From Acidimicrobiia bacterium (GTDB taxonomy: Bacteria > Actinomycetota > Acidimicrobiia > Acidimicrobiales > Poriferisodalaceae): DNA of 48,662 bases. Within the stretch, counting starts at the first letter, position 1; the number at the start of each line of letters is the position of its first letter. Below the pieces are notes generated by a model. It was given only the letters and a program-made list of their open reading frames with translations. It was not told where the DNA came from and made no database searches. The stretch is from assembly GCA_022826045.1 (NCBI GenBank), contig JAJDVQ010000027.1:1-48662 (forward strand), written 5' to 3'. The position numbers and the translations under genes are program-made. Of the stretch, positions 1-48,662 are shown piece by piece.

Positions 1-80
1 CGCTCCGGCGCGTCAACCACCACCCCGATCACCCTGATCTGCGGCAGCCACAACCGCACCGACATAACATCTCCCGCCAT
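1..80 (-). mobile_element. Putative ISL3-like transposase, N-terminal start (runs off left edge)
   Basis: A reading frame starts with ATG at 80 on the minus strand and stays open to the window edge. A GGAGG ribosome site lies 6 nt before the ATG. The 26 visible residues (MAGDVMSVRLWLPQIR, then VIGVVVDAPE) resemble the first strand of ISL3-family transposases, which usually begin with a short 'L-P-x-I/L-R-V' segment before a zinc-finger Cys pair. Only this start is visible, so the family call is tentative. It gains weight because the opposite window edge carries an ISL3-like C-terminus on the same strand. It is also the gene immediately downstream of hsdR, in the same direction. Confidence 0.4.
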
Positions 81-162
81 CGAGGCCCTCCAGGGTTCGG
101 CGTCTCACGAACACCGATCCCAGCAGGGCCTCGACCCCTACAAACGGACCCTCAACCCACCG

Positions 163-3100
163 TCATCCCAACAAATCGCGAAGAACCGAGTTGTTGCGGC
201 GTTGGTAGAGGGTGTCTGCGCCGTTCGGGTTCTTGACCCAGATGGGGCGGGAGCTGGCGGGGATGTCGATGCGGCAGATGTCGTGGTCGTGGACCTGGTC
301 CATGCGGATAGTGAGGCGGTTGGAGCCGACGTGGCCTAGGCGGTTGTCGAACAGCGTGTCGAGCCAGTTCACGAAGCCGTCGGCGTTCGGGGGCTTGACC
401 TGGGCGTAATCGTCGGCGAGACCGACCGGTTCGCCGCCGTCGGTCACACCGATGAGCAGTGTGCCGCCGTGGTCGTTGAGCATCCCGGCGACGGTCTTGA
501 CGGTCACTTCTTCCATTGCCTTGTCCCTGCGCTGCTCCCGAACGTTCCACCTGGCGGTCTGCTTGTACTCGACCTCTCGTGTCTCACCGCCGAGCAGTTT
601 TTCGGTCGGGCGTGCCCATGTAGCGTGCGCGCCAAGCAACTGCTCCATGAGCAATGCCCGTACCTCCGGATCGGCGCCAGCAAGCTCGACCAACTCGTTG
701 CTGACTTCTTCGGCGACGGTCGGCAGCGTGACCACGGCTGTGTTCGGGCCGGCTGCGGTCTCGGGCGCGTCGTACACGCTTCGCTGATCGTCGAAGTAGC
801 TGGTGTAGATGTGGTCAAAGACGTTGCCGACCTTGCGGTCGAACAATTCGGGGCCGTAGACCTCAGGCAACTCATCGTCCAGGACGTCGCGGATCGCAAC
901 CTTGACGGCGGAACAGGTCTGTTGCTGCTTCTTCCAATCGAGGACGAGATGCTCCGCAACACGCTCGAGCAGCAGCTTCGCGGCACCCTTGACCTTGCGA
1001 GCCTCGGACTCGGTCAACTCCGGATCGGGCTTGGTGAGCAGGTCGAAGATCGCTAGTTCGGCCTCGCTCAGGTCCTCGCGGACGGCCCGCTGCTCTTCCT
1101 CGGTCAGCTCGTCATTGATGGCCTTGAGCCGACGCAGGAACTCTTCAAGGTTGTGGGTGCCGGCGTTGTAGTCGTCGATCAACTGCCGGAACCGCTCGGC
1201 AAGATCGAGGCGCATCGGGTTCTTCCGAACAGCGTCATCGAGACGCTGTTCGAGATCCTTCTCGATGGCCTTCGCGACGGTGCGTTTCCTGGCTGCGAAC
1301 TGGAATGCGAGCTGATCGAAGTCCAGCTGGCTCAGGTCGATGAGCGGGTCAGCGCCGCCTGCCGAACGGATGATGTACTCCTTCGCGCCGACCGACCGAT
1401 CGAGTAGGTCGGAGACCGAATCCATCACCTCGCTGATGTCAGGCGCCTCGGACGACGACTCGATCTTCGATGCGATCGAGCGGATCACGGCCACTCGGTG
1501 CGTCACGGCCATGGCTTCGGGGTCGGGCAACAGCGACTTGAACGTCTTGCGCACTCGCCGCGCCAACGCGATGTATCGGCGCCGGGTCTCCTCGTCGACC
1601 AGCAGCGCCTCGACAGCGGCCTTCTGCAGCGCAATGAACTCGAACCCCTGCGCCGACTCCAGGTCGTGAATGTCGATGTCGTGGGCGTCGCAGAAATCGA
1701 TGGCCTCAGCGAGGGCTGCTTCGAGCTCGGCGATCAGCTCATCCTTGGGACGAATCGGCGAGTCAACTTCCCTTTCGGCGTCGTCACCGTCGGTGTCTGG
1801 CCGCTCCGCTGCATAGATCGCAAGGGCGCGCTCCAGGTTCCGGAACACGCCCACGTAGTCGACGATGAGGCCATTGTCCTTGTCGCCGAACACCCGGTTG
1901 GCCCGGGCGATGGTCTGCATCAGCGCGTGATTGCGCATCGGCTTGTCGAGGTACACCGTCGACGTTGACGGCGAGTCGAAGCCGGTCAACCACATAGCGC
2001 ACACGAACACCAGTCGGAACGGATCGTCGGGGTCCTTGAACTTGGAGTCGAGATCCTCTTCGACCATCCGCTTGCGGTGCCTGGCGATGTTGAGTCCGGC
2101 ATCGGCCATGTCCGCCACTTCGTTCTGCGCCTGGGACACGACCACTGCCATGTCGGTGGAGAACATGAACTCGATCAGCGACTCCAAGTGCGGCCGCTCC
2201 ACCTCAGGTGTGTCGGCCAGCTTCGCCTCGAGCTCAGTCAGGTAGCGGGCCCACTCGGCTTCGACCAAGTCGAACATGCGCACGGCTGTGGCCTTGTCGA
2301 TGGCCACGTACATGGCCTTGCCCCGGAACCCGCGGTTGACGAAGTGGTGGACCAGATCGGCGGCGACCTCTTCCAAGCGTTGCGGCCGGGTGATCAGCTC
2401 GTACTGCTGAGAGAAGCGCCGGGCGACGGCTCGCTCCTGGGCGTCGTCCAGCTCCGCCTCTTCGAGCAGGTCTTCGAGCTCGTCGTCGAATTCGTCGTTG
2501 GTGAGCTGCAGCTCGGGTGTGCGGTTCTCGTAGTAGAGCGGAACCGTGGCGCCGTCGGCGATCGAGTCCCGGAAGTTGTAGATCGACACGTAGTCGCCGA
2601 AGACTCGCCGTGTTTCTTCCTCGGCCGCGATCAGCGGCGTGCCGGTGAACCCGAGGTAGGAGGCGTTGGGCAGTGCCAGACGCATGTTGGCGGCCAGCGT
2701 GTCGTACTGGGTGCGGTGAGCCTCGTCAGTGATGACCACGATGTCGTCGCGCTCGGACAGCACCGGCATCGGCTGGCCCTTCTCGGGCGGGATGAACTTG
2801 TGGATCAGCGTGAACACGTAGCGGTGGTCTTGGCCCAGCAGATCCCGCAGATGCGCCGAGTCTTCGGCATGCACCTGCTGACCGGCGGTGATCACGCCAG
2901 AGTCAGCGAACTGCTCGTACAGCTGCTCGTCGAGCTCTTTGCGGTCGGTCACCAGCACGAACGTCCAATTGCCGGGTTCCTTGCGGAGCACCTTCTGGGT
3001 GAACCACAGCATCGACAGCGACTTGCCCGATCCCTGCGTGTGCCAGAACACCCCGAGCCGGCCGTCGTCTCGCTGAAGCTCTCGCAGAGCTTCCAGCGAA

Positions 3101-3933
3101 TTGCTGACCCCGAGGTACTGGTGGTTCTTGGCGAGCGCCTTCACCAAACCACCGGGACGTTCGGTGTAGGCGATGAAGTTCTCGACAAGGTCAAGTGTCC
3201 GGTACCTGTCGCAGGTGCCACGCAGCGCCGTTTCGAGGGTGACGATGCCTTGCTCACCTTCGGAGTCGATACGTTTCCACTGCGCGAAGTGTCCCCACGG
3301 GGCGTAGGTGGAGCCGACTCGCGTCTCTGCACCGTTCGAGAGCATGACGAAGGCGTTGAACCAGAACAGATGGGGCACCGTGTCTCGGTAGTCGCGCAGA
3401 TTGTCCTCGTAGGCGTCGTGGACGTTCTTGTGCGACACCTTTAGCTCGATGAACACAAGCGGGATGCCGTTGACGAACAACACGATGTCGGCGCGCCGCT
3501 TATACATGTCGCCGGCAATCCAGAACTGCGAGACAGCGAGCCAGTCGTTGGCGTCAGCACGATCCCATGCGATGAAGCGGACGGTGGTGGTCTGCTGGGT
3601 GCCGTCATCGCCGGTGATCTCGACCTTCGCACCGTCGCGGAGCAGTTCGTAGACCTCTCGATTGGCTCGCACGCGATCCATCGCTGATCGATCTTGAACA
3701 AGCTGATCGATCGCTTCATCGAGGGTGCTGTCGTCAAGCCCCAGGTTCAGAGTGCGAAGTGCATCTCGAAGTCGGTGTGTGAGAACGGGCTCCGACTGCG
3801 AGTCCCGGCCAAGCGTGCCAGCAGGGCCCTGCGTTTCCTCGAAGCCCGAGACCACTTCCCAGCCGAGTTGCGCCAGCAGCTCAAGCGCCGGCTGTTCAAC
3901 CAGCTCGTCCTCGGTCAGACCAGACGGGCTCAC
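163..3933 (-). CDS. hsdR: Type I restriction endonuclease subunit R (HsdR) with fused C-terminal AlbA_2 domain
   Basis: This is the motor and nuclease subunit of a type I restriction-modification complex. It translocates DNA and cuts unmethylated DNA away from the recognition site. The 1256-residue protein has an N-terminal PD-(D/E)xK nuclease (D149 in RRADIVLF, then E163 and K165 in FIELK), followed by an SF2 helicase with Walker A TQGSGKS near 299-305, DEAH near 403-406, a GFTGTP motif and a late ARANRVFG motif. The last ~140 residues (from about 1110) form an AlbA_2/Schlafen-type putative nucleic-acid-binding domain (EYKQTARWN, GGTLLIGVTDGG, YQRRNNSV), which ordinary HsdR proteins of about 1000-1100 residues lack. 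I chose the GTG at 3933 because it overlaps the hsdS stop as GTGA, implying coupling. An ATG at 4035 would add 34 unconserved residues inside hsdS. Confidence 0.93.
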   Translation of the reverse strand: MSPSGLTEDELVEQPALELLAQLGWEVVSGFEETQGPAGTLGRDSQSEPVLTHRLRDALRTLNLGLDDSTLDEAIDQLVQDRSAMDRVRANREVYELLRDGAKVEITGDDGTQQTTTVRFIAWDRADANDWLAVSQFWIAGDMYKRRADIVLFVNGIPLVFIELKVSHKNVHDAYEDNLRDYRDTVPHLFWFNAFVMLSNGAETRVGSTYAPWGHFAQWKRIDSEGEQGIVTLETALRGTCDRYRTLDLVENFIAYTERPGGLVKALAKNHQYLGVSNSLEALRELQRDDGRLGVFWHTQGSGKSLSMLWFTQKVLRKEPGNWTFVLVTDRKELDEQLYEQFADSGVITAGQQVHAEDSAHLRDLLGQDHRYVFTLIHKFIPPEKGQPMPVLSERDDIVVITDEAHRTQYDTLAANMRLALPNASYLGFTGTPLIAAEEETRRVFGDYVSIYNFRDSIADGATVPLYYENRTPELQLTNDEFDDELEDLLEEAELDDAQERAVARRFSQQYELITRPQRLEEVAADLVHHFVNRGFRGKAMYVAIDKATAVRMFDLVEAEWARYLTELEAKLADTPEVERPHLESLIEFMFSTDMAVVVSQAQNEVADMADAGLNIARHRKRMVEEDLDSKFKDPDDPFRLVFVCAMWLTGFDSPSTSTVYLDKPMRNHALMQTIARANRVFGDKDNGLIVDYVGVFRNLERALAIYAAERPDTDGDDAEREVDSPIRPKDELIAELEAALAEAIDFCDAHDIDIHDLESAQGFEFIALQKAAVEALLVDEETRRRYIALARRVRKTFKSLLPDPEAMAVTHRVAVIRSIASKIESSSEAPDISEVMDSVSDLLDRSVGAKEYIIRSAGGADPLIDLSQLDFDQLAFQFAARKRTVAKAIEKDLEQRLDDAVRKNPMRLDLAERFRQLIDDYNAGTHNLEEFLRRLKAINDELTEEEQRAVREDLSEAELAIFDLLTKPDPELTESEARKVKGAAKLLLERVAEHLVLDWKKQQQTCSAVKVAIRDVLDDELPEVYGPELFDRKVGNVFDHIYTSYFDDQRSVYDAPETAAGPNTAVVTLPTVAEEVSNELVELAGADPEVRALLMEQLLGAHATWARPTEKLLGGETREVEYKQTARWNVREQRRDKAMEEVTVKTVAGMLNDHGGTLLIGVTDGGEPVGLADDYAQVKPPNADGFVNWLDTLFDNRLGHVGSNRLTIRMDQVHDHDICRIDIPASSRPIWVKNPNGADTLYQRRNNSVLRDLLG

Positions 3934-5138
3934 ACCCCTGCTGTCTCCAACTTCGCGTCGAATTCCGCCATATCGAGTCCGCCAAGAACTAGTCGTGGCA
4001 GCATCAGGTCTCGCGCCTCTTGCAGGATGCGACACTGACGTGCAAGCACTCGACGCAGTTCGTAGAGCGGCAGCACGACATCCTCATACTGCGCCATCAG
4101 GTCAATTGGCGGTTCTACAAGTTGCAGTCCATACGCCTGGTCACGCGACAAGCCTGGTACCGCGGCATGTGAATTGACGAATGTCATGGTTCGTAACATC
4201 TGGTCGACAAACCGCAGCGGCAATTCAGATTTGACGTAGTAGGTGGTGTCTATCGGGTAGAAATCGTCATCGGACCAATAGACCGAGCCAAAGCTCCCTT
4301 TCCTGCCGACAACGATACCTGGCCCATTGGCAAGAGCCGCATCGTGCCATCCTATGTGTCCGCCCGATCCGAATACAGCTACCGGGCCATTTCGTCGATC
4401 ACTCGCTTTGAGTGCTTTGCCATACACCAATTCTAAGGCGTTGCCAAACTTCGTCACCTTCCAATCTCTCGGGATAGGACCAAGTTCGGAGTCAACGATG
4501 TCGACTTCTCGATGCCCCGGAAACCGAAAGTGCATAAACCACTCCCGATACAACAGACGTGCGATATCCTCCAAGATGAGGATCCGCTGCCGATTATTCT
4601 CAATCAAATCTTCGAAGTTGTCCAGGGCATTGGTGATCTCAAGTTGAGACGCAAACGACGGATACGCAACAGGCAACTGCTGTACTACGCTGGCGCTTAG
4701 GTTGGACATCGTTGCCCCGACAGAATGGCCCTTCAACCACTCAACTGTCTGTGGTAGTTCCAAGTAGTAGTATAGGTAACGGGAAGTAAGTTCTCGATGA
4801 TTGTCGACAGAGACTCGCATCGAACCGGTGCCACAGAGCCAGCCGGCCTCGTCTTCACCAACCCATGCCCTCCGCCCAATTTCGCCCCGTCGCCCGAGGA
4901 CGATATCACCCTCGTTGAGGATGTGCGAACTCAAACGTTCTAGGGTTGGATCATCAATGCGCGCAATTGATGTAACATCAATCCTTCCGTTCACCATGTT
5001 CTTCGGCATTACGACAGGTGTAGCACCCACGTCGTTCACATAGTCGCTCTTGTGCAACTGCGACCCAAACGGTCCCGTCCGTATCTCCCCTCCGGCTTCA
5101 TTCGCGATTTTGCCCAAGGTTTTGGCGGTCCAGCTCAC
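3930..5138 (-). CDS. hsdS: Type I restriction-modification specificity subunit S (HsdS)
   Basis: HsdS determines which DNA sequence the type I complex recognises, with two target-recognition domains separated by helical spacers. The 402-residue protein has the expected two-repeat layout: TRD1 in roughly residues 1-150, a central helical spacer around 170-200 (ENNRQRILILEDIARLLYREWF), TRD2, then a second spacer (QYEDVVLPLYELRRVLARQC). The size is normal for the family. The GTG start overlaps the hsdM stop as GTGA and the stop overlaps the hsdR start the same way, so the three genes form one coupled operon. Third-position GC in parts of this gene (about 4200-5000) looks lower than in hsdR or hsdM. 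That is common for specificity subunits, which are exchanged horizontally. Confidence 0.93.
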   Translation of the reverse strand: MSWTAKTLGKIANEAGGEIRTGPFGSQLHKSDYVNDVGATPVVMPKNMVNGRIDVTSIARIDDPTLERLSSHILNEGDIVLGRRGEIGRRAWVGEDEAGWLCGTGSMRVSVDNHRELTSRYLYYYLELPQTVEWLKGHSVGATMSNLSASVVQQLPVAYPSFASQLEITNALDNFEDLIENNRQRILILEDIARLLYREWFMHFRFPGHREVDIVDSELGPIPRDWKVTKFGNALELVYGKALKASDRRNGPVAVFGSGGHIGWHDAALANGPGIVVGRKGSFGSVYWSDDDFYPIDTTYYVKSELPLRFVDQMLRTMTFVNSHAAVPGLSRDQAYGLQLVEPPIDLMAQYEDVVLPLYELRRVLARQCRILQEARDLMLPRLVLGGLDMAEFDAKLETAGV

Positions 5139-6679
5139 CCTCGAAGTACCTCATCGACTATGGACTGAGAGCGCTCTGACAAGATCTCTGATTGAGCGTT
5201 TAGCTTCGCAAACTGCTCTTCTAGGAGTTCCAATCTTGCCGTGAATTCGACGTCGTCAACATGCTGAGTCGCAAAACCTACGTAACGGCCAGGGTTCAAG
5301 CTCCAGTGTTGCGCAATGATCTGCTCATGGTCGGCTTCGCCACAGAGGCCTTGGATGTCCCGATATTCTCGTTCGGGAAAGGTTGCTTCCATGAACTCTT
5401 TACTACATGCACCGAACCTGGGATCTTGCCCACGCCAGAGTCGAACGATGTTGGCCAGATACTCGATCTGCTGCGCTGTCCATTCGCGGTGAGCTCGATC
5501 TATCTGTTTGTAGATCTTCTTGGCGTCGATGAACAACACTTTGCCTTCGCGGCTAGTACCTCGCTTGCCACGATCAAGGAACCACAGCGTCACCGGTAGA
5601 GTCACCGTGTAAAACATGTTCGTCCCGACGGCGATGACCACATCGACGGAGTGGTCCTCGATCAGCTTGCGGCGAATCTCAAGCTCGCTGCCTCGGGCAT
5701 CCGACGCAGAGTTGGCCATGACGAATCCGGCCCGGCCAGCGCCGCTAAGGGCCGAATAGAACGCTTGGATCCACAGGTAGTTGGCGTTGTCGGCAGTGGG
5801 CAGACCGAAGGGGAACCGATCGTCGTCTTCGAGCTTGGTCTTGTCGACCTTGTCGACGTTGAACGGCGGGTTGGCCATGACGAAGTCGAACTCGCCGAAC
5901 GAGTCGTGCAGGTCCTCGTAGTAGGTGTTGCCCTGCCGGATGTCGCCGCCAAGGCCGTGAACGGCAAGGTTCATCTTCGCAAGCCGGACCGTATCGGCGA
6001 CCCGCTCCTGACCGTAGATCGAGAGCTTCCGGCTCGGGTCGTCGCGGTGGCGCTCGACGAAGTGGGCTGACTGCACGAACATGCCGCCCGAGCCGCAGGC
6101 GGGGTCGTAGATCTTGCCGTGGAACGGTTCGAGGATCTCGACGATCAGGCGGACAATCGAGGTCGGCGTGAAGAACTCGCCGCCGCCGCGCCCCTCGGCT
6201 AGCGCGAATTTGCCCAGGAAGTACTCGTAGATCAACCCGAACCCGTCCCCCTCGATGGCTTCGGGCAGCGTCTGCAGCAGCCGCAGCAGCTCGCCGAGGA
6301 TGTCGTCGGGGATGCGGGAGTAGTCCTTCGGCAGCACGCCGCGGAGGTCCTGGTTGTGCTCTTCGACCGCCTCCATCGCCTTGTTGATCGCTTTACCGAG
6401 ATCAGCGCCTTCTGGCAGATTCAGCAACCGCTCGAAGCGGGATTCCTCAGGCAGGTACAGCGCTCCGATGGCCTTGTAGTCGTCGGGGCCGATCTTCCGA
6501 CGGGCGCTGCCCTTGCCCACCTGATCGGTGGCTGCAGCGAATCGCTGATCGGCGTACCTCAGGAAGATGAGCCCCAGCACGGGCGATGCGTACTCCGACG
6601 ACTTCAGCTCCGAGTTGGCCCGCAGCTGGTCGGCCGTCTCCCAGAGCTTGCTCTGCAGTTCACCAAGATCTGTCGCCAC
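5135..6679 (-). CDS. hsdM: Type I restriction-modification N6-adenine methyltransferase subunit M (HsdM)
   Basis: HsdM uses S-adenosylmethionine to methylate adenine N6 in the site chosen by HsdS, protecting host DNA and forming the core of the restriction complex. The 514-residue protein has the helical HsdM_N domain (ELQSKLWETADQLR) and then the methyltransferase domain with motif I DPACGSGGM at about 192-200 and catalytic motif IV NPPF at about 270-273. I chose the GTG at 6679 because a GGAGGG ribosome site sits 6 nt upstream. The ATG at 6685 would almost touch that site. The frame stays open to 7084, but that extension crosses a strong minus-strand terminator (7002-7023) and shows no recognisable domain. 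It is the first gene of the hsdM-hsdS-hsdR operon. Confidence 0.93.
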   Translation of the reverse strand: MATDLGELQSKLWETADQLRANSELKSSEYASPVLGLIFLRYADQRFAAATDQVGKGSARRKIGPDDYKAIGALYLPEESRFERLLNLPEGADLGKAINKAMEAVEEHNQDLRGVLPKDYSRIPDDILGELLRLLQTLPEAIEGDGFGLIYEYFLGKFALAEGRGGGEFFTPTSIVRLIVEILEPFHGKIYDPACGSGGMFVQSAHFVERHRDDPSRKLSIYGQERVADTVRLAKMNLAVHGLGGDIRQGNTYYEDLHDSFGEFDFVMANPPFNVDKVDKTKLEDDDRFPFGLPTADNANYLWIQAFYSALSGAGRAGFVMANSASDARGSELEIRRKLIEDHSVDVVIAVGTNMFYTVTLPVTLWFLDRGKRGTSREGKVLFIDAKKIYKQIDRAHREWTAQQIEYLANIVRLWRGQDPRFGACSKEFMEATFPEREYRDIQGLCGEADHEQIIAQHWSLNPGRYVGFATQHVDDVEFTARLELLEEQFAKLNAQSEILSERSQSIVDEVLRG

Positions 6680-7001
6680 ACCCATCCCTCCGACGAACCG
6701 CCACATTCTTGCCGCCGCTGCGAGGTCGCGTTGCGACAGCGCACATCTCGGATCAGCTTCAGGCCGAACAGAACTCGGGAGGGTCGCGCCGGGCTCCCGT
6801 CTACATTCCACATAGCCCGCACAGATGCAGGAATCCGGGTCGGGATCATCAACCCGCATCCCGCGAAGAATCGCTCGCGCGAACTTCGAGGCACGTTCTT
6901 CAAGCAAGTCCGCCAGAACGTCCTCGCACAGTGCCAGCTGCCACCCATGCTGAACGACAGCGAGGGTGCGTTTCGCAAGCCATCTGCCCGGTGAAAACGC
7001 A
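6680..7001. other. Leader region upstream of hsdM, no confident gene
   Basis: This stretch separates the hsdM start from the terminator at 7002-7023 and should hold the operon promoter. The hsdM frame continues upstream through it (residues such as LCEDVLADLLEE and RASKFARAIL) with fairly coding-like third positions. An N-terminal extension of HsdM, or a decayed upstream gene fused in frame, therefore cannot be excluded. No domain was recognised. Confidence 0.3.
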
Positions 7002-7023
7002 AGGGCCCGCCGAAGCGGGCCCT
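7002..7023 (-). terminator. Rho-independent terminator, TTCG tetraloop
   Basis: A perfect 9-bp stem (AGGGCCCGC pairing with GCGGGCCCT) encloses a 4-nt loop that reads TTCG on the minus strand. It is followed there by TGCGTTTTC. This is the typical GC-rich actinobacterial terminator and would stop minus-strand transcripts from the small gene at 7109-7297 before they enter hsdM. Confidence 0.75.
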
Positions 7024-7108
7024 GCACCCAGCCACCGAAGCGGCTGGGGGGATATGGCCTCAGGTTAGGCGACGCCAGTGGCAAACGCGACAGCGGGACG
7101 TACGCGAC

Positions 7109-7297
7109 CTACTCGTTTTCTCGCCGGGGAGCCTCGTGCGACGGCGGTGGCGGCGGCGCCTTGGCGTTCGGCGCAGGTAGGCCGCGTACATCGCCCGAGC
7201 CCGGCCAACGCGGACTGCGGCCTGCACCTCCCCCAAATGCCTGGCGGCGGCGCGCGGCCGCTTGTCGGAGTTCACGAGACTTGGCGCGTCTAGTCAT
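7109..7297 (-). CDS. Small basic hypothetical protein
   Basis: The frame encodes a 62-residue, arginine-rich protein (MTRRAKSRELRQAAARRR at the start) ending in a proline-rich tail (KAPPPPPSHEAP). A good ribosome site (AAGGAAG) lies about 5 nt before the ATG. A strong terminator lies about 85 nt after the stop on the same strand, so some transcript is likely made here. I do not recognise a family. Its basic, low-complexity composition could equally arise from non-coding GC-rich sequence. The hairpin might instead end a small RNA. Confidence 0.35.
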   Translation of the reverse strand: MTRRAKSRELRQAAARRRQAFGGGAGRSPRWPGSGDVRGLPAPNAKAPPPPPSHEAPRRENE

Positions 7298-7457
7298 CAG
7301 TCTTCCTTTCGGACTGTCCCCAGAATCGCATGCTGCGTGCCCGAGAGAGCCTCGGATTGCGCGCCGACGTGGACGCGGAGTCTCGCGTACGTGCCTATCG
7401 CCAAGAACCTCTGGCCATGTCCCGACGAGGGATTCGGAAGGCCATCAACTCCTACGT

Positions 7458-7640
7458 TCACCGGTGCTCATCGTTGCTCACATGCTGGCCGAGGATTTGG
7501 ACGATCTCGGGAACCGTCGCAGCGGCTCGGTCACCAATTCGTTGGCCTCAAGCGCGGTCGGGTGCGCGCCAGCGACCGCCGGCCAGGTCGTGTGCTCCCC
7601 TTCCCAATGAGGCCAACCCACAAAACCATGCTGGTGCCGC
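7458..7640 (-). pseudogene. Decayed minus-strand coding remnant, unidentified
   Basis: Between the small gene at 7297 and the antitoxin at 7667 there is no intact gene. On the minus strand a coding-like peptide (GFVGWPHWEGEHTTW, then ALEANELVTEPLRRF) can be read. It then needs a one-base shift to continue as EIVQILGQHVSNDEHR before a stop at 7458. The C/G-rich third positions in both pieces suggest the 3' end of a former gene with a frameshift. I do not recognise the family. Positions 7298-7457 show nothing. Confidence 0.3.
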
Positions 7641-7653
7641 CATGAACACGCAA

Positions 7654-7659
7654 TAGGGT
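7654..7659 (+). promoter_or_regulatory. -10 box TAGGGT for a leaderless antitoxin transcript
   Basis: A TANNNT box ends 7 nt before the ATG at 7667. With that spacing transcription would begin at or next to the start codon. No good ribosome site is present, which fits leaderless translation. Confidence 0.5.
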
Positions 7660-7666
7660 CGGGTTC

Positions 7667-7888
7667 ATGGCGAAGGTGAGGCTCGACGACGAGGATGGTC
7701 AATTGCTGGACCGTCTCGCGCCCAAGTTCGGCGGCCGAGCCGCGGCAGTCCGAGAAGCGCTGCAGAGGCTGGCGGCGGATGAGGACCGCAAGGAGGCTTT
7801 CGACGCATTCCTCGCCGAATGGGCCAGCGAAAGCGGTCCCCCAGAAGCCGAGGCGGTCGCTGCTATGGCTGAGCGTTACGGGTTGTGA
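7667..7888 (+). CDS. VapB-like ribbon-helix-helix antitoxin
   Basis: This 73-residue protein is the probable antitoxin of the PIN toxin directly downstream. It would bind and block the toxin through its acidic C-terminus and repress the operon through an N-terminal ribbon-helix-helix DNA-binding fold (MAKVRLDDEDGQLLDRLAPK, then GGRAAAVREALQRLA). The C-terminal part (FDAFLAEWASESGPPEAEAV) is acidic and probably flexible, as expected for toxin binding. Its stop overlaps the toxin start as GTGA. The gene has no clear Shine-Dalgarno sequence and is preceded by a TANNNT box at 7 nt, so it is probably leaderless. Confidence 0.75.
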   Translation: MAKVRLDDEDGQLLDRLAPKFGGRAAAVREALQRLAADEDRKEAFDAFLAEWASESGPPEAEAVAAMAERYGL

Positions 7889-8256
7889 TACTCGACGCCG
7901 GCTTCCTGATCTCTGTCGAACGCGGCGAAGCCTCCGCGCAGGCCTTTCTCGTCTCTCACGCCAAGGACCAGCGATGGCACAGCACGCATCCGGTCGTTGC
8001 ACAAGTCTGGCGCGACGGGGCGCGACAGGCGCGGCTGGCGACCTTCGTGAAGACCCTGACTGTGCATCCGTTCGACGACGGGCCCGCTGTTGGGCAACTG
8101 CTGGCTCGATCTGCCACATCTGACGTCGTAGACGCCCATCTTGTTGCGGTTGCTGCCCGGCTCGACCTCGAAGTGCTCACCGGTGACCCCGACGACATTG
8201 CGGCAGTGGGCACACACTTGGGTGACAAGGCGCCCGTGGTTCACCGCTGGCCCTAG
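7885..8256 (+). CDS. VapC-like PIN-domain ribonuclease toxin
   Basis: PIN toxins are Mg-dependent ribonucleases that usually cut tRNA or rRNA and arrest growth when the antitoxin is lost. The 123-residue protein begins with the first PIN aspartate (ILDAGFLI, D4) and has the later acidic cluster SDVVDAHLV (D80, D83) and LTGDPDD (D101-D104). The position usually held by the second catalytic acid appears as glutamine in PVVAQVWRDG (Q40). The same VAQVWR form occurs in other actinobacterial PIN proteins as far as I recall, so loss of activity should not be assumed. The GTG start overlaps the antitoxin stop (GTGA), giving a two-gene operon. Confidence 0.78.
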   Translation: MILDAGFLISVERGEASAQAFLVSHAKDQRWHSTHPVVAQVWRDGARQARLATFVKTLTVHPFDDGPAVGQLLARSATSDVVDAHLVAVAARLDLEVLTGDPDDIAAVGTHLGDKAPVVHRWP

Positions 8257-8432
8257 ATGATCGCTTCCAAGGGGGTGAGTGGTCGTAGGGGGTCAGCGAG
8301 CGCGCTGGCCGGGCCGGGAGGCACTTCCCCCCGCAGATCCGGCAACAGACCTGCAAGCCGCCGTCGGGGAGCGGCGCGCCGCTGGAGACTGACTGCCCGG
8401 CGTGATCTCCGCGCTGCCGCCTTGGTCCAACA

Positions 8433-8765
8433 GTGACAACAAACGACAACAACTACAACAACAAACAACAAACAACAAATCCAACAACGGCGCTCGAAGA
8501 ACTGCGAGCGCTGGCGCAGCGGCGCGGCTGGCTGACGGTCTCGGCTGCAGCGGTCACATCCGGTCTGCTCGACCGGCAAGGCGCAGGCATGGCGGTCACC
8601 GTGGACGAACTGCACGCGGGCCAAACCGACGAGCTGCGCACGCTCGGCATCGCACTGCAGGACGTGACCCGGCTCGCACGGCTGACACCGTTCGCAGATG
8701 ACGACCCACCACGCTCACCGACGCTGGCCGCGCCCAAACACCTGACAGGATGGTTCACGTCATGA
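8433..8765 (+). CDS. Hypothetical protein with AAC-repeat-encoded N-terminus
   Basis: The 110-residue product starts at GTG 8433. Its first ~18 residues are Asn/Thr/Gln-rich (MTTNDNNYNNKQQTTNPTT), encoded by an almost pure A/C tract of AAC/CAA units that stands out from the GC-rich surroundings. The rest (ALEELRALAQRRGWLTVSAAAV, then DELHAGQTDELRTLGIAL) looks helical and soluble. I recognise no family. Its stop overlaps the next start as ATGA (8762-8765), and that next gene looks like an antitoxin, so this may be an accessory member of a toxin-antitoxin operon. No Shine-Dalgarno sequence is visible. Confidence 0.55.
   Translation: MTTNDNNYNNKQQTTNPTTALEELRALAQRRGWLTVSAAAVTSGLLDRQGAGMAVTVDELHAGQTDELRTLGIALQDVTRLARLTPFADDDPPRSPTLAAPKHLTGWFTS
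8443..8490 (+). repeat. AAC/CAA simple-sequence tract
   Basis: About 48 nt are built almost only of A and C in AAC/CAA units, interrupted by single changes. The tract lies just inside the start of the gene at 8433. Such tracts are unstructured in mRNA and prone to slippage, so it could help translation initiation or vary in length between strains. Confidence 0.7.
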
Positions 8766-8968
8766 AGCGCACGCGGGCGCAGCGGGCGGCAGCGCTGGAA
8801 GGCTGGGCGGACCGGGTCGCGCCAAGCGATCTGGTCGAGGCCGACAGCGTTCGGCGCGCACGCGAAGGTGAAGCGATTGCCGAGTCGTACCGGCAAGTTC
8901 CGCAGGGGCCAGACGAGGACGCCGCAGCATTGGCCAATTCGATCGCCATGACCGAGGCCGAGCCGTAG
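8762..8968 (+). CDS. MazE-like small antitoxin
   Basis: This 68-residue protein starts with a basic helix (MKRTRAQRAAALEGWADRV) and ends with an acidic segment (RQVPQGPDEDAAALANS and TEAEP). That end resembles the C-terminal toxin-binding tails of actinobacterial MazE/VapB-type antitoxins. The ATG overlaps the upstream stop as ATGA. Downstream, a MazF-like fragment can be read at 8965-9087, in the place where a toxin gene would be expected. Identification rests on this context and composition rather than a clear domain match. Confidence 0.5.
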   Translation: MKRTRAQRAAALEGWADRVAPSDLVEADSVRRAREGEAIAESYRQVPQGPDEDAAALANSIAMTEAEP

Positions 8969-9087
8969 CAGTTCGGCTCGAACCGCGGCTGCTTGCAACG
9001 CCGAACCAGAAGGCCCGGCCTGCGCTTGTGATCACGCGAGACCAGGCGATCCCGGTGCTGGAGTTGTCGCGATCGAGAACCGGTGCC
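8965..9087 (+). pseudogene. MazF/PemK toxin remnant
   Basis: Directly after the MazE-like gene, in a frame overlapping its stop, the plus strand reads AVRLEPRLLATPNQKARPAL, then VITRDQAIPVLELSR, then RTGAAS and a stop. The block 'RPALVITRDQAIPVL' matches the conserved N-terminal strand of MazF/PemK ribonucleases ('RPVVVLTRDxxIPVL'). The Gly-Glu-Val-Trp start of the family and the last two thirds of the domain are missing, and no start codon is evident. It abuts the convergent RelE-like gene that ends at 9089, so a deletion probably fused the two modules. Confidence 0.5.
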
Positions 9088-9088
9088 G

Positions 9089-9373
9089 CTAGCTGTCGAG
9101 GCGTCGGTAGGCATCTCGACGGTGCGCAACCCGGAGAATGACGACTTCCCGTCGCGCATCGTCGATGCGGAAGTCGATCCGGTACGTGCCGCGGCGCGCT
9201 GCCCATCGGCCTTCGAGTTCATCACCCAATGGTGTTCCGACTCGACGCGGCGCTTCCGCCAAGTCGCCTGCAATCAGCTCGAGGACGGCTGAAACGACCG
9301 ACTCCGGAAGCTGTTCAGCGATCGCAGCAGCAGCGGAACGCGCGAAAACGATGTCGTACGGCGTTGCATTCAC
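9089..9373 (-). CDS. RelE/ParE-family toxin
   Basis: The 94-residue protein has the compact RelE/ParE fold pattern: an N-terminal helix-rich part (YDIVFARSAAAAIAEQLPE), a middle containing 'RVGTPLGDELEGRWAARRG', and C-terminal strands with YRIDFRIDD and REVVILRVAHRRDAYR. The basic residues and the final 'HRRDAYR' match RelE-type mRNA interferases. The ATG overlaps the upstream antitoxin stop as ATGA. The order antitoxin then toxin is the usual relBE/phd-relE layout. Whether it cleaves mRNA at the ribosome or poisons gyrase (ParE type) cannot be told from sequence alone. Confidence 0.82.
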   Translation of the reverse strand: MNATPYDIVFARSAAAAIAEQLPESVVSAVLELIAGDLAEAPRRVGTPLGDELEGRWAARRGTYRIDFRIDDARREVVILRVAHRRDAYRRLDS

Positions 9374-9645
9374 TGCGCCCGAAGCGCCCTGACAGCCTCC
9401 ACGCCGCGCACGACGTCACCTTCGGCGATTTCGCGTTCCGCCTGAGCGATCTCTTTCATCGCATCGGGGTCGGACAGGATCGCCAGCGTTTCCTCAATGG
9501 ACTCGAGATCGTCTGGGCTCATGAGGACCGCAGCAGACTTGCCGTTGCGAGTGATGAAGATCCCCTCGTGAGTGCTGTGGACCCGTTCAACGAATTCCGA
9601 GAAGCGGTCCTTCACGGTGCGCAGTGATTCCGTTGTTATGACCAC
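9370..9645 (-). CDS. Phd/YefM-family antitoxin
   Basis: The 91-residue protein has the Phd/YefM DNA-binding N-terminus (SLRTVKDRFSEFVERVHSTH, then EGIFITRNGKSAAVLMSPDD) followed by an acidic toxin-binding helix (DAMKEIAQAEREIAEGD). It should neutralise the RelE-like toxin encoded immediately downstream, with which it overlaps by ATGA. I chose GTG 9645, which begins the conserved VITTESLRT segment. The frame is open further upstream but without conserved sequence. The start codon lies inside a palindromic operator (9643-9663), suggesting autoregulation. Confidence 0.82.
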   Translation of the reverse strand: MVITTESLRTVKDRFSEFVERVHSTHEGIFITRNGKSAAVLMSPDDLESIEETLAILSDPDAMKEIAQAEREIAEGDVVRGVEAVRALRAQ

Positions 9646-9663
9646 AATTGTGCCACGTTGTGG
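9643..9663 (-). promoter_or_regulatory. Palindromic operator of the Phd/RelE module
   Basis: A perfect 10-bp palindrome CACAATTGTG (9643-9652) is followed directly by a second inverted repeat, CCAC-GTT-GTGG (9653-9663). Both overlap or precede the antitoxin start. Paired palindromes of this kind are typical binding sites for Phd-type autorepressors. Confidence 0.5.
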
Positions 9664-9699
9664 TACCCGGCTCCAATCGGACTTGTGACAGCCCCTGCC

Positions 9700-9705
9700 T
9701 ACGTT
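9700..9705 (+). promoter_or_regulatory. -10 box TACGTT for leaderless gene at 9713
   Basis: The TANNNT box ends 7 nt before ATG 9713, so the transcript would start at or near the start codon. Confidence 0.5.
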
Positions 9706-9712
9706 GCGGGCC

Positions 9713-10723
9713 ATGACACAACACACCACACGCATCCTTCCCGACTACGACTCCGCCGAGCGGCCGGCTTGGCTGGTGCACGGCGCCCACGAGGCGTGGC
9801 GCGCGGCCCTGCCGACGACCGAGTCCATCGGATGGTCCGAGTTCGTTGTACGCGCATGCGACGAGATGGCCACTGCCGCCGATGGGCTCCCCGGCGTTCC
9901 CGGACCTGGCAGCGACCCGCCCGACGACGGGCTGCAGGTCGCCATGGCCGCGGCGTTGCTGGGCGACATCGCGACCCGGGCTGTCTCGCCGTACGACGCG
10001 AACGAGATGTGCCGCCGGGCATATCCGCGCTGCTGGGACGCGACTTTGGACGGACTGGCGAGCAGCCCGCACGCCACTGCCGAGGCTGACCCTGTCCTCT
10101 ATGACCACAGCGTTTCGCTGCGGTCGTTCAGCGACCCTGATGTGCGATGGCCCGCAGGCATGCACGAGGCCCTCCAGGCGGTCATGGATCTGGCGAACGA
10201 GGTGAGCGCTTCCAGCTCGCTCGGGTTGTGCCTGACCCATGTCGCGCCCGGCCCGGTGGTGTGGCCGCCGCCCGCGGCTCCGTCGGCGCTCGACCGTGAA
10301 CGGTGCGACCTCGACGCCGCAGTTGCGGGAACGCTGGTCAGCCATCAGGAGCACGCCGCCATGCTGCACAGCTACCTGTCGGCGCGTGATGATCCCGACG
10401 TTCCGGATCCGTCACCGGCCGAGACCGACCAGGTGCAGGCAGCCGTGCGCGACTGGTCGGCCGAGGTGGTGCCGGCCGCCGTGCGTGTTGCTACTGCCAC
10501 CTTCGCCCACGCCTACGAGTGGGCCAGCACCGACACCGAGCGCTGGGACCCATCGGTCGTCGCCTACGCCCACGCCGAGGCCTACCTGTCGATCCACCAT
10601 CTGCGCCAGATCACCGACTCGTATGACCTCACCAACGGCGCTGTGTGCAGCTACGCCTGGTGGTGGTGCCAGGACCGCCAATTCGGCCTGGCCAGCCTGC
10701 GGGAGCTGGCGAGCACCTGGTAA
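9713..10723 (+). CDS. Hypothetical protein, 336 residues
   Basis: I do not recognise this protein. It is soluble, alanine-rich and mostly helical in appearance, with no signal peptide or membrane segment. Notable segments are RPAWLVHGAHEAWRAALP near the start, several Trp-rich stretches (AYEWASTDTERWDPS and YAWWWCQDRQFG) and conserved-looking histidines (HQEHAAMLHSYLS, YLSIHHLRQI). I chose ATG 9713 rather than 9704 because a TANNNT box sits 7 nt upstream. It stands divergently to the Phd/RelE pair, and codon use is typical of the region. Confidence 0.6.
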   Translation: MTQHTTRILPDYDSAERPAWLVHGAHEAWRAALPTTESIGWSEFVVRACDEMATAADGLPGVPGPGSDPPDDGLQVAMAAALLGDIATRAVSPYDANEMCRRAYPRCWDATLDGLASSPHATAEADPVLYDHSVSLRSFSDPDVRWPAGMHEALQAVMDLANEVSASSSLGLCLTHVAPGPVVWPPPAAPSALDRERCDLDAAVAGTLVSHQEHAAMLHSYLSARDDPDVPDPSPAETDQVQAAVRDWSAEVVPAAVRVATATFAHAYEWASTDTERWDPSVVAYAHAEAYLSIHHLRQITDSYDLTNGAVCSYAWWWCQDRQFGLASLRELASTW

Positions 10724-10822
10724 CGCCAGTCTGGCTCAGCAACACGCGCCGCGGGGTCGGGCGCTGCGGCACATCCTCAGCGAGCGCGTCGGCCTGACTG
10801 AGGCCGAGATACGAGACCTACT

Positions 10823-11050
10823 ATGGAAGCAAGCGCAGAGCCACTGGAGAGGCAGACGCACACCGTGCGCGTGTACCAGAACACCGAGGACGGCACCAAC
10901 TGGTGGGCGGAGGATGACCTCGGCTTCGCCGGCGGCGCTGACCAGCTGCCGGACCTCATGGATGCCATCCGTGAATGGGCCGAGGCCGAGGGCGTGCTCG
11001 ACGACCTGTCCGTCAACTTCGTTGAGTCAACGACGGGGGTGGCACCGTAG
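10823..11050 (+). CDS. HicB-like/DUF1902-like small protein
   Basis: This 75-residue protein has the pattern of the HicB N-terminal fold: a strand with 'THTVRVYQNTEDGTNWWAED', then 'LGFAGGADQLPDLMDAIREW' resembling the strand-helix segment of HicB antitoxins. It lacks a C-terminal DNA-binding domain and no HicA-type toxin is adjacent, so it would be an orphan. Upstream, at about 10730-10850, another frame reads a coding-like peptide (RALRHILSERVGLTEAEIRD) that ends by overlapping this start. The gene may therefore once have been longer, or a small upstream gene may have decayed. Confidence 0.45.
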   Translation: MEASAEPLERQTHTVRVYQNTEDGTNWWAEDDLGFAGGADQLPDLMDAIREWAEAEGVLDDLSVNFVESTTGVAP

Positions 11051-11089
11051 GTCTCTCCGATGCGGTCAGCGGCCCTGTGCTGAGCCGGA

Positions 11090-11815
11090 TCATCGGGTTG
11101 AGGACATGACGGCTGTCCAGAAGGTCAGCATGTCTTCTGTGAAGAGGGGGGCGAGTTCGGGGGTGCCGCCGATGTGGGCGCCGCGGACGCCGTAGCCGGC
11201 GTTGATGGCGTAGAGGAAGCCGTCGAGATCGACCATTGATGGGTCTGGCTCGTCGGAGGTCGGCGGGATGAAGGCGCCGTCGTCGGCCATGTACACGGTG
11301 GGTGCTCCCGGGGCGACAGCGGCATCCGGGATGTGCTCCAAAGGGGTCGAGCGGTCGAAGCTGTGGTGGGCGTCGGGCACGATCCGCACGGTGGCGTCGC
11401 CGCCTGCCAGCCGCATGGCGTGGGTGTGGGCTTGGACCTGCATCGGCGAGCACCAGTCGTCCTGATCGCCGATGATCGCCCGGACACGGGTGCTGCCGAC
11501 CGACGGGTCAACGAACTGGTGGCCCGACCAGGGGTAGGCGGCATACACGCCGGCGAGCTTGGGGGCGCCGGAGGCTGCCGCCAAGTGCACCGACGCTGCG
11601 CTCAGCACCGCCGAGCCGCCCCGGCTGTGGCCTTGTGCACCGACGCGCGCTGGGTCGATGTCGGGTCGGGCCGCAAGCGCCTCGGCGGCCGCAAGGACGT
11701 CCCACGCACTGGCGGCGAAGGAGTACTGGACCTGGTTGGCGACGGTCGAGGTGACGCTGCGGGGGCCGAACGGATCGAGGCCGCACGCGTCGAACCTGGC
11801 GCGCTGACAGACTCC
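11090..11815 (-). pseudogene. 5'-truncated dienelactone hydrolase-type alpha/beta hydrolase
   Basis: The C-terminal two thirds of a dienelactone hydrolase-family protein is clear: FGPRSVTSTVANQ, the nucleophile elbow GHSRGG, a catalytic Asp candidate in GDQDDWCSP and the catalytic His in DAHHSFDR. The N-terminal ~90-100 residues, carrying the first beta strands and the HG oxyanion motif, are missing. Homology stops at about 11790-11815, exactly where the divergent RDD gene starts at 11820. The frame stays open to 11932, but that part lies antisense inside the RDD gene and shows no conserved sequence. I therefore read it as a remnant cut by a deletion or insertion, probably inactive. Confidence 0.65.
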
Positions 11816-11819
11816 GCTC

Positions 11820-12230
11820 GTGTCTGAGGGTCTTGAGCCGCCGCCGCGTGAGCGGTACTTGGACGAGATGGCGGCGGGACCGATGCGACGTGCAGCCGCA
11901 CATCTCATCGAGATCGTGATCTGGGCGCTCATCCTGGCCTACTGGTACGTCGCGATTCCGTATGTCGCTTGGCTGGTGTTCGCCTTGATGCGCGGGCAGA
12001 CGCCCGGCAAGCAAGTGCTGGGGCTGGTGGCTGTGAAGTCAGACGGGACGCGGTTCAGTTTGCTGCGGATGTTGATCCGCGAGGTCTTCAAGGAGATCTA
12101 CTGGGTCTTCACGCTGGGTCTCGGTGTGGTCATCGACATCATGTTGCTGGTGCTCAGCGACGAACCCCGCACAGTCGCAGACCGCGTCATGGGCAGCACC
12201 ATCGTTCACGTATCGAATCTGCAGAGCTAG
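11820..12230 (+). CDS. RDD-family membrane protein
   Basis: RDD proteins are small integral membrane proteins of mostly unknown function, some implicated in ion exchange. The 136-residue product has two or three hydrophobic segments (LIEIVIWALILAYWYVAI, VAWLVFALM, then WVFTLGLGVVIDIMLLVL) and the family signature RGQTPGKQVLGL with downstream ADRVMGSTIV. The namesake Asp-Asp of the first helix is absent: the equivalent stretch reads RRAAAHLIEIV. The GTG at 11820 has no obvious ribosome site. It is followed by a second, better conserved RDD gene, so the two look like diverged tandem paralogues. Confidence 0.7.
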   Translation: MSEGLEPPPRERYLDEMAAGPMRRAAAHLIEIVIWALILAYWYVAIPYVAWLVFALMRGQTPGKQVLGLVAVKSDGTRFSLLRMLIREVFKEIYWVFTLGLGVVIDIMLLVLSDEPRTVADRVMGSTIVHVSNLQS

Positions 12231-12339
12231 CCGCCACCATCTCGTCAACCGGGGCAGGCCGCCAGCTCAGCAAACGCAAACCGCGGACTCCTGCTCGCGA
12301 CCGCCTCGTCGACTGTCTGCAACAATCTCGCCCGTGTCC

Positions 12340-12741
12340 ATGGAGCCCGAGCAGCCGCCTGAGCGCGATGGCTCCGTGAGCGACTTCGCAGCGGGTCCGT
12401 TTCGGCGCTTGATGGCTGCGCTGATCGACGATTTCTTCGTGCTGCTGATCCTCGTGTTCTGGCCGCTCATCTTTCTGCTCCTCGTGTGGTGGCTCTTCGT
12501 GCTGGGACGAGGACAGACACCTGGCAAGCAGCTCGCTGGGATCTTCGCTGTGCGGCGAGACGGCTCGCGATTCGGCTGGGGCCGGATGTTCATCCGCGAG
12601 AACTTCAGGTTGCTCTTCTGGATCGTGACCTTCGGATTCGCCCTGATCGTCGACGGCGCCCTCATCTTGCTGCGCAAGGACCGCCGCTCCGTAACCGACC
12701 TCGTCGCGGGCAGTGTCATCGTCTACGTCCCCAGCGGGTGA
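12340..12741 (+). CDS. RDD-family membrane protein, second copy
   Basis: This 133-residue paralogue of the gene at 11820 has the full RDD signature in its first helix (RRLMAALIDDFFVLLIL), the RGQTPGKQLAGI motif and a final hydrophobic helix (FWIVTFGFALIVDGALILL). The product should be a three-helix inner-membrane protein. The start could be ATG 12340 or GTG 12334. Neither has a strong ribosome site. The 100 nt between the two RDD genes hold nothing recognisable. Confidence 0.75.
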   Translation: MEPEQPPERDGSVSDFAAGPFRRLMAALIDDFFVLLILVFWPLIFLLLVWWLFVLGRGQTPGKQLAGIFAVRRDGSRFGWGRMFIRENFRLLFWIVTFGFALIVDGALILLRKDRRSVTDLVAGSVIVYVPSG

Positions 12742-12779
12742 CATTCGCCACAGACGAGATAGCGGGTGTCGGGAGCATC

Positions 12780-12785
12780 TAGCTT
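12780..12785 (+). promoter_or_regulatory. -10 box TAGCTT for leaderless gene at 12792
   Basis: The TANNNT box ends 6 nt before GTG 12792. There is no ribosome site, consistent with a leaderless transcript. Confidence 0.5.
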
Positions 12786-12791
12786 GCGGGC

Positions 12792-13955
12792 GTGTCGAGC
12801 TTTGAGGTAGCGGTTGTCGGGCGAGGGCTGATCGGCAGTGCTGCCGCGAGGCATCTCGCAGAGGCCGGGCATTCGGTCGCGTTGATCGGGCCGGGTGAGC
12901 CGGAGGACTACGCCTCGTCAAACGGTCCGTTCGCGAGCCATTACGACGAAGGCCGCATCACTCGGATGATCGATCCGGATCCTGCCTGGTCGCACTTGGC
13001 GATCCGCTCGATCGGCAGATACGCCGACATCGAGGAGCGCTCGGGCATCGGGTTTCATGCCGGCACCGGGCTGGTCTATTCGGGGGCTGATCCGCATGCG
13101 GATCTCGCCCATGCGGTCGAACTCGATGTCGATGCGCGCGAGGTCACTGCTGACGAGGTTGCGGAGCGCTTCGGCATCGACATGTCGAGCGCGGACGCGA
13201 TCATCTTCGAAGCTGCACCGGCGGGGCATATCAACCCGCGGCGGATGGTCGCGGCACAGAGCAAGCTGACGGCCGCGGCGGGCGGGACGGTGGTGGACGC
13301 GCCGGTCTCAGCGGCCACGCCGACCGTCGACGGCGTGCAGCTGACAGTCGGCAACGACACGGTGCTCGCCGGGGGCGTGCTGTTGTGCACCGGCGCGTGG
13401 GCGGCGGAGTTGGTCGGGGCCGACTTGCCGCTCGAGCGCAGCCTTCGGACGATCCTGATGGCCGAGCTCGACGACGGCCCGGTGCTGCCAAGCCTCATCT
13501 CCCGGACCGACCCAGCCACCTGCGAGGAAGATCCTCGCCACGACGTCTACTGGGTACCGCCCGTCCGGTTCCCCGACGGTCGGGTCATGCTGAAGATCGG
13601 CGGCTACGACCCTGCCGCCACCATGGCCGACGATGTGCCCACGGTGGTCGATTGGTTCCGCAGCGGCGGAAGCGTGACCGAAGCGGACGACCTCGAGGCC
13701 CGGCTGCGCGAGTTCCTCCCCGACCGCACGATCCGGTCGCGCGACTTCAAGCCCTGCGTGGTCACGAACACGCCGCACGACCTGCCGTGGATCGACTGGG
13801 TGGAGGATCGAGTCGCCGTCGCGGTGGGCGGCTGCGGTTCCGCCGCCAAGTCGGCCGATGAGATCGGTCGGCTCGCAGGGACGCTGTTCACCGATGAGGG
13901 CTGGACCGACCCGGTGCTCAAGCTCGAGTCGTTCCGGCCGTCAAACGGCGCGTGA
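12792..13955 (+). CDS. FAD-dependent oxidoreductase, DAO/sarcosine oxidase-like
   Basis: This 387-residue flavoenzyme probably oxidises a secondary or primary amine, or an amino-acid-like substrate, with O2 as acceptor. It has the N-terminal dinucleotide-binding motif GRGLIGSAAARHLAEAG and a conserved acidic/GPG segment after the second strand. The middle (HAGTGLVYSG, INPRRMVAAQ) and C-terminal FAD-contacting region (GGCGSAAKSADEIGRLAG) are as in MSOX/DAO enzymes. The covalent-flavin cysteine of monomeric sarcosine oxidase lies in a comparable C-terminal region. The Cys in AVGGCGSAAK is a candidate but unproven. It opens the 12.8-19.8 kb catabolic cluster, so its substrate may be an amino or betaine intermediate of that pathway. 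Confidence 0.8.
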   Translation: MSSFEVAVVGRGLIGSAAARHLAEAGHSVALIGPGEPEDYASSNGPFASHYDEGRITRMIDPDPAWSHLAIRSIGRYADIEERSGIGFHAGTGLVYSGADPHADLAHAVELDVDAREVTADEVAERFGIDMSSADAIIFEAAPAGHINPRRMVAAQSKLTAAAGGTVVDAPVSAATPTVDGVQLTVGNDTVLAGGVLLCTGAWAAELVGADLPLERSLRTILMAELDDGPVLPSLISRTDPATCEEDPRHDVYWVPPVRFPDGRVMLKIGGYDPAATMADDVPTVVDWFRSGGSVTEADDLEARLREFLPDRTIRSRDFKPCVVTNTPHDLPWIDWVEDRVAVAVGGCGSAAKSADEIGRLAGTLFTDEGWTDPVLKLESFRPSNGA

Positions 13956-14031
13956 ACCGGACATCGCGAAGCGACTGCCGCAATCAGGACGCTGCGAACC
14001 GGATGTCCTGGCCCGAGCGTGACCTTGCGGC

Positions 14032-14409
14032 TCAAGCGTGCGGTTCCAACAGCTCCAACCGGTTGCCGAAGGGATCATCTACATAGACGCGGTCGTAGCC
14101 CTCAAGCGGTTCATCGTCCCGAACGGCGACACCAGCGGCTCGCAGCCTCTCGACTAACGCTGCGAGTCCTTCGACCCGCAGCGCTGGGTGGGCCTTGCGA
14201 GCGGGATGAAACGGATCCTCGACGCCCAGGTGGACTTTGACTGCGCCTTCGCCGCGATCACTCTCAAACCAACAGCCGCCGTGTCGTTCAAGGTGCGGTG
14301 GCTTGGGCACCCGCGGCAGGCCGAGCAATCCCTCGTAGAACGCCTGCGCGTCGGCCTCGCCACCGAGCGGCATGGCCAGCTGCACGTGATCGATACCGGC
14401 AATCCTCAT
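14032..14409 (-). CDS. VOC/glyoxalase-fold protein
   Basis: The 125-residue protein is a single VOC module pair: MRIAGIDHVQLAMP with an early metal-ligand-type His, AQAFYEGLLGLPRV, GCWFESDRG, and the closing DPFGNRLELLEP with the usual C-terminal Glu. Such proteins act as dioxygenases, isomerases or resistance proteins. The substrate cannot be read from sequence. I chose ATG 14409 because conservation begins there, although the frame is open to 14448. It lies antisense between the flavoenzyme and the first SDR of the cluster, so it may or may not share the pathway. Confidence 0.75.
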   Translation of the reverse strand: MRIAGIDHVQLAMPLGGEADAQAFYEGLLGLPRVPKPPHLERHGGCWFESDRGEGAVKVHLGVEDPFHPARKAHPALRVEGLAALVERLRAAGVAVRDDEPLEGYDRVYVDDPFGNRLELLEPHA

Positions 14410-14629
14410 GACACTGGTCCGGCACAGACTCTGACTCCGCTTGCCCAACCGTCACGAACGCAGGGCGACGCCGGGGATGTGCCAGCAGCGGCGCGCCGAT
14501 GAGCCATGCTGCAAGCCTGCCAACTGCGGCGACGATTCGGCACAGTACCGACAGCGGCCGAACCAGCGGCCATGGGTGCGGGGAAACGGCAATGTACAGA
14601 GCGGCAGGGACGTCGAGGGAGAGGTGGTT

Positions 14630-15436
14630 GTGAGCAGTGTGGTGGTGACAGGGGCGAGCTCGGGGATCGGCGAGGCGATCGCTCGGCGGTTCGTGGCTGA
14701 CGGCTGGGACGTGCTGACCGGCAGCCGGCGGCAGCCCGGGCTCGCAGGCGCCGAGTGGCTGCAGACCGATGTGGCCGATCCGGCGCAGGCCGATGCGCTG
14801 GTGGCTGCTGCTGTGGAGCTGTTCGGGCGGCTGGATGTGGTGGTGAACAACGCCGGCGTGCAGGTGGAGAAGACCGTGGCCGACACCACTGATGAGGATT
14901 TCGACCGGGTCATGGACGTCAACGTGCGGGGCGTGTTCAACATGTGTCGTGCGGCCGTACGGCAGATGTCGAGCCAACACGACAGCCATCGATCCGAGCA
15001 GCACGGAGGCCGGCGAGCCGAACAGCCCGACGGCCTGCGAACTGGCCGGCACGACGGCGGCGTCATCATCAACATCGCCTCGATCGCCGCGACCCACGCC
15101 GACGCCGGCATGGCCGTCTACAACGCGTCAAAGGGCGCCGTCGAGGCGCTTACCCGGGCCATCGCCATCGATCACGGCCACCAGGGCATCCGCTGCGTGG
15201 CGGTCAGTCCTGGCTGGATCGCCACTGCGCTCGCCGATGCCGTGTTCGACCTCGAAGCAGACCCGGCCGCGGCCCGGCTGGCAGCCGTCGAGCGCCATCC
15301 CGTCGGCAGGCTCGGCACCCCTGATGACGTCGCCGAAGTAGTCGCCTGGCTGGCGGGCCCGGCGGCCAGTTTCGTCTCGGGCAGCGTGTTTACTGTGGAC
15401 GGTGGCCTCACAGCACAGAGCCCCATCGGCGGCTGA
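14630..15436 (+). CDS. Short-chain dehydrogenase/reductase with an inserted hydrophilic loop
   Basis: This NAD(P)-dependent SDR of 268 residues has the cofactor motif TGASSGIG, NNAG, the catalytic Ser region (NIASIAA), Y-x-x-x-K (YNASKGA) and a normal C-terminus ending in TVDGGL. Between the helix ending AAVRQM and the strand IINIAS it carries about 30 extra residues rich in Gln, His, Arg and Gly (SSQHDSHRSEQHGG). Classical SDRs do not have this, and their usual length is about 250. The frame is intact. GTG 14630 was chosen for the GGGAGAGG ribosome site just upstream and because the first strand follows at once. It probably oxidises a hydroxy acid or alcohol intermediate of the cluster. Confidence 0.8.
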   Translation: MSSVVVTGASSGIGEAIARRFVADGWDVLTGSRRQPGLAGAEWLQTDVADPAQADALVAAAVELFGRLDVVVNNAGVQVEKTVADTTDEDFDRVMDVNVRGVFNMCRAAVRQMSSQHDSHRSEQHGGRRAEQPDGLRTGRHDGGVIINIASIAATHADAGMAVYNASKGAVEALTRAIAIDHGHQGIRCVAVSPGWIATALADAVFDLEADPAAARLAAVERHPVGRLGTPDDVAEVVAWLAGPAASFVSGSVFTVDGGLTAQSPIGG

Positions 15437-15507
15437 AGTGACGGCGAATGCCACGCGGAGCGAGGCAGCCAGCAGGCGCGTCCGGCTGGTCCGGGGTTAG
15501 TGCGGAC

Positions 15508-16713
15508 ATGACAGCGACCGCCCGCCAGCCGTGCCCGGTTGCTGCGGTCGAAGCGCTCATCGTGTCGGTGCCCGCTGTCGGGAACGCCTTCGCCGAAGGC
15601 TCGGAGGAAACGCTGCTCGTCAAGGCGACCGACGAGGACGGGCGGGTCGGCATCGGCGAGTCGGTGTGCACACCCGCGGTCGTCAAGGCGATGATCGACC
15701 AGCGCACCATTCACTTCTGGAGCCAGGGCATCACCGACATCGTGGTGGGCGCCGACCCGATCGAAGCCGCGGCGCTGTACGACCGGGCGTACCACGGCAG
15801 CTTCTACCACGGCCGCCGCGGCACCTACATCCAGGCGTACTCGGCCGTGGACATCGCGCTGTATGACCTCGCTGGGCATCAGCTCGGCCTGCCGGTGTAC
15901 AAGCTGCTCGGCGGCGCCCGCAGCGAGCGCATCCGGCCGTATGCCACCTGCTACCCCGGCGACATCTACAACGGCCCGATGTCGGCGGTGCTCGACGAGG
16001 TCACCCGCCAGGCCGCCATCGCCGCCGACCAAGGCCTCACTGCGGTCAAGGTGCCGGTGCTGTTCGGCGCTGAGGTGTCCGACCGAGCCGTTGTGGAGTT
16101 CGTCGGCAGCTGCCGGGAAGCGCTCGGCGACGAGCTCACCATGGCGCTCGACTTCGGCTACCGCTGGTGGGACTGGCACGACGCCGCCTGGACGCTGCGA
16201 CGCATCGAGGACTTCGACGTGGCCTTCGCCGAAGCACCGCTGCGCCACGACGACCTCGCCGGCCATGCCCGCCTGGCCGCCGTTTCGCCCATCCGGGTGG
16301 GCGGTGCCGAGTTCGCCGCGGGGCGCTGGGAAGTGCGCGAATGGCTGACCACCGGCGGGGTGTCGCTGGTGCAGCCCGGCGTCAGCCGCGCCGGTGGCTT
16401 CACCGAGCTGATGCGCATCGCCGAGCTGTGCGAGATGCACGGCGCGCAGCTCATCCCCCACAGCTTCGCCACAGGCATCACCGACGTCGCCAACTTCCAC
16501 CTGCAGGCAGCAGCGCTGACCATCCCGATGGTGGAGTTCCGCTCGTCGCGGCTCGGCCCGTCCCGCCTGCGTACCGAGCTGGTGCACCCGCCCGAGCCCG
16601 AGATCGTCGACGGCTACGCAGCGCTGCCGACCGGTGCCGGCCTCGGCGTGGAGCTGAACGAAGAACTCGTGGCTGCCCACACACTCGATGCAGCCGACGA
16701 CGCGAGCGATTGA
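15508..16713 (+). CDS. Mandelate racemase/muconate lactonizing enzyme (enolase superfamily)
   Basis: Enolase-superfamily enzymes abstract a proton alpha to a carboxylate to racemise or dehydrate acids. The 401-residue protein has the capping N-domain and a barrel with metal ligands D215 (LDFGYRW), E242 (FAEAPL) and E268 (GGAEF). The Lys of the second strand is present (K181 in TAVKVPV), but its partner position is Pro rather than the Lys/Arg/Asn of named groups. The His base is H318 (IPHSF). The Asp that normally pairs with it ('QPD') is Gly here (VQPGVSRAGG, G291). Chemistry may therefore differ from the classical dyad. It likely acts as an acid-sugar or hydroxy-acid dehydratase within the cluster. 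Start ATG 15508 precedes the conserved region. GTG 15496 is an alternative. Confidence 0.82.
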   Translation: MTATARQPCPVAAVEALIVSVPAVGNAFAEGSEETLLVKATDEDGRVGIGESVCTPAVVKAMIDQRTIHFWSQGITDIVVGADPIEAAALYDRAYHGSFYHGRRGTYIQAYSAVDIALYDLAGHQLGLPVYKLLGGARSERIRPYATCYPGDIYNGPMSAVLDEVTRQAAIAADQGLTAVKVPVLFGAEVSDRAVVEFVGSCREALGDELTMALDFGYRWWDWHDAAWTLRRIEDFDVAFAEAPLRHDDLAGHARLAAVSPIRVGGAEFAAGRWEVREWLTTGGVSLVQPGVSRAGGFTELMRIAELCEMHGAQLIPHSFATGITDVANFHLQAAALTIPMVEFRSSRLGPSRLRTELVHPPEPEIVDGYAALPTGAGLGVELNEELVAAHTLDAADDASD

Positions 16714-16716
16714 CCA

Positions 16717-18081
16717 GTGAGCGAGCCGTCGGCTGGGTTGTCGGCGTCACCGTCGGACCGGTCATCCCAGGCCTCAGCCATGCCCCGATCTGTGCCAGCA
16801 GCGCACGATGCACACGGGACGGCGCCGAACCCGCAGGCTGATGCCGCAGTGCACGGGGCCGTGGGAGGCATCACCACCTGCAACCCGCATCTCGGCAACC
16901 GGCTCGGCATCGCCGACGCACCCGCCGTGACCGGCGCGACGATCGACGGGCGCCAGGTGCGTGTCACCTTCGCCGACGGCCGCCAGCGCACCTACTCGGC
17001 GCAGTGGCTGCGGCATTGCTGCTGGTGCGCCGAGTGCGGCAATCCCGCCGACGGCATCCGCTTCACGACCGTGGCGAGCATCCCGCCCGACATCGCGCCG
17101 GCGACCGCCGGGGCCTGCAACGGCGACTTGGCGCTGACGTGGCCCGACGGCCACCGTTCCGCCTACGGCGGCGACTGGCTCGCAGCGAATGCCTACGACG
17201 ACGAGGCTCGCCGGCGCAGGGCCGAGCGGCGGCCCACCACCTGGCGGGCCGAACTGGCCGGCGACTTCCCGACCGTCGACTGGGCCGACGCCAGTGACGG
17301 CGGCGCCGGCCAACAGCACACCTACCGGCTCTTGGCCGGCTACGGCATCGTGTGCATCGACAACCTCGGCAGCGACCCCGCCTGCACCGAGCAGCTCGCC
17401 AACCTCGTCGGCCCCATCCACGAGACGACCGTTTATGGCCGCATCTACGACGTGCGGGCCGAGCCGGTGGCCAAGCTCGGCGCCAAGACCGGCATGGCCC
17501 AGGCGCCCCACATCGACGATGCCTTCTATTACTCGCCGCCCGGCATCGACATCTTCCACTGCCTGGTCAACACCGATGTCGGCGGCATGAGCACCTACGT
17601 GGACGGCTTCGCCATCGCCGAGTCGCTGCGCGCCGACGAGCCCGACGCATTCGAGGCCCTCACCACGCTGCCCGTCACCCATGTGCGGCGCCACCCCGGC
17701 GAGATCAACCTGCGCAGCCGCAGCCCGGTCATCCGGCTCGACGAGTTCGGACGCCTCAGCGGCATCCGCTACTTCGACCGGGCGCTCGGGCCGCTCGACG
17801 TGCCGCCAAGCGACGTCGACCGGCTCTACGACGCCATCCGGGCCTTCAGCGACCGCATGCTGAGCCCCGCATTCACAGCAGCCATCCGGGTCGAGCCCGG
17901 CCAAGGCGTGCTCATCGACAACCACCGGGTCATGCACGGCCGCACGGAGTTCGACCCCGCATCGGGCCGCCACATCCGCCTGTGCCACGTGCCCCGCGAC
18001 GAGTTCCACGGCCGCCTGCGCGAGCTCAGCCTGCGGCTCGACCCATGGCGGCACGACCAGTACTTGCCGCAGGGCTCATGA
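16717..18081 (+). CDS. Gamma-butyrobetaine dioxygenase-like 2-oxoglutarate oxygenase
   Basis: This Fe(II)/2-oxoglutarate dioxygenase resembles gamma-butyrobetaine and trimethyllysine hydroxylases. The 454-residue protein has an N-terminal DUF971-like zinc domain (WLRHCCWCAECGNP, cysteines around 101-107), then a TauD-type jelly roll with the iron motif H265-x-D267 (APHIDDAF), distal His H407 (NHRVMHGRTEF) and a 2-oxoglutarate-binding Arg candidate in GRHIRLCHV. The first ~45 residues are low-complexity, so the true start could be internal. GTG 16717 follows the enolase gene stop by 3 nt, implying one operon. Hydroxylation of a betaine or amino acid side chain is the likely reaction. The actual substrate is inferred only from family. 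Confidence 0.85.
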   Translation: MSEPSAGLSASPSDRSSQASAMPRSVPAAHDAHGTAPNPQADAAVHGAVGGITTCNPHLGNRLGIADAPAVTGATIDGRQVRVTFADGRQRTYSAQWLRHCCWCAECGNPADGIRFTTVASIPPDIAPATAGACNGDLALTWPDGHRSAYGGDWLAANAYDDEARRRRAERRPTTWRAELAGDFPTVDWADASDGGAGQQHTYRLLAGYGIVCIDNLGSDPACTEQLANLVGPIHETTVYGRIYDVRAEPVAKLGAKTGMAQAPHIDDAFYYSPPGIDIFHCLVNTDVGGMSTYVDGFAIAESLRADEPDAFEALTTLPVTHVRRHPGEINLRSRSPVIRLDEFGRLSGIRYFDRALGPLDVPPSDVDRLYDAIRAFSDRMLSPAFTAAIRVEPGQGVLIDNHRVMHGRTEFDPASGRHIRLCHVPRDEFHGRLRELSLRLDPWRHDQYLPQGS

Positions 18082-18112
18082 GCGATCAGCGATTCACGAG
18101 AGGAGCCGCCAC

Positions 18113-18874
18113 ATGATCAGCGCCGATCTCACCGGCAAGCGCAGCATCGTCAGCGGCGGGGCCAGCGGCATCGGCCTCGGCGTCACCCGCACGTTCGCCG
18201 GGAACGGCTCCACGGTGGCCATCGCCGACCTGCCCGGCGCGCGGCTCACCGGCACCGTTGAGGCGCTGCGGGAAGACGGCCTCGACGTGTTCGAAGCACC
18301 ATGCGACCTGCGCGACAACGGCTCGGTGGTGGCCATGGTGGAAGCTGCCGCCGACCGGATGGGCGGCATCGACTACCTGCTGAACATCGCCGGGCATCCC
18401 GTCACACTGCAGACCATCCCGGCCGGCGATCTCGAATCGCAGACCGAGGAACTGTGGGCAGAAGCGCTGTCGATCAACCTGCTGTCTGCGTTCCGCACCG
18501 CCAAGGCCGCTGCGCCGTACCTGAAGGCAGCACTCGGGGCCATCGTGAACACCGCATCCATGTCGGGCTGGCGGGGTGGCGGCTCCAGCTCGCCCTACAG
18601 CGTCGCCAAGGGCGGCCTCATCACGCTCACCAAGGAGCTGGCGCGCGGACTCGCCCCGGAGGTGCGGGTGAACGCCATCTCCCCCAGCTACGTGCACCCC
18701 GACTCCACCAACTTCCCGATCCGCTGGGCGACGGTCTTCGAAGACTCCGAGTCGCTGCCGCTCGGCCGCCCCGGCACCGCCGCCGAGTACGCGGACGCGT
18801 GCCTGTTCCTGTGTGCCGGCGCCAGCTACATCACCGGCCAGACGATCCACGTCGACGGCGGCTGGAGCGCCTGA
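18113..18874 (+). CDS. Short-chain dehydrogenase/reductase
   Basis: The 253-residue SDR contains GGASGIG cofactor binding, NIAG in place of NNAG, the catalytic Ser in NTASMSG, Y-x-x-x-K (YSVAKGG), and the usual end GQTIHVDGGWSA. A strong ribosome site (GAGAGGAG) lies 8-9 nt before ATG 18113. It follows the dioxygenase by 31 nt in the same direction. The natural suggestion is that it oxidises the hydroxylated product of that dioxygenase to a keto compound. This is inference from order, not shown by sequence. Confidence 0.85.
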   Translation: MISADLTGKRSIVSGGASGIGLGVTRTFAGNGSTVAIADLPGARLTGTVEALREDGLDVFEAPCDLRDNGSVVAMVEAAADRMGGIDYLLNIAGHPVTLQTIPAGDLESQTEELWAEALSINLLSAFRTAKAAAPYLKAALGAIVNTASMSGWRGGGSSSPYSVAKGGLITLTKELARGLAPEVRVNAISPSYVHPDSTNFPIRWATVFEDSESLPLGRPGTAAEYADACLFLCAGASYITGQTIHVDGGWSA

Positions 18875-18954
18875 ATGCTGGCCCGCTGCCGAGCGCTCAC
18901 GTCCGAGGCCCGGCGGAGCACCGGCACAGCACCGGCCGCGAGGAGGCACATCCA

Positions 18955-19815
18955 GTGAGCACGCCCATCAAGCCGGCGAAGTGGGCTGACCCGTCGAAGA
19001 AGCTGTTCCCGCACCAGGTCGGCTTCACGGCACCGCCGATGGATTTCGACGCGGCGCCCACCGACTTCCTGCGCATGTGCCCGCCGACGGTGGGCGTGCA
19101 CGGTCGCCTGCTGCACGCCCCCGGCTACGCCCACCGGCTCAGCGACCGGGCCGGGCTGTTTCACCTGCTCGAAGAGACCGTGCACTGCCTGTCGGGCAGC
19201 GGCGCCGACGTGGTCGGCCAGGTCGGCACCAACTGGGTGCATGCCGCCGGCACCGACTGCGCCGACATCCGCCGGTTCACTGCCGAGATGTCCGAGAAGT
19301 ACGAGACGCCGTTCCACATGGCCGGCCTGACGCTGGTGGAGGCCTGCGAGGCCCACGGCTACGAGCGGATCGCCCTCAATGCCGTGTACTTCTGGCCCGA
19401 TTGGCGCGACGGCGTGGTGCGGTTCCTGCGCAGCGCGGGCATCGACGTGGTGTGGGCCGGGAACTTCGTCGACCAGGGCTGGTACGCCACCCAAGACGAG
19501 GTGAACGACTGCACCTGGATCTTCCCCGGCGACCTCGCACTGCGATCGTGCGAGCACGCCCTGAGCCAGGCGCCCGACGTGGACGCAGTGCTGGTCAACG
19601 GCATGTCCAACTACCGCGGCGCCGACGGGCTGCCACGCCGAATCGTGAGCCTGGCCGCCGACATCGAAGCTCAGCTCGGCGTGCCGATCGTCTCCTCAGA
19701 CATCAGCCTGCACTGGCGCATCTTCCGCACGCTCGGCGTCGAGCCGCTCGGCCCGCAGGGCTCGCTGCTGGCCTCGCTGCAGAGCGCAGCAGCGAGCGGC
19801 GAGACCGAATCGTGA
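18955..19815 (+). CDS. Arylmalonate decarboxylase/maleate isomerase-like protein lacking the usual cysteines
   Basis: The 286-residue protein has the Asp/Glu-racemase-superfamily layout seen in maleate isomerase and arylmalonate decarboxylase. It opens with FLRMCPPTVGVHGRLLHAP, has the first active-site loop VVGQVGTNWVHAAG (G91-T92-N93), a second Rossmann half with ERIALNAVYFWPDW, and the second loop VLVNGMSNYRG (about 214-222) before VPIVSSDISLHWRIFR. In the family the catalytic cysteines sit in these two loops. Here neither loop has Cys, so the mechanism is either different or lost. GTG 18955 has a GGAGG site 8 nt upstream. It closes the plus-strand cluster and could act on a malonate- or maleate-like acid. 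Confidence 0.75.
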   Translation: MSTPIKPAKWADPSKKLFPHQVGFTAPPMDFDAAPTDFLRMCPPTVGVHGRLLHAPGYAHRLSDRAGLFHLLEETVHCLSGSGADVVGQVGTNWVHAAGTDCADIRRFTAEMSEKYETPFHMAGLTLVEACEAHGYERIALNAVYFWPDWRDGVVRFLRSAGIDVVWAGNFVDQGWYATQDEVNDCTWIFPGDLALRSCEHALSQAPDVDAVLVNGMSNYRGADGLPRRIVSLAADIEAQLGVPIVSSDISLHWRIFRTLGVEPLGPQGSLLASLQSAAASGETES

Positions 19816-19911
19816 CGTGAATGACCCGTCGACCAGTCGCTGGCACCGATGCATTGGAACCCGAACCCCCGCCGACGACGGTGGCGCCGTCACCCGAGGG
19901 AGCGCTCTGAG

Positions 19912-21255
19912 TCAGCCGCCGACGGCGACTGCGGGCTGCTGGTGGTGCGGGGGGCGCATCGAGCGACGCACGCCTGTGTAGGTGAGGAACGTGGCCAGGA
20001 TCAGCGCCACGCCGAACAGCGCATTCGCATAGTTCACGCCGCTGTACTGGAAAACCGAATACAGCGCCCCCGAGCTCAGACCGGCCACCGCCCCCGAAGC
20101 GAGCATGGCGAAGTCGCCGACACCCTGAACCGAGACCCGCTGGTGAATCGGGTACAGCGCCACCATCAGGTTCGACGCCGCGATCACCCCGAAGCACCAG
20201 CCCAGGCCCACCAGGAAGTTCCCCATGAACACCCCCAGCGCCCCGGCGGGCGGCGTGATCGCGGCCCAGTAGGCGCCCCAGGTGCACAGGCCGCCGGCAA
20301 TGAACAGCATCGGGTAGCTGCCGATCCTGTCGGTGAGACGGCCTACCACAGGCGAGAACAGGTACATGCCCAGGATGTGGAACGCCATCATGTACCCGAT
20401 GACGTTCTGAGACTGGCCGCCTTCATCCATGTGCAGCGGCGTCAGCGCCATGACCCCCACCATGGTCACCTGGCTGACGATCATCGCCAGCACCGCCAGC
20501 CGAGCCTCGGGCCGCTGCCAGATCAGCGAGATCGACTCACGTGTCGACGGGGCGGGCAGCGCAGGCTCCTTGGAGGCGCCGTCGTGACCGTTCTCGGACA
20601 GCTCGCTGGCCACATGCATCGGGTCGGGGCGCAGGAAGACTTCGATGATCGCCGCTGCGAGCAAGAACATGATGCCGGCGAAAACATACGAGCCGGTCTT
20701 GTCGGGAAGACCGAACGCCACGCCGACCTCGCTGGCAAAGCCGGACACCGCCGAGCCCGCAGTCGAGCCGAACGTCGTCGCCCACACGATCATGCTGATG
20801 GTGCTGGCACGGCGCTGCTCGGTGGACAGGTCCGAAGCGGCGTAACGCGTCGCAAGGTTGGCCGCATTGCCGGCGCCTGCGCCGAACACGCCCAGGCACA
20901 GCAGCGGGTAATTCAGCAGGATCGCGCCCAGCACTGCCGACAGGGCTCCGCCGGCGCCGACCAGGTAGCCGAAGCGCAGACCCGAGCGGCGCCCGTAGCG
21001 GTTCATCAGACGCGACATCGGCACCGCAACCGACGCCGAGCCGATCGACAGGCAGCTTGCAGCGATGGTGCCGAGCGTGGCGCTGCCGGTGATGTCCTTG
21101 GCCAGCAGCGCGCTCACGATGTAGGTGGCGACCAGGCCGAAGCCGCCGGCCGCCTGACTTGCAATGAGCACGACGATCGTGCGCCGCTGGATGCGCTCCT
21201 GATCTGAGCGCGTGTACGGCGAGGTGCGCTGCACCGAGGACACAGCGTCGCTCAC
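19912..21255 (-). CDS. MFS transporter
   Basis: A 447-residue major facilitator protein with about 12 hydrophobic segments in two six-helix halves joined by a hydrophilic loop (RPDPMHVASELSENGHDG). The MFS loop 2-3 signature appears as SRLMNRYGRRSGLR, and the second half has a related GRLTDRIGSYPML. Start GTG 21255 has a GGGGGAGAT ribosome site. The frame stays open 17 codons further without conservation. It converges on the catabolic cluster, leaving 96 nt between the two stops. It is a candidate importer or exporter for the cluster substrate, with no direct evidence of specificity. Confidence 0.88.
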   Translation of the reverse strand: MSDAVSSVQRTSPYTRSDQERIQRRTIVVLIASQAAGGFGLVATYIVSALLAKDITGSATLGTIAASCLSIGSASVAVPMSRLMNRYGRRSGLRFGYLVGAGGALSAVLGAILLNYPLLCLGVFGAGAGNAANLATRYAASDLSTEQRRASTISMIVWATTFGSTAGSAVSGFASEVGVAFGLPDKTGSYVFAGIMFLLAAAIIEVFLRPDPMHVASELSENGHDGASKEPALPAPSTRESISLIWQRPEARLAVLAMIVSQVTMVGVMALTPLHMDEGGQSQNVIGYMMAFHILGMYLFSPVVGRLTDRIGSYPMLFIAGGLCTWGAYWAAITPPAGALGVFMGNFLVGLGWCFGVIAASNLMVALYPIHQRVSVQGVGDFAMLASGAVAGLSSGALYSVFQYSGVNYANALFGVALILATFLTYTGVRRSMRPPHHQQPAVAVGG

Positions 21256-21344
21256 AGCGATCTCCCCCCTGGCATCGCAACAGCTTGGCGCACGGGGCCG
21301 CTGCATGCACGACTGCGCGGCGGCAGCGGCTCAGGCGTGCTGAT

Positions 21345-21875
21345 TCACTCGCCGATGGAGATGCTGATGCTGCCGGAGGGGTGAAGCGAGCAGTAGGCGC
21401 TGATGGCAGCCACTTCGTTGAATGAATGCTCGGATTGCTCGCCCGGCCCCACCTCAAACGGGCCGATGGTGTGGGTCGCCAAGTCACGGTTCACGATGAT
21501 CAGCGTGTCGCGCAGTGTGAAGTCGAGCTCGTCGGGAATGACGTTGACATCGCCGCCGGCTGCGAGCGCGTCGGCCGTGCCCGGCGGGATGTCGATGGTG
21601 TAGGTGTCGCCGGGGGGCTGGTCGACGAAGCGCGCCACCACTACGGGGATTGCTGCGATCAGCAGCCCGCCGACCAGGTACAGCAGCAGCGTCCGCTGGT
21701 TCGGCCAGCCCCGGTCACGCCGCTGCACCGGTTGCGCATCTGGTGCCCCAGTCTGCTCATCCCTGTCGCCGGAATCGGCGCCCGACGGTCCCCCGTCATC
21801 GGCGCACGGGATCGCGGAGGCGTCGGGATCGCCAGCCGACCCACTCGACGGCGAGGCGCTGCGCCGCTCGGTCAC
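21345..21875 (-). CDS. Membrane-anchored cupredoxin-like protein
   Basis: The 176-residue protein has a hydrophilic Pro/Ser/Asp-rich N-terminus, one membrane helix (LLLYLVGGLLIAAIPVVVA) and an exported C-terminal beta domain. That domain ends in a cupredoxin-like copper site: His in NRDLATHTIG, then Cys and His in AYCSLHPSGSISI. The usual axial Met after the His is not obvious, so the copper geometry may differ or metal may not bind. Start GTG 21875 has a GAGGA site 7 nt upstream. It lies 89 nt upstream of the MFS gene on the same strand. It probably handles electrons or copper outside the cell membrane. Confidence 0.65.
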   Translation of the reverse strand: MTERRSASPSSGSAGDPDASAIPCADDGGPSGADSGDRDEQTGAPDAQPVQRRDRGWPNQRTLLLYLVGGLLIAAIPVVVARFVDQPPGDTYTIDIPPGTADALAAGGDVNVIPDELDFTLRDTLIIVNRDLATHTIGPFEVGPGEQSEHSFNEVAAISAYCSLHPSGSISISIGE

Positions 21876-22229
21876 GCCTCCATCCTCGCAGGTGCGTCGC
21901 GCCGAGCGATCCCGCTCAGCCGTCGGACCAGGTGCGGGCGTCGGGATCATCCCGGTCGCAGCAGCTGCGCACGGCCGTACGGGAGCTCTCGCTCTTGCCC
22001 ATGTAGCCGACGGCCACATGGTCGAGGTGGTTGATGGCCCGTCGCCGTCCACCCCCACGGTCTCGAACCTCGTGCCAGGGGCTGTCGCTGCATCGATCGC
22101 CACCATCGTTCCCCGTGTTCTCGCCGTCGCTGCGGGAAATCCGGCACGCAGTGTGGTGCTTCAAGCGCAGGCCGCAGACAGCGCTGCACGAGGGCGCTGA
22201 CCCGAGCACAGGCGAATCTGCCGACGGCG
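21876..22229. other. Gap of ~350 nt with possible decayed coding
   Basis: No confident gene. On the minus strand at about 21916-22040 a coding-like tail with strongly C/G-ending codons can be read (INHLDHVAVGYMGKSESS, then RTAVRSCCDRDDPDART, then a stop). This suggests the end of a former gene. A 60-residue plus-strand frame (22018-22200, MVEVVDGPSPSTPTVSN) overlaps it. Neither resembles a family I know. Confidence 0.3.
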
Positions 22230-23357
22230 TCAACCCCCCGCGGGCGCCGATGCGCCGGGCGCTTCCTGTCCGTCGGACATGCCGAATCCCGCAGGACCGC
22301 CGATGTCGCCGAAATCACCGATGATCTCGTCCGCGGGCGGCGCCTCGATGGTGATCTCGGTGTCGTAGTCGTAGAAGTCGACCACTTGGCCCAGCTGGGG
22401 CATCTCGTCCGCCAGTTCATCGGTGCCCTGTGCGAATGCGCCCAGCAATCCGCTCAGCATCGAACTCAGATCGATGGACACGCGGCGCGTCAAGGCGTCC
22501 TCATCCACCCAGAAACTCACGATGAGATCGTCAGGAAAGAATCCACTGAGCAGGAGTCCCGAAAGGCCGTCGCCGTCGTCGATCATCCCGGTCGAGGACG
22601 CTGCTTCCGCCAGGACGGCGAGATCGACGGCCACATCGATTCGCGTCGTCGCTGTTCCGTCGAGCTCCTCCTCGCCCACGATCTCGGCCCCAGCGGCCGC
22701 AGCGAACAAGGCAGACAGGTCGGTCGGCGGCGGGCACTCCTCGCCGACCACAGCCTGCGCCACGATCGACGACGGGCACAGCAGGCCGATTGCATCGACT
22801 GTCTCTGGGCCGAGCGTGAACCAGCCATCGGGCGGCAGATCCGCGCCCGCCCGATCGCGCGACTCCGGCGGCACCACGAGCCGGGCATACCCGAGGCCAT
22901 CCACGAAGCGGTACTCCATCTCGATACTCGATGCTGGGGCATCCTCGGGCGCGCCGGGCTCAGCTTCCGACATCTCGTCGAGGTTGATGAACACCGCCAC
23001 ATCTCCATCGGCGTCGGCTTCGAATCGCGCCGTCAGCGGTGATGCGTCCCCGTCAGGACCCGGCAACGAGAGCGACATAGCGCCGCGGACGGAGCGGCCC
23101 AAGCCTGCCTCGGTGCTGGCATGCAGCAGTTCCATGGCATCGGTCGGCAATTCGCTGGCTGCCGCGGTCGCCGCCGGCAGCGCAGCCGCTGCAGGAGCAG
23201 TGCTGGTCGGGGGCGCTGGAGCAGTCATCGGTGCGGATGTCGCTTGCGCCACGACATCTGCCTCATCTCCCCCGCCAGCGCCGCCGCATGCAGCGGCCGC
23301 TAGCGCGGCAGCCGCTAGCGCGGCCGCGAACCTCGCCTTGCGAGCCTTCACCGTCAT
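22230..23357 (-). CDS. Secreted lipoprotein, LppX/LprG-like in organisation
   Basis: The ~375-residue product begins with a lipoprotein signal peptide (VKARKARFAAALAAAALAAA followed by the lipobox Cys) and a Thr/Pro/Ala-rich linker. A large domain follows with alternating strands (MSLSLPGPDGDASPLTARFE, DGDVAVFINLDEM, DLIVSFWVDEDALTRRVSID) and an acidic C-terminus. This resembles the half-barrel outer-face lipoproteins of actinobacteria, but the match is structural guesswork. An AAGGAG ribosome site ends at 23361, so the start could be ATG 23360, ATG 23357 or GTG 23351. The signal peptide is intact in each. It should be anchored outside the cytoplasmic membrane. Confidence 0.75.
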   Translation of the reverse strand: MTVKARKARFAAALAAAALAAAACGGAGGGDEADVVAQATSAPMTAPAPPTSTAPAAAALPAATAAASELPTDAMELLHASTEAGLGRSVRGAMSLSLPGPDGDASPLTARFEADADGDVAVFINLDEMSEAEPGAPEDAPASSIEMEYRFVDGLGYARLVVPPESRDRAGADLPPDGWFTLGPETVDAIGLLCPSSIVAQAVVGEECPPPTDLSALFAAAAGAEIVGEEELDGTATTRIDVAVDLAVLAEAASSTGMIDDGDGLSGLLLSGFFPDDLIVSFWVDEDALTRRVSIDLSSMLSGLLGAFAQGTDELADEMPQLGQVVDFYDYDTEITIEAPPADEIIGDFGDIGGPAGFGMSDGQEAPGASAPAGG

Positions 23358-23419
23358 CATCTCCTTGCCGGTGCCGGGGCGCCGAGGCGCAGGCGCCGCC
23401 GACACGAACCGGCCTTCTT

Positions 23420-23614
23420 CCAGTATCTCAGCAGGTCGTGTCCGCGGACGGCCACCTGTTTCGGTCGGCGGCGGCGCCGACATCGATCCAGTTCATGTGC
23501 CGGGGCGGTGACGAGACCCTGTCGCTGTCGCTGGCAGCGGCGTACGAAGCAGCTCGCGGCCCGATGCCGACGACGCCGCTGTGGGCCGGCAATCCGGCCG
23601 GCGGCGTGCAATGA
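23420..23614 (+). pseudogene. Coding remnant without start, unidentified
   Basis: Upstream of the lipoprotein gene the plus strand reads a peptide with very coding-like third positions: QQVVSADGHLFRSAAAPTSI, then QFMCRGGDETLSLSLAAAYEA, then RGPMPTTPLWAGNPAGGVQ and a stop at 23614. No start codon or upstream domain is seen. The 'VVSADGHLFRSA' piece recalls FAD-linked oxidase proteins, but this is weak. It looks like the 3' end of a gene whose front was lost. Confidence 0.3.
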
Positions 23615-23669
23615 GCAGCACGGCCGACTGGCGCTGCACGGACGGCGACGAGATCAGGAGCATTCGCCC

Positions 23670-23820
23670 ATGAAGACCACCTGGATGCGCACCGGCGATG
23701 CCCTGCTTGCCGACGACTTGGACGGCCAAGGCCACACAGTCGCGGTTCATTCCCGACGGCGCCACGGTGGTGTTCGCAGTGCTGGGTGACGACACCGATC
23801 CTGCTGCTTGGCGCGCCTGA
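23670..23820 (+). pseudogene. Small frameshifted gene
   Basis: An AGGAG site 8-9 nt before ATG 23670 leads into MKTTWMRTGDALLADDLDGQ, then GHTVA. After that, a one-base shift is needed to continue in a coding-like frame (RFIPDGATVVFAVLGDDTDP, AAWRA, stop at 23818). Without the shift the protein ends at 23789 in an Arg-rich tail. I do not recognise the family. Together with its neighbours it suggests local gene decay. Confidence 0.35.
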
Positions 23821-23880
23821 CGAGGGCGGCGCTCAGGCAGACTCAGCCGGGGACAGCCCGAACAACTGAGGAGCGCGGCG

Positions 23881-24186
23881 ATGGGCAAGGCAACGGTGAT
23901 CGGCAGCTTCGACTGCCAGGACGGCAAGGCCGACGAGATGGAGGCCGTGCTGGCTTCGATGGTCGAGGCCGCCCGCGACGAGCCGGGCGTGGAGATCTAC
24001 TCGTACCACCGGGGCGAGGGAAACACGTTCTGGTTCTTCGCGTTGATGAGCGATGCGGAGTCGATGCAGCACCACGGCCAGACGCCGGCAATGCAGGAAG
24101 CGATGGCGGCGTTCGGGCCGCTGATGGGGTCGGCCCCGCAGATGCAGATGACGACACCGGTCGCGGCCATCGGACTCGATCTGTAG
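23881..24186 (+). CDS. Antibiotic biosynthesis monooxygenase (ABM)/YgiN-type protein
   Basis: The 101-residue protein is a ferredoxin-like ABM domain: first strand ATVIGSFDCQDGKADEM, a helix (EAVLASMVEAARDEPG), the typical VEIYSYHRGEGNTFWFFALM pair of strands, and a second helix with MQHHGQTPAMQEAM. Proteins of this fold are cofactor-free oxygenases, quinol oxidases or haem-degrading enzymes acting as dimers. A GAGGAG site lies 7 nt before the ATG. It sits alone among gene remnants, so no pathway is suggested. Confidence 0.82.
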   Translation: MGKATVIGSFDCQDGKADEMEAVLASMVEAARDEPGVEIYSYHRGEGNTFWFFALMSDAESMQHHGQTPAMQEAMAAFGPLMGSAPQMQMTTPVAAIGLDL

Positions 24187-24201
24187 CGCGATGCGGCGGG
24201 C

Positions 24202-24338
24202 ATGATGATCGACAATCGGGTCGCGAGCGCAGCGGAGGCCGTCGGGGAGATCGCCGACGGCGGGACGATCATGATCGGCGGCTTCGGCGAAGCCGGCAGC
24301 CCGATCGAGCTCGTCCACGCCCTGATCGACCACGGCGC
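24202..24338 (+). pseudogene. 3-oxoacid CoA-transferase subunit A, N-terminal fragment
   Basis: The first ~45 codons from ATG 24202/24205 encode a clear start of a 3-oxoacid CoA-transferase alpha subunit: VASAAEAVGEIADGGTIMIG, then GFGEAGSPIELVHALIDHG, matching the family's 'ADGxTIMxGGFG..GxPxxLI.AL' opening. The sequence then breaks at about 24338 and continues, in another frame, as a serpin fragment. The remaining ~170 residues of the subunit and any subunit B are absent. This is a non-functional remnant left at a deletion junction. Confidence 0.6.
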
Positions 24339-25082
24339 CTCGACGGCACCACTGCGGTCGGCATCATCAACGACTGGGCGTCACAGCGCACGCGTGGACT
24401 CATCTCGGCCATCGTCAGCCCCGGCACCGTCCAAGACCGGCAGCTCGTCTTGGTGAACACCGTGTAGCTCAAGGCCGACTGGTCGGAGCCGTTCCTCGCC
24501 GAGATGACCGAGAACGGCAGGTTCGTGACCGAGGACGGCCAGTCCGTGACGGCGCCGTTCATGCGCGACAAGGCACCGCGCGAGCGACGCTTTGTCCTGC
24601 TGGACGGCGCAGATGCCGTCGAGCTGCCCTATCTCGAGGGCGATCTGGCCATGTGGCTCATCGTTCCTGATCGTCACGATGGTCTCGAAGCCGCCGAAGC
24701 ATCGCTCGACGCCACATTCCTGGCCGGGCTGTCGCAGATTGCGCGGACAGGACGCGTCGACGTGACGATGCCGAAGTGGGAACAGACGCTGCCGCCCGCC
24801 GATCTCGTCGCGTGGCTGTGCCCGCAGGGATTCTGTGCGGGGGCGGGGTTCGACGGCATCGCTCCGGGCATCTTCCTGTCTGCTGCTGTGCACAGCGCCA
24901 AGGTGATCGTCGACGAGAAGGGCGCCGAAGCGGCGGCAGCCACGTCACTGCTGTTCCCGACCTCGGTACCGCCGCCGCCAGATCTCACCGTCGTCGCCGA
25001 TCTGCCCTTCGCGTGGGCGATCATCCACCGCGAGACACAGGCTGTCCTCTTCGTCGGGCGCCTCGTCAATCCGGCTGCGTGA
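24339..25082 (+). pseudogene. Serpin (serine protease inhibitor), 5'-truncated with a nonsense codon
   Basis: From 24339 the plus strand encodes the middle and C-terminus of a serpin: LDGTTAVGIINDWASQRTRG (the serpin 'INxWVxxxTxGxI' helix), QDRQLVLVNTV, an in-frame TAG at 24465-24467 where serpins have Tyr/Phe ('NAIYFKG'), then LKADWSEPF. The rest is intact: PYLEGDLAMWLIVPD, the reactive-loop hinge VDEKGAEAAAATS and the final PFAWAIIHRETQAVLFVGRL. The first ~150 residues are missing and the front is fused to a CoA-transferase fragment. Translation from ATG 24504 could give 192 residues, but these could not make the serpin fold. It is an inactivated gene. Serpins are uncommon in bacteria. Confidence 0.78.
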
Positions 25083-25129
25083 AGCCGGTCACCTGGGGGA
25101 TCTGGCTGAGCACAGTCGCCGTCCGGCCG

Positions 25130-25135
25130 TATGGT
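25130..25135 (+). promoter_or_regulatory. -10 box TATGGT for leaderless gene at 25143
   Basis: The TANNNT box ends 7 nt before ATG 25143. It supports that ATG over the one at 25131, which lies within the box. Confidence 0.5.
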
Positions 25136-25142
25136 GAGCGGC

Positions 25143-25607
25143 ATGCTGGCGCTGCTGATTCTCCTGCTCGTGTCGGTGCCGCTGGTGGAGCTCTACGTGA
25201 TCGTGCAAGTGGCCGGCGGTCTGGGCGTCGGCCAGACGATCCTGCTGCTGCTGCTGGCCGTCTCGGTCGTGGGCGCTTGGATGGTGCGCCGCTCCGGGCT
25301 CGGCGTACTGAACCAGATCCGCACCCGCCTCGAACGGGGGGAGCTGCCCGGCAACGAGCTGGTCGACGGGGTGCTGATCCTGGTTGCGGGCGCGCTCATG
25401 CTGACGCCGGGCTTTCTGACCGACGCGGTCGGCTTGGTATTGCTCTTCCCGCCGACCCGTATAGCCGTACGCTCGGTACTGGTGCGCCGATATTCCAAAC
25501 GCATCACGGCCGTCGGCTGGAGCGGCGGGACGGGCGCACCCCGTGGGCACCGCCGTCCGGGGCCCACCCTTGACGCCGACGCCTACTCGACAGACATGGA
25601 TGACTGA
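25143..25607 (+). CDS. FxsA-family membrane protein
   Basis: FxsA proteins are small inner-membrane proteins. The E. coli member relieves exclusion of phage T7 by the F plasmid. This 154-residue copy has the typical opening (MLALLILLLVSVPLVELYVI), the linker VGAWMVRRSGLGVLNQI, a conserved GELPGNELVDGVLILVAGAL and the LMLTPGFLTDAVGLVLLFPP segment, followed by a basic cytoplasmic tail. Three to four membrane helices are evident. It is followed 5 nt later by the SH3b protein gene, so the two are probably co-transcribed. Confidence 0.88.
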   Translation: MLALLILLLVSVPLVELYVIVQVAGGLGVGQTILLLLLAVSVVGAWMVRRSGLGVLNQIRTRLERGELPGNELVDGVLILVAGALMLTPGFLTDAVGLVLLFPPTRIAVRSVLVRRYSKRITAVGWSGGTGAPRGHRRPGPTLDADAYSTDMDD

Positions 25608-25612
25608 CGCGC

Positions 25613-26515
25613 ATGACCGATCCAACTCAATTCCCTGGTCCCCCAAACGGCGGTCGTCCGCCGGGTGACGGGCTCGTCGCGATGCGAGATCGGCTCCCGC
25701 TCGGCATCTCGCTGCTGGCGCTGGTCGTGGCGGTCGTCGCGCTGGTGCTCGCCGTCGACGACGGCGATGGCGGCGACACCCAGACAGCCGAGCCTGCAAC
25801 CTTGGCCGTGTCGACAGCGGCGCCGGCGCCGACCACGCCGACGGTGCGCACCACGACCACCCTGGGAACGGTTCAGACCCTGCCGCCCACCCCCACGACG
25901 GAGGCCGCACAGCAGATTGTCACGGCGACCACGACCGCCGAGGGCGACATGCCCGCCGATGAGCCCGGCCCGCTGGTGCTGTCGGTGGTCGGCATCGGCC
26001 ATGACAGCAACCTGAATCTGCGCAACGCTCCCGAGGGCCAGGTAATCGGCCGACTGGATTCGCAGGCGACCGGTCTCGTGCCCACCGGCACGACCCGCTC
26101 GCAGGCGGACACCCTCTGGCTTGAGGTGCAGTTAAACGAGACCGTCGGCTGGGTGAGCAGCGAGTATGTGGCGCCGCTGGGGACGTCGTCCGATATCACG
26201 CCGCAGATCGTCGCGATCTTGGGCGACTCGCCCAGCGCTGACACGCTGACGGGCCTCGGCCAGCTCGTGGCCAACGCGGTGGCACCTGCAGAACCCGAGC
26301 CGCGGGTGAGGATCTCGGGAGCGCCGGTGGCGGGCGTGGTCTCGGGGATCACGATGGACGTGGTCGGATCGCCCGATGACTCATTGCGTGGTCTGCGTCT
26401 GCGCGTGTTCGCCCAAGCAAGCGAAGACGGTGACGGCTACACGCTGCGCAACGTCGAGGGCACGCTGATGTGCTACATCGAGCGCGGCGTGAGCGCCGAG
26501 GGCTTCTGCAACTGA
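25613..26515 (+). CDS. Membrane-anchored SH3b-domain protein
   Basis: The 300-residue protein has a short cytoplasmic N-terminus, one membrane helix (LGISLLALVVAVVALVLAV), a long Thr/Ala/Pro-rich linker, then a bacterial SH3 domain at about 120-190 (LNLRNAPEGQVIGRL, VGWVSSEYVAPLG). The C-terminal part (VRISGAPVAGVVSGITMDVVG, ending MCYIERGVSAEGFCN) has a possible disulfide pair. SH3b domains often bind cell-wall peptides, so a surface or envelope role is likely. It is probably in an operon with the FxsA gene upstream. Confidence 0.72.
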   Translation: MTDPTQFPGPPNGGRPPGDGLVAMRDRLPLGISLLALVVAVVALVLAVDDGDGGDTQTAEPATLAVSTAAPAPTTPTVRTTTTLGTVQTLPPTPTTEAAQQIVTATTTAEGDMPADEPGPLVLSVVGIGHDSNLNLRNAPEGQVIGRLDSQATGLVPTGTTRSQADTLWLEVQLNETVGWVSSEYVAPLGTSSDITPQIVAILGDSPSADTLTGLGQLVANAVAPAEPEPRVRISGAPVAGVVSGITMDVVGSPDDSLRGLRLRVFAQASEDGDGYTLRNVEGTLMCYIERGVSAEGFCN

Positions 26516-26567
26516 GTTCCGCTCCGGAGCGCTGCTGCTCGGCAGTTCGGGTCGTGCGGGCCCGCGA

Positions 26568-27545
26568 ATGACACCGTGGATCCGCGTCGGCCTCTCCGGC
26601 TGGGTCGGGGTTATCGCCATCGGCGTGGTGACGGCAGTGCTCGGCGCGACCGTCTATCCCGACATCGACCATCCGCTGGTCGGGACCCCCTACGGCATGG
26701 CGCTGGGCGCGTGCGCCGCGCTGGCAGCTCTGTGCTGGATGGCATCGATCGTGACGCGGGACGCCTCGTGGGTGGACCGGCTGTGGTCGATCGTGCCGGC
26801 GCTGTACTGCGGGATCGTGCTCGCCGATGTGGGATTCGGCTCGGCCCGGGTCGCCGTGATGACAGCGCTGGCGTGCGTATGGGGAGCACGGCTCACCTTC
26901 AACCTCATCCGCCGGGGAGGGTGGCGGCGCGGCAGCGAGGACTACCGATGGACCTATCTCCGAGAGCAGATCAGCCAGCGCGGAGTCTTCGGCCGACGGA
27001 TCGGCGAGGCGGGCTTCCAGACATTCAACGTACTCTTCGTGTCGTTCGGCCAGATGGCGCTCGTCTGGCTGTTCACGTCGCCGGTGCACCAAGCGTGGCA
27101 GCACGCCGACGCGCCCCTGGGCTGGCTGGACTACGTCGCGATGGTGGCGTTCGTGGTGCTGCTGGTGCTCGAGACCATCGCCGACGAGCAGGTGTGGCGG
27201 TTCCAGCAGAACAAGGCACGCCTTGTGGCCGAGGGGGCCGAGGTGGAGCGGCCGTTCCTCACCGAGGGGCTGTTCCGCTACTGCCGCCATCCCAACTGCA
27301 CCTGCGAGCAGGCCATGTGGATCGTGTTCTACCTGTTCGCGATCTCGGCGTCGGGCCGGCTGTGGCACTGGACCGGACTGGGCTGGGTGATCCTGCTGCT
27401 GCTGTTCGCTGTCTCGACAAGGCTCACTGAGAAGATCTCGTCCGAGAGGTACCCCGCCTACAGCCGCTACCAGGCTGCGGTGCCGATGTTCGTGCCCAAC
27501 CCGCTCAACCCGAGGCGGCGGCGGGCGCAGCCGGTGTACCTGTAG
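26568..27545 (+). CDS. DUF1295 membrane protein (steroid 5-alpha reductase-like)
   Basis: The 325-residue polytopic protein has about seven hydrophobic segments and the DUF1295 hallmarks: WVDRLWSIVPALYC, CVWGARLTFNLIRRGGW, the DYRW segment, a FRYCRHPNCTCEQAMW motif near the end, and a C-terminal ERYPAYSRYQ. DUF1295 proteins belong to the steroid 5-alpha-reductase/isoprenylcysteine methyltransferase-like group, which reduce or methylate lipids using NADPH or SAM. The substrate here is unknown. It lies 52 nt after the SH3b gene in the same direction. Confidence 0.85.
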   Translation: MTPWIRVGLSGWVGVIAIGVVTAVLGATVYPDIDHPLVGTPYGMALGACAALAALCWMASIVTRDASWVDRLWSIVPALYCGIVLADVGFGSARVAVMTALACVWGARLTFNLIRRGGWRRGSEDYRWTYLREQISQRGVFGRRIGEAGFQTFNVLFVSFGQMALVWLFTSPVHQAWQHADAPLGWLDYVAMVAFVVLLVLETIADEQVWRFQQNKARLVAEGAEVERPFLTEGLFRYCRHPNCTCEQAMWIVFYLFAISASGRLWHWTGLGWVILLLLFAVSTRLTEKISSERYPAYSRYQAAVPMFVPNPLNPRRRRAQPVYL

Positions 27546-27550
27546 TTCAG

Positions 27551-27955
27551 CTAGGCGGGATCGGGCATCTCGGCGGTGCCGTAGCCCCCGTCCACCACGC
27601 CTTCGGTGAAGAAGGCCTCCCACCACAGGCCGTTGGGATCGGTGACCCACGACTTGTGCTGGAGCTGATAGCCGCACACCAAGTCGTCCTGGTCGGACCG
27701 GGGCAAGGCGGCCGCATCGATGTGGGAACGCAGGTCGGTGAGCTCGTCGTGCGTTTCCACCTGGATGCCGTAGTGGGCCGAGCCGACCGGCCCGTCGCCG
27801 TGGGTGTCGAGCGAGAAGTTGACCCGGGGATCGTCGAGCATCCACTTGGCGTAATCGGCGCGCCGCATCGTGGGCTCGCAACCGAACAGCCGGGTGTAGA
27901 ACTCGATCGACTCGTCGAGGTCGTCGACCTGCAAACCGATGTGCATGCGCCGCAT
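27551..27955 (-). CDS. ArsI/CadI-like VOC protein
   Basis: The 134-residue VOC protein resembles the ArsI/CadI group, which cleaves C-As bonds or is induced by cadmium. It has MRRMHIGLQVDDLDESIEFY, FGCEPTMRRADYAKWMLDDP, RVNFSLDT, GIQVETHDEL and WVTDPNGLWWEAFFT. ArsI uses a vicinal Cys pair to bind arsenic. Here only one Cys is present at that place (DLVCGYQLQHKSWV), so arsenic-lyase activity is doubtful. ATG 27955 is supported by a TANNNT box (TATCGT) exactly 7 nt upstream. The frame stays open upstream without conservation. Confidence 0.75.
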   Translation of the reverse strand: MRRMHIGLQVDDLDESIEFYTRLFGCEPTMRRADYAKWMLDDPRVNFSLDTHGDGPVGSAHYGIQVETHDELTDLRSHIDAAALPRSDQDDLVCGYQLQHKSWVTDPNGLWWEAFFTEGVVDGGYGTAEMPDPA

Positions 27956-27962
27956 GGCTCGA

Positions 27963-27968
27963 ACGATA
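27963..27968 (-). promoter_or_regulatory. -10 box TATCGT for leaderless gene at 27955
   Basis: The TANNNT box on the minus strand ends 7 nt before ATG 27955. Confidence 0.5.
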
Positions 27969-28148
27969 GGGCGCGGCATGGCTCGCACGAAAGGACACTG
28001 CCGGACGTATGTCTGGCCCGAATGGTGCTGACCGGCATCCGGCGATGTGGCGGGTACTGCGATGGCCCTCGCGTGCAGTTCTTGCGGCAGACTCTTCGGC
28101 GCTGCCGACGCGCTGCCCGTCGCGTCGCCAGCAGGAGCAACACCCACG

Positions 28149-29096
28149 ATGCCGTATGCGACCGTCAACACGTTCAATTCGACCGGGTCTGAAGCTGGCC
28201 TGCAATCCGATCCGAAACAGATCGAGCTCTACTACGAGACCCACGGCGACCGGGCCGACCCGGCGCTGCTGCTGGTGAACGGGTACTCGTCGCAGATTCT
28301 GGGTTGGTATCCCGGCTTCCGGGAGCAGCTCGCCGAGCGGGGACGGTTCGTTGTGAGCTTCGACAACCGTGATGTCGGCCTGTCGACGCACCTGGACGGC
28401 ATCGACGTGGACCTCGGTGCGGTGAGCAAGGCCGCCGTGAAGGCTGCGGCCGCCGGTGAGCCCATGCCGACCGTGCCGTACACACTGTCCGACTTCGCCG
28501 ATGACGCCGTCGGGCTGCTCGACCATCTGGGCATCGGGGCGGCGCACATCGCCGGAGTGTCGATGGGCGGGATGATCGTGCAGCAGATGGCGATCGATCA
28601 CCCCGACCGGGTGCTGTCGATGACGTCGATCATGTCCACGACCCGCGAGCCGGGCTACTTCGAGGCCACGCCGGAGGCCACGGCGGCACTGACGACACCG
28701 CCGCCGCCCGACCGCGAGGGGTACATCGCGGCCAGCGTCGCTTCTCGCAAGATCAGCTCCAGCCCCCGCCACTTCGACCCCGACCAGGCGGCCGAGATGG
28801 TGGCCGCCTCGTACGACCGCATGTACTACCCCGAGGGTCTCCCCCGGCAGATGGCGGCCGTGCGGTGCTCGCCGCTCGGGGTCGAGGCGCTGCGCCGGCT
28901 GGGCGTGCCGACGCTGGTGATCCACGGCCGTGACGACCCGCTGATCATGCCGAACGGCGGTGAGCGCACGGCCGAACTCGTGCCGGGGGCAAACCTGCTG
29001 ATGGTGGGCGACATGGGCCACGACCTGCCGAAGCCGCTGTGGCCGATCCTGATCGATGCGATCATCAGCCACACTGCCCACGCGGAGACATCATGA
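28149..29096 (+). CDS. Alpha/beta-fold hydrolase
   Basis: This 315-residue hydrolase has an oxyanion-strand motif LLLVNGYSSQILGWYP (NGY in place of the common HG), the nucleophile elbow GVSMGGM, a catalytic Asp candidate in HGRDDPLI and the His in GDMGHDLP. It matches the esterase/aclacinomycin methylesterase-like subgroup. I chose ATG 28149 because conserved sequence follows. A longer frame from 28047 is possible. Its stop overlaps the FMN reductase start as ATGA, so this is the first gene of a three-gene operon with an FMN reductase and an FAD monooxygenase. Confidence 0.85.
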   Translation: MPYATVNTFNSTGSEAGLQSDPKQIELYYETHGDRADPALLLVNGYSSQILGWYPGFREQLAERGRFVVSFDNRDVGLSTHLDGIDVDLGAVSKAAVKAAAAGEPMPTVPYTLSDFADDAVGLLDHLGIGAAHIAGVSMGGMIVQQMAIDHPDRVLSMTSIMSTTREPGYFEATPEATAALTTPPPPDREGYIAASVASRKISSSPRHFDPDQAAEMVAASYDRMYYPEGLPRQMAAVRCSPLGVEALRRLGVPTLVIHGRDDPLIMPNGGERTAELVPGANLLMVGDMGHDLPKPLWPILIDAIISHTAHAETS

Positions 29097-29659
29097 AACT
29101 CTTGGCCTTTGCCGCCTCCAACAGCAGCCAGTCGATCAACCGTCAGCTTGTCGACTACGCCATCGGGCTGCTTGCCGACGGCGAGATCGAGGGCGTGCCG
29201 GCCGGTGCACTGGAGATCAGCACGCTCGACCTGAACGACTTCGAGATGCCGATCTACAGCATCGATCGGCAGGAGGCGGGTGGCATCCCGCAGGCGGCGC
29301 ACGACTTCTACAACACGCTCGGGGCGGCGGATGCGCTGCTGATCTCGTTCGCCGAGCACAACGGCTCGTACACGGTTGCGTTCAAGAACGTCTTCGACTG
29401 GGCGTCGCGGATCGACATGCGGGTGTACCACGACAAGCCGATAGTGATGCTGTCGACGTCGCCCGGCGGCGGCGGTGGCGGGTTCGTGCTGCGGACCGCC
29501 GGTCACCTGGCCGGATACTTCGGCAACGAGGTGCTGGCCAGCCTGTCCGTCCCTCGGTTCGGCGAGAACTTCGACACCGAAGCGGGTGTTCTGTCCAACT
29601 CCGAGCTCGATACTGAGCTGCGGAAGGCCTTGGCCACGCTGTCTGGGCTGTTGCCCTAA
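29093..29659 (+). CDS. NADPH-dependent FMN reductase
   Basis: The 188-residue flavodoxin-like protein begins with the FMN-phosphate loop (LAFAASNSSQSINRQL) and contains ALLISFAEHNGSYTVAFKNVFDW (the 'PEYNGS..LKN.iDW' motif) and PGGGGGGFVLR. It supplies reduced FMN or acts as a quinone/azo reductase. It overlaps the upstream hydrolase by ATGA and precedes a flavin monooxygenase by 7 nt. A role in supplying reductant or detoxifying a quinone made by that monooxygenase is plausible but unproven. Confidence 0.87.
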   Translation: MKLLAFAASNSSQSINRQLVDYAIGLLADGEIEGVPAGALEISTLDLNDFEMPIYSIDRQEAGGIPQAAHDFYNTLGAADALLISFAEHNGSYTVAFKNVFDWASRIDMRVYHDKPIVMLSTSPGGGGGGFVLRTAGHLAGYFGNEVLASLSVPRFGENFDTEAGVLSNSELDTELRKALATLSGLLP

Positions 29660-29666
29660 TACGCCC

Positions 29667-31277
29667 GTGACTGACACCACCGTGCTCATCGCGGGTGCGG
29701 GACCGGCGGGGCTGTCGATGGCGATCCTGCTCGGGCGCCTTGGTCTCGACTCGATCGTTGTGGAGCGTCGCAGCGGCATCAACCCTCATCCCCGGGCACG
29801 GTCGGTCAACGTGCGAACGGCCGAGCTGATGCGCCAGTGGGATGTGCTCGATGAGATCGAGGCCGCGAGTCTTCCCCTGCCGTGGACTGAACAGTTCGTG
29901 TACTGCGAGACGCTGGCGGGCACCGAGATCGGCCGTGTGATCACGGGTGTGCAGCCGGTGGTGGACGGCGTGGAGCTGTCGCCGGCGCCGTGGCTGCTGA
30001 CGTCGCAGGACCGGATCGAGGAAATCCTGCTGCGCCGGCTGGCGGACATGGGCGAGGTGCAGATCTGCTGGGACACCGAGCTTCTCGAAGTGGCCCAGCG
30101 CGGCGATCAGGTGACAGCCGAAGTGCGCGGACCATCGGGCACGCGGCACCTGACGGCGCGCTGGCTGGTCGGTGCCGACGGGGCGGCGTCGAGCGTGCGG
30201 CGAAGCCTCGACATCGAGATGGACGGCATCGCCAGCTTCGGCACCATGATCAACTGCCAGTTCTACGCCGACCTGGGCCCGTGGACCGATCATCGCCCCG
30301 CTGCCCTGTACTGGACCACGAGCCCGGCCCGCAACGTGTTCCAGAAGATCGACGTCAACAACCGTTGGCTGTGCCAGCTCAACTACGACCCGTCGATGCA
30401 CCGGGCGGAGGACTTCAACACGGAGGTGGCGGCAGAGTGGATCCGGCGTTCGATCGGGCCGGATCTTCCCGACGACTTCGACCTGCGGGTCACCGATGTC
30501 ATCCCCTGGGTCATGTCGTCGACGGTGGCCGAGCGTTTCCGGGACGGGCGGGTGTTCCTGATCGGCGATGCGGCGCACCAGCTGCCGCCGACAGGCGGCT
30601 TCGGCATGAACACGGCGGTGCAAGACGCCCACAACCTGGCGTGGAAGTTCGCGGCGGTGGCCGGCGGCCATGCCGGCGAGGGGCTGCTCGACACCTACGA
30701 GACCGAACGGGCGCCGGTCGCCCAGTACAACGCTGACCGGTCTCGTGAGAATTCCCGGAGCGTGGGGCGGATCCGGCGGTTGGTCGAGTCGGGCACGGCG
30801 ACCGTCGAGCAGAAGCGGGAGGCCTTGCGAGCCTCCACGCAGTACGGCAACTGGCTCGGGATGGACTTGGGGCTGCGGTACGACGAGGGGTGCCTGATTC
30901 CTGACGGCACTGAGCCTCCGCAGGTGGATGACCCGGTTTCCGAGTATGTGCCGACGGCCCGGCCGGGACACCGCGCTCCCCATGTGCCGATCGATCTCGA
31001 CGGGGCCACGTCAACTCTGGATCTCTACGACACGCAGTTCGTGCTGCTGTGCGGTGCCGACGTCGACACCGAGGCAGAAGCCTGCACACACCCAGCGCTG
31101 CGTGTGCTGCAGCTCGACGCCCATCTGGAAGATCCGGAAGGACGGCTGGCTAGTGCCCACGGCATCGGCCGGGTAGGTGCCGTGCTGGTGCGGCCCGACG
31201 GCCATGTCGCGTGGCGGGATCCGCAGGCGACAGGCGGTGCCGCAATCGCGGCGCTCGACAGCCTGCTCAGGCGCTGA
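29667..31277 (+). CDS. FAD-dependent aromatic-ring monooxygenase
   Basis: A 536-residue class A flavoprotein hydroxylase similar to phenol hydroxylase, MhpA and polyketide-modifying oxygenases. It has the GAGPAGLSMAILLGRLG dinucleotide motif, the early Arg-rich RARSVNVRTAELM, the DG motif (LVGADGAASSVRRSL), the GD motif (VFLIGDAAHQLPPTGGFGMN) and a thioredoxin-like C-terminal domain (STLDLYDTQFVLL, VLVRPDGHVAWRD). It uses NAD(P)H and O2 to hydroxylate an aromatic or enol substrate. GTG 29667 starts right before the first strand. It is the last gene of the hydrolase-reductase-monooxygenase operon. Confidence 0.88.
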   Translation: MTDTTVLIAGAGPAGLSMAILLGRLGLDSIVVERRSGINPHPRARSVNVRTAELMRQWDVLDEIEAASLPLPWTEQFVYCETLAGTEIGRVITGVQPVVDGVELSPAPWLLTSQDRIEEILLRRLADMGEVQICWDTELLEVAQRGDQVTAEVRGPSGTRHLTARWLVGADGAASSVRRSLDIEMDGIASFGTMINCQFYADLGPWTDHRPAALYWTTSPARNVFQKIDVNNRWLCQLNYDPSMHRAEDFNTEVAAEWIRRSIGPDLPDDFDLRVTDVIPWVMSSTVAERFRDGRVFLIGDAAHQLPPTGGFGMNTAVQDAHNLAWKFAAVAGGHAGEGLLDTYETERAPVAQYNADRSRENSRSVGRIRRLVESGTATVEQKREALRASTQYGNWLGMDLGLRYDEGCLIPDGTEPPQVDDPVSEYVPTARPGHRAPHVPIDLDGATSTLDLYDTQFVLLCGADVDTEAEACTHPALRVLQLDAHLEDPEGRLASAHGIGRVGAVLVRPDGHVAWRDPQATGGAAIAALDSLLRR

Positions 31278-31304
31278 TGCCTAGCCACGAGCCGAACTCG
31301 ATTG

Positions 31305-31327
31305 CGGCTCCGCGTCGCGAGGAGCCG
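31305..31327 (+). terminator. Possible terminator hairpin after the monooxygenase gene
   Basis: CGGCTCC and GGAGCCG form a 7-bp stem around a 9-nt loop, followed by GTTTC on the plus strand. It lies between two convergent stops (31277 and 31351). The lack of a real T run makes it only moderately convincing. Confidence 0.4.
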
Positions 31328-31350
31328 GTTTCGGGGATCGCGGCGTCAGG

Positions 31351-33057
31351 CTAGGGCTCCCACAGGAGGGTGTCGGCCATGAACTGGCTCCAGGCGAACC
31401 AGAACGACTGGTGGCCCTCGATCGGATCACCGTCGGCGTCGACCGCACGCACCCCGCCGCCGTCGAGCTGCAGCGTGACGCCGCTGAGCTCGACCGTCCC
31501 GCCGGCTTCGAGCTCGGCCACGGCCGCGTCGACAGGGAACGCGACTGGCGTGCCGTCGTCGAGCACTACGCCGAAGACTTGGTCCTGCACGCTGAGACGC
31601 TCGTCGACGTCACCGACCGGGAAGATCGGCCCGTTGTCGTCACGGCCGCCCAGCGGATTGAACGGGTAGCTGCGCCCGATCCCACCGTCGGCGGCGATGA
31701 TCGTCGTGTCGGGATGGGCCGCCTTCCACTCGCCCCAGGTCGTGGTGACCACAGTGGTCTGGGGCAGCACGACGCCCTCGCGGCGCAGCGGACCCGAGAT
31801 GGCCCGGCCTGTGAACGTGTTGAACACCGACTTGGTGACGAGGTCGTACATGACCTTGTTCGACCGCGACAGCAGGCCCGAGGTGCGCAGCACCGGCGTA
31901 GCCACGCCGTCGGGCACCTCCTCGGTCAGGTACGCCTGGGCCGACCCGCACAGCGTGCAGTACGGCATGCCGATGCGGCGGCCGCCGAGCGTGTCATTGA
32001 TCATCTCGTGGATTTCCATGATGTGGCGGGGGTAGGCCCGGGCCTCGCCGCCGAGCACGACGGCGAAGACGATGCCGTCGTCGGGGTACCAGGAGCCGCC
32101 CTCGGCGTCGGTGACGCCCGGGTTGTCGAGGGCGGGGATGCAGCCTCGGGGGCACGGGCGGGGGTCGCCGAGCTCGCGGTTGTCGATGAGCACGCCGCCC
32201 CAGCTCACGATGCGCCAGTCGATGTCTGAGTCGGCGTCGTCGAAGAACGGCTGCCAGCCGGGCTCGACCAGCGTGAACAACCGCTCCTTGTACTCGGCGT
32301 AGCCGTCGAAGACGGGCAGGTCCCAGGCGAGCAGGTGGTCGGTCACCGACTGCCATGGGCTGCGCAGCGCCACGGGGTCGTCGGCCAGCCTGACGCCGGT
32401 CAGCGACTGGAAGGCCGAGATGGCCCCGTCGGTGAGTTCGCCCGGGGGAACGAACCTGAGCAGGTCCGAGACGATCCACCCGAGTCGAGGGTCGCCCGTC
32501 CGACCGAGCCGGGCGATGGCGTCGCCGCTGATGCCGCCTCGCTGCAGGCCGGACCAGATCATGTTGAGGTCGTTGAGCGTGGCGCGTTGCAGCGGGCCTG
32601 TCGACGCCTGCGGTGCGGGAGGGAATGTGTAGCCGAGGAAGTTGCGCAGCTGGCCGGTTTCGCGTGGGTCCAGAACCACGTCGCTCCCGCTCTCACCCTC
32701 GCTGGCGACCCCTGCCGACGTGTCAGCAGTGGTCCCCGAGGCATCAGCAATCACATCGGCAGACGTTGCCGACGTGGCTTGTTGGCCAGAGTCCTCACCC
32801 GACGCCGCTGCTGACATGTCCGATGTGGGTTCGGTTCCCGGCGGCGGCGTGCTCGTGTCGGAAGTGGCACAGGCCGCTGCCAGCAGCGCAGTCACAAGCA
32901 GCGCTGTGAACAGCGCGGTGATGCGCGAGGCGAACCTGGAGCGACTCGAGACGAACTCGACACGAGTGTGCGTGGCAGGGCTGAACCGGGCGAGGATGCG
33001 CCGGATCGTGCCGAGCAGTGTGGTTCCGGTGAGAAGGTCGCAGATGCGGAACCGCAC
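31351..33057 (-). CDS. DUF3179 lipoprotein
   Basis: The 568-residue protein has an N-terminal signal (ITALFTALLVTALLAAACATS) with lipobox Cys near residue 63, preceded by a long basic stretch. A Ser/Thr/Ala/Asp-rich linker follows, then a DUF3179 domain with RAYPRHIMEIHEMIND, the CTLCGSAQAY motif, LLSRSNKVMYD, TTWGEWKAAHPDT, and a closing GHQSFWFAWSQF. The role of DUF3179 is unknown; the paired Cys in YCTLC suggests redox or metal binding outside the cell. GTG 33057 is supported by a TANNNT box 6 nt upstream. The distance from start to signal helix is unusually long, so an internal start is possible. Confidence 0.83.
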   Translation of the reverse strand: MRFRICDLLTGTTLLGTIRRILARFSPATHTRVEFVSSRSRFASRITALFTALLVTALLAAACATSDTSTPPPGTEPTSDMSAAASGEDSGQQATSATSADVIADASGTTADTSAGVASEGESGSDVVLDPRETGQLRNFLGYTFPPAPQASTGPLQRATLNDLNMIWSGLQRGGISGDAIARLGRTGDPRLGWIVSDLLRFVPPGELTDGAISAFQSLTGVRLADDPVALRSPWQSVTDHLLAWDLPVFDGYAEYKERLFTLVEPGWQPFFDDADSDIDWRIVSWGGVLIDNRELGDPRPCPRGCIPALDNPGVTDAEGGSWYPDDGIVFAVVLGGEARAYPRHIMEIHEMINDTLGGRRIGMPYCTLCGSAQAYLTEEVPDGVATPVLRTSGLLSRSNKVMYDLVTKSVFNTFTGRAISGPLRREGVVLPQTTVVTTTWGEWKAAHPDTTIIAADGGIGRSYPFNPLGGRDDNGPIFPVGDVDERLSVQDQVFGVVLDDGTPVAFPVDAAVAELEAGGTVELSGVTLQLDGGGVRAVDADGDPIEGHQSFWFAWSQFMADTLLWEP

Positions 33058-33063
33058 GCGGCC

Positions 33064-33069
33064 ACCCTA
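33064..33069 (-). promoter_or_regulatory. -10 box TAGGGT for leaderless gene at 33057
   Basis: The TANNNT box on the minus strand ends 6 nt before GTG 33057. Confidence 0.5.
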
Positions 33070-33231
33070 TGACGCGGCAGGGTTCACTCTGCCCTCACCA
33101 CCTATCCGTTGAGCAGCGTTCGAAGCTGCTCGTGCCTCATCGGTACGCTCGGTCGCGAGCAGTTGCGGGAGGCGGTTGGCGTGGTCGGCAGTGCCAGTTT
33201 CAGCGGCCGGCGAGCGCCGGGAGGTTGCCCG

Positions 33232-33675
33232 ATGTTCCGATTGACATCGCTGGACCACATTGTGCTGCGGGTCGTCGACGTCGAGCGGAGCATGGATTTC
33301 TATACGACGGTGCTGGGCTGCAGCGTCGAGCACATCAACGACGAGATCGGCCTGTACCAGTTGCGGGCCGGCGATTGCATCATCGATCTCGTCGACGTGG
33401 CGGGCGTGCTCGGGCAGGAGGGTGGCCCGCCGCCAGGCCCGACTGCGAACAACGTCGACCATTTCTGCGTTCGGATCGAACCGTTCGACGAAGCCGATTT
33501 GCGTGCGCATTTCGCGGCCCACGGCGTCGAAGCCGGCCGCCTCTACAACAACTGGGGTGCCGACGGGCGCGGCCCGTCGATATACGTCAAGGATCCCGAC
33601 GGCAACACCGTCGAGCTCAAGGGCCCCCCGACTCAGCCGTACGACCCAGCAGTCGGCTACATCGCAGCCACATAG
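33232..33675 (+). CDS. VOC/glyoxalase-fold protein
   Basis: The 147-residue protein contains two VOC half-modules: MFRLTSLDHIVLRVVDVERS with an early His ligand, FYTTVLGCSVEHI, NNVDHFCVRIEPF with the second His, and the terminal IYVKDPDGNTVELKGPP with the Glu ligand. This His-His-Glu set is consistent with a metal-dependent lyase or dioxygenase, perhaps FosX/FosA-like or a virulence-protein STM3117-like lyase. GGGAGG lies 7 nt before ATG 33232. It is divergent from the DUF3179 gene. Confidence 0.83.
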   Translation: MFRLTSLDHIVLRVVDVERSMDFYTTVLGCSVEHINDEIGLYQLRAGDCIIDLVDVAGVLGQEGGPPPGPTANNVDHFCVRIEPFDEADLRAHFAAHGVEAGRLYNNWGADGRGPSIYVKDPDGNTVELKGPPTQPYDPAVGYIAAT

Positions 33676-33715
33676 GGGCAGCCATACAGGGACAGAGGCG
33701 TCCCGCCCCAAGAGT

Positions 33716-33721
33716 TACTGT
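33716..33721 (+). promoter_or_regulatory. -10 box TACTGT for leaderless gene at 33728
   Basis: The TANNNT box ends 6 nt before GTG 33728. Confidence 0.5.
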
Positions 33722-33727
33722 CTTCCT

Positions 33728-33913
33728 GTGTCGGCGTCCTTTCGTTTCTGGACGACCCTGCTCATGCTGGTCGGCGCCATCGTGCCGATCGCCGTAGCCG
33801 CGACGATGATCGGTGATCGCCCCGCATTGGCGCTGGCCATGTTCTTGACCGGTGCAGCAGTGCTCGTCATGGCTCGCTTCGCTTTCCGATGGATGCTCGA
33901 GGCGTCAGATTGA
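33728..33913 (+). CDS. Small two-helix membrane protein
   Basis: The 61-residue product is almost entirely two hydrophobic helices (FWTTLLMLVGAIVPIAVAAT and ALALAMFLTGAAVLVMARFA) separated by MIGDRP, with a short charged end. No family was recognised. A TANNNT box 6 nt before the GTG supports real expression. It ends 28 nt before the SDR gene in the same direction. Confidence 0.6.
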   Translation: MSASFRFWTTLLMLVGAIVPIAVAATMIGDRPALALAMFLTGAAVLVMARFAFRWMLEASD

Positions 33914-33941
33914 CGACCCCGAGCTAGAGCGCTTTTCCGAC

Positions 33942-34700
33942 ATGTCGGCCGATCAACGCTTGGAGGGCAAGCGGATCGTTGTGACCGGGGCGGGCGCCGG
34001 GATCGGTGCTGCCATTGCGGAAACGGCACGTGGCTACGGGGCCGAGGTGTTCGGCGCCGACATCGACCGGGACACCGATGTCGACGGGCACTACGACGTC
34101 GCCGACGAGGCCGATGTGGCCCCGCTGTTCGCAGCCGCCGTCGAGCAGATGGGCGGTATCGACGGACTGGTGAACAACGTCGGCATCGCCGGCCCGACAG
34201 GCCGCGTCGAAGACCTCGATCCGGCAGCGTTCGATCACTGCGTGAAGGTGAACGTGGGCAGCACGTTCCGCTGCACTGCGGCGGCGGTGCCGCTGCTAGG
34301 TACGGGCGGCTCGATTGTCAACATCGTCTCCACCGCTGGCATCTTCGGCTACCCGCTGCGGAGCCCCTACGCCGCCTCGAAATGGGCGGTAGTGGGCCTC
34401 ACCAAGACGTGGGCCATGGAGCTCGGCGAGCGCGGCATCCGGGTCAACGCCGTCTGCCCCGGCACGGTCGAGGGCCCGCGCATGGACGGTGTGATCGAAC
34501 AGGAGGCAGCCGCCACCGGAAGCACTGCCGCAGCGATCAAAGCCGTCTACACCGCACAGGTGTCGATGCACACGCTCGTCACCGGCACCGACATCGGCGA
34601 GGCCTGTTGCTGGCTGCTCTCGGATGCCGCCCGCTATGTATCGGGCCAAGTCCTCAGCGTCGACGGCAACACCGAAACCCTTCGGACCGCTACACCCTGA
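33942..34700 (+). CDS. Short-chain dehydrogenase/reductase
   Basis: The 252-residue SDR has TGAGAGIG for cofactor binding, an acidic residue after the second strand (GADIDRDTD) favouring NAD over NADP, NNVG, the catalytic Ser in NIVSTAG, Y-x-x-x-K (YAASKWA) and GQVLSVDGN near the end. The 'EQEAAATGSTAAAIKA' substrate-lid region resembles 3-hydroxybutyrate/2,3-dihydroxybenzoate dehydrogenase types, but the substrate is not determined. It may share an mRNA with the small membrane protein upstream. Confidence 0.87.
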   Translation: MSADQRLEGKRIVVTGAGAGIGAAIAETARGYGAEVFGADIDRDTDVDGHYDVADEADVAPLFAAAVEQMGGIDGLVNNVGIAGPTGRVEDLDPAAFDHCVKVNVGSTFRCTAAAVPLLGTGGSIVNIVSTAGIFGYPLRSPYAASKWAVVGLTKTWAMELGERGIRVNAVCPGTVEGPRMDGVIEQEAAATGSTAAAIKAVYTAQVSMHTLVTGTDIGEACCWLLSDAARYVSGQVLSVDGNTETLRTATP

Positions 34701-34902
34701 CGAACCCGGCAGACAATCCGATCGCCCCACCAGTTTTCGATGAGCGCATGAGGGAAGCAAGGGCAGCGAGCAGCACCCGTCCCGAGCATGCACGACCGGC
34801 ACGGCGTTCTTGATGGGTTCACGACGCGCGTGCGGGAATCGAGGCTTGCGACCGGAGCGGCCGTGCCCGCGAGACCCGTCTGCGGCGAAGCGGCCCTGGC
34901 GA

Positions 34903-35529
34903 TCAACCAGCGTCAGACCACAGCGTGGCTTCGTAGCCCGCTTCGAGGTCTTGGTCGATGGCGCTTGGCTCGGCCTGCAGCTCATGCTGGGAGGCCAAGA
35001 TCTCGCCCGCCGTGGGCACCGCGCCATCCGGCCACGTCGAGGTGTCCCAGAGGTTGGCGCGTATCAGCGCCTTGCCGCAGTGGAGGAAGCACTCGTCGAC
35101 ATCGACGACCACGGCCGTCTTGGGCACCCGATCCCCCACCGCCGTCGCCGCACAGACGTCGGGATCGGTCGTGAGCGAAGCAGCGCCGTTCACCCGCACC
35201 GTGTGATCGCTGCCGGGTACGAAGAAGATCAAACCGACCTGGGGGTTGTCCAGGAAGTTGGTGTACGAGTCGAGGCGGTTGTTGCCGACGAGGTCGCCGA
35301 AGGCCAAGCGTGCGCCGTCATCGAGCACCCGGGCGAACCCCGGAGGCCCGCCACGGGGCGACGCGTCGGTCCCGCCCGGGCCATGGGTCGCCAGCACGCA
35401 CAGTGGCGACATCGCCAGGAACCGCGCCGACTCAGCATCGATCGCCGGCACGTTCTTGTTGGCCACCAGCTTGGACGGCTGGCGGTAGATCTCCCGCAGT
35501 GCCGTGGTGTCGCTGACCCGTCCGTTCAT
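34903..35529 (-). CDS. Pyridoxamine 5'-phosphate oxidase-family flavoprotein (MSMEG_1061-like)
   Basis: The 208-residue FMN-binding split-barrel protein has FLAMSPLCVLATHGPGGTDA SP at the first strand, RLAFGDLVGNNRLDSYTNFL (the FMN-phosphate segment), VGLIFFVPGSDHTVRVNG and a C-terminal CFLHCGKALIRANLW. This matches the MSMEG_1061 group of FMN-dependent PPOX-type proteins, rather than true PNPOx. They are thought to reduce or bind F420/FMN-dependent substrates. ATG 35529 has an AAGGGA site upstream. The region 34701-34902 between it and the convergent SDR holds nothing recognisable. Confidence 0.85.
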   Translation of the reverse strand: MNGRVSDTTALREIYRQPSKLVANKNVPAIDAESARFLAMSPLCVLATHGPGGTDASPRGGPPGFARVLDDGARLAFGDLVGNNRLDSYTNFLDNPQVGLIFFVPGSDHTVRVNGAASLTTDPDVCAATAVGDRVPKTAVVVDVDECFLHCGKALIRANLWDTSTWPDGAVPTAGEILASQHELQAEPSAIDQDLEAGYEATLWSDAG

Positions 35530-35724
35530 CGCCCGTCCCTTTGCTGTTCTCATCCGTTCCGCTGCGTGGAACAGTTTGGCGTTCCCCGGACGCTCAGTGC
35601 TTCGTCAAAGCCCGCTGCACTCCTCGCATGCGGCACCTCAGACACACCTCGGCAACTCCGAGCGTCGCCGCAACGCCAGGCAACTGCGCACGTTCGGCAA
35701 GCCGGCGGGCAAGAGATTCGCAGA

Positions 35725-37410
35725 TCAGCAGTTCTGACGGACGTGGTCTCCCGTTGGGGTGCGGGGCTTGCGGGGCGGGGCTGGTGTGACCGTCCAGCCC
35801 TCACCGGGCGGCGCCGGTGCCGTGGGCGGGTGCAGCACCAGGTTGTACTCGTGGAGGCGCTGGTGGTGGCTGTGGCACAGCAGCGCAAGGTTCGCCAGGC
35901 TGGTGGGCCCCTCGTCGAGCCAGTGCTCGATGTGGTGACCTTCGCAGTGGATCGGCGCCCGGTCGCAGCCGGGCCACACACAGCCTTGGTCGCGGGCGAT
36001 CAGGGCCCGGCGGATGGCTGGGGGGATGGTGCGCTTGGCGCGGCCCACGTCGAGCACCTCGCCGGGGCCGCCCATCACCACCGGTATGACCTGAGTGTCG
36101 CAGGCGATCCTGCGCAGATCGGCCGCGCCGAGCACAGTGCCGGTCTCGGTAGTCGCCGCAGCACCCGGAACCGCCAGCAGATCGTTCGCAGGTCTCGGCG
36201 CCGCGCATGTGCACTCGGGATCAGTTGCGCTGTGCGGGGAACTGCCGCGCAGGTTGTCCAGGGTGGTGAGCACGATCATCTGCGTCGGACTCGGCACCAC
36301 CCAGCCGTCGTCACCCGAGCCCCCGCCAGCGACGGTTGACCTATCAGGGGCTGCGGGTGCCGCTTCGAGATCACCTGAGGCCGACCCAGCATCTCGAGCC
36401 GCAGAACCTGCATGCTGTGCCCAGGTGGGGCTCGAAGCGTCACCGCTAGCGGAGTGCGCGCCCTGCGCTGGTTCCGCGCTGCCGGTGCTCTTGGAACTCG
36501 CGTCACCTTCTTCCGCGCAATCAGCGCTCGGCGCGTCGGCGGACGTGAGCAGCCACACGAGCGCATCGGCGGCGCGTTGGGGAACGCTGCGCCGCTTGGA
36601 GTCGGGCAGGTCCTTGTCGCTGCGCCAGTTCCGCTCGATCGCGGCCACCAACAGGCGGTTGACGGCGTCGCCGGTCAGCGCATCGAGCTTCGCACGCAAG
36701 TGCCACATGCCGTCGTGCGAGTCGACCCACATCGATGCCGACCTCGCGGCGCGCTGGCGAGCCCGCCGCTGCGCGTCGCTCTCGCGCCGCCACGCCGCCT
36801 CGGCAGCACGCACGGTCTGCCGGGTCTGGTCAGCTGTCTGGTTCTCAGCCTGCTCGCACAGCTCATGCCGCACGTCATCAGGCACTTCTGCTGCGGCCAC
36901 CATCGCGGCTTGATCGGAGTTGATGTCACCGCGCCCCAGCGCTTCCGCTACCGGCGGCTGGGCGTTCACAGCCTGAGCTTCGCGTTCGATCCGACGCGCC
37001 AGCGCACTGCTGACCGCGGTGGCATTCACCAGCGTTTCTGCCCCCGATGCCTCCCCGCGGCGCGCATGCAGCCGACGCCGTACCGCTTCGGCAGCCAGCG
37101 CGCTGCGTGACCCCTCCAGCACGTTGATGGCGCGCTGCACCGCCTGCGCGCACCACACCAAGTCCTCATCGCCCACAGACCGAACCGCCGCCGCATCCAC
37201 CAACGGATCCCCACCAACCAGCGGCCCCACCGCAGCATCGACCGCGCACCGAACTACAGCACCACCGCCGCCATCCACGTCACCGCCACCGTCACCACCG
37301 CACTGTTGCGCCAAGCGCGCACGCATCTCCGCCAGGCAGGCCTTCCCCGCAGGGCGACCGCCCTTGCTGTGCGGGGCACCAACCGGCCGATGTCGTGCAA
37401 CCGAGGTCAT
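35725..37410 (-). CDS. DUF222/13E12-type HNH endonuclease-domain protein
   Basis: The 561-residue protein has the DUF222 helical domain (ALAAEAVRRRLHARRG, VAEALGRGDINSDQAAMVAA, WHLRAKLDALTGDAVN), a variable Ser/Ala/Gly/Glu-rich middle, and a C-terminal HNH motif: CVWPGCDRAPIHCEGHHIEH, then LALLCHSHHQRLHE with two Cys pairs for zinc. This family is multi-copy in actinobacteria (13E12 repeats) and is regarded as mobile or selfish DNA-like, though its activity is unproven. ATG 37410 is supported by TACGGT 7 nt upstream. The frame extends far upstream without conserved sequence. Confidence 0.87.
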   Translation of the reverse strand: MTSVARHRPVGAPHSKGGRPAGKACLAEMRARLAQQCGGDGGGDVDGGGGAVVRCAVDAAVGPLVGGDPLVDAAAVRSVGDEDLVWCAQAVQRAINVLEGSRSALAAEAVRRRLHARRGEASGAETLVNATAVSSALARRIEREAQAVNAQPPVAEALGRGDINSDQAAMVAAAEVPDDVRHELCEQAENQTADQTRQTVRAAEAAWRRESDAQRRARQRAARSASMWVDSHDGMWHLRAKLDALTGDAVNRLLVAAIERNWRSDKDLPDSKRRSVPQRAADALVWLLTSADAPSADCAEEGDASSKSTGSAEPAQGAHSASGDASSPTWAQHAGSAARDAGSASGDLEAAPAAPDRSTVAGGGSGDDGWVVPSPTQMIVLTTLDNLRGSSPHSATDPECTCAAPRPANDLLAVPGAAATTETGTVLGAADLRRIACDTQVIPVVMGGPGEVLDVGRAKRTIPPAIRRALIARDQGCVWPGCDRAPIHCEGHHIEHWLDEGPTSLANLALLCHSHHQRLHEYNLVLHPPTAPAPPGEGWTVTPAPPRKPRTPTGDHVRQNC

Positions 37411-37759
37411 GGCCGCCACCGTAAGAACGGGGTGTGACAGACACCTGCAGCCAGTCGACGTCGACAGCTGAGCAGCCGGTTTCGTGCGGCGGGGGTGATG
37501 GCCGCCACCGCGGACGCCGAGCATGACCCACGGCGGCCACCAGCGGGACTGCGCCGGGCGGCAGCTGATCGGCTTCTGACGGCGGAGATCATGACGGTCA
37601 ACGTAAACAGGGGGTGTTACAAGTGTTCGTTGCACCAGCCGCGCCGACGACGTAAAGGCAATGATTGGCGAGATCACCGCAGAGCGCTCATGCACTGGCA
37701 GCCGATGGCCGAAGGGCAGCACGGCTCAATATCGGGCAGCCCTGACGCCGCCGTCGCCC
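37411..37759. other. Gap with short direct repeats upstream of the HNH gene
   Basis: No gene was found. A 13-bp direct repeat ATGGCCGCCACCG occurs at 37409-37421 (over the HNH start codon) and 37498-37510. Two related motifs, CGTAAGAACGGGGTGTGACAG at 37420-37440 (given here with a core GGTGT-GACAG-ACACC inverted repeat just beyond) and CGTAAACAGGGGGTGTTAC at 37602, may be regulator sites. Confidence 0.3.
37418..37423 (-). promoter_or_regulatory. -10 box TACGGT for leaderless gene at 37410
   Basis: The TANNNT box on the minus strand ends 7 nt before ATG 37410. Confidence 0.5.
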
Positions 37760-37765
37760 TACCGT
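37760..37765 (+). promoter_or_regulatory. -10 box TACCGT for leaderless gene at 37772
   Basis: The TANNNT box ends 6 nt before ATG 37772. This helps to support a gene too short to trust otherwise. Confidence 0.5.
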
Positions 37766-37771
37766 TCCCTC

Positions 37772-37915
37772 ATGGCCGGAGCAACTCACATCAACCGCGG
37801 GCGGCGCGCCGAGGCTCGCCGCCCGACCGACGACGACAAGTTCCCAGAACGTCTCGCTGCCTCCATGCAGCGCCACCGCCGCATCCTCGACCGCCTCGCC
37901 GGCGAGGCCGAGTGA
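37772..37915 (+). CDS. Small basic protein upstream of DUF1697 gene
   Basis: The frame encodes 47 residues (MAGATHINRGRRAEARRPTD, then DDKFPERLAASMQRHRRILD), basic at the front and helical at the end. No family was recognised. Support comes from the TANNNT box 6 nt before the ATG, coding-like third positions and its position 10 nt before the DUF1697 gene in the same direction, which suggests one short operon. Confidence 0.5.
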   Translation: MAGATHINRGRRAEARRPTDDDKFPERLAASMQRHRRILDRLAGEAE

Positions 37916-37925
37916 GCCGCCTGCC

Positions 37926-38495
37926 ATGACCGCCCGCTGCGTCGTGCTGCCCAAAGGCATCAACGTGGGCGGGCACAACCGGGTGCCCATGACCGAGCTG
38001 CGCCCCAAGCTGGCCGAGGCCGGCTACACCGATCCCGTCACGATCCTCCAGAGCGGCAACATCATCGTCACCGCCGACCAACCCGACCAGCCCGACGATG
38101 CCACTGGCCCCGCTGCAGTGGCCGCCGCCGTGGCAGCATCCGTCCGGCAGCTGCTGGCCGACGAATTCGACGTCCACGTGGCCTGCGTGGCCCGCACCGC
38201 CGCCGAGATCGAGGCCGTCCTCGGGCGCAATCCCCTCCGCCACCTCGCCGATGACGGGTCGCGCTACCTCGTCAACTTCCTGTCGGACGAACCGAGCCCC
38301 GAGGCCGTGCGCGACCTCACCGAGGCCGACCACACCCCCGAAATCCTCCACATCGAAGGCTCAGAGGCGTACGTCTGGGCGCCCGACGGCATCAAGGCGC
38401 TCCGCCTGACATACGCGCATCTCGAACGCCACTTCGGCGTGACCGCCACGGCCCGCAACTGGAACACGCTCGAACGCATCGCAGCCAAGCTCTAG
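37926..38495 (+). CDS. DUF1697 family protein
   Basis: The 189-residue protein shows the DUF1697 pattern: an N-terminal CVVLPKGINVGGHNRVPMTE ('LRGINVGG..k..M..L'), then GYTDPVTILQSGNIIVTA ('tylqSGNvvf'), a helix-rich middle, and a C-terminal FGVTATARNWNTLERIAAKL ('g...TtRNwnTv.kl'). The family is widespread and of unknown function. It probably shares the transcript of the small gene at 37772. Confidence 0.9.
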   Translation: MTARCVVLPKGINVGGHNRVPMTELRPKLAEAGYTDPVTILQSGNIIVTADQPDQPDDATGPAAVAAAVAASVRQLLADEFDVHVACVARTAAEIEAVLGRNPLRHLADDGSRYLVNFLSDEPSPEAVRDLTEADHTPEILHIEGSEAYVWAPDGIKALRLTYAHLERHFGVTATARNWNTLERIAAKL

Positions 38496-38629
38496 CCCGC
38501 CAGCTCGACCTAGCTCGGCCCGTCCGATGCTGCCGAGGCGCGTCACCGGCCAAGGCACCGGGTTCAGCCTCGCAGCACTGTGCAGCAGCCCCGCCCCGCA
38601 ACGTTGCCAGTCCGCCGCGGACAGCCAGA

Positions 38630-39564
38630 ATGTCGGCCGTGACGTTGCTGGAGGTCGCATCGCTGACCAAGCGATACGGCTCGATCACCGCCGTCGACGA
38701 TCTGTCGTTCTCTGTGGCCCCCGGCGAAACGCTCGGGCTGCTGGGCCCCAACGGCGCCGGCAAGACGACCACGATGGGCTGCATCGTCGGCCTGCTGGAA
38801 CCCGACGGCGGCCACATCGCCGTCGACGGGTTGGCACCGAAGTCCAAAACGGTCAGCGCCATGGTCGGGTATGCAGCCCAGCGAACGGCGCTGTACCTGT
38901 CGCTGCGCGTGTCAGAGAACCTGGCCTACTTCGGCGGCCTGTACGGGCTGCGGGGCCGGCGCTCTTGGAGGCGGTGGCGAAGATCGTCGACCTGTTCGAC
39001 CTCGCCTCGCTGACCGGCCGCCGGGTGAACGACCTCAGCGTGGGGCAGGCGAAGCTCGTGCACCTGGCGTCGGCCGTGATCCATGAGCCCACGCTGCTGC
39101 TGGTCGACGAGCCGACGGCGGGCCTCGACGTGTCGGCGCGACGCCGGGTGATCGACGCCATCCGCCGCCTCGCGGCCGGGGGCACCGCGGTCATCTTCAG
39201 CACCCACTACCTCGAGGAAGCCGACGAGGCGTGCGACTCGCTGGTGATCATCGACCACGGCCGGCGGGTCGCGGCCGGTCCGCTCCGGGATCTGCTCGCC
39301 GCCAACCCCGACCAAGCCACGGTCATCCGGCTCGGCAACGGCGAGACGGTGTCATTCGACGACCGTGACCTCATGGCGGCGATCAACTCCGTCGATCAGG
39401 ACCAGATCGCCGAAGTGGTGGTGGAGCGGCCGTCGGTCCGAAGGCTGTACGAGCGGGTCATCGACAGCAGCGCAAACGGCGGGGGCGTCAGCATCAACAC
39501 GGGCCACACCGGCACCGGCACCGACGCCGATACCGGCGACGGAAGCAGCAGCGCAGATGGCTAG
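38630..39564 (+). pseudogene. ABC transporter ATP-binding protein with a -1 frameshift
   Basis: The two halves of one ABC ATPase lie in different frames. From ATG 38630: LLEVASLTKRYGSI, Walker A GPNGAGKTTT (39-48) and the Q-loop GYAAQRTALYLSLRVSENL, after which this frame degenerates (GRRSWRRWRRSS) and stops at 39013. From about 38960 the other frame continues with ALLEAVAKIVDLFDL, signature LSVGQ, Walker B TLLLVDEPTAGLD, the H-loop STHYLEEAD and a C-terminal DrrA-like tail, to the stop at 39564. One missing base near 38955-38970 (GGGGCCGGCG) explains it. This could be a real mutation, a sequencing error or, less likely, programmed slippage. The partner permease follows and is intact, so the ATPase may be functional in the real genome. 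Confidence 0.82.
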
Positions 39565-40285
39565 CACCCTCCTCGTCGCCCGCAACGAGCTGCGCCTGCT
39601 GCAGCGCGACCCGTTCCCGCTGTTCGTGCTGATCGGCATGCCGGGCGTGCTGCTGTTCTTCGTGACCGACGCGCTCATCGGCGGACCGGCTCACTCGGTG
39701 CCCGCCCTCGCTTCGCTGTTCGCCCTCATGGGCACCGGGTCGATGGGGTTCTCGTTCTTCCGGGAGCACGGCTGGGGCACCTGGGACCGGCTGCGCGTCG
39801 CCCCGGTCCGCACGATCGAGCTCGTCGCCGGCAAGGCCATCCCGATGCTGGCCGTGACCGCCGCCCAGCAGCTCATCATGGTGGCCATCGGCATCGCCGT
39901 GTTCAGCCTCGATGTGCCCGGCGGTGTGGCCCAGCTCGTCATCACGGCGCTGGTGTGCGCGGCGATGTACGTCGCCCTGGCGATCGCATTGACGTCGCTG
40001 TGCCGGACCATGTCGCAGCTCAACGCCGCCTCGATGCTCGGCACCATGGCGATCGCCGGCGCCGGCGGGGCCATCGCCAAGATCGCAGCGCTGCCGGGCT
40101 GGGTGCAGGCCATCGCCCCGGCCAGCCCCGTGTACTGGGTGATCGACGCCTACCGCAGCGTGCTCAACGGCGAGCAGGGATTCGGCCGCGCCATCGCCAT
40201 GCTGGTCGGGTTCGCAGCGCTCTTCACCGCCATCACCCTGTGGCAATTCCGAGCCCACAAGCCGAAAGAGGGCCTCGCCGGGTGA
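39557..40285 (+). CDS. ABC-2 type transporter permease
   Basis: The 242-residue membrane protein has six hydrophobic segments in the ABC-2/DrrB arrangement: ELRLLQRDPFPLFVLIGMPG at the front, WDRLRVAPVRTIELVAGKAI, the long central helices, and YWVIDAYRSVLNGEQGF before the last helix. ATG 39557 overlaps the stop of the ATPase gene (ATGGCTAG), so the two are translationally coupled and should form one exporter, typically for drugs or lipids. The intact permease argues that the frameshift upstream is recent or an artefact. Confidence 0.86.
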   Translation: MASTLLVARNELRLLQRDPFPLFVLIGMPGVLLFFVTDALIGGPAHSVPALASLFALMGTGSMGFSFFREHGWGTWDRLRVAPVRTIELVAGKAIPMLAVTAAQQLIMVAIGIAVFSLDVPGGVAQLVITALVCAAMYVALAIALTSLCRTMSQLNAASMLGTMAIAGAGGAIAKIAALPGWVQAIAPASPVYWVIDAYRSVLNGEQGFGRAIAMLVGFAALFTAITLWQFRAHKPKEGLAG

Positions 40286-40305
40286 CCGATTCCGCCTCAG
40301 CGGCC

Positions 40306-40665
40306 TCAGCGGCGCAGTGAGCTGGACAGGCCGAGCGCCAGTCGGAGACCGTCGTCGATGCGCTCCATGGTGGCCGGGCCCACGGCGCCGACCGCTTCGG
40401 ACAGTTCTGCCTTGTCGATGGTGACCCCTTGGGACACGTTGGCCACCGAGTCGTGGGGCAGACCCGCTTCGGCGGCGGGCAGGCTGACGTTGCCGGGCGC
40501 CTCGAGCAGCTGCAGATTGCTTGTCACCACCACCCCGACAACCGTCGCTATGCGGCTGCGGTTGAAGCTGTCATCGGAGACCACCACCAGCGGGTGCCGA
40601 TAGCCCGGTTCCGAACCGGCCGGCTCGCCGAAGTCGACCCAGCAGACATCGCCCCGCTGGATCAC
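40306..40665 (-). CDS. MazF/PemK-family mRNA interferase toxin
   Basis: The 119-residue toxin begins with MIQRGDVCWVDFGEPAGSEP and has the conserved RHPLVVVSDDSFNRSRIATV and VVVTSNLQLLEAPGNVSLP strands, then DSVANVSQGVTIDKAEL. MazF cuts single-stranded RNA at short motifs. The key Arg and the Thr/Ser of the active site have plausible counterparts (R in GYRHPL, T in VVTSN). The start overlaps the antitoxin stop as ATGA (40662-40665). Confidence 0.87.
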   Translation of the reverse strand: MIQRGDVCWVDFGEPAGSEPGYRHPLVVVSDDSFNRSRIATVVGVVVTSNLQLLEAPGNVSLPAAEAGLPHDSVANVSQGVTIDKAELSEAVGAVGPATMERIDDGLRLALGLSSSLRR

Positions 40666-40895
40666 CGGCGGCCTGACAGCGCCCGAGCCTGCGCCTCACG
40701 AAGGCCGGCCCCGAGATCGGAGCGCTCGGCCTCGTACACGGCATTGAGCTTGGCCGTGACCTCCTGCCGCCCAGCCTCGGCCAGCAGACGCCGCAGCGCC
40801 TCCGCATACAGGCTCGAGCGCGAGCAGCGCTCACGCGCCGCCAATTCCTCCCCTGCCCGAAACACATCGTCCGGAATCGAAACGGCGATCTTCAT
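40662..40895 (-). CDS. MazE-type ribbon-helix-helix antitoxin
   Basis: The 77-residue protein is a ribbon-helix-helix repressor (MKIAVSIPDDVFRAGEELAA, then RSSLYAEALRRLL) with a C-terminal helix for toxin binding (EVTAKLNAVYEAERSDLGAG). It should neutralise the MazF toxin just downstream. Transcription probably starts at the ATG itself: TATACT lies 6 nt upstream, and an inverted repeat overlaps the box, giving a simple autoregulation switch. Confidence 0.83.
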   Translation of the reverse strand: MKIAVSIPDDVFRAGEELAARERCSRSSLYAEALRRLLAEAGRQEVTAKLNAVYEAERSDLGAGLREAQARALSGRR

Positions 40896-40901
40896 GCCCG
40901 C

Positions 40902-40919
40902 AGTATAACCAAGTCATAC
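40902..40919 (-). promoter_or_regulatory. Leaderless promoter and operator of the MazEF-like pair
   Basis: On the minus strand TATACT (40907-40902) lies 6 nt before the ATG. It overlaps a 7-bp inverted repeat, GTATAAC-CAA-GTCATAC on the plus strand (40903-40919), with one mismatch. Binding of the antitoxin here would cover the -10 box. Confidence 0.55.
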
Positions 40920-40994
40920 CACCGCTCATCTCGCGGGCGAAGGCAGCTGTCGACGGGTCGAAGCAGATCGGCGCAGCAGACGCCCTGAAGCTGT

Positions 40995-41402
40995 TCAGTC
41001 CTGACCGAGGTTGATCGGCACCAGAGGTCGGCTGACGACGGTTGCGTGGAAGCTGTCTGTGCCTTCGGCGATCCAGTCGGCCGGGCGAATGGCGTCCTCG
41101 ACCGGACGGCCGAGTCGTTCCTCGGCGACGGAGAGCGCTGCGTAGAGCCGGTCGCGGTCAGGCGCGCCGAGCACGAGGACGTCGATATCGGCGACAGGAC
41201 GTTTCGCTCCCTCCCCCGACCAGCGAGCTGCCCACGAGCCAAAGATGTACGCGGCCTCAATGCCGTCGATGTCCTCAAGAACCTCAGCGAGCACTTGCGG
41301 CGGACCGAACGCCTTGACCCGCACATCGTCGATTCGCTGGGCTCGCTCGGGATCGCGCCGCGCTTGGTCTCGCAGTTCGCTGAACTTCTTGGTGCTCGGC
41401 AT
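40995..41402 (-). CDS. MNT-type nucleotidyltransferase-domain protein
   Basis: The 135-residue protein has a minimal nucleotidyltransferase motif: AAYIFGSWAARWSGEG ('GSxAxGxx'), then PVADIDVLVLG carrying the two metal-binding Asp. The N-terminus (KKFSELRDQARRDPERAQRI) resembles the entry helix of HTH antitoxins. In MNT/HEPN systems such enzymes AMPylate a HEPN toxin, but no HEPN gene lies next to it. GSW in place of GSR/GSF should keep the fold. An AGGAGG site 9 nt before ATG 41402 fixes the start. It is divergent from HicAB. Confidence 0.7.
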   Translation of the reverse strand: MPSTKKFSELRDQARRDPERAQRIDDVRVKAFGPPQVLAEVLEDIDGIEAAYIFGSWAARWSGEGAKRPVADIDVLVLGAPDRDRLYAALSVAEERLGRPVEDAIRPADWIAEGTDSFHATVVSRPLVPINLGQD

Positions 41403-41490
41403 CAGCAGAATCCTCCTGTTCGCTGCGCTCCCGGGAGACGTCACGGCTTGACTCAAGGTTTGAATTCTCGCCCTGCGCGATCGGCAACAA

Positions 41491-41505
41491 ACTAGTCTGT
41501 CTAGT
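41491..41505 (+). promoter_or_regulatory. Inverted-repeat operator upstream of HicAB
   Basis: ACTAG-TCTGT-CTAGT forms a perfect 5-bp inverted repeat 12 nt before GTG 41517. TAGTGT at its right edge may serve as the -10 box. It is a likely site for HicB autoregulation. Confidence 0.45.
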
Positions 41506-41516
41506 GTGGTTGACAC

Positions 41517-41720
41517 GTGACGGGAGACGAGCTATTGCGCACGTTGCGCCGTCTTGGTTGCGAAGTGCTGCGACAGCGAGGCTCACACGTGCGACTGCGC
41601 TGTGGCGAATGCTTGGCAACCGTGCCGGTACATGCAGGGCGCGACATTGCAGTGGGCACCCTGCGCTCCATCGAGCGCCAGCTTGAACGGTGCCTCGGGA
41701 AAGGATGGTTGAGGCGATGA
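41517..41720 (+). CDS. hicA: HicA-family mRNA interferase toxin
   Basis: The 67-residue protein is a double-stranded RNA-binding-fold toxin: VTGDELLRTLRRLGCEVLRQ, the catalytic His in RGSHVRLRC, VPVHAGRDIAVGTLRSI and a short helix. HicA cuts mRNA and tmRNA. The family pattern 'G-S-H' is intact. GTG 41517 is the only sensible start. It overlaps the HicB gene by ATGA (41717-41720). Confidence 0.85.
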   Translation: MTGDELLRTLRRLGCEVLRQRGSHVRLRCGECLATVPVHAGRDIAVGTLRSIERQLERCLGKGWLRR

Positions 41721-42091
41721 CCAGCTATACGGTGACCTACCGGCGAGACCCAGGCGACGATGCCTGGCTCGTGGACATCGAGACCATGACCGACGTCCAC
41801 ACCTTCGGCCGGAACCTCGATGAAGCGGCGACGAACGCCCGCGAGGCCATCGCCGTCACGGCCGATGTGCCCGAATCCGCTGTGGAACTCGACGAGCGCA
41901 TCTGCGTCGCTGATGTCGATGTCGACGAACTCGCACGCTTGCGCGACCAGGCGCTGGAGGCGCACGAGATCTACCTGGCCCGCCAGCGCGCCGCCGCGCT
42001 AAGGCTCACCGAGGCCGGCGTCTCACGGCGGGATGCGGCCCGACTCCTCGGCGTATCGCACCAGCGGGTCCAGCAGCTCGTCGCCGGCTGA
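41717..42091 (+). CDS. hicB: HicB-family antitoxin with C-terminal helix-turn-helix
   Basis: The 124-residue antitoxin has the HicB fold at the front (TSYTVTYRRDPGDDAWLVDI, then HTFGRNLDEAATNAREAI), an acidic middle and a C-terminal helix-turn-helix (AGVSRRDAARLLGVSHQRVQ) for operator binding. It neutralises the HicA toxin encoded upstream, with which it overlaps by ATGA. The toxin-first order is normal for hicAB. Confidence 0.87.
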   Translation: MTSYTVTYRRDPGDDAWLVDIETMTDVHTFGRNLDEAATNAREAIAVTADVPESAVELDERICVADVDVDELARLRDQALEAHEIYLARQRAAALRLTEAGVSRRDAARLLGVSHQRVQQLVAG

Positions 42092-42092
42092 C

Positions 42093-42356
42093 GTGAGTGG
42101 CACGAACCCCCGCGGCGTCGCTCGCCGGCGGACGCATCCGACAGCTCCCCACCCGGAGGCCGAGGAGCAGCCGCAGGAGCTGCGAGCGGTTATCGATCTC
42201 GCCCGCACGGTCATCAGTGATGACGCCGTCAGGCCGTGGATGCGATCTCCCAACCCGGACCTCGGCGACCGAACACCGCTCGACGTCGTCGCCGCTGGTG
42301 AGTACCAACGCGTGTTCGATCTACTGCACGCGCTGGCGGAGGGCGTCACGTCCTAA
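42093..42356 (+). CDS. MbcA/ParS-type (DUF2384) antitoxin C-domain protein, orphan
   Basis: The 87-residue protein ends with the Xre/MbcA/ParS toxin-binding domain: WMRSPNPDLGDRTPLDVVAA, then GEYQRVFDLLHALAEGVTS. In full-length members an HTH domain precedes this and a RES-type toxin gene follows. Here the N-terminus is only a short basic/proline stretch and no RES toxin is adjacent, so it is an orphan or remnant. The GTG follows the HicB stop by 1 nt, which places it in the hicAB transcript. Confidence 0.7.
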   Translation: MSGTNPRGVARRRTHPTAPHPEAEEQPQELRAVIDLARTVISDDAVRPWMRSPNPDLGDRTPLDVVAAGEYQRVFDLLHALAEGVTS

Positions 42357-42371
42357 CGAGGACGCTAAACA

Positions 42372-42391
42372 GCCCCGGCCGAAGCCGGGGC
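42372..42391 (-). terminator. Terminator hairpin after HigBA, TTCG loop
   Basis: GCCCCGGC and GCCGGGGC form a perfect 8-bp stem with a loop reading TTCG on the minus strand, followed there by TGTTTAG. It would end the convergent higBA transcript. A second hairpin (ACCGGGG and CCCCGGT at 42398-42418) lies just before it, so the pair may work on both strands. Confidence 0.65.
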
Positions 42392-42476
42392 CGTCGGACC
42401 GGGGTAACGAGCCCCGGTGGGGTGCGCTCATCGTACCGGAGGCATCGGTGGCTGAAGCCATGGGGAGCCGGCCGAC

Positions 42477-42797
42477 TCAGGCGACCTGGACCGCGTTGTG
42501 GAGTCGGCTCGGTGGTTCTGCCGGGAACGACAGCACCAGGTGCCGATTGAGTCCGGACGCAACGCGCGCAAGGGTGTCGATCCGGTTGCGTGCTCCCCCG
42601 CCTTCCTCGAGGCGCGAGATCACCGACTGCGTCGTGCCCATGCGCTCTGCCAGCTCGCGCTGGCTCAGTCCCGCCTGAACGCGCAGATCATGGATGAGCT
42701 GACCCAACGCAAGATCCTGCTCGACGACAGCGCGCGTCGACGGGGAAGGCCCGCCGCGGCCAGCCTTGACATCCTCCCAGCGGGATCGATTAGCCAC
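42477..42797 (-). CDS. HigA-like XRE-family antitoxin
   Basis: The 106-residue protein has an XRE helix-turn-helix at about 35-90 (IHDLRVQAGLSQRELAERMG, TTQSVISRLEEGG), preceded by a linker (DVKAGRGGPSPSTRAVVEQD) typical of HigA antitoxins. It should bind the toxin encoded 12 nt upstream and repress the pair. The toxin-first order is the higBA arrangement. Confidence 0.85.
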   Translation of the reverse strand: MANRSRWEDVKAGRGGPSPSTRAVVEQDLALGQLIHDLRVQAGLSQRELAERMGTTQSVISRLEEGGGARNRIDTLARVASGLNRHLVLSFPAEPPSRLHNAVQVA

Positions 42798-42809
42798 AGC
42801 TCGACTCCA

Positions 42810-43133
42810 TCACGGATCGCTGCGTGCGCAGTCCGCCGCAGCACGACGCGCTCGAGCGATCTCGATGCGCTCGTTGCCCCGCTGCTTGCGAAACGTCGTC
42901 AGGAGTACCACGCGACCGTCGGTTGTGAATCGATACGTGATACGTCGGGATGTCGGACCGAGTGTGAAGCGAAGCTCGAACAGGCCGCCGCCGAGACTTC
43001 GCGACAGCGGCATCCGGGCCATGGCGCCCAAGTCGGCCAGCCGGTCGATGATCACGACGACGCGGTGCCAGTCGGATTCGCTGAGCTGATTGAGCCACCC
43101 CACTACCTCGTCGTGGATCTCGACATCTGCCAC
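42810..43133 (-). CDS. HigB/RelE-like toxin
   Basis: The 107-residue toxin has the phage-derived Gp49/HigB form of the RelE fold: EVVGWLNQLSESDWHRVVVI, then SRSLGGGLFELRFTLGPTSR, RITYRFTTDGRVVLLTTFRK and a closing helix with ERIEIARARR. It is a probable ribosome-dependent mRNA interferase. Its promoter region contains a strong inverted repeat just upstream. Confidence 0.85.
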   Translation of the reverse strand: MADVEIHDEVVGWLNQLSESDWHRVVVIIDRLADLGAMARMPLSRSLGGGLFELRFTLGPTSRRITYRFTTDGRVVLLTTFRKQRGNERIEIARARRAAADCARSDP

Positions 43134-43140
43134 GCACAGG

Positions 43141-43162
43141 ATAATCGCACTATTGCGATAAT
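43141..43162 (-). promoter_or_regulatory. Operator upstream of HigBA
   Basis: ATAATCGCA-CTAT-TGCGATAAT is an inverted repeat (6 perfect central pairs, one mismatch, two outer pairs) ending 8 nt before the toxin start. The AT-rich arms supply -10-like sequences (GATTAT). It is a likely HigA binding site. Confidence 0.55.
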
Positions 43163-43376
43163 GCCACCAAAGCAGTTTTGGCGATGCGCGAACTCAAATC
43201 GTCGCGTCGAAGCAGCTGCCGCATGTCGCCTGGTACGCAACTACGGCCGCCCGAAGGCGACCGTAGGACGTGGCGTTCGGCCGGGGGCCTAAGCGCCGTT
43301 GAAGAAGTACACGGGCACTTTACGGCCCGATCCGAGCCCCAGCCAAATCGGTTCGAGTCTCTGCCTGAGCAGGCCC

Positions 43377-43973
43377 TCACAAGCCGAGCCGACGTTCGAT
43401 GGCCTGCCAGCGTGTGCGGGCTGCCACGTGATGCTCGTCGTCGATCTGCTCGCAGACCGCACGCGGCCGGACGGCTTCGGACTCAACCAGGCCTACGACA
43501 GCAGCCTCGACATCGTCCCAGCTGACCTCGACGTATCGAGTGCCGTCGCGCATCAGCTCGATCACGGCGACTTCAAGCGGCTCCAGCTCCCGGAACCGAC
43601 GCTCGACAGACCTCGCCGCAAACACCACTCCTCGGGGAGGCCGATGAGCACGGCCGGCGACCGCCACCGCCTCCACAGAGGGAACCTGCGTCGTCAAGCC
43701 CAGTGCTGTTGCAGCCGAGAAGCCAGCTGGGCCGGCCCCGGCGCCCGCTGCTGCCATCCCGACCGCGAGTGGCGCCGGAGGCACCATCCCAGCCCGTGTC
43801 TGGGGCCCCTTCCAGTACAGGCCCTTGTGGGCGCGCATCAGCTCATTCCGGCCTGCCAGCCGCGCCAGCTCGCAATCGACTGCGTGACCTGGTGTCGGCA
43901 GGTCGCTTCGCGATAGAAACGACCGCACCGGCAGGCGCTCGACATGCTCACGGACCGTCTTAGCAACGCTCAT
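43377..43973 (-). CDS. AbiEi/DUF6088-like antitoxin
   Basis: The 198-residue protein begins with a winged-helix segment (KTVREHVERLPVRSFLSRSD, LARLAGRNELMRAHKGLYW) characteristic of AbiEi and DUF6088 proteins, the transcriptional antitoxins of type IV AbiE systems. The C-terminal part (RRFRELEPLEVAVIELMRDG, YVEVSWDDVEAAVVGLV) matches their second domain. The usual AbiEii nucleotidyltransferase toxin would lie directly downstream, but 43163-43376 holds no such gene, so the antitoxin is alone. The start region is AT-rich with TACGAT 8 nt before the ATG. Confidence 0.65.
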   Translation of the reverse strand: MSVAKTVREHVERLPVRSFLSRSDLPTPGHAVDCELARLAGRNELMRAHKGLYWKGPQTRAGMVPPAPLAVGMAAAGAGAGPAGFSAATALGLTTQVPSVEAVAVAGRAHRPPRGVVFAARSVERRFRELEPLEVAVIELMRDGTRYVEVSWDDVEAAVVGLVESEAVRPRAVCEQIDDEHHVAARTRWQAIERRLGL

Positions 43974-43981
43974 GAGAAGAA

Positions 43982-43987
43982 ATCGTA
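43982..43987 (-). promoter_or_regulatory. -10 box TACGAT upstream of the AbiEi-like gene
   Basis: TANNNT ends 8 nt before ATG 43973 in an AT-rich stretch without a ribosome site. The spacing is one base longer than in the other cases here. Confidence 0.4.
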
Positions 43988-44068
43988 TCGATAAATTCTC
44001 AAACTTGCGAAGCGAATCAATTGGCGCCGAATCGGATCTTCGTTCCGCCCTGAAGCATCGCCGTCGCC

Positions 44069-44626
44069 CTAGCTCGCCGCGCTCAGCGGCAGCTCGTCCC
44101 ACAGCTTGCCCTCGAGTTCGCGGCCGCCGGCCTTGGGCGTGCGGCCTCCCCACTGCTTGAAGAAGAACGCCACGCCGGCCGAGACGCAGGCGTCGCGCAG
44201 CTCGGTGACCCAGTCCAGCTCCATGGGCCGGGCGCCGGCACCGGACTCGCCGCCGGCGATCACCCAATCGATGCCCGCAAGATCGAGCTCGCCGAGCGGG
44301 CCGAGCAGCGGCTCGGCGCTGACGAAGCTCACCGCTGCGGGAAGCTGGCGCAGGTGGTCGATGCGGAACCCGTACCGGCGAGTCTCGACGCTCACGCCCA
44401 TCGGTAGGTTCGGCGGCCAGTCGAGCTCAGGTGCGATCCGGCTCAGCCGCTGCGCTCGCTTGGTGAGCACCTGGTAGGTGTGCTGGGGCGTCTCGCGGAT
44501 CACCTCGAAGACCTGCGCGATGAACCCCGGCGGCACATCGTCGTGAAAGAGATCGCTCATCGAGTCCACGAACACGAGGCGGGGTGCGCTCCAGCGTCGA
44601 GGCACATCGAGCGACGACCGATGCAA
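44069..44626 (-). pseudogene. DUF5131 (Gp37/Gp68-like) protein, truncated second copy without the three-Cys motif
   Basis: The 185-residue frame is a close paralogue of the C-terminal three quarters of the DUF5131 protein at 45723-46469 (shared VSVETRRY, PAAVxFVSAEPLLGPLGELD, AGGESGAxARPMELDWVTEL and GVAFFFKQWGGRTPKAGG). Similarity begins at LTLHRSSLDVP, within a few bases of the tcmP stop at 44639. The first ~62 residues, including the GC...GC..CYA cysteine motif, are absent. The only start is a TTG at 44626. It is therefore either a remnant of a duplication that flanks tcmP or a deliberately short partner. Its frame is intact over 185 codons, so recent loss or retained function are both possible. 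Confidence 0.65.
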
Positions 44627-44638
44627 GGTGAGCCTGTC

Positions 44639-45718
44639 TCAGAACAACGACTCCGGAGCGAGGTGAAGCATCCGGACCGCATTGGCGCCCGCAGGTGTCC
44701 TCCACTCAACCCTGCGTTCTTCGCGGAGCGAGTTCACGGCATCCGCGACTTGCGGTTCTCTGAAGATTGTCTCAAGGAGGGCATGACTACGGAGCTCGGC
44801 CATGCTGTGCCCCCGCTCCTTCAGCAGACGCAGGATGCTCTCCTTCAGCGGCGTCAGGTCCGGCTCGAGAATGTCAAGCGACAGTTGATTGGGGTCACGG
44901 GGATCTCGGAATCGCTGGCCGGCGATGTAGTCGACTTCCCACATTGCGTCCTTGAACTTTCCCACTGCGACGTGATGGGTAGTGCCGAAGAAGAGCCGCA
45001 AGGAATGTCCGCCTTCGTCCACGAGATCGAATGTGAGCACGTAGGCGAATCCGGCCTCGCGCAGCCCCTGCCTGTACAGATCGAGAATGTGCGGCGATTT
45101 GTTCGCAGTCAGCTGCTGACCAACGCCGCGCCAGTCGCTGTGTCCGAACACCCGCTCGCCAGCTCTCTGTGGACCGTCTGGGAATCGAATGAAGAACTGG
45201 TCCTCAAACGTAACGAGCACCTCGGACGACGAATGCTGGGCGATGCGCTGAACGATCTCATAGTCAGCATCGACTCCCCAACCGTCGAGATTTGCGAAGA
45301 CCGGACCTGTCCATCCGCCGACCTCGTCGATTGCTCGTTCGTAGAGGTCGGTGCAAGCGCCGTGGTGGACACGAGTCACCACATTGCGTGGCCTGATTGA
45401 TTGCGGGAATCGAGCCTCCAAGAGGTTCTCAAGGTGCTGAGCGCGACGGCGGTCCTGCTCGATGAACACGAGACGAATTGGCGTTCCTCCGCCGGCCACA
45501 TCACTTCGCAGCGACTGCGCCATGGCAATCGCCGGCGAGCTGACCTGAGAATTCGTGTACTCCCCTGGTCCCGCAAAGCCGTCGAAGAAGGTGATCCCTA
45601 CATCCCGGAACTGCTTGGCCATGATCGGGAACCACGCATCTAGGTAGCGGCGCAGCAGCTTGTGTTTCGCATCCGTGTGGGGGTCGCGCTCCCAGAGAAC
45701 CTCGGTTGGAACCGCCAC
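44639..45718 (-). CDS. tcmP: Three-Cys-motif partner protein TcmP
   Basis: TcmP proteins are encoded next to DUF5131/Gp37-Gp68 proteins bearing a three-cysteine motif. Their biochemical role is unknown. The 359-residue protein has a TcmP start (VLWERDPHTDAKHKLLRRYL), a methyltransferase-like first motif (GITFFDGFAGPGEY), PIRLVFIEQDRRRAQHLENL resembling the acidic end of strand 2, ANLDGWGVDADYEIV, and a winged-helix-like C-terminus (LKESILRLLKERGHSMAEL). The 'FAGPGxY...FIExD' pattern suggests a Rossmann nucleotide- or SAM-binding core. GTG 45718 lies 4 nt after the stop of the DUF5131 gene, so the two are coupled. Confidence 0.83.
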   Translation of the reverse strand: MAVPTEVLWERDPHTDAKHKLLRRYLDAWFPIMAKQFRDVGITFFDGFAGPGEYTNSQVSSPAIAMAQSLRSDVAGGGTPIRLVFIEQDRRRAQHLENLLEARFPQSIRPRNVVTRVHHGACTDLYERAIDEVGGWTGPVFANLDGWGVDADYEIVQRIAQHSSSEVLVTFEDQFFIRFPDGPQRAGERVFGHSDWRGVGQQLTANKSPHILDLYRQGLREAGFAYVLTFDLVDEGGHSLRLFFGTTHHVAVGKFKDAMWEVDYIAGQRFRDPRDPNQLSLDILEPDLTPLKESILRLLKERGHSMAELRSHALLETIFREPQVADAVNSLREERRVEWRTPAGANAVRMLHLAPESLF

Positions 45719-45722
45719 TGAG

Positions 45723-46469
45723 CTAGCTCGCCGCTTTCAGCGGCAGCTCGTCCCACAGCTCACCCTCGAGTTCCCGACCGCCGGCCTTGGGCGTTCTGCC
45801 TCCCCATTGCTTGAAGAAGAACGCCACGCCTGCCGAAGTGCAGGTGTCGCGCAGCTCGGTCACCCAGTCCAACTCCATCGGCCGAGCGTTGGCACCGGAC
45901 TCGCCGCCTGCGATCAGCCAGTGGATGCCTTCAAGATCGAGCTCGCCCAGCGGCCCGAGCAACGGCTCGGCGCTTACAAACCGCACCGCTGCAGGGACCT
46001 CGCGAAGATGGTTGATACGGAAGGCGTAGCGGCGCGTTTCCACGCTCACGCCCATCCAGAGGTTTGACGGCCAATCGAATTCACCTGCCACTCGGCTCAG
46101 CCGCCGCGACCGCTTGGTGAGCAACTGGTACGTGTGCTGGGGCGTTTCCCGGATCACCTCGAAGACCTGCCCGACGAACTCCAAGGGAACGTCGTCGTGG
46201 AAGAGGTCGCTCATCGAATTCACGAACACGAGCCGGGGCGCGCCCCAGCGCTTTGGCACGTCGAGCGACGAAGGATGAATGGTGAGCTTGAAGCCTGGCC
46301 CGCTTGTTCGCGGGTCGCCGTCGTTCTGGTACTTCGGCGAGCCCATCGCCTTGAGCCGCTTCGACAACGTGAGGGCGTAGCAGTTGTCGCAACCCGGAGA
46401 CGTGCGGTCGCAACCCGTGGTCGGATTCCACGTCGCTTCGGTCCACTCGATTGCTGACTTATCGGCCAC
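45723..46469 (-). CDS. DUF5131 family protein (phage Gp37/Gp68-like) with three-Cys motif
   Basis: The 248-residue protein opens with SAIEWTEATWNPTTGCDRTS and PGCDNCYA, the Cys-x6-Cys-x2-Cys pattern that names the TcmP partnership and recalls an iron-sulfur or radical-SAM-like site. The core is a barrel-like series: RLVFVNSMSDLFHDDVP, VIRETPQHTYQLLTKRSRRL, NLWMGVSVETRR, RFVSAEPLLGPL, IAGGESGANARPM and FFFKQWGGRTPKAGG. Phage and bacterial members are known, with no assigned function. GTG 46469 is supported by a TANNNT box 6 nt upstream. It is the first gene of the DUF5131-tcmP pair. Confidence 0.85.
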   Translation of the reverse strand: MADKSAIEWTEATWNPTTGCDRTSPGCDNCYALTLSKRLKAMGSPKYQNDGDPRTSGPGFKLTIHPSSLDVPKRWGAPRLVFVNSMSDLFHDDVPLEFVGQVFEVIRETPQHTYQLLTKRSRRLSRVAGEFDWPSNLWMGVSVETRRYAFRINHLREVPAAVRFVSAEPLLGPLGELDLEGIHWLIAGGESGANARPMELDWVTELRDTCTSAGVAFFFKQWGGRTPKAGGRELEGELWDELPLKAAS

Positions 46470-46475
46470 GCCTCA

Positions 46476-46481
46476 ACCGTA
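46476..46481 (-). promoter_or_regulatory. -10 box TACGGT for the leaderless DUF5131-tcmP transcript
   Basis: The TANNNT box on the minus strand ends 6 nt before GTG 46469. No ribosome site is present. Confidence 0.5.
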
Positions 46482-46567
46482 GGGGCAAGGTGTGACAGCC
46501 GCGAAGTCGAATTCGCGTGTCAACGAGATCGACGTGGCACGAAGTCGGCTAGCTGCCATGGGCCGAC

Positions 46568-48370
46568 TCAGCCGTCTCGCTTCCAGATTGCGCAGATGTG
46601 CTCGGCCAGCCAGTCGCTTCGTTCAACGATCGTGTCGTCGTTCCACGTATCGAACCACCGGTAGCCGTCCGGAACGGCACCCTCGATGGAGAGCGTCTTG
46701 TTGAGGTGGAGCTTGGAGTGCTTCGCGAGTTCGTCCCGCTTCGTGGTCCACGCCGAGTTGGACATGGCGGGGTTGAGCTTGTCGTTGGCCAACGTCAGAT
46801 TCCCCAGCGTGTGCAGGCGAGTCCATCGTTCATCGCGAGTCAGCTCGGAACCCTGAAGCGGCCAGTCTTCTTCGGTCCAGCCAACTGGCAACAAGTGCTC
46901 GATCGTCAGATTCTTCGGGCACAGCGATTCGGACTTGTCATCTGACAAGCTCAGGCGGTCTTCGATCGCCTCCAAGACCATCCTGAGCCGGGCGCGGCTC
47001 AGTTGCAGGTACAGCGGCCGGCTGCGGACCGACTCACGGACATCTCCATCCGTTGGCCACGCTGTGTTCTGCGCCTCGGCCTGGCTGAGCACCGCGCTGA
47101 TCGTCGCCGGCACACCGTCGCCGGACTGCTCCTTGACGTTGCGCAGCAACGGGTGCAGGAAGTTCTGGTAGCCGCGCGTCGTGCGACCGCAGATCATCCG
47201 CCGCATGAACCAGCTCTCCAGCAACTCCAACGAATGCACCCGGTCGTGGTCACTGATCTGGGCATCGTCGCTGAACAGCCAGAGAAGCAACGGTGTCATC
47301 ACCCGCAGCTGCGACACGTCCCACCGGTAGAAGAAATCCGCCAGCCGCGGGCCCTCGAACGAGCCGTCCTCCAAGCTCTCAAAAACGCCCGAGAACCTGG
47401 ACAGGTTGTCGGCGACGTCTTGTACCGAGAGCTGCTCGTCAGACACGAACTTCCGGTACTCGTCGAACAACCGCTGGGTGCTGACTTCCTTCGCAAGGTT
47501 CATGGAAAGCCAGTAGAAGAGGAAGGCGTCGAGCCGCGGCCAGCGGACACGACCCAAGATCATCTCTTCGCGCCACCAGTCAGCTTCCAAGTGCTGCCAG
47601 TGGTCCCGATGGATCCGTTCGACATCGAGTTGTTGCACCTGCGCCTCGAGGAGCATGTGGTTCTTGACCAGGTCAGAGGCGAGGAGCGGGGTGCCCCGAG
47701 CGTTCAGGGTCTCGAAGATTGCTTGCGCGTTGTCGTCGTCCTCGAGGTCGATGACGACGAGATGGACACCGAGACTGATGGCTGCCACGAGCGCCGCAAA
47801 TCGTTCGTCGACGGTGTGATCCGGGTCGGGTTCCAGGGCCCAGTACCGGGCCTGTGACTTGAAGAACGCGTGCGCCTTCGCAATCGCCTTCTCGACGAGA
47901 TCCTCGGGCACCGTCGTCTCGTCAGTCATCGCGTGGCGGAAGACCGGTTGATCGGCGTTGGTAGGCCAGATCTTGAACCGGTCATCATCCGTGAAGAGTT
48001 CGGTGTCATTGAGTACCAGCTTTTGAAGTTTCCGGCTCTCGAGCGCGGGCCCTCCTTGTTCCCGGATTACCTCCTCGACAGCATCCGCTAGCAGCTGCAG
48101 CGTTGTGAGTCGCTGCTGCCCGTCGATCACGTCGCGCGTCTCAAGCGTGCCAACGGGGCTGTGCTGCTGGCGCACTACCACTGCCCCTAGGAAATGGTGG
48201 GAGATGTGCGTACTGTCATCGAGATAGTGCTCCGCGAGTGATATCACGTCCTCCCACAACGGCACCCACTGGCGGTCGCGATCCCAGACGTAGGGCCGTT
48301 GGTACAGCGGCACTCGAAACTGCACATCAAGCGCAAAGATCTTCTGTAGTGGAAGGATGCTCACATCCAT
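46568..48370 (-). CDS. GmrSD-type DUF262/DUF1524 restriction nuclease
   Basis: This 600-residue protein combines the two halves of GmrS-GmrD type IV restriction enzymes in one chain. The N-terminal DUF262 domain has VPLYQRPYVWDRD and the ParB-like nucleotide motif RDVIDGQQRLTTLQLL (DGQQR at about 83-87). The helical middle includes ISLGVHLVVIDLEDDDNAQA and IFETLNARGTPL. The C-terminal DUF1524 HNH domain has the LTIEHLLPVGW His motif, LHTLGNLTL and MSNSAW. Such enzymes cut DNA with modified bases (for example glucosylated phage DNA), so it is a likely phage defence gene. I prefer ATG 48370 (GAGGTG 5 nt upstream) over GTG 48376. It precedes the DUF5131-tcmP genes by about 100 nt in the same direction. 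Confidence 0.88.
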   Translation of the reverse strand: MDVSILPLQKIFALDVQFRVPLYQRPYVWDRDRQWVPLWEDVISLAEHYLDDSTHISHHFLGAVVVRQQHSPVGTLETRDVIDGQQRLTTLQLLADAVEEVIREQGGPALESRKLQKLVLNDTELFTDDDRFKIWPTNADQPVFRHAMTDETTVPEDLVEKAIAKAHAFFKSQARYWALEPDPDHTVDERFAALVAAISLGVHLVVIDLEDDDNAQAIFETLNARGTPLLASDLVKNHMLLEAQVQQLDVERIHRDHWQHLEADWWREEMILGRVRWPRLDAFLFYWLSMNLAKEVSTQRLFDEYRKFVSDEQLSVQDVADNLSRFSGVFESLEDGSFEGPRLADFFYRWDVSQLRVMTPLLLWLFSDDAQISDHDRVHSLELLESWFMRRMICGRTTRGYQNFLHPLLRNVKEQSGDGVPATISAVLSQAEAQNTAWPTDGDVRESVRSRPLYLQLSRARLRMVLEAIEDRLSLSDDKSESLCPKNLTIEHLLPVGWTEEDWPLQGSELTRDERWTRLHTLGNLTLANDKLNPAMSNSAWTTKRDELAKHSKLHLNKTLSIEGAVPDGYRWFDTWNDDTIVERSDWLAEHICAIWKRDG

Positions 48371-48525
48371 TCGCACACCTCATCAATTGGTGACCGATGC
48401 TGCACCTATAGGCGCGGCGAGATGCTAGTTCTTGAGACGCGTGCCCTTGCCTGCCAAGGTCGAAGGCCCGGTTCTCGAACTCGGCCGAACGCTCGCCGCC
48501 GCGAGCAAATTTCATTATTGTGGCT

Positions 48526-48662
48526 CTACGTATCTGAGCTGGGACGTCGGGTTCGGATTCGTGTGACGGGTTGAGTTTGGCATGGTTGTCGGGCTGCGGC
48601 GAGGAGGATGCGGTGCCGGTAGTTGGCGAAGTTCCGGGATCCGCGGCCTGAGCGTTTGATGT
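48526..48662 (-). mobile_element. ISL3-like transposase, C-terminal end (enters from right edge)
   Basis: From the window edge to a TAG at 48526-48528, the minus strand encodes IKRSGRGSRNFANYRHRILL, then AAARQPCQTQPVTRIRTRRP and a stop. The 'IKRxxRGxRNFxNYRxRxLL' block is the conserved C-terminus of ISL3-family DDE transposases, just after the catalytic Glu region. Only these 44 residues are visible. The 150 nt between this stop and the DUF262 gene should contain the right end of the element, but I could not define an inverted repeat. Confidence 0.72.

Follow-up and report, generated by a model that had tools for sequence, protein, structure and literature searches.

Contig JAJDVQ010000027.1, whose 48,662 nt make up the entire window analysed here, carries a minus-strand run of four adjacent open reading frames: a DUF262/GmrSD gene, a DUF5131 gene, tcmP and a truncated DUF5131 gene. 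The question raised by this locus is which of the four belong together and what their products may do. The four-frame minus-strand block given in a preliminary description was borne out by the frame calls and family matches. The spacing was also reproduced, with tcmP 4 nt behind DUF5131 and the GmrSD-type nuclease directly upstream at a distance of 98 nt, and PADLOC profiles verified the type I restriction-modification genes at the opposite end of the window (163-7084). An adjoining transposase was not recovered, as the stub at the contig end (48526-48660), the sole frame checked there, had no Pfam match. Toxin-antitoxin genes are present elsewhere in the window. The features of the block and its flank are as follows.

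46568..48376, minus strand: DUF262/GmrSD-type restriction endonuclease, 602 aa (PF03235 and PF07510; PADLOC Orf5, mREase_IV and HEC-06); the start is a GTG at 48376, and an in-frame ATG at 48370 matches the boundary given earlier
45723..46469, minus strand: DUF5131, 248 aa, predicted radical-SAM-like enzyme, core gene (PF07505)
46380..46412, minus strand: predicted Fe-S site of DUF5131, three-cysteine motif C20-x6-C27-x2-C30 (cysteine conservation)
44639..45718, minus strand: tcmP, 359 aa, predicted class I methyltransferase fold, nearest RlmJ, core gene (TIGR04474, PDC-M30A, fold, hhalign to RlmJ)
45563..45589, minus strand: TcmP motif I, FFDGFAGPG (residue conservation)
45275..45292, minus strand: TcmP motif IV, NLDGWG (residue conservation; most relatives have D-P-x-G)
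44687..44899, minus strand: possible GMT-like winged-helix domain at the TcmP C-terminus (PF22560, E 0.0026, sub-threshold)
44634..44641, no strand: junction between the incoming tcmP end and the resident DUF5131 (L109 homology ends here)
44069..44638 (frame 44626..44069), minus strand: 3' remnant of the resident DUF5131 allele, residues ~61 to the end (identity to the sister allele)
43377..43979, minus strand: AbiEi-like antitoxin of the resident flank (PADLOC AbiEi, 5.7e-39; no Pfam match)

The DUF262 gene matched both PF03235 (2.5e-36) and PF07510 (2.1e-21) above the Pfam cut-offs in one chain, and thus combines the GmrSD_N and GmrSD_C domains of GmrSD type IV restriction enzymes. It shares these domains with the known enzymes but differs in that it merely adjoins the conserved DUF5131/TcmP pair. 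When its conservation was surveyed, 51 genomes gave 50 GmrSD matches, of which 3, including the window's own, lay no more than 10 kb from tcmP (0.35 expected), and tblastn found relatives of the window's DUF262 in none of 65 fetched tcmP loci, some genome regions being present more than once. The DUF262 gene is an occasional neighbour outside the core pair, and its earlier placement as a fixed component of the system was dropped.

The truncated DUF5131 frame matched PF07505 (1.3e-71) from model position 57 onward and has no Cys motif. It had been described as a duplicate of its neighbour. The two copies in the window share only 84% nucleotide identity, so the short copy is not a recent duplicate. 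At the amino acid level, it is 97% identical to the DUF5131 of a sister allele (G007:C66) and 84% identical to the full window copy, and the duplicate reading was abandoned. In a ranking of 133 DUF5131 sequences, most of which had been collected with the full copy, 123 were nearer the full copy and 9 nearer the remnant. A related locus, L109, aligned to the remnant at 96% nucleotide identity up to position 44634, next to the tcmP stop codon (44641-44639). Sister synteny breaks beside tcmP, and the AbiEi-like flank is 98% identical to L109 in nucleotides. The dN/dS of the remnant (0.020/0.028) rests on 12 differences, too few to establish decay. These alignments identify the truncated DUF5131 as the 3' part of a resident allele and not a working fourth gene; its first ~60 codons were likely lost on arrival of the incoming block.

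This leaves DUF5131 and tcmP, whose pairing is tight in the fetched loci, with overlaps in relatives. The two window proteins, which adjoin each other, matched the A (TcmP) and B (DUF5131) models of the PADLOC candidate defence pairs PDC-M30/M41 (PDC-M30A, 1.3e-37; PDC-M41B, 5e-107; PDC-M30B, 2.7e-102), PDC presumably standing for "phage defence candidate." The library lists these pairs without a mechanism; the radical-SAM and RlmJ-like assignments, the partner replacement and the tcmP exchange are added here. No antiviral test of a PDC-M30/M41 pair was found in the accessible portions of the open-access literature.

We then surveyed the neighbourhoods of tcmP, as the preliminary description had suggested, and found type I methylases to be enriched. 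Among the matches listed, 12 of 89 HsdM-like matches lay within 10 kb of tcmP, compared with 0.64 expected; this set comprises matches with E ≤2.9e-20, some of the excluded weaker ones also being near tcmP. Outside the window's genus, the count was 6 of 49 compared with 0.37 expected, again among the matches listed, and the AA_kinase control gave 1 near tcmP among its first 100 matches. On the other hand, only 11 of 53 tcmP places had a strong HsdM match within 10 kb among the matches listed, many contigs ending close by. In one genome (G428), the pair is embedded in a type I cluster that includes hsdM, hsdS and hsdR, and in C29 and four relatives from the genus the gene directly upstream of DUF5131 encodes HsdM. 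At E 1e-10, tcmP neighbours matched 324 PADLOC families and control genes 59. This tally covers 133 of 392 neighbour genes within 6 kb (the nearest three per locus, ≤1,500 aa) and 133 of 434 controls, and it counts families, not proteins, with one protein matching many models and no per-locus values. In the fetched loci, genes were called greedily as the longest frames. The 48-locus tcmP count leaves out the window's pair, two weak loci (G174, which is L107, and G172), the second G228 place and three fragments (G241, G255 and G325:C25). The DUF5131/TcmP pair is often near anti-virus genes. The earlier suggestion of a defence or modification system thus gains from the PDC-M30/M41 matches and the HsdM enrichment, without DUF262 and the short DUF5131 as parts.

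The full-length DUF5131 matched PF07505 at 2.3e-98. As in the radical SAM superfamily, it has three conserved cysteines: C20, C27 and C30 were all kept in 42 of 42 close sequences, and among 33 diverse sequences C27 and C30 occurred in all, and C20, hence the full set, in 32. A pattern search of the first 90 residues found the motif in 30 of 32 sequences, the called frames of the other two (L062 and L073) beginning well ahead of the DUF5131 match. The earlier description of a metal-binding Cys cluster holds in that the cluster is invariant among close relatives; it is better read as a radical-SAM iron-sulfur site. The predicted model has a partial TIM-barrel radical-SAM fold, with spore photoproduct lyase as its closest fold in structure comparison. 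Model confidence is moderate (pLDDT 75) and weak in the Cys region (56 to 58 for blocks 21-50; below 50 for residues 1-8, 51-59 and 224-248). A Foldseek search with the model gave no match under E 0.001, a designed TIM barrel ranking at the top, and sequence search matched no solved structure.

Profile searches of the window's DUF5131 gave no direct match to PF04055 or to the spore photoproduct lyase family (PF20903/TIGR03886), and hhalign of the lyase alignment against the DUF5131 profile covered 14 columns, the Cys motif alone, at a probability of 5%. Spore photoproduct lyase, a radical-SAM DNA repair enzyme, has the canonical CX3CX2C, whereas DUF5131 has CX6CX2C and a TcmP partner. Radical-SAM families with other spacings exist, and given its spacing we filed DUF5131 as radical-SAM-like. 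At some pairs, DUF5131 is replaced by Radical_SAM-type genes; these alternative TcmP partners matched PF04055 and, weakly, DUF5131, forming a profile bridge to Radical_SAM. All 33 diverse DUF5131 sequences matched NCBIfam TIGR04471, "radical SAM mobile pair protein A," the window's copy at 72.8 bits against a cut-off of 355 and over residues 78-221 only, outside the Cys motif; NCBI naming thus partly anticipates the radical-SAM reading. DUF5131 is very probably a spore-photoproduct-lyase-type radical-SAM enzyme. One DUF5131 relative has an intein directly before C30.

TcmP matched TIGR04474 (1.4e-46). Its Rossmann-type nature, proposed earlier, agrees with motif I and with the fold search, in which RlmJ scored 14.0, within 1 of CmoA (13.5), 955 of 1000 compared chains scoring at least 8. 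Fold, hhalign and controls point to a class I methyltransferase fold in which motifs I and IV resemble those of RlmJ. Among 34 sequences, D46 and G50 of motif I are conserved in at least 90% and D145 of motif IV is invariant, with D-P there in 27 and D-P-P in none. RlmJ is the 23S rRNA m6A2030 methyltransferase, and DPPY is its catalytic motif; TcmP has DPxG or, in the window, NLDGWG. The pattern (N/D/S)PP(Y/F/W) is absent at motif IV (5 of the 34 have it elsewhere), so methylation by TcmP is uncertain. TcmP also differs from RlmJ in being paired with a radical-SAM-type gene, and some members of the family may have a wHTH at the C-terminus: 10 of 34 relatives matched PF22560 at E 0.01, the window's TcmP remaining below the cut-off. 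Sequence search against solved structures gave two matches, both at chance level. The predicted role of TcmP is that of a partner with an RlmJ-like methyltransferase fold.

DUF5131 has at least 7,999 homologues and occurs in 161 phage and 403 plasmid records. Of the phage records, 10 are recovered with the window's TcmP and 4 with that of Fairfaxidum. The settings of the pair include defence islands and repressor-side positions. Lone phage copies, with no recognised TcmP, lie near replication genes, which fits action on the phage's own DNA. Between close phages, tcmP is swapped wholesale, with DUF5131 constant alongside. In temperate phages, no restriction enzyme is annotated within 3-6 kb either side of the pair. 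The Gordonia/Mycobacterium prophage defence genes CarolAnn 43/44 and Sbash 30/31, expressed with the adjoining immunity repressor (PMC6426606), share the layout of two genes beside a repressor but differ in gene type: CarolAnn gp43 is a predicted membrane protein, gp44 and RexA share a weak DUF4747 match, and the accessible parts of PMC6426606 contain no link to DUF5131/TcmP. They were dropped as the same system. Two "radical SAM" mentions were also dropped as precedents; in the accessible parts of these papers, that of a phosphorothioate (Dnd) paper concerns DndC and that of a Pseudomonas hotspot paper a core gene flanking the hotspot.

We give an even chance to a two-gene module in which a radical-SAM DUF5131 of the spore-photoproduct-lyase type and an RlmJ-like TcmP protect the host or prophage by chemically modifying invading nucleic acid. 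Target selection would fall to TcmP, which would recognise some sequence or structure of phage DNA or RNA and might methylate it as well. With a [4Fe-4S] cluster bound by C20, C27 and C30, DUF5131 would use SAM cleavage to attack the selected base or sugar, and the modified nucleic acid would fail or become a substrate for adjoining restriction enzymes. Here we infer the cluster, the substrate, the target choice by TcmP and the defence role.

An unlikely but serious alternative is that the pair is the modification half serving various restriction partners, marking host or prophage DNA or RNA while adjoining type I or GmrSD enzymes cut nucleic acid lacking or bearing the mark. The G428 cluster, the HsdM genes directly upstream of DUF5131 and the lone DUF5131 in phage replication regions are consistent with this, as is the cleavage of modified DNA by GmrSD enzymes described in the accessible part of PMC4619093; however, no one nuclease is constant beside the pair, and the flanks in temperate phages lack an annotated restriction enzyme. 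The spore photoproduct lyase fold and the adjoining replication genes would also suit a DNA-lesion repair enzyme on mobile elements with TcmP as lesion finder, yet wholesale partner exchange between close phages is unexpected for repair and the enrichment beside restriction genes argues against it, making this reading improbable. A shade less probable again is abortive infection in which one of the two proteins is a growth toxin targeting the tRNA or rRNA of the host and the other its antidote: close pairing with overlapping genes, the rRNA methylase resemblance of TcmP and the toxin-antitoxin genes elsewhere in the window speak for it, but the customary small-antitoxin layout is absent and phage DUF5131 occurs without a recognised TcmP. 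That all four genes form a single system, as first suggested from their shared strand and tight spacing, is very improbable indeed: DUF262 is not kept beside the pair, so that the survey already contradicts it, and the short DUF5131 is left over from another allele and lacks the Cys motif.

Within the two-gene reading, we tentatively propose, at somewhat less than an even chance, a widespread radical-chemistry immune module of bacteria and temperate phages, in which a constant radical-SAM gene (DUF5131 or the Radical_SAM-type gene replacing it) would be aimed by an exchangeable TcmP, tcmP cassette swaps would retarget it and DUF5131 stubs would be scars. DUF5131, or "phage Gp37/Gp68," proteins are common, yet the Pfam entry is of unknown function; a radical-SAM DUF5131 with an exchangeable RlmJ-like partner would turn an unexplained pair into testable chemistry. 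Viperin is a known case of radical-SAM defence, and the pair, if protective against phages, would be a radical-SAM defence unlike it. Gordonia phages, in which one DUF5131 occurs with several TcmPs, offer a natural experiment on the target determinant.

The window is one entire contig (C21) of an incomplete assembly, and its last 4.6 kb contain four minus-strand genes, arranged as the preliminary description had reported:

46568 to 48376, minus strand: GmrSD-type nuclease in a single chain, matching PADLOC Orf5/mREase_IV/HEC-06
45723 to 46469, minus strand: full-length DUF5131, matching the PADLOC PDC-M30/M41 models
44639 to 45718, minus strand: tcmP, four nucleotides after DUF5131, matching the PDC-M30/M41 models
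44069 to 44638, minus strand: short DUF5131 without the first ~60 codons

That arrangement was confirmed; the proposal that the four genes form one system was rejected, and the conserved part of the block is the DUF5131/tcmP pair. A second pair was found on contig C29 of the same genome, with hsdM directly upstream and an Mrr-like gene downstream, the counterpart of which in locus L101 has the Pfam domain Mrr_cat. At the end of the contig (48526 to 48660), a stub of 44 codons without a Pfam match resembles a transposase tail by eye.

The short DUF5131 was ruled out as a copy of its long neighbor, to which it is 84% identical in nucleotide sequence, being 97% identical in protein sequence to the DUF5131 on contig C66 of a same-genus genome (locus L109). 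L109 matches positions 43218 to 44634 of the window at 96%, and more blocks at 75 to 94%, in the same order, extend back to 36001. The match stops at 44634, four bases beyond the tcmP stop codon, and past this point L109 continues into the Cys motif of its own DUF5131. The alignment therefore indicates that the resident DUF5131 was cut and that the block ending with tcmP occupies the place of its missing 5' part. At an E value of 0.001, the window's genome had no DUF5131 match other than the long, short, and C29 genes.

Further along the same alignment, a stretch of ~760 bases (42459 to 43217) is absent from L109 at this position, as if cleanly inserted; it carries a RelE/HigB-like gene (42810 to 43133, Gp49) and an HTH antitoxin-like gene (42477 to 42797). 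The region 40306 to 40895 contains a PemK/MazF-type toxin gene and, upstream of it, a small gene (40662 to 40895) that has no Pfam match and is possibly its antitoxin.

We then analyzed the distribution of the pair. The tcmP gene was patchy: among relatives, 9 of the 61 genomes searched had it, with the window's own genome counted, and in the phylum 43 of 396. With a narrow profile, DUF5131 was within 500 nt of 32 of 42 tcmP frames, in three arrangements. With broader profiles, a partner was present at all 48 counted tcmP loci (DUF5131 in 37, another protein in 11), within 500 nt in 47; at the remaining locus, the two are kept apart by inserted sequence that matches HTH_38 and, below threshold, rve. 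Neither tcmP nor a partner was found in 39 control stretches of the same genomes. Eight of the 11 alternative partners were scanned against Pfam, the other three having been found with a profile made from those eight. Seven of the eight were above the PF04055 Radical_SAM cut-off and one just below; three had sub-threshold SPL matches, and all eight had sub-threshold DUF5131 matches starting at the Cys region, where the Cys motifs of both partner types align in register.

Two insertions were also observed. In G228 (L088, 8402 to 10981), tcmP is interrupted by another frame, probably a transposase, that matches HTH_38 and, below threshold, rve. In G268 (L070, 1483 to 3441), DUF5131 carries an intein-like insert, which includes a LAGLIDADG domain, immediately ahead of the third cysteine of the Cys motif.

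Across 496 locus pairs, median identity was 55% for DUF5131 and 23% for TcmP. In eight Gordonia phages, DUF5131 is 92 to 100% identical and the metalloprotease flank 90 to 99%, while TcmP falls into four groups (19 to 25% alike between groups, 51 to 100% within). In seven of these phages, the next gene upstream of tcmP is annotated as the repressor and is on the same strand; Jablanski has two other genes there. Variation on the repressor side does not track that of TcmP: Easley and Bosnia have the repressor in common but differ in TcmP, and Easley and ThankyouJordi show the reverse. The BaxterFox DUF5131 frame is present, though unannotated on that strand. By analogy with type I specificity genes, exchange of TcmP next to a constant DUF5131 would be expected of a target-setting part.

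The pair is already a known candidate (PADLOC PDC-M30/M41). From sequence and predicted structure, we propose that it likely consists of a radical-SAM protein and an exchangeable RlmJ-like partner. An excerpt of the PADLOC web-server paper (PMC9252829) contained neither "PDC" nor "three-Cys." Among the best matches in the open literature, most for TCMP had unrelated meanings, and no experimental test of the pair's function was found.

Lone DUF5131 genes, 42 to 47% identical to that of the window, were observed close to replication genes in Mycobacterium and Gordonia phages (L161, L162, and L166). Since no annotated TcmP lies beside them, DUF5131 may also function without a partner. In some phages, it is the DUF5131 frame that is annotated as an RNA methyltransferase.

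Among the matches listed, 12 of 89 HsdM-like rows were within 10 kb of tcmP (0.64 expected), corresponding to 11 of 53 tcmP places. With this genus left out, in which several loci represent one inherited arrangement, the count was 6 of 49 (0.37 expected), again among the matches listed. For GmrSD, the count was 3 of 50 (0.35 expected), one being the window itself; for the control family AA_kinase, it was 1 of the first 100 rows among the matches listed. Relatives of the window's HsdM, HsdS, and HsdR occurred in 11, 5, and 5 of 65 tcmP loci and in none of 39 controls, and neighbors of tcmP matched 324 PADLOC families versus 59 for controls (families, not proteins). In Sinorhizobium meliloti, a tcmP (SMa2243) is tabulated directly after the phage defense gene hna (PMC12445080), and TcmP is tabulated among prophage genes (PMC12429752).

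A second cut DUF5131 was found in G428 (L066), from another family of the phylum, where a full DUF5131 is followed by AbiEi and AbiEii and then by a 3' fragment of DUF5131 that shares 95% identity with the full copy across 478 bases. These sequences suggest that DUF5131 can act as a recombination site for defense cassettes. The G428 pair sits within a type I restriction-modification cluster (4004 to 16776), in the order hsdM, hsdS, DUF3644 gene, pair, AbiEi/AbiEii, and DUF5131 3' piece, with hsdR further on.
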